From contig JAHYJN010000033.1 of NCBI GenBank assembly GCA_019428905.1, positions 1 through 32,661 of the forward strand: a stretch of DNA of 32,661 bases, given 5' to 3'. The DNA is from Candidatus Brevefilum sp. (lineage in GTDB: Bacteria; Chloroflexota; Anaerolineae; Anaerolineales; Anaerolineaceae). Below are positions 1 through 32,661 of the stretch, in pieces. Each line of letters begins with the position of its first letter. Position 1 is the stretch's first letter. The position numbers were made by a program, and so were the translations under genes. The notes under the pieces are model-generated. The model did no database searches. It had not been told where the DNA came from and saw only the letters and a list, made by a program, of their open reading frames with translations.

Positions 1-149
1 GATGATGGACAGACGAGCATCATTCACGCGCCGTTGCGATACAGAAGGTTGCGGCACTTATTGATTTTTGTCATGTTGGAGGAGAAATGGGAATCACCTG
101 TGTGGGCGGTATGTCATGCGGCTAGTCGGAACTTACAATCGGGCGGATG
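1..149. other. No supported gene
   Basis: I see no convincing gene in this stretch. One plus-strand frame is open from base 1 to a TGA at 151-153, but it has no recognisable domain and could equally be the tail of a gene cut by the window edge or chance. Confidence 0.4.
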
Positions 150-176
150 TTGATAAAAATTCAACAGGGCTATAAT
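150..176 (+). promoter_or_regulatory. Predicted sigma70-type promoter upstream of the DUF4180 gene
   Basis: A perfect TATAAT at 171-176 follows TTGATA at 150-155, with a short 15-base spacer. The sequence around it is AT-rich. Transcription would begin near 183, leaving a leader of about 70 bases before the ATG at 256. The short spacer is the main weakness. Confidence 0.45.
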
Positions 177-255
177 TTCATTTGCAGACGAGCTATGATC
201 CTCTTAAAAATCACCACTGCACTAAATACTTGAATTTTTGATTGGAGAAAGTCTC

Positions 256-618
256 ATGGATCTAAAGGTAGCAGACCGTAATGGTACCCTGATCGGAATC
301 GGCCCCGAAGGGGAACCTTTTGTTGTTGAGGCTGCGAATAGCAGCCGCTTGGTTGAGGCTTGCGGGAATGTGGGGGTGGAAAACCTGGTCCTATACCCGG
401 AAAACCTACCGGAAGGCTTTTTTGATCTGAGCAGCGGGGTAGCCGGTGAGGTGCTGCATAAACTCAGGCTTTACCAGGTGCGGCTGGAAGTGGTGCGTAA
501 ACCGGGTCTGAAACTGAGCAGCAGGTTTGAGGAGATGCTGTCTGATGAATGGCGTTATGGATATTTTGGATTATTTGATGATCTTCCCGGGGCGCTGGAT
601 TGGTTGGGCCGTATGTGA
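256..618 (+). CDS. DUF4180 domain-containing protein
   Basis: This is a 120-residue soluble protein that matches my memory of the DUF4180 family. The middle carries the family-like string LYPENLPEGFFDLSSG, followed by GEVLHKL and a C-terminal segment with FGLFDDLPGALDWL. DUF4180 has no established biochemical function, and small stand-alone copies of about 110-130 residues are usual. I chose the ATG at 256 because GGAGAAAG lies 6 to 13 bases upstream; an in-frame TTG at 238 would swallow that ribosome-binding site. The gene stands alone, with its own predicted promoter and a hairpin 56 bases after the stop. The family call rests on recognition of the conserved string, not on a search. Confidence 0.8.
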   Translation: MDLKVADRNGTLIGIGPEGEPFVVEAANSSRLVEACGNVGVENLVLYPENLPEGFFDLSSGVAGEVLHKLRLYQVRLEVVRKPGLKLSSRFEEMLSDEWRYGYFGLFDDLPGALDWLGRM

Positions 619-674
619 AGGGTTGGGGCAAATGCATCTCGAAATCACCGCTTCCTTGGACGGAATTCGAACCT

Positions 675-714
675 AAGCCCGAGAAGAAAAAAGCGGGTTT
701 TTCCTCTCGGGCTT
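675..714 (+). terminator. Hairpin, probable terminator after the DUF4180 gene
   Basis: A 10-bp perfect stem, AAGCCCGAGA paired with TCTCGGGCTT, encloses a loop that itself contains complementary A and T runs. There is only a weak T tract after it on the plus strand, so termination efficiency is uncertain. It could also serve the convergent flavodoxin gene. Confidence 0.5.
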
Positions 715-807
715 TAAGATGAATAGATAAATTCCTGCTTTCCCTGAAGGTTCGTCTATGGCTACTCGCGGTGATAGGTTTTGTGAAGAACCAGGGCTGC
801 AGGTGTC

Positions 808-1239
808 TTAGGTGGTCAGGAGGCCCTTCACAAGATCTTCAATCACTGCATCCTCATTATTTGTATTACTTGTAATATCATGCACGGATAAATATCCTGA
901 TCGATCTTCAACATGGCTTCCAATTGAAGTCACAACCAAATGCACTTTGTCACGCGGGAACTGACCTAACAAGGTTTTCATTGCTGAAGCTAACCCGCCA
1001 GCCCATAATGGACCAACGATAATATATTCTTCAGCGGCTTCCAAATGACCAAGAAATTGAATATCCACCGATTTATTAGTCATAGAATAAAATCCAGCTT
1101 TTAAGTAGCCGATGATCCCCTTCCAATTGATATTGTCCGTAATTTGGATCAATTCACAAGAAAGTTGATCGGCGATCTTCTCTGCGACCCGCTTGCTGTT
1201 ATTTGTCCGAGTGTAATATATGACGCCATATTTATTCAT
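808..1239 (-). CDS. Flavodoxin-like protein
   Basis: This 143-residue protein has the layout of a small FMN-binding flavodoxin-fold protein. Strand 1 runs into the phosphate-binding loop (YYTRTNNSKRVAEKIA, about residues 8-23). Two later segments fit the isoalloxazine-contacting loops: VGPLWAGGLASAMKTLL near residues 75-91, and VVTSIGSHVEDRSGY near 102-116. Proteins of this group act as flavodoxins or as flavodoxin-domain oxidoreductases, including protoporphyrinogen oxidase HemG-like relatives; the partner cannot be told from the sequence. GGAGC lies about 6 bases before the ATG. The gene is isolated, and its composition is more AT-rich than the genes further downstream. Confidence 0.75.
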   Translation of the reverse strand: MNKYGVIYYTRTNNSKRVAEKIADQLSCELIQITDNINWKGIIGYLKAGFYSMTNKSVDIQFLGHLEAAEEYIIVGPLWAGGLASAMKTLLGQFPRDKVHLVVTSIGSHVEDRSGYLSVHDITSNTNNEDAVIEDLVKGLLTT

Positions 1240-1299
1240 TTCAGCTCCGTCTCAGATTTTTGATAAATAGTTATTTTTCTTTTTACCTTTACTGAGCCA

Positions 1300-1305
1300 A
1301 TTATA
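1300..1305 (-). promoter_or_regulatory. Possible -10 element for the flavodoxin-like gene
   Basis: Read on the minus strand this is TATAAT in an AT-rich leader, 61 bases before the start codon at 1239. I could not find a good -35 at the usual distance, so this remains a weak call. Confidence 0.3.
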
Positions 1306-1400
1306 CTTATTTAAACAATCTGCTAGAAACTTTTGTATAAACATCAAAAGATCCAATACCCTAACTGGGCAATTTGAACCTGCACCCCGTATTTAGAAAC

Positions 1401-1589
1401 TTAATTCCATCCTTTCATTGCGACCCAATCAACCGAGATCTCACCCAGGGCGCCGAAACGCTCACACAGCTCACCGGTGTGAGGCTGGATGTGGCGGATG
1501 TTGTAAAATTTCAGCTCCAGCTTGTTGAATGGTAGCCAATAAAAGCCGGAGTCTGCTACCAGGTCGACAGCCTTGAGCTGCATGTCCAC
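1401..1589 (-). CDS. Small hypothetical ORF, possibly a gene fragment
   Basis: This 62-codon frame starts at GTG and ends with VAMKGWN. I do not recognise it, and no good ribosome-binding site precedes it. The same frame continues upstream of the start across a TAG with protein-like sequence (AISTKAICLA) and then meets a TAA. This suggests that it could be the remnant of a longer gene rather than a small intact one. It lies beside a duplicated tRNA end and an HNH pseudogene, so decayed DNA is a reasonable reading. Confidence 0.3.
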   Translation of the reverse strand: MDMQLKAVDLVADSGFYWLPFNKLELKFYNIRHIQPHTGELCERFGALGEISVDWVAMKGWN

Positions 1590-1698
1590 CTACGCCAGGC
1601 AAATGGCCTTGGTAGAAATAGCGAATTCCTGAGGATATTAATGATTATGTGGGGATATCGTATTGAAAATATTTGTGAGAAGAAAAGGATGGTGGACC

Positions 1699-1736
1699 AG
1701 GTGGGCCCGGTAGGATTCGAACCTACGACCGAGCGG
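1699..1736 (-). repeat. Partial tRNA-Met copy (3' half), att-like direct repeat
   Basis: These 38 bases are identical to 3458-3495. They cover the 3' half of the intact tRNA-Met gene: the anticodon-stem 3' arm, variable loop, T arm, acceptor 3' strand and a few flanking bases. Identity stops inside the anticodon arm. A duplicated tRNA 3' half in the same orientation is the usual footprint of tRNA-targeted integration, though no integrase gene is present between the copies. Confidence 0.8.
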
Positions 1737-1787
1737 ATTAGGACAAAATTCCAGTTCGGATATAGTATTAGAGATTCAGTAACACAA

Positions 1788-2396
1788 TTAGTCTACTAGC
1801 ATTACCAAAAGATTAATTGCCCTTAAAGATATGATTTCTGTGGAATTCAAGATACCTTTTTGATCGGAGTAAAATCGACCAATATTCATATTGGGATTTA
1901 AACCCCACTTTTTCATTATTAAATCAACTTCTTCATTTCGTAGTCTATGCCCATCATCTGCAAAAGTAATATACCCAATATCAAATAATTTATAAATGTG
2001 AGGAAAAAGGAGCAAACCATTATTTCCATCAAGTTTTTCAGTATCGGTTAAGTCTCTCCAAGGTTTTATATGGCTTGCGATTAAGAGTTTATGATTATTG
2101 ACGTGGGTTAATCTACATTCACTATCTACATTAATTATATTTTGACGAAAGATACCTTGTCCTCGTCTGGCATTGATCAACTGCTACTTCTCTGTGGCTG
2201 CAATATCAGATGTCCGAATCTTGTAAATTTCATCATTTTCTTTTTTCTCGATTTCTTTCTCGTCAATATAGATCTGAACCGTTTCTTTGTTCCCTGAAAA
2301 AGATAAAACCGTAAAACCACCCATCCTTCATAGAGCATCTATTTGAGCCGTGATTTTATTTCCAAATCCATCCGCAACGACATACCCCTCGGGGTG
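1788..2396 (-). pseudogene. Decayed HNH endonuclease (restriction-type)
   Basis: The last 130 residues form a recognisable HNH nuclease domain of the kind found at the C-terminus of restriction-like proteins. It carries RRGQGIFRQN, a CRLT segment, the ASHIKPW motif, the NNGLLLFPHIYKLFDIGYI motif and an FADDG turn. Upstream the same frame continues with protein-like sequence but is broken by TAG at 2184-2186 (between ATEK and QLINARRGQ) and by TGA at 2328-2330. Beyond that it still reads HPEGYVVADGFGNKITAQ up to the plsY start. Both stops lie where a sense codon would restore continuity. The gene is AT-rich and next to a tRNA fragment, consistent with a decayed acquired element. Confidence 0.75.
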
Positions 2397-2408
2397 TTTA
2401 ATTAGGAA

Positions 2409-3011
2409 ATGGACAATATTTTTATTTTTATTCTTATTGGCATGCTGGCGTATTTATTGGGTTCGGTTCCGGTGGGCTTTTTAGTGGCTAAAAGCCGGGG
2501 CATGGACATCCAACAAGCGGGGAGCGGTAGCATCGGCGCGACCAACATCAGCCGCAATTTAGGTTGGAAACTGGGTGTGGTTGTCGGGGTGCTGGATTTC
2601 TGTAAAAGCTTCCTGCCCGCTTTACTGGTCAAGCAATGGTATTCTCAAAACTGGCAGGTCTTTATCGTCGCGATCCTGGTCGTGGTGGGCCATATCTTCC
2701 CAGTGTGGTTGAAGTTTAAAGGTGGTAAAGGAGTGGCAACCATTTTCGGAATACTGGCAGCTTTTTTTGGCCTACCCATCTTCCTCCTTTTTCTATTTCT
2801 CTGGCTCTTGATCGTGAAATTGGTGGATGTGATGAGCCTGGTGAATTTAGGGGTAGGTTTGCTGCTGCCCCTGGCTTTCTGGATAAAATTTCAGGCTTTG
2901 CCAGAGGCGCTCATGGGACTGGTAATGGGAATGATCATCTGGTACGCGCATCGTGAGAATATCAAGCGCCTGCTGGCTGGCACAGAAAACCGGTTGGGCA
3001 CACCCAAATAA
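2409..3011 (+). CDS. plsY: Glycerol-3-phosphate acyltransferase PlsY
   Basis: PlsY is an integral membrane enzyme that transfers an acyl group from acyl-phosphate to the 1-position of glycerol-3-phosphate, the first acylation step in bacterial phospholipid synthesis. The 200-residue length is normal and the protein is strongly hydrophobic, with several membrane spans. Three family motifs are visible: SVPVGFLVAK near residue 19, AGSGSIGATNISR near 37, and GGKGVAT near 107. The second motif has Ser where GSGN is usual. The ATG at 2409 is preceded closely by AGGAA. It sits between an HNH pseudogene and the tRNA, an odd place for a core lipid gene. A strong hairpin follows 180 bases after its stop. 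Confidence 0.92.
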   Translation: MDNIFIFILIGMLAYLLGSVPVGFLVAKSRGMDIQQAGSGSIGATNISRNLGWKLGVVVGVLDFCKSFLPALLVKQWYSQNWQVFIVAILVVVGHIFPVWLKFKGGKGVATIFGILAAFFGLPIFLLFLFLWLLIVKLVDVMSLVNLGVGLLLPLAFWIKFQALPEALMGLVMGMIIWYAHRENIKRLLAGTENRLGTPK

Positions 3012-3191
3012 CTTCAGGGCTGTAGTGGACATAGCAGGGGGCGTGAATATCTTCATTCGGGCATGTGGCTATTACAGCACAGGAAACTACAACAGCTCCG
3101 GTTCAATCATTGAATCGGTTCGCCTGGTGTTTCTTGCACCTGCTAACTACTTCATTTTCATGCCGCTATTCCTGCACTAACCCAAACAATC

Positions 3192-3230
3192 AAGCAGGGT
3201 GAGGCCGTTGCAACGGTCCTCACCCTGCTT
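3192..3230 (+). terminator. Long perfect hairpin downstream of plsY
   Basis: A 13-bp perfect stem (3192-3204 with 3218-3230, arm AAGCAGGGTGAGG) encloses a second palindrome, CCGTTG/CAACGG. The whole element is almost fully base-paired. There is no clear T tract, so it may be a factor-assisted terminator or an mRNA-end stabiliser. Confidence 0.6.
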
Positions 3231-3457
3231 TGAGGTCGATCGGGTTTCTCAAGATGTTCATTATTTAAAGTGGGAAATAGATACCCTAATAACCCAGAAA
3301 TATCGGTGATCACTCATTTCAAAGCAAAAATCAGAAATAATATTTCCCCGGGAGGATTTATTTCCAATTTTCCTGTTCATTAATCGTTCCCCGCTTACAA
3401 GAATACATAGGTTTAATAATCATCGAATGATAACTGCAGAAGCGAAATATGCTTAAA
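3231..3457. other. Intergenic DNA without a supported gene
   Basis: This AT-rich stretch between the plsY hairpin and the tRNA holds no ORF of note on either strand, and I see no clear promoter or repeat in it. Confidence 0.5.
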
Positions 3458-3460
3458 AGG

Positions 3461-3532
3461 TGGGCCCGGTAGGATTCGAACCTACGACCGAGCGGTTATG
3501 AGCCGCCTGCTCTGCCGCTGAGCTACGGGCCC
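3461..3532 (-). tRNA. tRNA-Met (CAU anticodon; tRNA-Ile2 not excluded)
   Basis: Read on the minus strand this folds into a complete cloverleaf. The 7-bp acceptor GGGCCCG pairs with CGGGCCC, with discriminator A. The D arm is GCTC/GAGC with a short loop. The anticodon arm GGCGG/CCGCT holds the loop CTCATAA, and the T arm GTAGG/CCTAC holds the loop TTCGAAT. The anticodon CAU can belong to elongator Met or to lysidine-modified Ile2, and sequence alone does not decide. After A the DNA reads CC then T, so CCA is not fully encoded. Total length is 72 bases. Confidence 0.93.
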
Positions 3533-3565
3533 CGATTTGAGAGTCAAAATTATACCATAGGTGAA

Positions 3566-3665
3566 AGCTGATAGCTGATAGCTGATAGCTGACAGGAGAC
3601 GGAAGACGGGAGGCAGGGGACAGGAGACGGAAGACGGAAGACGGGAGACGGGGGACGGGAGACAG
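3566..3665. repeat. Heptanucleotide tandem arrays
   Basis: Four units of AGCTGAT/C (3566-3593) are followed by a purine-rich array of 7-base units such as GGAAGAC, GGGAGAC and GGGGGAC, running to about 3665. Both arrays have period 7 although the units differ. Similar period-7 arrays with other units occur elsewhere in this window. Confidence 0.85.
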
Positions 3666-3812
3666 AATCCTGTAGGGTGGGCACCTCGTTTGTGCGCACC
3701 AATATGATGGTCCGGGGGACGAGATGGTGCCCAGGCAGGAGAACTGCGCACTCTACGACTTCGCACTGCCCGCACCAGGCGTGCCCAGTCAGGAGACCGG
3801 CGCGGACAACAC

Positions 3813-3909
3813 AGACCCCCGGGATTTTAAGCAGTGGTCGGTCGTTTTGGTTTGTCAGCAGGTGTAAATGAATGGTTTATGGAAATTGATCCGTAAATCC
3901 CGGGGGTCT
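3813..3909. repeat. 97-bp module with 15-bp terminal inverted repeats, copy 1
   Basis: AGACCCCCGGGATTT at 3813-3827 is the exact reverse complement of 3895-3909. The 67 bases between hold no ORF. Size and ends resemble a very small MITE-like element, but no target-site duplication is obvious. Confidence 0.7.
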
Positions 3910-3976
3910 TAAGATGTGTGTGGTGGGTTGCCGGGAAATCCGTTTGATGATGCGAATGGGGGAAGGGCGAGGTAGT

Positions 3977-4000
3977 GGGCGAGGCATGCCTCGCCCCTAC
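3977..4000 (-). repeat. GTAG-headed palindrome (REP-like), copy A
   Basis: A 20-bp perfect palindrome, GGGCGAGGCATGCCTCGCCC at 3977-3996, is followed by CTAC. On the minus strand this is GTAG plus hairpin, the architecture of REP sequences handled by RAYT transposases. It lies inside the first 359-bp repeat. Confidence 0.75.
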
Positions 4001-4200
4001 GGATTGACAAAATTGTTTTGCGGTGCCAATTAGGGCGCTTACTCCTATAAAGAACCCATGTAGGGTGGGCACCTCGTTTGTGCGCACCAATATGATGGTC
4101 CGGGGGACGAGATGGTGCCCAGGCAGGAGAACTGCGCATCCTACGGCTTTGCCCTGTCCTCACCAGCTGGCGCCCGCTAGGAGTCCGGCGCGGACAACAC

Positions 4201-4297
4201 AGACCCCCGGGATTTTAAGCAGTGGTCGGTCGTTTTGGTTTGTCAGCAGGTGTAAATGAATGGTTTATGGAAATTGATCAGGAAATCCCGGGGGTCT
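4201..4297. repeat. 97-bp module with 15-bp terminal inverted repeats, copy 2
   Basis: The same 15-bp inverted ends are found at 4201-4215 and 4283-4297. The interior is nearly identical to copy 1, with a small change next to the right arm. Confidence 0.7.
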
Positions 4298-4364
4298 TAA
4301 GATGTGTGTGGTGGGTTGCCGGGAAATCCGTTTGATGATGCGAATGGGGGAAGGGCGATGTCGT

Positions 4365-4388
4365 GGGCGAGGCATGCCTCGCCCCTAC
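4365..4388 (-). repeat. GTAG-headed palindrome (REP-like), copy B
   Basis: The same 20-bp palindrome plus CTAC as copy A, in the second 359-bp repeat. Confidence 0.75.
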
Positions 4389-4450
4389 GGATTGACAAAA
4401 TTGTTTTGCGGTGCCAAGTAGAATTCTAATTAACGAAATGATGGGCAGAC

Positions 4451-4474
4451 GGGCACGGCACGCCGTGCCCCTAC
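4451..4474 (-). repeat. GTAG-headed palindrome (REP-like), copy C
   Basis: GGGCACGGC pairs with GCCGTGCCC (4451-4459 with 4462-4470) and is followed by CTAC. Relative to copies A and B the stem has changed on both arms together, so base pairing is kept. It stands outside the 359-bp repeats. Confidence 0.75.
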
Positions 4475-4489
4475 AGTTACCCACCATTT

Positions 4490-4597
4490 TTCTGAGATTG
4501 CTTCGTCGCTACGCGAGGGGAGCCAGCGCCTCTTGGCGCTTGGCACTGCACTGATGCGATCTGACATCGCTCAGTTTGTCGCAATGTCAAATGAAAC
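4490..4597. repeat. Intergenic repeat-like segment with hairpins downstream of glnS
   Basis: The segment begins with GATTGCTTCGTCGCTACGCG and ends near TTGTCGCAATGTC, strings I associate with dispersed intergenic repeats in many metagenome-type genomes. It contains hairpins at 4522-4544 (GCGCC/GGCGC core) and 4556-4570 (GCGAT/ATCGC). On the minus strand these lie just after the glnS stop, so one may act as its terminator. Confidence 0.4.
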
Positions 4598-6280
<1,683 letters not shown>

Positions 6281-6469
6281 GGGACTCTCCAAAGGATAAT
6301 TTCTATTGGGACCACGGGGGTCAATAATCAGAGATTTATTATAGTATATTCTGCCATAACGCCCAAAGATTTGGTTGGGGGGGTTGAAAGATGGATCAGC
6401 TAACGAATTCTTAAAAGCGGAAGATGAATATATTTCAATATTATAATATCTATTAATATAAAAATATAA
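6281..6469. other. AT-rich upstream region of glnS
   Basis: This stretch becomes extremely AT-rich towards 6420-6468 and probably holds the glnS promoter, but I cannot pick a single convincing -35/-10 pair. I see no gene in it. Confidence 0.35.
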
Positions 6470-6493
6470 GGGCGAAGCATGCTTCGCCCCTAC
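6470..6493 (-). repeat. GTAG-headed palindrome (REP-like), copy D
   Basis: GGGCGAAGCATGCTTCGCCC at 6470-6489 is a perfect palindrome followed by CTAC. Relative to copy A, one G-C pair on each arm became A-T, again with pairing kept. It lies between glnS and the flavodiiron gene. Confidence 0.75.
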
Positions 6494-6523
6494 AGTTTCA
6501 ACCATTAAATATTAATTGGGGCA

Positions 6524-7726
6524 CTACTCGTTCGATTTGACCGCCCGGGCCAGCTGGACGCCCATCTCGTATGCCCGGCTGAGGTCAGTCTCGTTGGGGC
6601 CGCCCAGGAAGGTGAAGGCGTTCAAAACCTGCCAATCCATTTTTTCTGCCATGCGCATAAAATCAGCCTGCCCGCCGCCGCTCCAGGCTTTGCTGCCCAG
6701 GTAAGCGGTGGTTTTTTTGGTCACCCGCTTGCGGTCGGCCATCATCAGCACGTCCATCAGCGGTGGGAACAGGCCGCCTTCATAGGTGGGGGCGGCCGCC
6801 AGCACGCCGCGCCGGGTCCACAGGTCAGGCAGGATGTAGCTGACATGGGTCTTGCGTACGTCGTGCACTTTGACCGACACGCCTTCCGAGGCGATCCCGG
6901 CCAGGGTGGCGTTGAGGGCGCGCTCGGTGTTGCGGTACATCGTACCGAATAGGGCTGTGATCCCAACCTCAGCCGGCTGGTGATAATACTGAGACCAGGT
7001 CTGGTACAGCTGGAGGATGCGCCCCGGGTCTTTGCGCCAAATCAACCCGTGCGAAGGGGCAATCATCTCGATTGGCATCTCGGCAAATTTGCTGATGGCG
7101 CTCAAGACCGATTTGCTGAAGGCTGCCACGATGTTGGTGAAGTAGCGCAGCGCTTCGGCTTCATAGTAAGCCAGGTCGGTCACCGTGTCGTCAAAGATCC
7201 CGTCATCCAACACCCCGTAACCGCCAAAGCCGTCGCAGGGAAACAGGACCTGTTCCTCGACCATATAAGTCATCATGGTCTCCGGCCAGTGGACGAAGGG
7301 GGTGTAGACGAAGCGCAGGGTGTGCTTGCCGAGGGACAGCTCCTCGCCATTCGATAGGCGGGTGACATTCTCGGTGATGCCGTAGAAATCGTTGAGCATC
7401 CCCACGGTTTTGGGCATCCCCAAAATCTGGACGGATGGCGCCAGCTCTAAAACGCGCTTGAGCGCCCCGCTGTGATCCGGCTCCATGTGGTTGATGACCA
7501 CGTAATCCAGCGTGGTGATGTCAAACACCTGTGCCAGTTGGGCCAGGTAATCCTCGGTTAAGATTTCCTTGGAAAGGTCGATCAGGGCTGATTTATCATC
7601 GACCACCAGGTAAGCATTATAAGAAATGCCCTCACGGCTGATCGGCCACAGCCCTTCGAACAGGTCGGTGACGCGGTCATTTACGCCGACCCAGAAAACG
7701 CCTGGGCGAATCTCAATCGGTTTCAT
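6524..7726 (-). CDS. Flavodiiron protein (FprA family)
   Basis: Flavodiiron proteins reduce O2 to water and/or NO to N2O and protect anaerobes. The N-terminal metallo-beta-lactamase-like domain carries the diiron ligand set: H80-x-E82-x-D84-H85 in NHMEPDHSGA, then His in TPFVHWPET, Asp in FPCDGFG and His in APSHGLIW. The C-terminal flavodoxin domain begins about residue 255, with phosphate loop FGTMYRNTE and a later AAPTYEGG. The length of 400 residues is that of the simple class A type without an added rubredoxin domain. AGGAGGT lies just before the ATG. The gene starts 8 bases after the fba stop, so the two are almost certainly cotranscribed. Its electron donor is not evident here. Confidence 0.93.
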   Translation of the reverse strand: MKPIEIRPGVFWVGVNDRVTDLFEGLWPISREGISYNAYLVVDDKSALIDLSKEILTEDYLAQLAQVFDITTLDYVVINHMEPDHSGALKRVLELAPSVQILGMPKTVGMLNDFYGITENVTRLSNGEELSLGKHTLRFVYTPFVHWPETMMTYMVEEQVLFPCDGFGGYGVLDDGIFDDTVTDLAYYEAEALRYFTNIVAAFSKSVLSAISKFAEMPIEMIAPSHGLIWRKDPGRILQLYQTWSQYYHQPAEVGITALFGTMYRNTERALNATLAGIASEGVSVKVHDVRKTHVSYILPDLWTRRGVLAAAPTYEGGLFPPLMDVLMMADRKRVTKKTTAYLGSKAWSGGGQADFMRMAEKMDWQVLNAFTFLGGPNETDLSRAYEMGVQLARAVKSNE

Positions 7727-7734
7727 CGGACCTC

Positions 7735-8685
7735 CTATTTCGCCAACAGCTCCCGCACCTTCTCGAGCTGGCCTTCGCTTCCCAAGTAGGTATTCTTTTC
7801 GGCGATGAAATTGGCATATTCTTCCATGAAGATGGTGCCGGGTTTGCGCAGGTCAAACACCTCGGGGTGGTCGCGGAAGACCTCGCGATGCACGCGGGTC
7901 CACACCAGGCGGCCGTCGGTGTCGATGTTGATCTTGGTGACGCCCAGCTCTGCAGCTCGCTTGAACTGGTTGGCGTCGACGCCCTTGGCGCCCTCCAGCT
8001 TGCCGCCAGCAGCGTTGATGCGCTGCACCTCTTCCTGGGGCACCGAGCTTGAGCCGTGCATCACCAGGGGGAAGCCGGGCAGCTCTTTTTGGATCGCGGC
8101 CAGCACATCAAAATGCAGGGATTGGGAGCCGGAGAACTTGAATGCACCGTGGCTGGTGCCGATGGCAACCGCCAGGGAGTCACAGCCTGAGCGCTCGACG
8201 AATTCTCTGGCCTGTTTGGGGTCGGTCAGCTTGGCATCTGCTTCAGCGACCTGGACATGCTCTTCCACGCCGCCCAGCTGGCCTAATTCAGCTTCCACGA
8301 CGATGCCACGGGCATGGGCGGCATCCACTACACGGCGGGTGATGGCGATGTTGGTATCAAAGTCCTCATGGCTGGCGTCGATCATCACCGAGCTGTAGAA
8401 GCCGGATTCGATGCAATCCATGGCGGCTTCTTCGTCGCCGTGGTCTAAGTGGACCGCAAAAATGGCATCGGGGAAAACCTCGTCGGCGCTGCGGATCAAA
8501 CCCTCGAGCAGGACCTTATCCGAATAGGAGCGGGCGCCCTTGCTGATCTGGATGATAAAGGGTGACTGGGATTTGAGGTTGCCGCGGAACAGCCCCACCG
8601 TTTGTTCCAGGTTGTTGATGTTGTAGGCGCCGATGGCATATTTGCCGTATGCCGCTTCAAATAATTTCTTGGTTGTAACGATCAT
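7735..8685 (-). CDS. fba: Class II fructose-bisphosphate aldolase
   Basis: This zinc-dependent aldolase cleaves fructose-1,6-bisphosphate to dihydroxyacetone phosphate and glyceraldehyde-3-phosphate, or a related ketose bisphosphate. The metal and active-site motifs are visible: VHLDHGDEE (HxDH near residue 80), the VEAELGQLGG loop near 130, AIGTSHGAFK near 173, LVMHGSSSVP near 208, and INIDTDGRL near 252. The 316-residue length is normal. AAGGAGA precedes the ATG at the right spacing. It is the first gene of a two-gene unit with the flavodiiron protein and faces the divergent GDPD gene. Substrate could also be tagatose- or a related bisphosphate; the fructose assignment is by overall resemblance. 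Confidence 0.92.
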   Translation of the reverse strand: MIVTTKKLFEAAYGKYAIGAYNINNLEQTVGLFRGNLKSQSPFIIQISKGARSYSDKVLLEGLIRSADEVFPDAIFAVHLDHGDEEAAMDCIESGFYSSVMIDASHEDFDTNIAITRRVVDAAHARGIVVEAELGQLGGVEEHVQVAEADAKLTDPKQAREFVERSGCDSLAVAIGTSHGAFKFSGSQSLHFDVLAAIQKELPGFPLVMHGSSSVPQEEVQRINAAGGKLEGAKGVDANQFKRAAELGVTKINIDTDGRLVWTRVHREVFRDHPEVFDLRKPGTIFMEEYANFIAEKNTYLGSEGQLEKVRELLAK

Positions 8686-8763
8686 GATTTCTCCTTGGTT
8701 GAATTTTCTATGGTTGACCCCCGGATTGGAGATCGCACCGTGTCTGAACTACTCTAACCCTCA

Positions 8764-8769
8764 ATTATA
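8764..8769 (-). promoter_or_regulatory. Possible -10 element for the fba operon
   Basis: On the minus strand this reads TATAAT, about 80 bases before the fba start codon. I could not identify a matching -35. Confidence 0.3.
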
Positions 8770-8832
8770 CCCATAAATTTTCAGCGCTAACCGGCTTGAT
8801 TCAGTTTTGAAGACGATCAAACTCGGTGACCT

Positions 8833-8861
8833 TTTACAATTCATCGATTTGACGATAAAAT
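8833..8861 (+). promoter_or_regulatory. Predicted promoter for the GDPD-family gene
   Basis: TTTACA at 8833-8838 and TAAAAT at 8856-8861 are separated by exactly 17 bases. Transcription would begin near 8868, giving a leader of about 30 bases before the ATG at 8900. Confidence 0.55.
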
Positions 8862-8899
8862 AAGCCCTGAGCGATATCATTACACACAGTGGAGATTTA

Positions 8900-9823
8900 A
8901 TGCCTGAAACCACAGCGGACCGGGCTCGAAAACCGGTCACCCTGATCCATCACGCAGCCAACAACGGACATACGGCCCCTCCCGGTTCGTTAGCTGCCCT
9001 GGAGCAGTGCCTGAAGGCAGGCGCGGCCGTGGTGGAGATCGACCTGATCCCCCTTTCCGACGGGAGTTTTGCCCTGCTGCACGAGCAGGATCTGGCCGTG
9101 GAAACAGATGGGACGGGTAAAGCCCCCCAAATGCGGCGGGAGCAGGTCAGCGATCTGCGCTACCGGCTTAACGGCACGATCACAGATGAGCGGGTGGGTT
9201 TCCTGGAGGGCGCCGTCGAGCTATTGGCCGCCTATCCCAAGACACAGCGCTTGCAACTGGACTTGAAGCCCTTCACCCCACTCAGCGGTCCCTTATTGAC
9301 GCATTTCCTGGCGCTGATCGAACCGGTGAAATCGCGCATCCAGGTCACCTCGGTGGGTGACTGGGCTGTGCGCGCCCTGGCCGCAGCCGACCCGGCGTTG
9401 AGCTTGGGCTTTGACCCCCTGCTGTACCTGGACCAGGTGGAAGATCAACCGCGCCCTGAGGGGGTGCCGCCCTTCCGGGTGGGGGCGTATGGCTTGCTGG
9501 ATGATCACCCCCTGTCGGCCTATCAATGGGGTTCCCTGGGCGACTATTTTGCTGCCCGGGCGTCTGCCCTGCTGGCCCAGGTGGTCCCAGGCTGTGATTG
9601 GTTTATCCGGGCGGCGGTGCTCAAGATGGCATTGGAGGCCGGTTTCGATTGGATTGATTTCCTGCACCGGCAAGGCTCGACTGTGGATGCCTGGACGATC
9701 GATGTTAAGCAGCCTGATCAGGTTGAACTGGCCAGCTACCTGGTAGCGCGGGGTGTGGATGTGCTGACAACCGACAGACCCTCGCAGTTAGCCCAACAGA
9801 TAACCACAGCGACCCTGGTGTGA
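8900..9823 (+). CDS. Divergent glycerophosphodiester phosphodiesterase-family protein
   Basis: The fold family is the GDPD TIM barrel, whose members hydrolyse glycerophosphodiesters to sn-glycerol-3-phosphate and an alcohol. Evidence is the N-terminal LIHHAANNGHTAPPGS, then VVEIDLIPLSDGSFALLHEQD (E-x-D and catalytic-type His, about residues 46-68), and the C-terminal VDVLTTDRPSQLAQ closing strand. Several hallmark positions differ. The usual HRG is HHA, the usual ENT is replaced by PGS, and the usual E-x-K is LDLK. It may therefore have altered or weak activity, or act on another phosphodiester. There is no signal peptide, so it is probably cytoplasmic. GGAG precedes the ATG by 7 bases. Confidence 0.75.
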   Translation: MPETTADRARKPVTLIHHAANNGHTAPPGSLAALEQCLKAGAAVVEIDLIPLSDGSFALLHEQDLAVETDGTGKAPQMRREQVSDLRYRLNGTITDERVGFLEGAVELLAAYPKTQRLQLDLKPFTPLSGPLLTHFLALIEPVKSRIQVTSVGDWAVRALAAADPALSLGFDPLLYLDQVEDQPRPEGVPPFRVGAYGLLDDHPLSAYQWGSLGDYFAARASALLAQVVPGCDWFIRAAVLKMALEAGFDWIDFLHRQGSTVDAWTIDVKQPDQVELASYLVARGVDVLTTDRPSQLAQQITTATLV

Positions 9824-9870
9824 GTTCCCTTCCACTTCGCGGGAGAGTGTGCTAGGATGATCATTATCAA

Positions 9871-9882
9871 ATGTCTGACAAT
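9871..9882 (+). promoter_or_regulatory. Operator-like 12-mer identical to one upstream of the 8-oxoguanine deaminase gene
   Basis: ATGTCTGACAAT occurs here and at 18443-18454. It contains the near-palindrome TGTC-T-GACA and lies 25 bases before the epimerase start codon, a position where a bound repressor could block expression. A weak candidate promoter (TTCCAC 9830-9835, TAGGAT 9853-9858) lies just upstream. Confidence 0.4.
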
Positions 9883-9906
9883 TAACAGAGTAAGGTGTAA
9901 ACAGCG

Positions 9907-10839
9907 ATGAATTTTTTAATCACGGGCGGTGCGGGATTTTTAGGCGCGGCATTAAGCAACCGATTGGTGCGTCAGGGGCACCATGTACGGGTCCTTGACG
10001 ACCTCTCGACCGGCAACCCCAATTCTCTCAGCCCGGATATCCACTTCTCTCGGGGGGATATCAACGACCGTCCCAAATTATGGACACTACTGCAGGATAT
10101 CGATTGCGTCTACCACCTGGCGGCGCGCGTCTCGGTGCCTGAATCGATTTTGTTTCCCAGGGACTATAACCAGGTCAATGTCGGCGGCACGGCCACGCTG
10201 ATGGAAGCCGCTCGCGATGCCGGCACGCCCCGGGTTATCCTGGCGTCCTCCGGCGCGATTTACGGCAACCAAGCCACCCCGCTGATGTCTGAGTCAATGG
10301 TGCCCAACCCCGGTTCACCGTATGCGGTTTCAAAGCTCTCGGCCGAATGGTATGTGCGCACGATCGGGGCGCTTTCCGGCATCGAAACATTGTGCCTGCG
10401 GATTTTCAACGCGTATGGCCCAGGCCAGCGCATCCCGCCTTCCCATGCCCCGGTCATCCCCAATTTTATCCGCCAATCGCTGCAAAACGGCACCCTGGTG
10501 TTTCACGGGGACGCTAACCAAACGCGTGACTATGTATATGTGGACGATGTGGTCAATGCCCTGGTGGCTGCTGCCACCGTGCAGGGCGTGAACGGGCGGG
10601 TGATCAACGTCGGCAGTGGCACGGAGACCAGCATCCGTGACCTGGCCAAGGTGGTGATTGGCATCACCGGTGGGAACCCGGAAGAGGTGTATAACACGCG
10701 TATCAGCGGCGGTGTCTCACGCATGTGTGCCGACCTCTCGCTGGCGAAGGAAAAGCTGGATTACATGCCCCTGGTGCCCCTGGAGATGGGCGTCCGCCTG
10801 ACCCTGGAGGGCGACTCGCAGTTTAAAAATGGCAGGTAG
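9907..10839 (+). CDS. NAD-dependent sugar nucleotide epimerase/dehydratase (GalE-like)
   Basis: This is an extended short-chain dehydrogenase/reductase of the UDP-sugar 4-epimerase type. The NAD-binding motif GGAGFLG is at residues 7-13. The VYHLAARVSV strand, ASSGAIYG and the catalytic Tyr-Lys pair in SPYAVSK follow in the right order, with LRIFNAYGPGQ and DYVYVDDV further on. The length of 310 residues is typical. It would interconvert or oxidise/dehydrate a nucleotide sugar in the cytoplasm, but the exact sugar is not evident. It could supply the substrate of the NeuD-like acyltransferase encoded 3 kb downstream; that link is inference. Its TAG stop is the first triplet of a heptamer array. 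A weak AAGG Shine-Dalgarno lies about 10 bases before the ATG. Confidence 0.88.
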   Translation: MNFLITGGAGFLGAALSNRLVRQGHHVRVLDDLSTGNPNSLSPDIHFSRGDINDRPKLWTLLQDIDCVYHLAARVSVPESILFPRDYNQVNVGGTATLMEAARDAGTPRVILASSGAIYGNQATPLMSESMVPNPGSPYAVSKLSAEWYVRTIGALSGIETLCLRIFNAYGPGQRIPPSHAPVIPNFIRQSLQNGTLVFHGDANQTRDYVYVDDVVNALVAAATVQGVNGRVINVGSGTETSIRDLAKVVIGITGGNPEEVYNTRISGGVSRMCADLSLAKEKLDYMPLVPLEMGVRLTLEGDSQFKNGR

Positions 10840-10925
10840 TAGTTAGTAGTTGGTAGCTGGTAGTGGGAATATTGAAAATATATTCTCAAGGATTAAGCTC
10901 TACCTACTAAACTCTACCGACTAAG
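10837..10925. repeat. Inverted pair of heptamer arrays forming an imperfect hairpin
   Basis: Four 7-base units (TAGTAGT, TAGTAGT, TGGTAGC, TGGTAGT) at 10837-10864 face two 14-base units (CTCTACC + TACTAAA, CTCTACC + GACTAAG) at 10898-10925. The right side resembles the reverse complement of the left. A small GAATAT/ATATTC stem sits between. The array begins on the epimerase stop codon. Confidence 0.75.
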
Positions 10926-10982
10926 TTCTTCTTACGGGGTGATGCAGGATTCTCGTCTGGAATAATCAAGTAAAATAACAGC

Positions 10983-11579
10983 ATGCCTGTGATTGCACGC
11001 GACTTTTACCATCGCCCGGCATTAGACGTGGCACGGGATCTGTTGGGCTGCCGACTGGTACGGCAGCAAAACGGTGCGCGCCTGGCCGGCATCATTCTGG
11101 AGACCGAAGCCTACCAAGGCGAAGAAGATCTAGGCTGCCACGCCTCAGCGGGGAAAACGCCCCGCACCAGCGTGATGTACGGCCCACCCGGGCATGCTTA
11201 CATCTACTTCACCTACGGCATGCATTGGCTGCTGAATGCGGTCACCGACCGTGAAGAGGTCCCCGCTGCGGTGCTGATCCGTACCATCCAGCCGGTGGAA
11301 GGTGCAGATTTGATGGCAGAAAACCGGCCTTACCAGGCCTTTCAAAGGGGCTGGACGGATGGTCCTGCCAAACTGACCCAGGCTTTGGGCATCAACGGCG
11401 ATTGTAACCGCATGGACCTGTGTGACCCAGCTGGTGGGTTGTGGATTGAGCTTGGGGAGGCGGTCTCTGCGGAAGTGATTGAACAAACTGCGCGCATAGG
11501 GCTCAATGCTGTACCTGAGCCCTGGAAGTCGATTCCCTGGCGTTTCGGATTGCGGGAGGGGGTTATTCGTGGATCATAA
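10983..11579 (+). CDS. mpg: 3-methyladenine DNA glycosylase (AAG/MPG family)
   Basis: This base-excision repair enzyme removes 3-methyladenine, hypoxanthine and related alkylated purines from DNA. The 198-residue length and motifs fit the family. These are RDFYHRPALDVARDLLG at the N-terminus, ILETEAYQGEEDLGCHAS with the catalytic Glu, RTSVMYGPPGHAYIYFTYGMHW in the middle, and GPAKLTQALGI near residue 126. TAAAAT ends 6 bases before the ATG and there is no Shine-Dalgarno sequence, so the mRNA may be leaderless. Its last 11 bases overlap the GTG start of the E1-alpha gene, suggesting translational coupling with an apparently unrelated pathway. Confidence 0.93.
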   Translation: MPVIARDFYHRPALDVARDLLGCRLVRQQNGARLAGIILETEAYQGEEDLGCHASAGKTPRTSVMYGPPGHAYIYFTYGMHWLLNAVTDREEVPAAVLIRTIQPVEGADLMAENRPYQAFQRGWTDGPAKLTQALGINGDCNRMDLCDPAGGLWIELGEAVSAEVIEQTARIGLNAVPEPWKSIPWRFGLREGVIRGS

Positions 11580-12456
11580 TGCACAGCTGTACCGGGGGTT
11601 GCTTGCTATCCGCCGGTTTGAAACCCTGCTGATGGCGCAGTTTAAAACCGGGATTTTCCCGGGCACCACCCATACCAGCCTGGGGCAGGAGGCCAACGCG
11701 GTGGGTGTGCTGACGCACCTGGCCGAAGATGATGTCGTCGTCAGCAATCACCGCTGTCATGGGCATTTCCTGGCTTACGGCGGCAATCCGCAGGCGCTAT
11801 TTGCGGAATTGATGGGCAAGCCTTCCGGGGTATGCGGCGGCGTGGGCGGGTCGCAGCACCTTCACTGGCGCAACTTTTACTCCAGCGGTGTGCAGGGCGG
11901 GACGGTTGCCATGGCTGCCGGCATGGCGTTGGCAGAGAAGCGCGCCGGGCGTGGCGCGATCGTGATTGATTTCATGGGTGACGGTACCCTGGGGGAGGGG
12001 ATCGTGTATGAATGCTTAAACATGATCTCACTGTGGCAGCTGCCGATCCTGCTTGTATTGGAGAATAACCAGATTGCCCAAACCACCCCTGCCAGCCTGG
12101 CGGTTGCCGGGAGCATACAACAGCGTTTTGCAGCCTTTGGCATTCAGACCGTTGAGCTGGATAGCAGTGACGTGTTAGAGATTCTGCCCCTGGCCGGTGA
12201 TTTGATCCGCCAGGTCAGGTCACAGCGCGAACCCCGGGCTTTGATCGTCACCACCGCGCGGCTGGGCTCCCATTCCAAAGGGGATGACACCCGCTCACCC
12301 CGCGAACTCGAACGGTTGTGGCAAGCCCGCGACCCGCTCACGATCCAAGCTGGGCGTCTGTCAGAAGACACCCGTAAGGCGGTTGAGGCGGATGTCGAAG
12401 CTGCCATCCAGGGCGCGTTTGCAGCCGCATTGGCCGCAGAAGGCGGAATGCGATGA
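11569..12456 (+). CDS. 2-oxoacid dehydrogenase E1 component, alpha subunit
   Basis: E1-alpha pairs with E1-beta to form a thiamine-diphosphate enzyme that decarboxylates a 2-oxoacid and acylates a lipoyl domain. The ThDP motif is intact: GDG at residues 137-139 and NN at 166-167. Other family elements are TSLGQEANAVG near residue 37, NHRCHGHFLAYG near 62, and GSQHLHWRNFYSSGVQGGTV near 91. I chose GTG at 11569 because GGAGGGG lies about 7 bases upstream; this gives 295 residues, slightly short for the family. The gene overlaps mpg by 11 bases and E1-beta by 4. It resembles acetoin/pyruvate dehydrogenase E1; the true substrate is unknown because the usual E2 catalytic partner is missing. Confidence 0.9.
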   Translation: MDHNAQLYRGLLAIRRFETLLMAQFKTGIFPGTTHTSLGQEANAVGVLTHLAEDDVVVSNHRCHGHFLAYGGNPQALFAELMGKPSGVCGGVGGSQHLHWRNFYSSGVQGGTVAMAAGMALAEKRAGRGAIVIDFMGDGTLGEGIVYECLNMISLWQLPILLVLENNQIAQTTPASLAVAGSIQQRFAAFGIQTVELDSSDVLEILPLAGDLIRQVRSQREPRALIVTTARLGSHSKGDDTRSPRELERLWQARDPLTIQAGRLSEDTRKAVEADVEAAIQGAFAAALAAEGGMR

Positions 12457-13496
12457 GCGACCACGTTCCGCGCACCGTGCTCGACTCGCTCAACCTGGGC
12501 TTACACCAGGCCATGCACGATGACCCGGATGTGGTGCTGCTGGGTGAGGACCTGCTGGATCCCTACGGCGGGGCGTTTAAAGTAGCACGCGGCCTCTCCA
12601 GCGCTTTCCCGAAGCAGGTGTTGACCACACCCATCTCAGAGGCCGGCATCACCGGGATCGCCGGCGGCATGGCATTGCGCGGCCTGCGCCCAGTGGTCGA
12701 GATCATGTTCGGCGATTTCACCACCTTGATTGCTGACCAGGTCATCAACCACCTGGCTAAATTCAACGGGATGTATCATGGGCAGGCGCAGGCGCCGGTC
12801 GTGATCCGCACCCCGATGGGCGGACGGCGGGGGTATGGGCCGACTCATTCCCAAACTCTGGAAAAATATTTTCTGGGCGTACCCGGGCTGACTGTGCTGG
12901 CGCCCTTTAACCTGTTGGGCGAAGACCCCCTGGGCGCGCCCGGCCAGCTGCTGTGTGAGGCGATCCTTAGGGGAGATTCACCGGCTTTGTTTGTTGAACA
13001 TAAGCTGCAGTACCTGTTGAAGCTCCATGCCACCCAGGAACTGGCGGAATATTCAGTTTCAGTGCACCATATGGGCGTTCAATTTGACCGTCCGTTTTAT
13101 GCCTTGAGGCTAAAATCTGCTCCGGCGGCACAGATCACGTTGGCAGCTTACGGGTACATGGCACAGCTGGCGCTGGATGCCCTCCATCAACTGGCTTATG
13201 AGGATGAGATCTTCTGTGAACTGCTGGTGCCGACCCAGCTAGCCCCCTTTGAGCTGGCACCGCTGTTCGAAGCCGTTGCGCGCACAGGTCGGCTGCTCAC
13301 GATCGAAGAGGGCACCTTCAGCCTGGGGTGGGGCGCCGAGGTGCTGGCCAGGACGGCTGAAACCCTGGGCAGCGGGCTGAGGACAGCCGGGCGCCTGGCA
13401 GCCAGGGAGGGTGTGATCCCCGTTGCGCCGAACCTAGAGGCGGAAAGCTTACCCGGTACGGCTGATATTATCCGCCGGGTACGAGAAATGGTGTGA
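12453..13496 (+). CDS. 2-oxoacid dehydrogenase E1 component, beta subunit
   Basis: The beta subunit completes the ThDP active site with E1-alpha. It has the pyrimidine-binding transketolase domain at the N-terminus, with LLGEDLLDPYGGAFKVARGL near residue 29, TPISEAGITGIAGGMALRGL near 53, and RTPMGGRRGYGPTHSQTLE near 112. The C-terminal transketolase domain follows, with LTIEEGTFSLGWGAEVLA near 283. At 347 residues it is slightly longer than most. It overlaps the alpha gene by ATGA and is followed 4 bases later by the lipoyl-domain fusion gene, so all three proteins are likely made together in fixed proportion. No E3 (dihydrolipoamide dehydrogenase) is in the window. Confidence 0.92.
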   Translation: MSDHVPRTVLDSLNLGLHQAMHDDPDVVLLGEDLLDPYGGAFKVARGLSSAFPKQVLTTPISEAGITGIAGGMALRGLRPVVEIMFGDFTTLIADQVINHLAKFNGMYHGQAQAPVVIRTPMGGRRGYGPTHSQTLEKYFLGVPGLTVLAPFNLLGEDPLGAPGQLLCEAILRGDSPALFVEHKLQYLLKLHATQELAEYSVSVHHMGVQFDRPFYALRLKSAPAAQITLAAYGYMAQLALDALHQLAYEDEIFCELLVPTQLAPFELAPLFEAVARTGRLLTIEEGTFSLGWGAEVLARTAETLGSGLRTAGRLAAREGVIPVAPNLEAESLPGTADIIRRVREMV

Positions 13497-13500
13497 CTTC

Positions 13501-14625
13501 ATGCAAAAACTAACCCCGATCAAAATCCCGTTGTTGAACCCGAATGAGCCAGAAGCGTTGTTGGCAGCGATCACGGTGGAAGAAGGCGCGGCGGTTGAAG
13601 CCGGCCAGGTGGTGGCGTTGGTCGAAACCACCAAGTCCACCGGTGAAGTACAGGCTGATACAGGGGGGTTCCTGGTCGGGTTGCGCTTTAAAGAAGGTGT
13701 GTCACTCCAGGCCGGGGATGTGCTGGCCTATATCGCTGACTCGCCGAGTGCCAAAGACCCGTCCCTGCCGCCCTGGGCAGGTGAAAGCGCTGGGGTTGTT
13801 CTGGCTGGAGAGGATTTAGGCGATTTGCGCATCACCGAGCCGGCACGGGAATTAGCCCTGGCAGAGGGTGTGCCATTAGCGTCCCTGCCGAAGGGGACTT
13901 TGGTCACCCGCCAGGTGGTGCAGGATTTATTGCGGCAAACTGAAACGCACCCTTTGGTCGGGGCGCCGTCGGGAGATAGACGCCTGGTGATCTACGGCGC
14001 CGGGGGGCACGGCTGTTCGCTGGCTGCCCTGCTGCGCCAAAATGAGGATTTTGACATCATCGGCTTCCTTGATGATGGGGTGCCCCAGGGTTCGGAGGTG
14101 GATGGCTTGCCGGTCTTGGGCGGCGCTGAGCAGCTGGAAATCCTGGCAGGAGCGGGGATTCGCCTGGCAATCAACGGTGTGGGCGGGGTTGGGGACCTGC
14201 CAGCACGGCTTGCAGTGTATGCCAAGCTGGCTGAGGCGGGCTTCTTCTGTCCCACGGTGATTCATACGACGGCCTTTATCGAGGATAGTGCAACCCTGGG
14301 AGATGGTGTCCAAGTATTTCCCCTGGCTTATGTTGGCATCCGGGTGAATGTGGGTTATGGCTGTATCATCAATACCGGCGCGATTGTCTCGCACGATTGC
14401 ACTTTGGCGCCGTATGTCAACCTCTCACCGGGAGCGACCCTGGCGGGCGGGGTCAGGGTTGGTGAGGCTGCCCTGATCGGGATGCGCGCCACGGTCAACC
14501 TGAATGTGACGGTTGGGAAGCGGGCGCGCATTGGCAATGGGGCCACCGTCAAATCTGATGTGCCCGATAACGGGGTTGTCCCGGCTGGGACGATTTGGCC
14601 GCCCCGCCACACCCCACACCCGTAA
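13501..14625 (+). CDS. Lipoyl domain / E3-E1-binding domain / NeuD-PglD acyltransferase fusion
   Basis: This 374-residue protein has an E2-like front half and a sugar-acyltransferase back half. Residues 5-80 form a biotinyl/lipoyl domain with the modifiable Lys45 in ETTKSTGEV. Residues 111-145 read like a peripheral-subunit-binding domain (ITEPARELALAEGVPL, then KGTLVTRQVVQDLL). From about 160 a PglD/NeuD N-terminal domain begins with RRLVIYGAGGHG, followed by a left-handed beta-helix of hexapeptide repeats to the C-terminus. The catalytic-type His298 is present in VSHDC, then LSPGATLAGGV. The chloramphenicol-acetyltransferase-like E2 core is absent. The gene follows E1-beta by 4 bases. I infer that an acyl group made by E1 on Lys45-lipoate is passed to an amine or hydroxyl of a sugar, not to CoA. 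Lys45 could alternatively carry biotin. Confidence 0.85.
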   Translation: MQKLTPIKIPLLNPNEPEALLAAITVEEGAAVEAGQVVALVETTKSTGEVQADTGGFLVGLRFKEGVSLQAGDVLAYIADSPSAKDPSLPPWAGESAGVVLAGEDLGDLRITEPARELALAEGVPLASLPKGTLVTRQVVQDLLRQTETHPLVGAPSGDRRLVIYGAGGHGCSLAALLRQNEDFDIIGFLDDGVPQGSEVDGLPVLGGAEQLEILAGAGIRLAINGVGGVGDLPARLAVYAKLAEAGFFCPTVIHTTAFIEDSATLGDGVQVFPLAYVGIRVNVGYGCIINTGAIVSHDCTLAPYVNLSPGATLAGGVRVGEAALIGMRATVNLNVTVGKRARIGNGATVKSDVPDNGVVPAGTIWPPRHTPHP

Positions 14626-14682
14626 GCAGCAGGGCTGCTTGAGCGGTCACAATATATCGGTCTTAAACAGGAGGACAGGCAT

Positions 14683-15135
14683 ATGTTCAGTAAAAAGAAA
14701 ACAACAACCGCATCATCACCCGCTGCCCCGGTCGAACGGGTCACTTCAGTATTGGGCCCCGGCATTCACTGGAATGGCGACCTGCGCGGTAAGGGTGGCG
14801 TGCGCATTGAAGGCGCCTTAGAAGGTGAGATTGCCGTGCGGGGCTTGGTGATCATCGGCGAAACGGGGCGGGTGACCTGCCAGACGCTTAAAGCCGGGAC
14901 AGTGATCGTGGCCGGCTCGATGAATGGGCAGATTGTCGCAGAAAAATTAGAGATTCGTGCTACTGGTCGGGTGTACGGTGATGTGACCGTGCAATCCATC
15001 TCAACCGATGAGGGCGCTTTCTTGCGGGGCAAGGTCACGATGGAAGAGAAAGTGGACCTTTCTGACCTCCCTTCGGGCGATAAGGACAACCCTGTTGAGA
15101 CGGATGAAAACGCGCCACAGGATGAGGTCGGTTAA
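14683..15135 (+). CDS. Bactofilin family protein
   Basis: Bactofilins are small polymer-forming cytoskeletal proteins with a right-handed beta-helix core, often membrane-associated and linked to cell-wall or polysaccharide localisation. The 150-residue protein has a short basic N-terminus (MFSKKK) and a core from about residue 20 to 118 with the regular repeat pattern G-x-I-x-G. Examples are HWNGDLRGKGGVRIEGALEG, GETGRVTCQTLKAGTVIVAG and ATGRVYGDVTVQSI. An acidic tail completes it. AGGAGG lies about 7 bases before the ATG. It follows the NeuD-fusion gene by 57 bases and precedes proS by 3. Confidence 0.93.
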   Translation: MFSKKKTTTASSPAAPVERVTSVLGPGIHWNGDLRGKGGVRIEGALEGEIAVRGLVIIGETGRVTCQTLKAGTVIVAGSMNGQIVAEKLEIRATGRVYGDVTVQSISTDEGAFLRGKVTMEEKVDLSDLPSGDKDNPVETDENAPQDEVG

Positions 15136-15138
15136 ACC

Positions 15139-16920
15139 ATGCGAATGAGCCAGCTGTTCAGCAGCACCCTGCGCGAAGCCCCATCTGAAGCTGAAATTAC
15201 CAGCCACCAACTGCTACTCCGGGCAGGTTTCATCCGCCAGTTGGGTGCGGGTATTTTTTCCTATTTACCGCTGGCACGCCGGGTGATGACCCGCATTGAG
15301 AACATCATGCGGGAGGAGATCAACGCTATTGGCGGGCAGGAGTTGACCATGCCCGTGGTTCATCCAGCGGAGGTATGGCAGCAAACCGGGCGTTGGTCGG
15401 ATGTGGGGGATGAGATGGCCCGCTTCAAAGACCGGACGGGTCATGATATGGTTTTAGCCATGACCCATGAAGAGGTGGTGGCGGATCTAGCCCGGCGTGA
15501 GATCCAATCCTACCGCCAGCTGCCGCAATTGATCTATCATATCCAAACCAAGTTCCGAGATGATCCCCGCCCGCGGGCGGGGTTAATCCGGGTGCGGGAA
15601 TTCACCATGCTGGACAGCTACAGCCTCGACCGGGACCAGGCCGGGTTGGATGAGCAGTACCAGGCTCACTACGAGGCTTACCACCGCATCTTCAACCGCT
15701 GCGGCTTGCCCGTCAGGGCGGTAGGTTCTGACACCGGTATGATGGGCGGATTGGAAGCCCATGAATATATGTACCTGACGCCCATCGGTGAAGACACCCT
15801 GCTGTTTTGCAATACGTGTGATTATGCGGCCAACCGCCAGGTGGCTGCCTTCCGCAAACCAGACCCACCCCGCGAGAAAGCGCAGCCGCTAGAAAAAGTG
15901 GCGACACCTGGAACCACCACGATTGCTGACCTGGCAGCCTTTTTGAATATTCCCCCATCCCGGACGGCTAAAGCCGTATTCCTGGTGGCAGAACTTGCGG
16001 GTGCTGATGACCCTCGGCTGGTATTTGCTGTGCTGCGCGGGGATATGGCTTTGAACGAGACCAAACTGGCCCATGCGCTGTCCGCTGCAGGGGCGGGGGT
16101 GGTGAAAAACCTGCGCCCTGCCCTGGATGAGGAAATCGCGAGGATTGGCGCCTGCCCCGGGTATGCGTCGCCAATTGGGATCAAACGGGAACAGGTGTGG
16201 GTGGTTGCCGATGACCTGGTAACGCGCTCGGCCAACCTGGTTGCCGGGGCTAACGAGGCGGGTTACCACCTGCTTAATACCAACCTTGAGCGGGATTATG
16301 AACCCGATTTTGTGGCGGATATTGTGCTGGCGGAGGCTGGCGCGCCCTGCCCGCGGTGTGATGGGCGTTTGGAAGCCTCCCGGGGGGTTGAGGTGGGCAC
16401 TATCTTTAAATTGGGCTCACACTATACGGATGCCATGGGGGCTTCTTTTCTGGATGAGGAGGGTCAGCCCCAGTCGATCGTGATGGGGTCCTATGGGATT
16501 GGTGTGGGCCGTCTGCTGGCTTGCATTGTCGAGGAACACCATGACCAGTTTGGCCTGGTCTGGCCGGTCTCCGTGGCGCCATACCCGGTGCACCTGGTCC
16601 TCTTACCGAGTAAGGATGGGTCAGCCGAGGCGGCCGCTGAGGCGTTTTACCAGGCTTTGGTGAAAGCCGGTTTGGAGCCACTGTTTGATGATCGGGATGA
16701 ACGCGCTGGGGTCAAGTTCAACGATGCGGACCTGATCGGCATCCCGTTGCGGGTGACGGTTTCCGCGCGGTCGTTACAGGCCGGTGGGTTTGAATTTAAA
16801 CGTCGCGATCAAGAAGCGCGCTGGATCGTCCCGATTGAGGAGGGTTTGGCGGCGATTCGCTCCGAATTAATGAAGATGGACGAAGAAATAATTAATCGAT
16901 TTGGATTGGGGCTGGAATAA
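15139..16920 (+). CDS. proS: Prolyl-tRNA synthetase (bacterial type)
   Basis: This class IIa synthetase charges tRNA-Pro in the cytoplasm. The 593-residue length is that of the bacterial-type enzyme with an inserted editing domain. Motif 1 region is LPLARRVMTRIENIMREE. Motif 2 includes TKFRDDPRPRAGLIRVREF near residue 135. The editing insertion runs from about 235 to 380. Motif 3 is VMGSYGIGVGRLLA near 449, and the C-terminal anticodon-binding domain follows, starting at about PYPVHLVLLPS. The ATG at 15139 is 3 bases after the bactofilin stop, and MRMSQLFSSTLREAP is the normal N-terminus. The PyrK-like gene follows at once, suggesting a run of cotranscribed genes from about 14683. Confidence 0.97.
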   Translation: MRMSQLFSSTLREAPSEAEITSHQLLLRAGFIRQLGAGIFSYLPLARRVMTRIENIMREEINAIGGQELTMPVVHPAEVWQQTGRWSDVGDEMARFKDRTGHDMVLAMTHEEVVADLARREIQSYRQLPQLIYHIQTKFRDDPRPRAGLIRVREFTMLDSYSLDRDQAGLDEQYQAHYEAYHRIFNRCGLPVRAVGSDTGMMGGLEAHEYMYLTPIGEDTLLFCNTCDYAANRQVAAFRKPDPPREKAQPLEKVATPGTTTIADLAAFLNIPPSRTAKAVFLVAELAGADDPRLVFAVLRGDMALNETKLAHALSAAGAGVVKNLRPALDEEIARIGACPGYASPIGIKREQVWVVADDLVTRSANLVAGANEAGYHLLNTNLERDYEPDFVADIVLAEAGAPCPRCDGRLEASRGVEVGTIFKLGSHYTDAMGASFLDEEGQPQSIVMGSYGIGVGRLLACIVEEHHDQFGLVWPVSVAPYPVHLVLLPSKDGSAEAAAEAFYQALVKAGLEPLFDDRDERAGVKFNDADLIGIPLRVTVSARSLQAGGFEFKRRDQEARWIVPIEEGLAAIRSELMKMDEEIINRFGLGLE

Positions 16921-16923
16921 TGT

Positions 16924-17634
16924 TTGGGGGAATGTTTGGATAAAATTTTTTCTCACCTTATTGAAATCTTCCAATTGGGATCGGAAATCGGCGGTGCCCT
17001 TGACCTGCCGGAAAAATACTGGCCGCAACCGGGCCAATACCTGCCCTGTCAACGGGTTGCGGACGGTTCGGATGGCCTGCCGACCCACCTATTTCGTGTG
17101 GTGGGGACCCCTGATGTACTCAATCTGGCGCCGATACCCCAAAAATGGTCCCCGGGTGACCGACTGGTGTGTGCCCCACCCCAGGGGCACGGCTTTATTT
17201 TGCCGCGCTCGGCCCAGCGGGTGGGCTTGATCCCCTTCAACGTCTCCCCAGCGCGACTGCTGAGTTTTGCTGGCACCGCCCTCTCTCACCGTGCGGCTGT
17301 CTCCCTATTTTACGATCCCCCGCTGCCAGCTGATTGGTTGGACCGGGTGCCGTCCCAGGTGGAGATCCTGCCCCTGGCCTCCCTGGGTGAAACCCCGGAT
17401 TGGCCGGATTACCTGGCGGTTGACCTGGAGCTGTCTGCCATTCCCGAATTGATGGATCGGATAAACAATCAGGACCTGCACTGTGAGGGTCAGGCGCTGG
17501 TGCGTACGGATATGCCCTGCCGCGGCCTGGGGGAGTGCGGGGTGTGTGCGGTTCACACCCGGCGCGGCTGGCGCTATGCCTGTGTGGACGGGCCAGTGTT
17601 TCCGCTGGCGGAGGTTTTGTATGTGGCTGGATGA
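16924..17634 (+). CDS. PyrK-like electron transfer subunit (dihydroorotate dehydrogenase-type)
   Basis: PyrK subunits carry FAD and a [2Fe-2S] cluster and pass electrons between NAD and PyrD. The 236-residue length is in the family range of about 230-260. The N-terminus has a flavin-domain-like GQYLPCQ, and the C-terminus has four Cys at 199, 205, 208 and 220 followed by the family string DGPVFPLAEVL. Spacing is C-x5-C-x2-C-x11-C, one residue longer at the first gap than the usual C-x4-C-x2-C. The middle part, including the NAD-binding region, is poorly conserved. The start is ambiguous: TTG at 16924 or TTG at 16936, both poor. It overlaps the PyrD-like gene by 14 bases, so they probably form a complex. 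Confidence 0.65.
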   Translation: MGECLDKIFSHLIEIFQLGSEIGGALDLPEKYWPQPGQYLPCQRVADGSDGLPTHLFRVVGTPDVLNLAPIPQKWSPGDRLVCAPPQGHGFILPRSAQRVGLIPFNVSPARLLSFAGTALSHRAAVSLFYDPPLPADWLDRVPSQVEILPLASLGETPDWPDYLAVDLELSAIPELMDRINNQDLHCEGQALVRTDMPCRGLGECGVCAVHTRRGWRYACVDGPVFPLAEVLYVAG

Positions 17635-18415
17635 GGATAAACCCATCTTGAAGCGGGACCTGGTGCTCACCCAACCCCTGGTAAACGCCAGCGGCACCTT
17701 GGGCTTTGTCCCTGACCTGCGGTCACAACCAGCTATTTCTCGGCTGGGTGCCTTCATTACCAACCCCATCAGCCGGAGGCCGCGTCAACCAGCGGGTAAC
17801 CGGGCCTGTCTGCCCTTCCAAGGTGGGTTTTTACTTCACACCGGACACCCCAACCCTGGGATCACGCGTGCGATTGGGCGGTTTGGCCGCCGCTGGGCGG
17901 CTGCACCCCTGCCGGTAATTGTCCATTTGCTGGTTGAATCGCCGGGCACGCTGACCGAGATGATCCACAAGCTCGAGGGGTTGGAGAATATCGTGGCTGT
18001 AGAGCTGGGACTGCCCCCCACCTGTGACCCGGATCTGCTGGCGGCGGTGATGGCGGCTGGCGCGGGTGAGCTGCCGCTGATCCCCTGCCTGAGCCCTGAG
18101 CAGGTGCCGATTTTATTAGGCACGCTCAAAGACCTGCAGCCCAGCGCCCTACACCTGGTTGAGCCGCGCGGCGCGCTGCCTGGCCCTGGCGGTGAAATCA
18201 TCACGGGCAGGCTGTTTGGGCCGGCCATCTTCCCGGTCATGCTGGCGGCTGCCCAGGTGTTGCTCAACGCTGGGCTGCGTGTGATCGCCAACGGCGGAAT
18301 CCAAGCTCCCTGGCAGGTGGATGCCCTGATCAAGGCGGGGGTGACAGCTGTTGGGTTGGATAGCGCTTTATGGCAGGTTGATCCCACCGCGCTTTTACCT
18401 GAGTTACAACCTTAA
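17621..18415 (+). CDS. Divergent PyrD-like (dihydroorotate dehydrogenase family) protein
   Basis: This 264-residue protein has the TIM-barrel order of class 1B dihydroorotate dehydrogenase, but key residues are changed. Retained are NASGTLGF (22-29), a GHPNPG turn (75-80), GPAIFPVML, and the FMN-phosphate region ANGGIQAPWQVDALIKAGVTA. Lost are the Lys of the usual TKT motif (here TNPIS, 47-51) and the catalytic NxSCPN motif, replaced by ELGLPPTC (128-135). The protein is also about 40 residues shorter than normal. I chose the ATG at 17621, inside the PyrK-like gene, because homology begins there. It is unlikely to be an ordinary dihydroorotate dehydrogenase. Its true substrate is unknown; it may be non-catalytic or use another ring compound. 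Confidence 0.65.
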   Translation: MWLDEDKPILKRDLVLTQPLVNASGTLGFVPDLRSQPAISRLGAFITNPISRRPRQPAGNRACLPFQGGFLLHTGHPNPGITRAIGRFGRRWAAAPLPVIVHLLVESPGTLTEMIHKLEGLENIVAVELGLPPTCDPDLLAAVMAAGAGELPLIPCLSPEQVPILLGTLKDLQPSALHLVEPRGALPGPGGEIITGRLFGPAIFPVMLAAAQVLLNAGLRVIANGGIQAPWQVDALIKAGVTAVGLDSALWQVDPTALLPELQP

Positions 18416-18442
18416 AAAATTAACCTTTATTGGATTTTCTAT

Positions 18443-18454
18443 ATGTCTGACAAT
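18443..18454 (+). promoter_or_regulatory. Operator-like palindrome, upstream site
   Basis: ATGTCTGACAAT contains TGTC-T-GACA and abuts the -35 hexamer at 18454. With the site at 18493-18505 it brackets the promoter, centres about 50 bases apart, close to five helical turns. Its form (TTGTCnGACAA-like) fits a GntR-family site. Confidence 0.6.
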
Positions 18455-18482
18455 TGACAATGGGGGATTGATTCGATAAAAT
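18454..18482 (+). promoter_or_regulatory. Strong predicted promoter of the purine-catabolic cluster
   Basis: A perfect TTGACA at 18454-18459 and TAAAAT at 18477-18482 are separated by 17 bases. Transcription would begin near 18489, about 40 bases before the deaminase ATG. It is bracketed by two matching palindromes, pointing to tight repression. Confidence 0.7.
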
Positions 18483-18492
18483 AAATACTGTA

Positions 18493-18505
18493 TTTGTCAG
18501 ACAAA
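18493..18505 (+). promoter_or_regulatory. Operator-like palindrome, downstream site
   Basis: TTTGTCAGACAAA is a 13-base perfect palindrome around a central A, placed at the predicted transcription start. It is the best match to the repeated motif in this region and is the likely binding site of the GntR/UTRA regulator encoded downstream. Confidence 0.65.
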
Positions 18506-18528
18506 TTCCCCGACCTTGGTGGAGAACA

Positions 18529-19914
18529 ATGCCAACCCTATTGATCAAGAATATCGAGATGCTGGTGACGATGGACGACCAGCGCCGAGAATTACCCCAT
18601 ACCAACCTGTTTATCAAAGACGGTTTCATCCACGCCATTGGCCCGTTGACGGATATGCCCGAGAAGGCCGACCAAGAGCTTGACCTTTCCGGGCATATTG
18701 TTTTTCCCGGCTTTGTCAACACCCATCACCATTTTTACCAAACCCTGACCCGGGCTGTCCCTAAAGCCCAAAATGCCAACCTGTTCAACTGGCTGGTGAC
18801 CCTCTACCCGATTTGGGCACGGCTCACACCTGAGGATATTCGCATCTCAACCCAAACAGCCCTGGCTGAATTGGCCCTTTCAGGCTGCACCACGGCCTCA
18901 GATCACCTATACCTGTTCCCCAATGGCTCCAAACTCGACGACGAGATTTTAGCCGCACGTGAGGTTGGTTTGCGTCTGCACGCCTCTCGCGGTTCTATGA
19001 GCCTGGGCCAGTCAGCAGGCGGTTTGCCGCCAGACAGTGTGGTGGATTCAGAAGCAGATATCCTTAAAGACAGCCAGCGCCTGATCGAAACCTATCACGA
19101 CCCGAACCCGGGTTCTATGGTGCAAATTGTTTTGGCGCCGTGCTCACCCTTCAGCGTGACCGGGGAGTTGATGCGTCAATCGGCTGCGCTGGCACGTGAA
19201 TATGGCGTGCATCTGCACACGCACCTGGCGGAGACCAAGGATGAAGAGGATTTCTGCATTGAAAAATTTGGCCACCGACCTGTGGCTTATATGCAGGAAG
19301 TGGATTGGATTGGGAACGATGTGTGGTTTGCTCACAGCGTCCATGTGAACGATGCTGAGATCCGGCTGTATGCGGAAACTGGCTGTGGCGTAGCCCATTG
19401 TCCCGGATCAAATATGCGGCTGGCATCTGGAATTGCACCAATTGTCAAAATGCTGACGCAGGGCGTGAAAGTCGGGCTGGGAGTGGATGGCTCTGCCAGC
19501 AATGATGCCTCGCACCTGCTGGGCGAAGCCCGCCTGGCGATGCTCTTGGCCCGATTGGATGCCGGGTTGGCAGGTGCATCGCGCTCAGGTGAGGATGCGC
19601 CCCCCTTGATGACCGCCCGCCAGGCATTGGAAATTGCCACCCGGGGCGGTGCTGCCGTGCTGGGGCGCGAAGATATCGGATCGTTAGCGGTGGGAAAGTG
19701 CGCAGATTTGTTTGCCATCAACCTCAACCGGTTGGATTACGCCGGCGCACTGCATGACCCAGTGGCTGCTGCCCTGTTCTGCGCCCCACAAACCGTTGAT
19801 TTCAACATTGTGGGTGGAAAGATCATTGTCAATCAAGGTCAGATGGCAACCCTCGACATACCCAACCTGGTCAATCAACATAACCAGGCTGCGGAAAGGT
19901 TATTGAATGGATAA
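18529..19914 (+). CDS. 8-oxoguanine deaminase / SsnA-like amidohydrolase
   Basis: This metal-dependent amidohydrolase probably deaminates 8-oxoguanine (to urate) or a closely related purine. The 461-residue protein shows the family metal ligands: H66 and H68 in VNTHHHFYQTLTRA, His in HTHLAETKDEE, His in FAHSVHVND, and Asp in GLGVDGSASND. Strings such as ASRGSMSLGQSAGGLPPDS, LAPCSPFSVTG, AHCPGSNMRLASGIAP and ATRGGAAVLGRED match the 8-oxoguanine deaminase branch closely, better than atrazine chlorohydrolase relatives. An upstream promoter with two operator-like palindromes indicates regulated expression. The stop overlaps the GntR start by 8 bases (ATGGATAA). SsnA homologues occur in the E. coli ygeW region and purine-degradation clusters, matching the genes downstream. 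Confidence 0.88.
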   Translation: MPTLLIKNIEMLVTMDDQRRELPHTNLFIKDGFIHAIGPLTDMPEKADQELDLSGHIVFPGFVNTHHHFYQTLTRAVPKAQNANLFNWLVTLYPIWARLTPEDIRISTQTALAELALSGCTTASDHLYLFPNGSKLDDEILAAREVGLRLHASRGSMSLGQSAGGLPPDSVVDSEADILKDSQRLIETYHDPNPGSMVQIVLAPCSPFSVTGELMRQSAALAREYGVHLHTHLAETKDEEDFCIEKFGHRPVAYMQEVDWIGNDVWFAHSVHVNDAEIRLYAETGCGVAHCPGSNMRLASGIAPIVKMLTQGVKVGLGVDGSASNDASHLLGEARLAMLLARLDAGLAGASRSGEDAPPLMTARQALEIATRGGAAVLGREDIGSLAVGKCADLFAINLNRLDYAGALHDPVAAALFCAPQTVDFNIVGGKIIVNQGQMATLDIPNLVNQHNQAAERLLNG

Positions 19915-20650
19915 AAGTCATACGGATGACCGCTCCACCTACCAGCGCTTGCAGGTTGAGCTTTCAGAACTGATCCAAAACGCGCCCAAAGGTTCAAAAC
20001 TGCCTTCTGAACCTGTACTGGCACAGAAGATGGGCGTTTCCCGCGCGACCCTGCGCGAAGCGATGCGCACCTTTGAGAGCCAGGGGATGCTGCGGCGTCA
20101 ACAGGGTGTGGGCACCTTTATTGTTGGTCCGACACAGGTGATTGACTCAGGGTTGGAGGTTTTGGAGAGCATTGAAACCCTGGCTGAAAGGATTGGCCTG
20201 GAGGTTTCGATGGGTGAATTTGAGGTGAACCATATCGAGGCAGACCCTAAGCAAGCCAAGAAACTCAACCTTACCATCGGTGATCCTGTGGTTGAGGTGC
20301 GGCGCGTGATCTTAACCCATGATTCACCTGTCGCTTACCTGGTCGACATCCTACCCGAAGATGTACTAAACCCGGAGATCCTGGTCGCACGCTTTACAGG
20401 ATCCGTCCTCGATTTGCTGATCAACATCGGCGATCCCCCCCTAGCCACTTCAAAAACCGAGATCAGCGCAGTGCATGCGCCGGTTGATGTGGCCAAAGCG
20501 CTGAACATCCAACGCGGCGATACACTGTTGTTGCTGACAGCACTCTTGTTCAATGAAGCAGGTGACCCGGTCGATTTTTCCCACAGCTACTTCCTGCCGG
20601 GCTATTTTCGCCTGCACATTATTCGTAAAATCGGTGGTGTGAATCTTTAA
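19907..20650 (+). CDS. GntR-family transcriptional regulator (HutC/UTRA type)
   Basis: The 247-residue protein has an N-terminal winged helix-turn-helix at about residues 10-75, with LPSEPVLAQKMGVSRATLREAMRTFESQGMLRRQQGVGTFI as its hallmark region. A UTRA effector-binding domain follows from about 95 to 240. This architecture (HutC subfamily) senses small metabolites and usually represses the adjacent catabolic operon. It is translated from an ATG overlapping the deaminase stop by 8 bases and is followed 55 bases later by the ATCase-like gene, so the regulator is inside its own operon. The palindromes at 18443 and 18493 are its most likely targets. The effector is probably a purine-derived intermediate, but that is inference. 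Confidence 0.92.
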   Translation: MDKSHTDDRSTYQRLQVELSELIQNAPKGSKLPSEPVLAQKMGVSRATLREAMRTFESQGMLRRQQGVGTFIVGPTQVIDSGLEVLESIETLAERIGLEVSMGEFEVNHIEADPKQAKKLNLTIGDPVVEVRRVILTHDSPVAYLVDILPEDVLNPEILVARFTGSVLDLLINIGDPPLATSKTEISAVHAPVDVAKALNIQRGDTLLLLTALLFNEAGDPVDFSHSYFLPGYFRLHIIRKIGGVNL

Positions 20651-20705
20651 GTGAGCACCCCATTTTTTTGTCAACACAATCATTTACTAAAAGGAGTAAA
20701 GTAAC

Positions 20706-21659
20706 ATGCGTAGTTTTTTAGGTCGTGACATTCTTTCTTTGAAAGATTTTGAACGAAACGAGTTTTTCAGGATTTTTGAAATCGCTGAAGAGCTTGAACC
20801 CATCGCCCGGAACCGGCAAAATTCTGATCTGTTGAAAGAAAAGACCCTGGTGACCGCTTTCTATCAGCCCAGCACCCGCACCCGCCTGGCACACGAGGCT
20901 GGGATGATCCGCCTGGGTGGACAGGTGACCGGATTTGCCGATGCCAAGATGACCCGTGCTGGTGACTTTTACCAGGAATCGATCAAAGACACCGTTAAAA
21001 TGTTGGAGTTCTACGGTGATGTGATCGTCATGCGCCACTTCCAGCAAGGCGCTCCCCATGAGGCTGCTAAATGGGCCAGCATCCCGATCATCAATGGTGG
21101 TGACGGCTGGGGCGAACACCCCACCCAGATCCTGTCCGACTTCTACACGGTTTATCGTGAGAAAGGTCATTTGGATGGGCTGCGCTGGTTGGCAGTCGGT
21201 GATATGCGCATGCGCACCATGCACTCCCTCGCCTACGGTCTGACCCAATTTGACTGCCCGATCACCTTCGTCTCGCCACCCGAGATGTCCTTGACCGAAG
21301 AATTCAAGGCAGACCTTGACAGATACAGCCTGGATTACAAAGAAGCTGAGCATGTTGAGCAAGCGATTGCCGATGCGGATGTAATCCTGGTTGAACCGGT
21401 CGTTCAGCCCGATTACACCAAGTCCCGCGACGAGCGTGACGGTGATGTGGGTATGACCCCCGCCAACTACAAGATCACCCGTGAGCTGCTGTCGACCAAG
21501 GCTAAATCGGATGCGATTTTGCTGCACTCCCTGCCCCGCATGGATGAAATTCCTCCTGATGTGGATATCACCAAGTGGTCCCGCTACTGGCAGGAAGCCT
21601 TCAATGGCGTGGTGATGCGCATGGCGCTGTTAGCCCTCGTCCTAGGTGCGACGGAGTAA
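20706..21659 (+). CDS. Aspartate-carbamoyltransferase-family protein with altered active site
   Basis: This 317-residue protein belongs to the ATCase/OTCase superfamily, which moves carbamoyl groups between carbamoyl phosphate and an amine. The carbamoyl-phosphate loop PSTRTR is at 55-60. MRHFQQGA, GDGWGEHPTQ (HPTQ 138-141) and HSLPR also match the ATCase branch. The 80s loop, which in true ATCase brings a catalytic Lys (K84 in E. coli), has no matching Lys: here it reads TRAGDFYQESIKDT (83-96). This argues against a role in pyrimidine synthesis. There are no other pyr genes of standard type next to it; instead it precedes a YgeW-like transcarbamoylase and carbamate kinase. I infer a catabolic role, phosphorolysing a ureido compound to carbamoyl phosphate. 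AAAGGAG precedes the ATG. Confidence 0.82.
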   Translation: MRSFLGRDILSLKDFERNEFFRIFEIAEELEPIARNRQNSDLLKEKTLVTAFYQPSTRTRLAHEAGMIRLGGQVTGFADAKMTRAGDFYQESIKDTVKMLEFYGDVIVMRHFQQGAPHEAAKWASIPIINGGDGWGEHPTQILSDFYTVYREKGHLDGLRWLAVGDMRMRTMHSLAYGLTQFDCPITFVSPPEMSLTEEFKADLDRYSLDYKEAEHVEQAIADADVILVEPVVQPDYTKSRDERDGDVGMTPANYKITRELLSTKAKSDAILLHSLPRMDEIPPDVDITKWSRYWQEAFNGVVMRMALLALVLGATE

Positions 21660-21678
21660 TCGTCAAACCATCAAACTG

Positions 21679-21741
21679 AACGGCCAGCCATCCTTCCATG
21701 AAGACGCTTGATGCGAGAAAACTGGAAGGATGGCAGCCGTT
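21679..21741 (+). promoter_or_regulatory. Long intercistronic hairpin before the YgeW-like gene
   Basis: A perfect 12-bp stem (21687-21698 with 21723-21734) is extended outward by AACGGC/GCCGTT across a small bulge. The RBS AAAGGAGA of the next gene follows directly. No T tract follows, so it looks like an mRNA-processing or stabilising element rather than a terminator. Confidence 0.65.
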
Positions 21742-21761
21742 GACTTAAAAGGAGAAACAAT

Positions 21762-22742
21762 ATGATCACCAATCTTCGCGGTCGCGATTTGATCAGTGAC
21801 CTAGATTTCAGCAAAGAGGAAGTTGAAACTGTATTAGATCTGGCTTTTGACCTCAAAATGAAGCGCGGCTTGGGGCAGCCTCATGCTTACTTGCGCGACA
21901 AGGTTTTAGCAATGCTGTTCTTCTTCTCAAGCACCCGCACCCGGGGCAGCTTTGAAGCGGGTATGGCGCAGTTGGGCGGGCATGCCGCTTTTATTGAATC
22001 CAAAAGCACCCAGATTTCCCACGGCGATACCGAAAAAGAAATCGGCGAAATCTTTGGCCGTTATTTTGACGGTATTGCCATTCGACACGTTGACTGGGGC
22101 GTTGGCAACCGTTATCTCAACCTGGTTGCAAGCGCGTCCCGTGTGCCGATTTTGAACATGCAATGCGATTATTACCATCCCCATCAATGCTTGGCCGACC
22201 TGATGACCATCTGGGAGAAGAAAGGCCGCAATTTGCGTGGGAAAAAGATCGTTGTGTCTTGGGCCTATGCTGCCTCGTATGCCAAGCCCATCTCGGTTCC
22301 GCAATCCCTGATCCTGCAGATGCCCCGCTTTGGGCTGGATGTGACCCTGGCCCACCCGCCAGAGTTCGAACTGATGCCAGAGATCGTAGACCAGGCCCGC
22401 GAGCAGGCTCGCAAATACAATACCGGTTTCGATATTGTTGACAGCATGGAAGAAGGCTTCAAAGATGCCGATATCGTCTATGCCAAGTCTTGGGGCCCTT
22501 TGGTTCAATTCAGCGATCCTGCCGAAATCACCAAAGTCACCCAGAAATACGAAAGCTGGATCACCGATGAGCGCAAGATGGCCCTGGCAAAGGATGATGC
22601 CATTTACATGCATCCACTGCCAGCCGACCGCAACATTGAAGTGACCGATGGCGTGATGGATGGACCGAATTCTGTCGTGTTTGACGAGGCTGAGAATCGT
22701 CTGCATGCACAAAAAGCCGTCATGGCTTTGACCATGTCCTAA
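21762..22742 (+). CDS. YgeW-like knotted carbamoyltransferase
   Basis: This 326-residue protein aligns well from memory with E. coli YgeW. The stretch KIVVSWAYAASYAKPISVPQ continues with a segment like MTRFGMDVTLAHP and SMEEGFKDADIVYAKSWGP. YgeW-type enzymes are implicated in anaerobic purine or ureido-compound breakdown, where a carbamoyl group is released to carbamoyl phosphate. The STRTR loop is at 57-61. The second carbamoyl-phosphate motif, HPTQ in the superfamily, reads HPHQ at 139-142, and the late HCLP motif is HPLP. These changes may alter substrate or direction. AAAGGAGA precedes the ATG. It sits between the ATCase-like gene and carbamate kinase, as expected for a carbamoyl-phosphate-to-ATP route. 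Confidence 0.85.
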   Translation: MITNLRGRDLISDLDFSKEEVETVLDLAFDLKMKRGLGQPHAYLRDKVLAMLFFFSSTRTRGSFEAGMAQLGGHAAFIESKSTQISHGDTEKEIGEIFGRYFDGIAIRHVDWGVGNRYLNLVASASRVPILNMQCDYYHPHQCLADLMTIWEKKGRNLRGKKIVVSWAYAASYAKPISVPQSLILQMPRFGLDVTLAHPPEFELMPEIVDQAREQARKYNTGFDIVDSMEEGFKDADIVYAKSWGPLVQFSDPAEITKVTQKYESWITDERKMALAKDDAIYMHPLPADRNIEVTDGVMDGPNSVVFDEAENRLHAQKAVMALTMS

Positions 22743-22784
22743 ATAATTTTTGGCAACTACTCAGCTTGTGAGGGATTAGGGGGT

Positions 22785-22813
22785 GTGGTGGGACGGCTTC
22801 ACCGCCCCACCAC
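22785..22813 (+). promoter_or_regulatory. Intercistronic hairpin before carbamate kinase
   Basis: GTGGTGGG (22785-22792) pairs with CCCACCAC (22806-22813), with an inner CGG/CCG after one mismatch and a CTTCA loop. It lies in a 140-base gap, followed by an A/T-rich stretch and a strong RBS. Confidence 0.6.
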
Positions 22814-22882
22814 CACCCTTCAGCAGAAGACCAGCCTGAGCAGTTACATTTTTTTATAATAACTAAAGGAGATAATAAGCTT

Positions 22883-23830
22883 ATGGAAAGACAAGGAATT
22901 GCTGTGGTTGCGGTGGGGGGCAATGCACTGATTAAAGATAAAGGACATGAAACGGTTCAGGATCAGTTTAATGCTGCCAATGACACGATGCAGCACATCG
23001 TGGATATGATTCAAAAAGGTTGGGATGTGGTTGTCACGCATGGCAACGGCCCCCAGGTCGGTTTTATTTTACGCCGTTCTGAACTGGCTGCACATGAACT
23101 GCATGAGATTCCACTGGATTACTGCGGTGCAGATACCCAAGGCGCCATCGGTTACATGTTCCAAAATTCCCTGCATAACGAATTCAAACGACGCGGTATG
23201 GATAAGGATGTCGCCACCGTGGTGACACAAACGATCGTCGATCGGAATGACCCGGCCTTTCAGAATCCCACCAAGCCGATTGGATCCTTTATGGATGAAG
23301 CAGAAGCCAAACGGCGCACCGAAAATGAGGGTTGGACGGTTGTTGAGGATGCCGGCCGCGGCTATCGCCGTGTGGTGCCTTCCCCCATTCCCACCCGCAT
23401 TGTTGAAGCCAGTGTGATCGACACCCTGATCCATGCCGGAACGATTGTAGTCGGTGTGGGCGGCGGCGGGATCCCTGTGGTTGAGGACGAACACGGTCTT
23501 GTGAAGGGTGTTGAGGCTGTGATCGACAAAGATTTCAGTTCATCCCTGCTGGCGACAAACATCGACGCCGATTTATTTGTAATTAGCACTGCGGTGGAGA
23601 AAGTTGCCCTGAACTTTAACAAACCCAACCAGGTGTTTCTTGACATGATGACCGTTGCTGAAGCAAAGCAATACATCGAAGAGGGCCATTTCGCTCCAGG
23701 CAGTATGCTGCCCAAGATCAAGGCGATCATCAATTACCTTGAAAATGGCGGCAAGAAAGCCCTGATCACCGACCCGGAACACATCAGTGAAGCCCTCGAG
23801 GGCAAAACCGGGACGTGGATCCTCCCCTAA
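22883..23830 (+). CDS. arcC: Carbamate kinase
   Basis: Carbamate kinase converts carbamoyl phosphate and ADP to carbamate and ATP in fermentative pathways. The 315-residue protein has the family N-terminus VVAVGGNALIKD, VVTHGNGPQVGFI near residue 48, DYCGADTQGAIGY near 76, VGVGGGGIPV near 191, the DKDFSSSLLATNIDADLFVISTAVEKV region near 213-238, and FAPGSMLPKI near 270. No key motif is missing. AAAGGAG stands about 8 bases before the ATG. Two putative carbamoyl-phosphate-producing enzymes directly upstream, and no arginine deiminase gene, suggest that the substrate comes from ureido compounds rather than from citrulline. Confidence 0.96.
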   Translation: MERQGIAVVAVGGNALIKDKGHETVQDQFNAANDTMQHIVDMIQKGWDVVVTHGNGPQVGFILRRSELAAHELHEIPLDYCGADTQGAIGYMFQNSLHNEFKRRGMDKDVATVVTQTIVDRNDPAFQNPTKPIGSFMDEAEAKRRTENEGWTVVEDAGRGYRRVVPSPIPTRIVEASVIDTLIHAGTIVVGVGGGGIPVVEDEHGLVKGVEAVIDKDFSSSLLATNIDADLFVISTAVEKVALNFNKPNQVFLDMMTVAEAKQYIEEGHFAPGSMLPKIKAIINYLENGGKKALITDPEHISEALEGKTGTWILP

Positions 23831-23844
23831 GCATCAGTTACCCG

Positions 23845-23871
23845 GGCTGCTATTATGAAGGTAGCAGCCCA
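23845..23871 (+). promoter_or_regulatory. Intercistronic hairpin after carbamate kinase
   Basis: GGGCTGCTA (23845-23853) pairs perfectly with TAGCAGCCC (23863-23871) around a 9-base loop. ATTTCATCTT follows, too weak a T tract for a confident terminator. It is the third strong hairpin between adjacent genes of this operon. Confidence 0.6.
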
Positions 23872-23912
23872 TTTCATCTTCAGTTGTGATCAAGCAAACG
23901 ATGGGAAGCCAA

Positions 23913-25160
23913 ATGAAACCAAAATTCTCACATTACACCTGTTCCCTGTGTGGGGCTGAGTACGGCCCCGAAGACGTGACCTACACTTGCCCCAAAGACG
24001 GCGGCAACCTGGATGTGATCCTAAAGTACGACGAGATCAAAGCACAGTTCAGCCCGGACAAGTTCATGACCTTGCCAGAAGCTTCCCTGTGGCGCTATTT
24101 GAACTTGCTGCCTGTGGAAGACCCGGGCGGCCTGGGCACCCCCTTACGTCGCGCTGGATGGACGCCGGTTTACAAATCAGCCCGTTTGGCCGATCAACTT
24201 GGTTTGCAGCATTTGTGGATCAAAGATGAAAGTCCCAATCCCACCGCATCGTTTAAAGATCGCGCCAGCGCCATCGTGGTGGCACGGGCGGCACAGATTG
24301 GCGCTGAAATTACAGTCGCAGCGTCAACCGGCAATGCTGGTGCGGCTCTGGCAGGGATGGCAGCGGCTGTGGGGGCTAAAGCGGTTATTTTTGCACCCAA
24401 GACAGCCCCGCCAGCTAAAATCGCCCAGTTGATCGTGTTTGGGGCGAAGGTGCTGTTGGTGGATGGTAATTACGACCAGGCATTTGACCTGAGCATCGAA
24501 GCGACACATACCTTTGGTTGGTACAATCGCAATACCGGGTTCAACCCCTTTACCGCTGAAGGCAAAAAGACAGCCGCCTTTGAGATTTGGGAACAGGTCA
24601 TCCGCCGACTGCCTGAAAATGGCAAACGCCTGACGGTTTTCATCTCAGTGGGTGACGGCAATATCATCTCTGGTGTGCATAAAGGATTTAAAGACCTGCA
24701 CGCGCTGGGTTGGCTGCCCGTCATTCCTCGCATCATTGGCGTGCAATCTACCGGCTCAGCCGCGATAGCCAACGCCTTCCACAGGGGTGATGAGGATATT
24801 CAGCCTGTGCAGGCGGACACCCTGGCTGACAGCATCTCTGTTGACCTGCCGCGGGATGGCGTGCGCGCGGTGCGGGCTGCCCGTGAAACGGGCGGCACTT
24901 ACATCACCGTCCCGGATACTGAAATTCTTAAAGCGATCGCTGAACTGGGTAAGGTCGGGATCTTTGCTGAACCTGCTGCGTCAACGGCGTATGCCGGTCT
25001 GGTTAAAGCCGTGGATGAGAAGCTGGTGGCAGCGGATGACCCCATCCTGGTGCTGAACACGGGCAGCGGCCTCAAAGACGTCAAAGCGGCCATGCAGGCT
25101 GTACCTGAAGCACCCATCATTGAACCGACCCTGGATGCGGTCAGGAAGGTGCTAGGATGA
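23913..25160 (+). CDS. Threonine-synthase-like PLP-dependent enzyme
   Basis: This fold-type II PLP enzyme of 415 residues most resembles threonine synthase. The N-terminus has a small zinc-ribbon-like element (C10, C13, C26 in YTCSLCG and YTCPKDGG). The PLP Lys is K115 in [11 protein letters not shown]. The phosphate cup is [11 protein letters not shown], and [10 protein letters not shown] follows near residue 246. I start it at the ATG at 23913, preceded by GGAAG; ATG 23901 and GTG 23886 lack ribosome-binding sites. Threonine synthase releases phosphate from O-phosphohomoserine, but here the gene lies in a ureido-catabolic operon. Related PLP lyases remove amino groups from small amino acids such as 2,3-diaminopropionate, so a lyase role in place of YgeX is possible. 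Confidence 0.8.
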
Positions 25161-26107
25161 CCAAACCTACATTCAGCATTATTGCGCCCATTTATAACGA
25201 ACTGGAAAACATCCCCGAACTCTATCCCCGGATGCGGGAGGTGATGGATCGTACCGGCGAACCGTGGGAATTAATCCTGGTGGATGATGGCTCAACGGAT
25301 GGGTCGACGGCGCTCATCCGCAAATTGGCTGAAAACGATGACCGGGTACGCCCGGTGATCTTTGCTAGGAATTTCGGCCACCAAATCGCGGTCACTGCAG
25401 GCGTTGATTACGCACGCGGCGACGCCGTGATCATCATCGATGCGGATTTGCAAGACCCACCCGAGGTGATCCTGCAGCTGATCGATAAATGGCGCGAGGG
25501 CTACGAGGTGGTGTATGCGGTTCGTGAAGAACGACAGGGCGAGTCGTGGTTCAAAAAGACCACGGCCAGTCTGTTCTACCGCATGATCTACCGCATTACG
25601 GATGTCGATATCCCGATGGATGCTGGTGACTTCAGGCTGATGGACCGAAAAGTGGTCGAGGTGATGAAGCGCATGCGCGAGAAGCACCGTTTCTTGCGCG
25701 GCATGTCCGCCTGGGTGGGGTTCAAGCAGGTGGGTGTGAGCTATAAACGCCAGCCGCGTTTTGCCGGTGAGACCAAGTATCCCCTGACCAAGATGATCAA
25801 ATTGGCTCTCAACGCCGTTACCAGTTTTTCATATTTCCCATTACAATTGGCTACCTACATGGGTTTCATCGCTGCCGGGTTAAGCGTGCTGGCCATCCCC
25901 ATTATTGTCGTCCTGCGGTTGACGACCGGCACAGCTTTGTTTGGCCAGGCGACCACGTTGATTATTGTGCTGTTCCTCGGTGGCTTGCAGTTGATCAGCC
26001 TGGGTGTGATCGGTGAGTATATTGGGCGCATTTATGACGAAGCCAAAGGCCGGCCGCTGTATATCGTGTCAGAGGCACCTGAGGATGCTGTGGCTGGCGA
26101 ACCTTAA
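25157..26107 (+). CDS. Family 2 glycosyltransferase (polyprenyl-phosphate sugar transferase-like)
   Basis: This 316-residue membrane-anchored GT-A enzyme resembles dolichol-phosphate mannose synthase and undecaprenyl-phosphate sugar transferases. The catalytic domain has [18 protein letters not shown] at the N-terminus, [12 protein letters not shown] near residue 40, the DADLQDPPE metal motif near 95, and [14 protein letters not shown] near 156. Two membrane helices at about 228-252 and 260-285 are followed by the typical [21 protein letters not shown] tail. It transfers a sugar from a nucleotide donor to a lipid phosphate at the inner membrane. Its ATG overlaps the stop of the threonine-synthase-like gene (ATGA). 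A glycosyltransferase embedded in a catabolic operon is unexpected and may be a recent insertion or a shared promoter. Confidence 0.9.
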
Positions 26108-26157
26108 TCGTTTTTTGTATTATTAATTCCGCACTGGCGGAAAGCTTACTTTAACAG

Positions 26158-26168
26158 TTGTCAGATAA
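26158..26168 (+). promoter_or_regulatory. Operator-like site upstream of the second PLP enzyme
   Basis: TTGTCAGATAA differs at one base from the perfect palindrome core TTGTCAGACAA at 18494-18504. It overlaps a possible -10 (GATAAT) and lies 20 bases before the ATG at 26188, so it could bring this gene under the same regulator. Confidence 0.4.
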
Positions 26169-26187
26169 TAAATTTAGGAGACCTTCA

Positions 26188-27654
26188 ATGACAAAAATTG
26201 ATTTAACCATGTATCCCGACCGACTGGAGCGCACCCTTCAACGCGTTCGAGAACGGAACATCATCATCCCCACCTTTGCGCAAATGCGGAACCCGAACCT
26301 GATTTCAGATCAGATCAAGGAAGAGTTGAAAGGGATTGGCCTTTGGGACATTCACCCCCGCAACCTATTCCGCATCTCCTGGCATAACGAACCCAAACCC
26401 AGCGGCGGCCTGTTCGGTGGTGTGAATTACATGGAATTTCCCGAAAGTTTAACCGGGACACCAGCCCGAATCGTGGCACTTGTGGGCAAGTGGTTCCCGA
26501 CCGGTGCCCATAAAGTCGGCGCAGCCTTTGGCTGCCTTGTGCCCCGTTTGGTGACCGGCCAATTTGACCCCACCCAGCAAAAAGCTGTTTGGCCTTCCAC
26601 CGGCAATTATTGCCGCGGCGGCGCCTATGATTCAGCACTGTTAGCGTGTGAATCGATCGCTATCCTGCCAGAAGGCATGAGCAAGGAACGCTTTGAGTGG
26701 CTGGCCAGTGTCGCCGGTGAGACGATCAAGACGCCTGGCTCTGAATCGAATGTGAAAGAGATCTTTGATAAATGCTGGGAATTACGCAACTCTGGCCAGG
26801 ACCTGATGATCTTTAACCAGTTTGACGAAATGGGGAATTATCTCTGGCATTACGCGATTACAGGGTCTGCTTTTGAAGAAGTTCTTAAGGAGATCATGGG
26901 TGCGAAAGATGTATATCGCGGTATGGTCTCAGCGACAGGCTCTGCAGGTACGATTGCCAGTGGGGATTACTTGAAACAGCTGTTCCCCGGCAGTTACATT
27001 GCTGCCTCTGAAGCTGTTCAATGCCCAACCCTGCTCAATAATGGTTTTGGTGCACACCGCATTGAGGGCATTGGCGACAAGCATGTGCCATGGGTTCATA
27101 ACACTGCCAACACGGATTTTGTGGTCGCCATTGATGATAATGCCGTGGTCAACTTAGCGCGGTTGTTCAATGAACCCGAAGGTAAAGCCCATCTGGTCAA
27201 ATCCGGTGTTCCCGAGGAACTTGTGTCCAACCTGGATCTACTGGGTTTCTCCGGCATTTCCAATGTTCTCACAGCAATTAAAACGGCGAAATACCTAGAA
27301 CTTGGCGAAAATGATATTGTCCTGACTGTGTTAACCGACGGCATGGAACTGTACGAAAGCCGACTGGTCGAAATGCATGAGGAAATGGGTGAATATTCCG
27401 ATAAACAAGCTGCCGTTGATGACGCACGCTGGCTGAAAGGTGTTACCACGGATCATATGGAAGACCTGACCTATACCAGCAAGAAACGCATCCACAACCT
27501 GAAATACTTCACCTGGGTCGAGCAGCAGGGCAAGACTTACGAAGAAATCCAGGAACAGTGGTACAAGCGCGATTACTGGACCGAAATTCAGGCGCAGATC
27601 CCCGAGATCGATGCCAAGATTGAAGAATTCAACGCCAGGGTTGGGTTGATGTAG
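26188..27654 (+). CDS. PLP-dependent enzyme, cysteine-synthase/TrpB-like beta family
   Basis: A 488-residue fold-type II PLP enzyme, larger than common cysteine synthases. The PLP Lys is K109 in FPTGAHKVGAAFG, similar to the GAHK motif of tryptophan synthase beta. The phosphate-contacting loop is STGNYCRGGAY, and VSATGSAGTIASGDYL closes the site. The extended C-terminal 130 residues include VLTDGMELYESRL and an acidic region rich in Asp and Glu. I recall long PLP proteins of this type beside YgeW genes, but the reaction is unknown to me. I start at ATG 26188 because TAGGAG lies about 7 bases upstream; the in-frame TTG at 26158 falls in the operator-like site. A GTAG-headed hairpin with a T run ends the unit. 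Confidence 0.82.
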   Translation: MTKIDLTMYPDRLERTLQRVRERNIIIPTFAQMRNPNLISDQIKEELKGIGLWDIHPRNLFRISWHNEPKPSGGLFGGVNYMEFPESLTGTPARIVALVGKWFPTGAHKVGAAFGCLVPRLVTGQFDPTQQKAVWPSTGNYCRGGAYDSALLACESIAILPEGMSKERFEWLASVAGETIKTPGSESNVKEIFDKCWELRNSGQDLMIFNQFDEMGNYLWHYAITGSAFEEVLKEIMGAKDVYRGMVSATGSAGTIASGDYLKQLFPGSYIAASEAVQCPTLLNNGFGAHRIEGIGDKHVPWVHNTANTDFVVAIDDNAVVNLARLFNEPEGKAHLVKSGVPEELVSNLDLLGFSGISNVLTAIKTAKYLELGENDIVLTVLTDGMELYESRLVEMHEEMGEYSDKQAAVDDARWLKGVTTDHMEDLTYTSKKRIHNLKYFTWVEQQGKTYEEIQEQWYKRDYWTEIQAQIPEIDAKIEEFNARVGLM

Positions 27655-27660
27655 GAAGAT

Positions 27661-27772
27661 TGTGAATAGAGAATAGAGAATGGTCCCACTCCGCTGCGCT
27701 TCAGCCCCTTCGCTGCGCGTCAGGGGTTCCGCTGCGCTACAGAGAGGCTACGCACTGAATGGTGAATAGTTA
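27661..27772. repeat. Inverted repeat flanking the DUF1295 gene, left arm
   Basis: The block has 7-base units (GAATAGA), then GAATGGTCCCACTCCGCTGC at 27678 on, an expanded segment with several CCGCTGCGCT-like units, and GAGGCTACGCACTGAATGGT from 27744. The outer and inner parts reappear inverted at 28823-28890. Confidence 0.75.
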
Positions 27773-27821
27773 AGGCTTCACTAACTGGTGCAACGGAAAA
27801 TAATCACAATTTCGAAAGTCA

Positions 27822-27855
27822 GTAGGGTGCGCACATAATCGGTGCGCACCTTTTT
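27822..27855 (+). terminator. GTAG-headed hairpin with T run, probable terminator
   Basis: GTAG at 27822-27825 is followed by GGTGCGCAC (27826-27834) paired perfectly with GTGCGCACC (27842-27850), then TTTTT. This is a good intrinsic terminator for the catabolic cluster. It also shares the GTAG-plus-hairpin form of the start of the 359-bp repeats. Confidence 0.75.
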
Positions 27856-27923
27856 GTATTAAATAGTAAGCGGTAATCAATATGGTCAATCAACGATCTT
27901 GCTGGAGATAGTGGAACATTTCA

Positions 27924-27932
27924 TGTTAAAAT
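27924..27932 (+). promoter_or_regulatory. Extended -10 promoter of the DUF1295 gene
   Basis: TG-T-TAAAAT forms an extended -10. Its end is only 9 bases before the ATG at 27942, so the transcript would start at or within a few bases of the start codon. No Shine-Dalgarno sequence is present. Confidence 0.5.
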
Positions 27933-27941
27933 AGCTCGACC

Positions 27942-28811
27942 ATGAAAATATCCAGCCGACTGCAGAGCTATTTAATCATCACCCTATGTTACATCGCTGC
28001 TGCGTTGGTTGGGATGTGGGTCTTTCAAACCCTGCCGACCGCCCTGTGGCTCTCCCTCCTGATTGCAGACCTGGGTGCAACGCTGATTATTTGGATTCTC
28101 AGCCAGCTCCTCAACAATGCCTCGGTGTATGACCCCTATTGGAGCGTTCAGCCGCCCATCATCCTGTTATTAACGTTGATTTTCCTTGGTGAGGCCAACC
28201 TGGGGTCCATCACCCTGGTGCTTGCGGTTGCCTTTTGGGGTGCCCGGTTATCGATTAACTGGATGATCACCTTCCACGGCTTACATCAACAAGATTGGCG
28301 TTACGATCAGCTCAAACAAAAAAGCGGACGATGTTTCCCGCTGGTCAACCTGTTGGGGATCCAGGTCATGCCAACATTAATTGTGTATGCCTGCCTGCTG
28401 CCGGGGTTTTTCTACCTGGTGCGCGGCGGAGCGATGAATGCAGGCACCTTTGGGGGTCTGCTGATGATCCTTGGCGGCGCGCTGTTGGAAATGGTGGCGG
28501 ATTATCAGATGCAGCAGTTTCGCCAGCGCAGGCGTGATCGTTCGGAATTGATGCGCAGCGGGGTTTGGCGTCATTCACGCCATCCCAACTATTTGGGTGA
28601 AATCGTCGTCTGGTGGGGTGTTTACCTGGTGATGCTCTCAGTGCATCCCGAGCTGTGGTATCTCGGGATTGGTGCGCTGGTCAATACTGGGCTGTTTCTG
28701 TTCATCAGCATCCCCTTGGCAGAAAATCACCTGGCGACCTATAAAGCCGGCTATGAAGCCTATCTGCAAGAAACCCATCAGCTGATGCCAGTTCCAAAGC
28801 GCAAGCGATGA
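27942..28811 (+). CDS. DUF1295 family membrane protein (steroid 5-alpha-reductase-like fold)
   Basis: This 289-residue integral membrane protein has about seven hydrophobic segments. It carries the C-terminal signature of the DUF1295 / 3-oxo-5-alpha-steroid 4-dehydrogenase-like group: SGVWRHSRHPNYLGE at residues 206-220, followed by WWGVYLV. Another characteristic string is VYDPYWSVQPP near residue 61. Members are related to NADPH-dependent lipid or steroid reductases and isoprenylcysteine methyltransferases, but bacterial DUF1295 proteins mostly lack a proven function. The gene has its own extended -10 promoter and appears leaderless. It is bracketed on both sides by inverted copies of a repeat, suggesting mobility or rearrangement of this single gene. 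Confidence 0.88.
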   Translation: MKISSRLQSYLIITLCYIAAALVGMWVFQTLPTALWLSLLIADLGATLIIWILSQLLNNASVYDPYWSVQPPIILLLTLIFLGEANLGSITLVLAVAFWGARLSINWMITFHGLHQQDWRYDQLKQKSGRCFPLVNLLGIQVMPTLIVYACLLPGFFYLVRGGAMNAGTFGGLLMILGGALLEMVADYQMQQFRQRRRDRSELMRSGVWRHSRHPNYLGEIVVWWGVYLVMLSVHPELWYLGIGALVNTGLFLFISIPLAENHLATYKAGYEAYLQETHQLMPVPKRKR

Positions 28812-28822
28812 AGAATTTATTT

Positions 28823-28893
28823 ACTATTCACTATTCAGTGCGTAGCCTCCCCGGAGCGCAGCGGAGTGGGACCATTCACTATTCACCATTCAC
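28823..28893. repeat. Inverted repeat flanking the DUF1295 gene, right arm
   Basis: 28823-28849 is the reverse complement (one mismatch) of 27744-27770, and 28855-28877 is the reverse complement of 27678-27700. The expanded middle of the left arm is missing here. ATTCACT/ATTCACC heptamers follow. The repeat begins 11 bases after the DUF1295 stop. Confidence 0.8.
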
Positions 28894-28902
28894 AACCAAT
28901 CA

Positions 28903-28911
28903 TGATAAAAT
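28903..28911 (+). promoter_or_regulatory. Extended -10 promoter of the unknown gene at 28943
   Basis: TG-A-TAAAAT gives an extended -10 at 28903-28911. Transcription would start near 28918, about 25 bases before the ATG. Confidence 0.45.
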
Positions 28912-28942
28912 TTTCCCAACCATTACAGATAAAGGGGACCCC

Positions 28943-29500
28943 ATGAACAGCACTCTGCCAGAAACGGCTCTAATTTTGGTGGCAATCATGCCCAATCAGC
29001 GTGATTTCGATATTGCCCGCCTGTTTGGCTGGTACCGCATCCCGCTTAAGAGTGCGCCAAAGGTGATCTCAGTGGATTATTTAGCCTTCTACCAAACCAA
29101 ATCCTTTGGCGATACAGCCCGCTGGCAGATTGCATTTGTGGCTGAGATTTTGGGTCATGAGCTGACCCAGCGGCGGGACCTAATCCGGGATGAACCGGAC
29201 CATCCCCGTGCCCATGAGGAATACTTCAAACTCCAGATCGGCCCGCTGCAACGTTTGGAGCAGCCCATCCCAGCGGGTGATTGGAAGCGCATCACCTTTT
29301 TCTACACCACGGGGGAGATGTTCCAAAACGCACACACGATCAACGACCTGGTGATCAAATCCCAGGATGAACGCGAGGTGCTGTGGCATACCCTGCGTGA
29401 GCGCGCTTTACAAGCGGATGAATATCAAGCCGCAGATTTACCTGAGTCGGTTTTAGATCCGGCCATCCTGGCTTTGTTGGGTCAATTGGGAACGTTGTAG
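28943..29500 (+). CDS. Conserved-looking protein of unknown function
   Basis: I do not recognise this 185-residue protein. It is soluble, with no signal peptide or membrane segment. It opens with a hydrophobic strand (TALILVAIMPNQRDFDIARL) reminiscent of an alpha/beta fold. A basic-aromatic middle (WYRIPLKSAPKVISVDYLAFYQTKSFGDTARWQ) follows. The C-terminal part (TFFYTTGEMFQNAHTINDLV, then EREVLWHTLRERALQ) might bind nucleic acid or act as part of a nuclease-like fold; that is speculation. I chose ATG 28943 because AAAGGGGAC lies just before it. The frame is open back to 28808, but that part would encode the repeat. A strong terminator follows the stop. Confidence 0.75.
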   Translation: MNSTLPETALILVAIMPNQRDFDIARLFGWYRIPLKSAPKVISVDYLAFYQTKSFGDTARWQIAFVAEILGHELTQRRDLIRDEPDHPRAHEEYFKLQIGPLQRLEQPIPAGDWKRITFFYTTGEMFQNAHTINDLVIKSQDEREVLWHTLRERALQADEYQAADLPESVLDPAILALLGQLGTL

Positions 29501-29530
29501 TTCGTTAAGTCCAGCTGATTTAAAAGCAAA

Positions 29531-29564
29531 ACCGGCCAGGTTGCGGAAACCTGGCCGGTATTTT
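29531..29564. terminator. Bidirectional intrinsic terminator
   Basis: ACCGGCCAGGTT (29531-29542) pairs perfectly with AACCTGGCCGGT (29548-29559) around a 5-base loop. TTTT follows on the plus strand and a T-rich stretch on the minus strand. It serves both the unknown gene and the convergent cold-shock gene. Confidence 0.85.
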
Positions 29565-29588
29565 CTATAGATGAGATGTGCCTAAAGG

Positions 29589-29798
29589 CTACAGGGGTGT
29601 TACGTTGACAGCCTGGAGGCCTTTCGGGCCTTGTTCCACGGAGAATTCCACCTGTTGTTCTTCGCGCAAAGATTTGAAGCCTGATCCCATGATAGCGGTG
29701 TGATGAACAAATACGTCATCGCCAGCTGATCGAGCGATAAAACCATAACCTTTTGCGTCGTTGAACCATTTGACGGTTCCAATTTCTTTTTCTGACAT
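29589..29798 (-). CDS. Cold-shock domain protein (CspA family)
   Basis: A 69-residue single cold-shock domain that binds single-stranded RNA and DNA and acts as an RNA chaperone in the cytoplasm. Both ribonucleoprotein motifs are present: KGYGFI (RNP1, residues 17-22) and VFVHH (RNP2, 29-33), after the conserved GTVKWFNDA start. AAGGAAATATTTAGA lies before the ATG on the minus strand, giving an acceptable RBS. Csp genes are often controlled through long structured 5' leaders; here the leader contains a terminator-like hairpin at 29865-29899 closely related to the downstream terminator, which suggests attenuation or leader-based control. Confidence 0.97.
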
Positions 29799-29864
29799 TC
29801 TAAATATTTCCTTTGTGTGTTACTAATTCTGTTAATTCGTAAGCCAATTTTTTACTGGTGGCAA

Positions 29865-29899
29865 CAAAAAACCGGCCAGTCTCCGCAAGTCTGGACGGT
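29865..29899 (-). terminator. Terminator-like hairpin in the cold-shock gene leader
   Basis: On the minus strand ACCGTCCAGACT pairs (two mismatches) with AGACTGGCCGGT, followed by TTTTTT. It lies about 70 bases before the csp start codon. Its sequence resembles the terminator at 29531-29559, so one may derive from the other. It could act as an attenuator, or end a short transcript coming from upstream. Confidence 0.55.
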
Positions 29900-30041
29900 T
29901 GTTACCACTACCAAAACTGACTTCACTTCATAAAGGATCATACCACATCGGAAAATTAAGTCAACAAGCAATTATGAAGGGTGATTTTTCATCGGTTCTT
30001 GGTCCACGCTGTGCATTTTCTTTCTCATTTTACGTAATATC

Positions 30042-30050
30042 TGCTAAAAT
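30042..30050 (+). promoter_or_regulatory. Extended -10 promoter of the hydantoinase gene
   Basis: TG-C-TAAAAT at 30042-30050 gives an extended -10 with transcription expected near 30057, about 38 bases before the ATG at 30095. The -35 region is weak. No TTGTCnGACAA palindrome is seen here. Confidence 0.5.
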
Positions 30051-30094
30051 CATTACTAAACCTGACCCTTTTATTCGTACCTGGAGTGACGACA

Positions 30095-31516
30095 ATGGCT
30101 ACTTTAATCAAAAACGGCACCCTGATCACCGCCAGTGAGACTTTCAAAGCAGATATACTGGTTGAAGGCGAGCAAATCAGCCTGATCGGCCAGGATCTAC
30201 ATCATCCCAACGTCGAGGTGATCGATGCAACAGGCTTGTATGTGCTGCCTGGCGGCGTTGACCCACATGTCCACCTCGACCTGCCGATGTTCAACACCAT
30301 CTCCTCGGATGATCATTATACCGGTGGTAAAGCGGCGGCCTTTGGCGGCACCACCACCGTGATCGACTTTGTCCCGCAGGACGAGGGCACCCTGGCAGAA
30401 AATATCGCCCGCTGGCGGGCAAAGGCTGACCCCAAGGCCTCGGTGGATTACTCGTTCCATATGAACATCACCCGGTTTGACCAGGCGGTCGCTAAAGAGA
30501 TCTTCTCACTGCCCGACCTGGGGATCACCAGCTTGAAGGTCTTTACGGCCTACAACAACCGCCTGCGCTTATCCGATGGCGAGATCTTTCGTGTGATGCG
30601 CGTGGCTCATGCCGCCGGCATCCTGACCCTGGTGCATGCTGAAAATGGCGATATCATCGACATTTTGGTGGATGAAGCCCTGGCAGCGGGGAATACTGAT
30701 CCTTTTTTCCATGCTAAGACTCGCCCTGCCTGGGGCACGGTCGAAGCGGCCCTGCGTGCAGCAGCCCTGGCAGCCCAGGCGGGTGACGCGCCCCTGTACC
30801 TGGTGCACATGAACACAGCCGGCGAGGTCGACCAGCTTGAATATGCCCAAGCGCACGGTTTAAATATGATGGGTGAAACCTGCCCGCAATACCTGTTCTT
30901 CACCGAAGATGACCTGCGCCGTGAGGACGGCGCCAAGTGGATCTGTTCGCCGCCGATGCGGAAAGCTGCCGATAATGTTAGGCTGTGGGAGGGGGTTGAA
31001 AAGGCGTCGATCCAGGTTATGGCGACCGATCATTGCCCGTTCTTTTACGACGGGACGACTCCCATTATGTATGAGGGACAACCGGTAGCCATCCCGGGCA
31101 AGGAATTGGGGATTGGGGATTTCACCAAAATCCCCAATGGGCTGCCCGGGCTGGGTGACCGCATGCCCATCCTGTGGACTGAAGGGGTTGGAACTGGCCG
31201 GATCACACCAAACCAGTTCGTCGCCATGCACTGCACCAACCCTGCCCGGATCTTTGGACTGTACCCGAAGAAAGGCGCCTTGGTGCCCGGTGCCGATGCT
31301 GATATTGCCCTGTGGGACCCGAATAAAGCGGTTACCTACGGCGTGAACCTCGCCCATCACCGTACGGATTATAATCTCTACGAGGGCTGGCAGCTTAAAG
31401 GCTTCCCAGTGATGGTTTTCTTGCGCGGGCAAAAGATTGTTGACGGCGAGAGCTGGTACGGCAAACCCGGATCAGGGCGCTATGTTCACCGCCAAGAAGG
31501 TGAAATATTGCGATGA
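30095..31516 (+). CDS. Dihydropyrimidinase / hydantoinase (cyclic amidohydrolase)
   Basis: This binuclear metal amidohydrolase opens cyclic ureides such as dihydropyrimidines or hydantoins to N-carbamoyl amino acids. The 473-residue protein has H58-x-H60 in GGVDPHVHLDLP and the carboxylatable Lys at 148 in TSLKVFTAYN. TLVHAENGDI and VHMNTAGEVDQLE supply later His ligands, and ATDHCPF the metal Asp. I chose ATG 30095 because GGAG is 8 bases upstream. In E. coli and purine-degrading clusters a HyuA-type hydantoinase accompanies YgeW, SsnA and carbamate kinase, so it is likely the ring-opening enzyme feeding the transcarbamoylases here, although it has its own promoter. Allantoinase activity is a less likely alternative. 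Confidence 0.9.
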   Translation: MATLIKNGTLITASETFKADILVEGEQISLIGQDLHHPNVEVIDATGLYVLPGGVDPHVHLDLPMFNTISSDDHYTGGKAAAFGGTTTVIDFVPQDEGTLAENIARWRAKADPKASVDYSFHMNITRFDQAVAKEIFSLPDLGITSLKVFTAYNNRLRLSDGEIFRVMRVAHAAGILTLVHAENGDIIDILVDEALAAGNTDPFFHAKTRPAWGTVEAALRAAALAAQAGDAPLYLVHMNTAGEVDQLEYAQAHGLNMMGETCPQYLFFTEDDLRREDGAKWICSPPMRKAADNVRLWEGVEKASIQVMATDHCPFFYDGTTPIMYEGQPVAIPGKELGIGDFTKIPNGLPGLGDRMPILWTEGVGTGRITPNQFVAMHCTNPARIFGLYPKKGALVPGADADIALWDPNKAVTYGVNLAHHRTDYNLYEGWQLKGFPVMVFLRGQKIVDGESWYGKPGSGRYVHRQEGEILR

Positions 31517-31535
31517 TCCTAATTCACAACTGACC

Positions 31536-32661
31536 ATGTTGATTCTTTTGCCAGTTGGGCTTCTGTTGCTTGCCTCTTTAGCCATCTTTATCCTGGACCT
31601 GACCCGTCCCAAGTTTGGCACAAGCTGGTTGATCGCTTCCGGCACAGCGATCGTCGCCTGGGTGATCATCTTTTATTTGAGGTTGCGTTTACCGACCCAG
31701 TTGGTGTTATTAGCCTGGGATGGGCCGAACGGTGACTTGTTCGGTCGTTTTTCGCTGTTGTTGGATTATGATTCATGGCCTTATGCTTTGGCGTTGATCA
31801 CGATCACATTGGCCGTGATCCTCACTGATGCCGCCCGCACCCGTTATGATAGTACGCCGCGCGCCTGGTCTGCCTGTTTGATCATTGCGGCATATGGTTT
31901 GTTAGCCATCCTATCTGGCACCAGCCTGACAATGATGGTCGCCTGGGTGATGCTCGATCTGTTAGAGGTTTATCACTTGCTGCGATTGCAAGACACGACC
32001 CAGTTCAATTTCCGGATTGTTATATCTTATGGTGTCCGTACAGCTTCGGTCCTGTTACTTTTTTGGGGAACGGTGCAGGGTTGGGCTGGTATTGGGGATT
32101 TCGACTTAACCCAAATTCCACAAAATGCCGGGTTTATCTTTTTACTCGCGGCAGGGCTGCGCTTGGGCGTCTTTCCGCTCAACCTGCCCTTTCTGAGGGA
32201 ACCCGTATTACGGCGAGGAGCTGGTAATCTCATCCGTATGATGCCGGTTGCTGCCAGCCTCAGCTTGCTGGCGCGCTTGCCGGTTGACCTCCTGACGCCA
32301 AATCTTAGCCGCTGGCTGCCCCTGTTCATGGGGTTGTTAGCGCTGGCCGCGCTATATGCTGCTGCCAGTTGGCTCACGGCATCCGATGAAATTGAAGGAC
32401 GGCCTTACTGGATTGTCGCCTGGGCTAGTTTTGCCACAGCATGTGTGCTCAACGGCGTGCCACAAGCCAGCATTGCCTGGGGAATAGCTTTGATTTTGCC
32501 CGGCAGCTTACTGTTCCTGTATCATCCTCGTGTTCAACGGATCAATTTCCTGCTCTTTTTTGGCATACTTGGCCTAATGGGGCTGCCGTATACACCTGCT
32601 GCTTCGGGTTGGGGGGGCTTGGCAGCAAATGGGGTCACATTATGGACCTTTCTCTTTATCA
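31536..32661 (+). CDS. Proton-conducting (NuoL/M/N-like) membrane subunit, partial
   Basis: The frame is open from ATG 31536 to the end of the window, so the C-terminus is missing. The visible 375 residues are very hydrophobic with ten or more membrane helices. Segments such as LLDYDSWPYALALITITLAVIL near residue 75 and a stretch like LRLGVFPLNLPFLREPV near 208 resemble the family of NADH:quinone-oxidoreductase / Mrp antiporter membrane subunits. The usual discontinuous-helix motifs are weak, so it is a divergent member. It begins 19 bases after the hydantoinase stop with no obvious RBS. A GTG at 31500 or other upstream start is possible. It may open a respiratory-complex operon beyond the window. 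Confidence 0.6.
   Translation, partial: MLILLPVGLLLLASLAIFILDLTRPKFGTSWLIASGTAIVAWVIIFYLRLRLPTQLVLLAWDGPNGDLFGRFSLLLDYDSWPYALALITITLAVILTDAARTRYDSTPRAWSACLIIAAYGLLAILSGTSLTMMVAWVMLDLLEVYHLLRLQDTTQFNFRIVISYGVRTASVLLLFWGTVQGWAGIGDFDLTQIPQNAGFIFLLAAGLRLGVFPLNLPFLREPVLRRGAGNLIRMMPVAASLSLLARLPVDLLTPNLSRWLPLFMGLLALAALYAAASWLTASDEIEGRPYWIVAWASFATACVLNGVPQASIAWGIALILPGSLLFLYHPRVQRINFLLFFGILGLMGLPYTPAASGWGGLAANGVTLWTFLFI

Follow-up and report, generated by a model that had tools for sequence, protein, structure and literature searches.

A lipoyl-NeuD fusion encoded behind E1 genes in Chloroflexota: a probable acyl relay from a swinging arm to amino sugars

Three adjoining genes of Candidatus Brevefilum sp. 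(Chloroflexota, Anaerolineaceae) probably encode an acyl-relay enzyme, in which an E1 loads an acyl group, probably a glycolyl unit from a ketose phosphate, onto Lys45 of a lipoyl domain, and a NeuD-type acyltransferase in the same polypeptide transfers it to an amino sugar with no intermediary. This reading draws on domain content and gene order, on how well the genes are conserved and occur or are missing together, and on phylogeny. The window is the whole analysed stretch of DNA, 32,661 nucleotides long, and its relevant features are as follows.

9907..10839, + strand: NAD-dependent epimerase/dehydratase, syntenic neighbour, possible sugar supply (PF01370, 1.1e-59; in 21/80 loci)
11569..12456, + strand: E1-alpha, putative glycolyl-type clade by tree (295 aa, GTG start; PF00676 (E1_dh), 3e-47; His235)
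12453..13496, + strand: E1-beta, same clade as E1-alpha by tree (347 aa; PF02779/PF02780; Glu32 and His132)
13501..14625, + strand: lipoyl-PSBD-NeuD fusion, a predicted swinging arm plus sugar acyltransferase (374 aa)
13522..13734, + strand: lipoyl domain of the fusion, residues 8-78 (Biotin_lipoyl, 3.4e-10; Lys45 codon 13633-13635)
13831..13941, + strand: PSBD-like segment of the fusion, residues about 111-147 (hhalign, model helices, conserved residues)
13981..14622, + strand: NeuD/PerB-type acyltransferase part, PglD_N (161-243) plus left-handed beta helix (TIGR03570, Foldseek; His298 codon 14392-14394)
14683..15135, + strand: bactofilin, syntenic neighbour (PF04519, 2e-23; in 26/80 loci)

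An earlier sequence-only reading of this DNA had described two overlapping E1 genes followed closely by a single fusion frame, and the ORF coordinates (11569-14625) bear this out: the E1 genes overlap by 4 bases and the fusion starts four bases past the E1-beta stop. The GTG start of E1-alpha sits behind GGGAGGGGG, and an in-frame ATG at 11506 falls within the upstream glycosylase gene. There is no E3 gene in the operon and no acyl-carrier gene on the contig, the genome's only PP-binding match lying on contig C38.

Most of the domain structure previously read from the letters of the fusion was recovered by profile searches. Pfam matches Biotin_lipoyl at 8-78, around Lys45, as well as PglD_N at 161-243 and Hexapep; NeuD family TIGR03570 scores 183.6 bits against a cut-off of 160.8, and the CAT core of an ordinary E2 (PF00198, 2-oxoacid_dh) has no Pfam match in the fusion, in keeping with its reported absence. 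The PSBD-like segment held up in part: Pfam E3_binding finds no match in the fusion, but a profile-profile hhalign comparison with the lipoyl and PSBD regions of the genome's three E2s covers it (98.9%, E 2e-17), and a structure model places two helices there, at 113-121 and 137-147. By hhalign the lipoyl-PSBD part is also homologous to three actinobacterial lipoyl-CAT-type proteins. The nearest folds to the NeuD part are PerB, PglB, PglD and VioB; Foldseek recovers PerB (4ea7; TM 0.89 by target length) and PglB (4m99), and its listing also contains LpxA, LpxD and LpxD-ACP structures. His298 aligns with the HDC histidine of PglB and PerB, the catalytic residue of those enzymes.

Eighty Chloroflexota loci were kept from 290 relatives in alignment A1. 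The suspicion that a sequencing or assembly error had joined two separate genes was rejected because the fusion recurs in many assemblies. Residues were counted in the window plus 57 of the 80 loci, whose fusions are 43-74% identical to the window copy; the other 23 were omitted because they were cut or had not been selected. Among these 58 fusions, Lys45, Glu42 and N-x-N-E are invariant, as are R110, A119 and T136 of the PSBD-like segment, and His298 is found in 57. Pfam Biotin_lipoyl spans both biotinyl and lipoyl domains, which leaves room for a biotinylated Lys45, or for an unmodified relic beside unrelated E1 genes. M-K-M is the biotin signature, however, and the lysine motif is T-K-S/T/A in 58/58; on this motif biotin at Lys45, raised earlier as an objection, was rejected, and this alternative as a whole is very improbable given also the alignment to E2 lipoyl-PSBD regions and the linkage to E1 genes. 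Of the 80 loci, 65 extend 2.3 kb or more upstream of the fusion, and 62 of these have both E1 genes ahead of it on the same strand. The sole fusion among the 65 without any E1 gene, at locus L148, carries His298Gln, and the genome whose contig C343 was matched to it (G065) has no E1-alpha of the window type. Certain locus pairs (e.g. L016/L097, L027/L161, L028/L148, L082/L123 and L084/L139) were taken as one genome represented twice and were not summed.

Presence and absence of the two components also coincide. In a sample of 400 genomes from the phylum, seven, including that of the window, hold a full-length fusion of at least 41% identity, and the same seven have an E1-alpha above 330 bits; these seven are not independent, four belonging to one genus and three to one family, and the counts depend on at most four candidates per genome scored in one scan, at most six in the other, and E-value limits set by the analyst. 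Conversely, none of 15 genomes tested with a NeuD ortholog lacking the lipoyl lysine has an E1-alpha of the window type (further armless NeuD matches, or those cut at contig ends, were left out); their best score is 174 bits, compared with 358-386 bits in three fusion genomes. Ten of these 15 armless orthologs fill the slot of the fusion, with a glycosylase gene on one side and a bactofilin gene on the other. At locus L039 a weak lipoyl-like stretch remains without the lysine, and at L097 most of the E1 and lipoyl part is lost while the PSBD-NeuD frame is still open. Because armless orthologs stay in the slot and the L097 frame is open, the NeuD lineage can evidently persist without the arm, there presumably using acyl-CoA.

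The existence of armless orthologs, together with the CoA bound by NeuD relatives of known structure, would suit an arrangement in which the fusion merely tethers the E1 close to NeuD, with a housekeeping E2 moving the acyl group to CoA and NeuD drawing on acyl-CoA as usual. We regard this as improbable. A separate true E2 for the window E1 had been named as a possible objection; the three E2 (PF00198) genes found in the genome each adjoin another E1. Near a fifth E1 pair (contig C121, locus L071; E1-alpha 30% identical), tblastn gave no lipoyl match and visual inspection of the listed ORFs showed no recognisable E2. Tethering also leaves unexplained both the invariance of Lys45 and position 325, which is Leu in 78/78 fused NeuDs (the window copy and those of 77 loci, after L097, L108 and L143 were dropped from the 80 as truncated) and Gln in 15/15 armless orthologs, a comparison in whose tree the bootstrap had not settled. 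Armless orthologs at the same locus offer a natural comparison for a change of donor in an acyltransferase.

The E1 subunits are intact by their catalytic residues, E1-alpha His235 and E1-beta Glu32 and His132 each being invariant in 19/19 sequences compared, and E1-beta matches Transket_pyr (3.9e-26) and Transketolase_C (6.3e-13). In trees, both subunits group with RenH and loci L169-L171 (support 100/99 and 100/100), apart from eight ordinary E1s; the window family branches as their sister instead of falling among them, the E1-alpha tree being long-branched, and identity to them is 45-51% for E1-alpha and 39-41% for E1-beta. E1 relatives at L168, L171, L190 and L191 adjoin lipoyl-CAT proteins (L190 and L191 being outside the tree), and L171 also adjoins ACP and NRPS genes. 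Published clusters of the Nap/Qnc/Scl type (QncN/QncL/QncM, SclQ1-4, NapB/NapD) reportedly derive a two-carbon unit, glycolyl or hydroxyethyl, from ketose phosphates and hand it to a carrier protein. The glycolyl assignment is based on the tree position with RenH and three actinobacterial clusters and on the resemblance of the gene content of these clusters to that of the published Qnc, Scl and Nap systems. No paper on the role of RenH appeared among the matches listed in a search of open-access titles and abstract openings.

Because both E1s group with E1s of clusters that resemble the published glycolyl-type ones, the 2-oxoacid decarboxylation originally proposed is doubtful for the window copy, and the E1 substrate probably differs from a 2-oxoacid, judging by the sequences; the other half of that proposal, in which lipoamide hands the acyl group straight to a sugar amine, stays the best reading of them. 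A version of the relay in which the E1 is a true decarboxylase of pyruvate or another 2-oxoacid, passing on acetyl or another simple acyl group, draws on the PDH-like Pfam and NCBIfam families of the window E1s, on the N-acetyltransferase activity of NeuD relatives of known structure, and on locus L189 in genome G254, where the E1 paired with a lipoyl-NeuD fusion is of the PDH type, its beta subunit passing NF006667. We consider it unlikely, though deserving of attention, in view of the separation from ordinary E1s in both trees and of PDH-family scores of 211 bits for E1-alpha and 176 for E1-beta against cut-offs of 394 and 321, which are strict, as the PDH-type E1-alpha of L189 also misses with 352 bits.

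The acceptor is likely a 4-amino-4,6-dideoxy nucleotide sugar, as far as homology and gene neighbourhood can indicate. A GT2 gene had earlier been offered as a sign of surface-polysaccharide synthesis, along with the epimerase and bactofilin; the GT2 gene is a weak hint because it lies 10.5 kb away amid amino-acid-type genes. A better sugar link is found in relatives, where a DegT aminotransferase lies near the operon in 37/80 loci and a PglC-like transferase in 32/80. In the window genus these two genes are on other contigs, the best matches in the window's own genome being 68% and 63% identical. The placement of DegT on another contig would also be compatible with a hydroxyl or a different amine as acceptor, and some enzymes that go by the name NeuD are O-acetyltransferases of sialic acid. 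Such an acceptor seems unlikely to us, since the structures most like the NeuD part are N-acetyltransferases for perosamine and for viosamine-type and bacillosamine-type sugars, and the nearest PDB relative of the linked aminotransferase is perosamine synthetase.

Under the proposed relay, the fusion would be lipoylated on Lys45, as its motif and invariance suggest. E1-alpha and E1-beta with thiamine diphosphate would then take a two-carbon unit, most likely glycolyl, for example from xylulose 5-phosphate, and reductively acylate the arm, as expected from the E1 clade. The arm would swing to the NeuD part of the same protein, which, from its domain family and neighbours, may use the acyl group to acylate a nucleotide 4-amino-4,6-dideoxy sugar, a product of the DegT aminotransferase, at its 4-amino position. 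The N-glycolyl (or N-acetyl) product would be placed on a lipid carrier by the PglC-like transferase, and a shared lipoamide dehydrogenase, docked on the PSBD-like segment, could reoxidise the dihydrolipoyl arm.

Lipoyl arms feed CoA in 2-oxoacid complexes, one-carbon transfer in glycine cleavage, and ACP in Nap/Qnc-type systems. Like PDH and BCKDH complexes, the window system has E1-alpha and E1-beta with catalytic residues, a lipoyl domain, and a PSBD-like segment by hhalign and model; unlike them, it has no CAT core or operon E3, its E1 falls outside the branch formed by the eight ordinary E1s, and no CoA product is expected. With RenH/RenI and L169-L171, which stand here for the glycolyl-to-ACP type, it shares an E1 branch in both trees, as a sister lineage, and a homologous lipoyl part, theirs with N-x-N/S-D and ETSK. 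The proteins of L168 and L171, however, end in a 2-oxoacid_dh CAT where the window has NeuD, and the published systems reportedly deliver to a carrier protein, of which the window's contig has none. PglD, PerB, VioB and NeuD share its family, fold and histidine, but the structures listed hold CoA or acetyl-CoA, and the window protein carries a lipoyl-PSBD arm and comes with an E1 of its own. LpxA and LpxD, which take their acyl group from the arm of acyl-ACP, provide a left-handed beta-helix precedent for acceptance from a carrier protein, with ACP acting in trans rather than a lipoyl domain in cis.

If the relay is correct, the lipoyl swinging arm also feeds glycan building directly, and central metabolism could supply the acyl groups of surface sugars with no demand on CoA. 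It would predict N-glycolyl sugars in Anaerolineae glycans and make the lipoyl arm a modular donor domain for engineered sugar acylation. A pairing of lipoyl with NeuD, or of E1 with NeuD, is undescribed among the matches listed from open-access titles and abstract openings; the flagellin-glycan "lipoylation" of PMC4875605 was set aside as unrelated, since the word there means fatty-acid modification.

Locus L189 adds an independent pairing of an E1 with a lipoyl-NeuD fusion, which favours the relay. On the opposing side, the two distant lipoyl-NeuD proteins of genomes G254 and G392 occur without the window E1 type: G254 has the PDH-type one, and no E1 was found on the short contig carrying the G392 gene. 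More tentatively, at somewhat less than an even chance, we propose a route to N-glycolyl sugars that needs neither CoA nor ACP, in which a transketolase-like E1 moves a two-carbon unit from a central ketose phosphate to the lipoyl arm of a sugar N-acyltransferase fusion. In this version lipoyl-to-sugar transfer has at least two origins, one involving a glycolyl-type E1, in the window and beside a second, distant NeuD type in G027 and G059, and one involving the PDH-type E1 of G254. A scan of genome contigs with one protein as the query gave no match. In a plasmid collection, no record covered 80% of the query for the window, L050 or L189 fusion, and a phage search made with E1-alpha only returned a top match 34.5% identical.

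The sequence-only reading had described two overlapping E1 genes followed 4 bases later by a single lipoyl/NeuD reading frame, and coordinates and Pfam/NCBIfam domains agree with that description. The three genes are tightly spaced within 11569-14625 on the + strand, and the E1 genes overlap by 4 bases.

11569-12456, + strand: E1-alpha (E1_dh)
12453-13496, + strand: E1-beta (transketolase pyrimidine and C-terminal domains)
13501-14625, + strand: fusion ORF, 374 aa (Biotin_lipoyl 8-78, PglD_N 161-243, hexapeptide repeats)

The fusion also exceeds the TIGR03570 (NeuD) cut-off (183.6 vs 160.8 bits). No CAT domain was matched in it by Pfam or NCBIfam, in keeping with the proposed absence of an E2 core. 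The PSBD-like segment is less clear-cut: it has no Pfam match, but two helices are predicted, and in profile comparison the lipoyl plus PSBD part aligns with the three E2s of the same genome (98.9%) and, at a better E-value, with three proteins from actinobacterial glycolyl-type clusters (99.4%). In a structure model built from 58 aligned sequences (mean pLDDT 88.6), the second half matches PerB, gonococcal PglB, VioB and PglD, with a best target TM of 0.90; E2 proteins are among the weaker matches.

Among the window's genome and 100 relatives, the fusion was matched in 58 of 101 at E 1e-20 or better. Most of the best 30 of these 58 matches, which were fetched, are full-length fusions with upstream E1 sequence; L016, L018 and L033 are cut, L016 keeping only a piece of E1-alpha, and no E1 was seen in the fetched stretches of L018, L028 and L033. 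A scan of named genomes yielded 290 relatives, of which 80 were kept; their titles name Chloroflexota, Anaerolineae or genera assigned to these groups. The proposed gene order proved widespread: where a locus extends 2.3 kb or more upstream of the fusion (65 loci), both E1 genes precede it on the same strand in 62, and about 150 bases or less separate E1-beta from the fusion in 54 of the 62. Since the fusion recurs with upstream E1 genes across relatives, an artefact joining two genes is ruled out. Asn13, Asn15, Glu16, Glu42, Thr44, Lys45, Arg110, Ala119 and Thr136 are invariant in 58 of 58 aligned fusions, and His298 differs in one.

Among the three exceptions, L161 has E1-beta only, and an E1-alpha of the window's kind lies on another contig of the genome taken to be its own, G036; L148 lacks E1; and L097 has large deletions. 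In L097 (6640-7060; a contig equal in length to that of L016, G007:C33), E1-alpha is without its middle, E1-beta is nearly gone and the lipoyl part is lost, with the PSBD-NeuD frame still open, a state that reflects either joint decay or misassembly. Two variants of the arrangement were also observed. About 1.4 kb separates E1-beta from the fusion in L101, L105, L106 and L159, and in L101 this gap (5712-6980) holds a beta-propeller (NHL/SMP-30-like) gene. In L082 (7123-9261, on a contig shared with L123), one 713-aa reading frame holds both E1-alpha and E1-beta.

A separate E2 serving the window's E1 had been considered as an alternative. In the genome (92% complete), five E1-alpha genes and three proteins with PF00198 were found; all three E2s lie within about 3 kb of E1-alpha genes other than the window's, and no spare E2 was found. 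The fifth E1-alpha (30% identical to the window's) forms an E1-alpha/E1-beta pair at 8343-10372 of locus L071 (contig C121), and neither an E2 nor a lipoyl gene was noted alongside it. Lipoamide dehydrogenases, two of which score above the curated cut-off (the match of one includes a stop), and one lipoate/octanoyl-transferase-type gene could in principle suffice for lipoylation and reoxidation. The sole acyl-carrier-type (PP-binding) match in the genome is on a contig other than the window's.

The lipoyl arm and this type of E1 tend to be present or absent as a pair. Fifteen genomes of the window's own family were examined that carry a NeuD ortholog (45-57% identical) without the lipoyl lysine; in 10 of them this ortholog lies between glycosylase and bactofilin genes, as in the window. 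None of the 15 shows an E1-alpha of the window's kind (best match 174 bits), compared with 358-386 bits in three fusion-bearing genomes. This E1-alpha is also missing from a fourth fusion genome searched, G065, whose fusion (taken to be that of L148) has Gln in place of His298 and looks as if it were decaying. Across an even draw of 400 genomes from the phylum, seven have a full-length fusion that is at least 41% identical, and an E1-alpha above 330 bits occurs in these seven and no others (Fisher's p 1e-13, kinship ignored; four of the seven belong to one genus and three to one family). In this draw, G264 and G409 have E1-alphas near 228 bits beside lipoyl-CAT proteins, and the lipoyl-NeuD proteins of G254 and G392 are distant ones that lack the window's E1 type as a partner. 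One branch of the NeuD tree (95/89) divides fused from arm-less forms, and five positions distinguish them, foremost 325 (Leu in 78/78 fused, Gln in 15/15 arm-less). The tree itself gives no direction; a weak lipoyl-like stretch in L039 (16.4 bits, below the Pfam cut-off, lysine lost) suggests loss of the arm.

In the plasmid collection, the window's E1-alpha and E1-beta match best the renieramycin-plasmid protein RenH (45% and 41%) and proteins from Streptantibioticus cattleyicolor, Nonomuraea and one Streptomyces cluster (NRPS, MbtH, ACP, E1-alpha, E1-beta, E2); among the papers listed for RenH, none on its role was seen. E1 trees place the window family, the G027/G059 pair, RenH and three actinobacterial E1s on one side (E1-alpha 100/99, with long branches flagged; E1-beta 100/100), opposite the four other E1s of the window's genome and four E1s from proteobacteria or Thermus; within this clade the window family is sister to RenH and the rest (93/97; 86/89). 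E1-beta Glu32 and His132 and E1-alpha His235, which we take to be the catalytic residues, are kept, and the clade-specific stretches DPYGGAFK, RGYGPTHS and HSKGDD are largely common to members. According to the scleric acid study (PMC6335953), a C2 glycolyl unit is made and attached under QncN/QncL/QncM direction, and a ketose phosphate is the proposed source for SclQ1-4; this set, with a ThDP subunit, a subunit of transketolase type, a lipoyl-plus-acyltransferase protein and an ACP, matches the Streptomyces cluster (L171). The dnacin study (PMC7570522), citing Peng et al. 2012, has NapB/NapD homologs move a xylulose 5-phosphate-derived hydroxyethyl unit to a carrier protein. From the E1 kinship with RenH and the actinobacterial clusters, and from the likeness of gene sets to the published systems, we infer, short of proof, that the arm probably carries a glycolyl group. 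The E1s of G264 and G409, in loci L190 (2022-5364) and L191 (6138-9211), 39-46% identical to the window's and beside lipoyl-CAT proteins, mark possible natural-product loci in Chloroflexota.

Among solved structures, the NeuD domain is closest to enzymes that N-acetylate perosamine, viosamine-type and bacillosamine-type sugars. In the fetched stretches around the operon, 37 of 80 loci have a conserved DegT aminotransferase and 32 of 80 a PglC-like phosphoglycosyl transferase; the best matches in the window's genome lie elsewhere (C76, 68%; C41, 63%). The L101 DegT is PseC-like by profile, below the cut-off, with perosamine synthetase nearest in the PDB, and a DegT ortholog (60-69%) also occurs in 8 of 15 arm-less loci. 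These structural relatives and neighbours make an NDP-4-amino-4,6-dideoxy sugar, bound for a lipid-linked glycan, the probable acceptor.

From domains, linkage and phylogeny, a likely sequence of steps can be proposed: E1 would acylate the lipoyl arm, which would then reach the NeuD active site, much as LpxA/LpxD-type enzymes use a carrier arm; His298 would activate the sugar amine, and a shared E3 would reoxidise the dihydrolipoyl arm. Nap/Qnc/Scl-type systems have a similar E1-lipoyl front end and deliver the acyl group to an ACP, whereas here a sugar acyltransferase replaces the CAT domain. All component parts are already known, and no description of the E1/lipoyl-NeuD pairing was seen among the matches listed from the open-access literature; direct lipoyl-to-sugar transfer would be of high interest if it proves true.

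Among the indirect evidence for a relay, the recurrence of lipoyl-NeuD proteins next to E1 genes of more than one type weighs most. G254 (locus L189) has a lipoyl-NeuD fusion with a canonical ETDK motif (NeuD 162.4, barely above the cut-off of 160.8), a PDH-type E1-alpha (352 bits, below its own cut-off) and an E1-beta above the PRK09212 cut-off, apparently a second invention with a different E1.

2647-8615 (G254:C2), one strand: PglC-like stretch (44% by tblastn), lipoyl(ETDK)-NeuD, PDH-type E1-alpha and E1-beta, DegT aminotransferase, followed by a protein judged Wzz-like from its start; a compact set

In G027 and G059, window-clade E1s accompany a lipoyl-NeuD protein that shares only about 25% identity with the window's in its NeuD part; in G392, E1 is absent from the 7.5-kb contig that carries the lipoyl-NeuD protein. 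Trios of E1-alpha, E1-beta and lipoyl-NeuD with a very different NeuD half were observed in L049 (6564-9603) and L050 (5983-9070), the latter near methyltransferase and GFO/IDH/MocA oxidoreductase genes (Pfam) and, by our own reading of the sequence, near sulfate-activation and nucleotide-sugar dehydrogenase genes.

Elsewhere in the window, 18529-28808 holds an amidohydrolase, a GntR/UTRA regulator, two carbamoyltransferase genes, an amino acid kinase and PALP enzymes; this content suggests a cluster for breaking down amino acids or ureides, and the GT2 gene (25157-26107) lies inside it.
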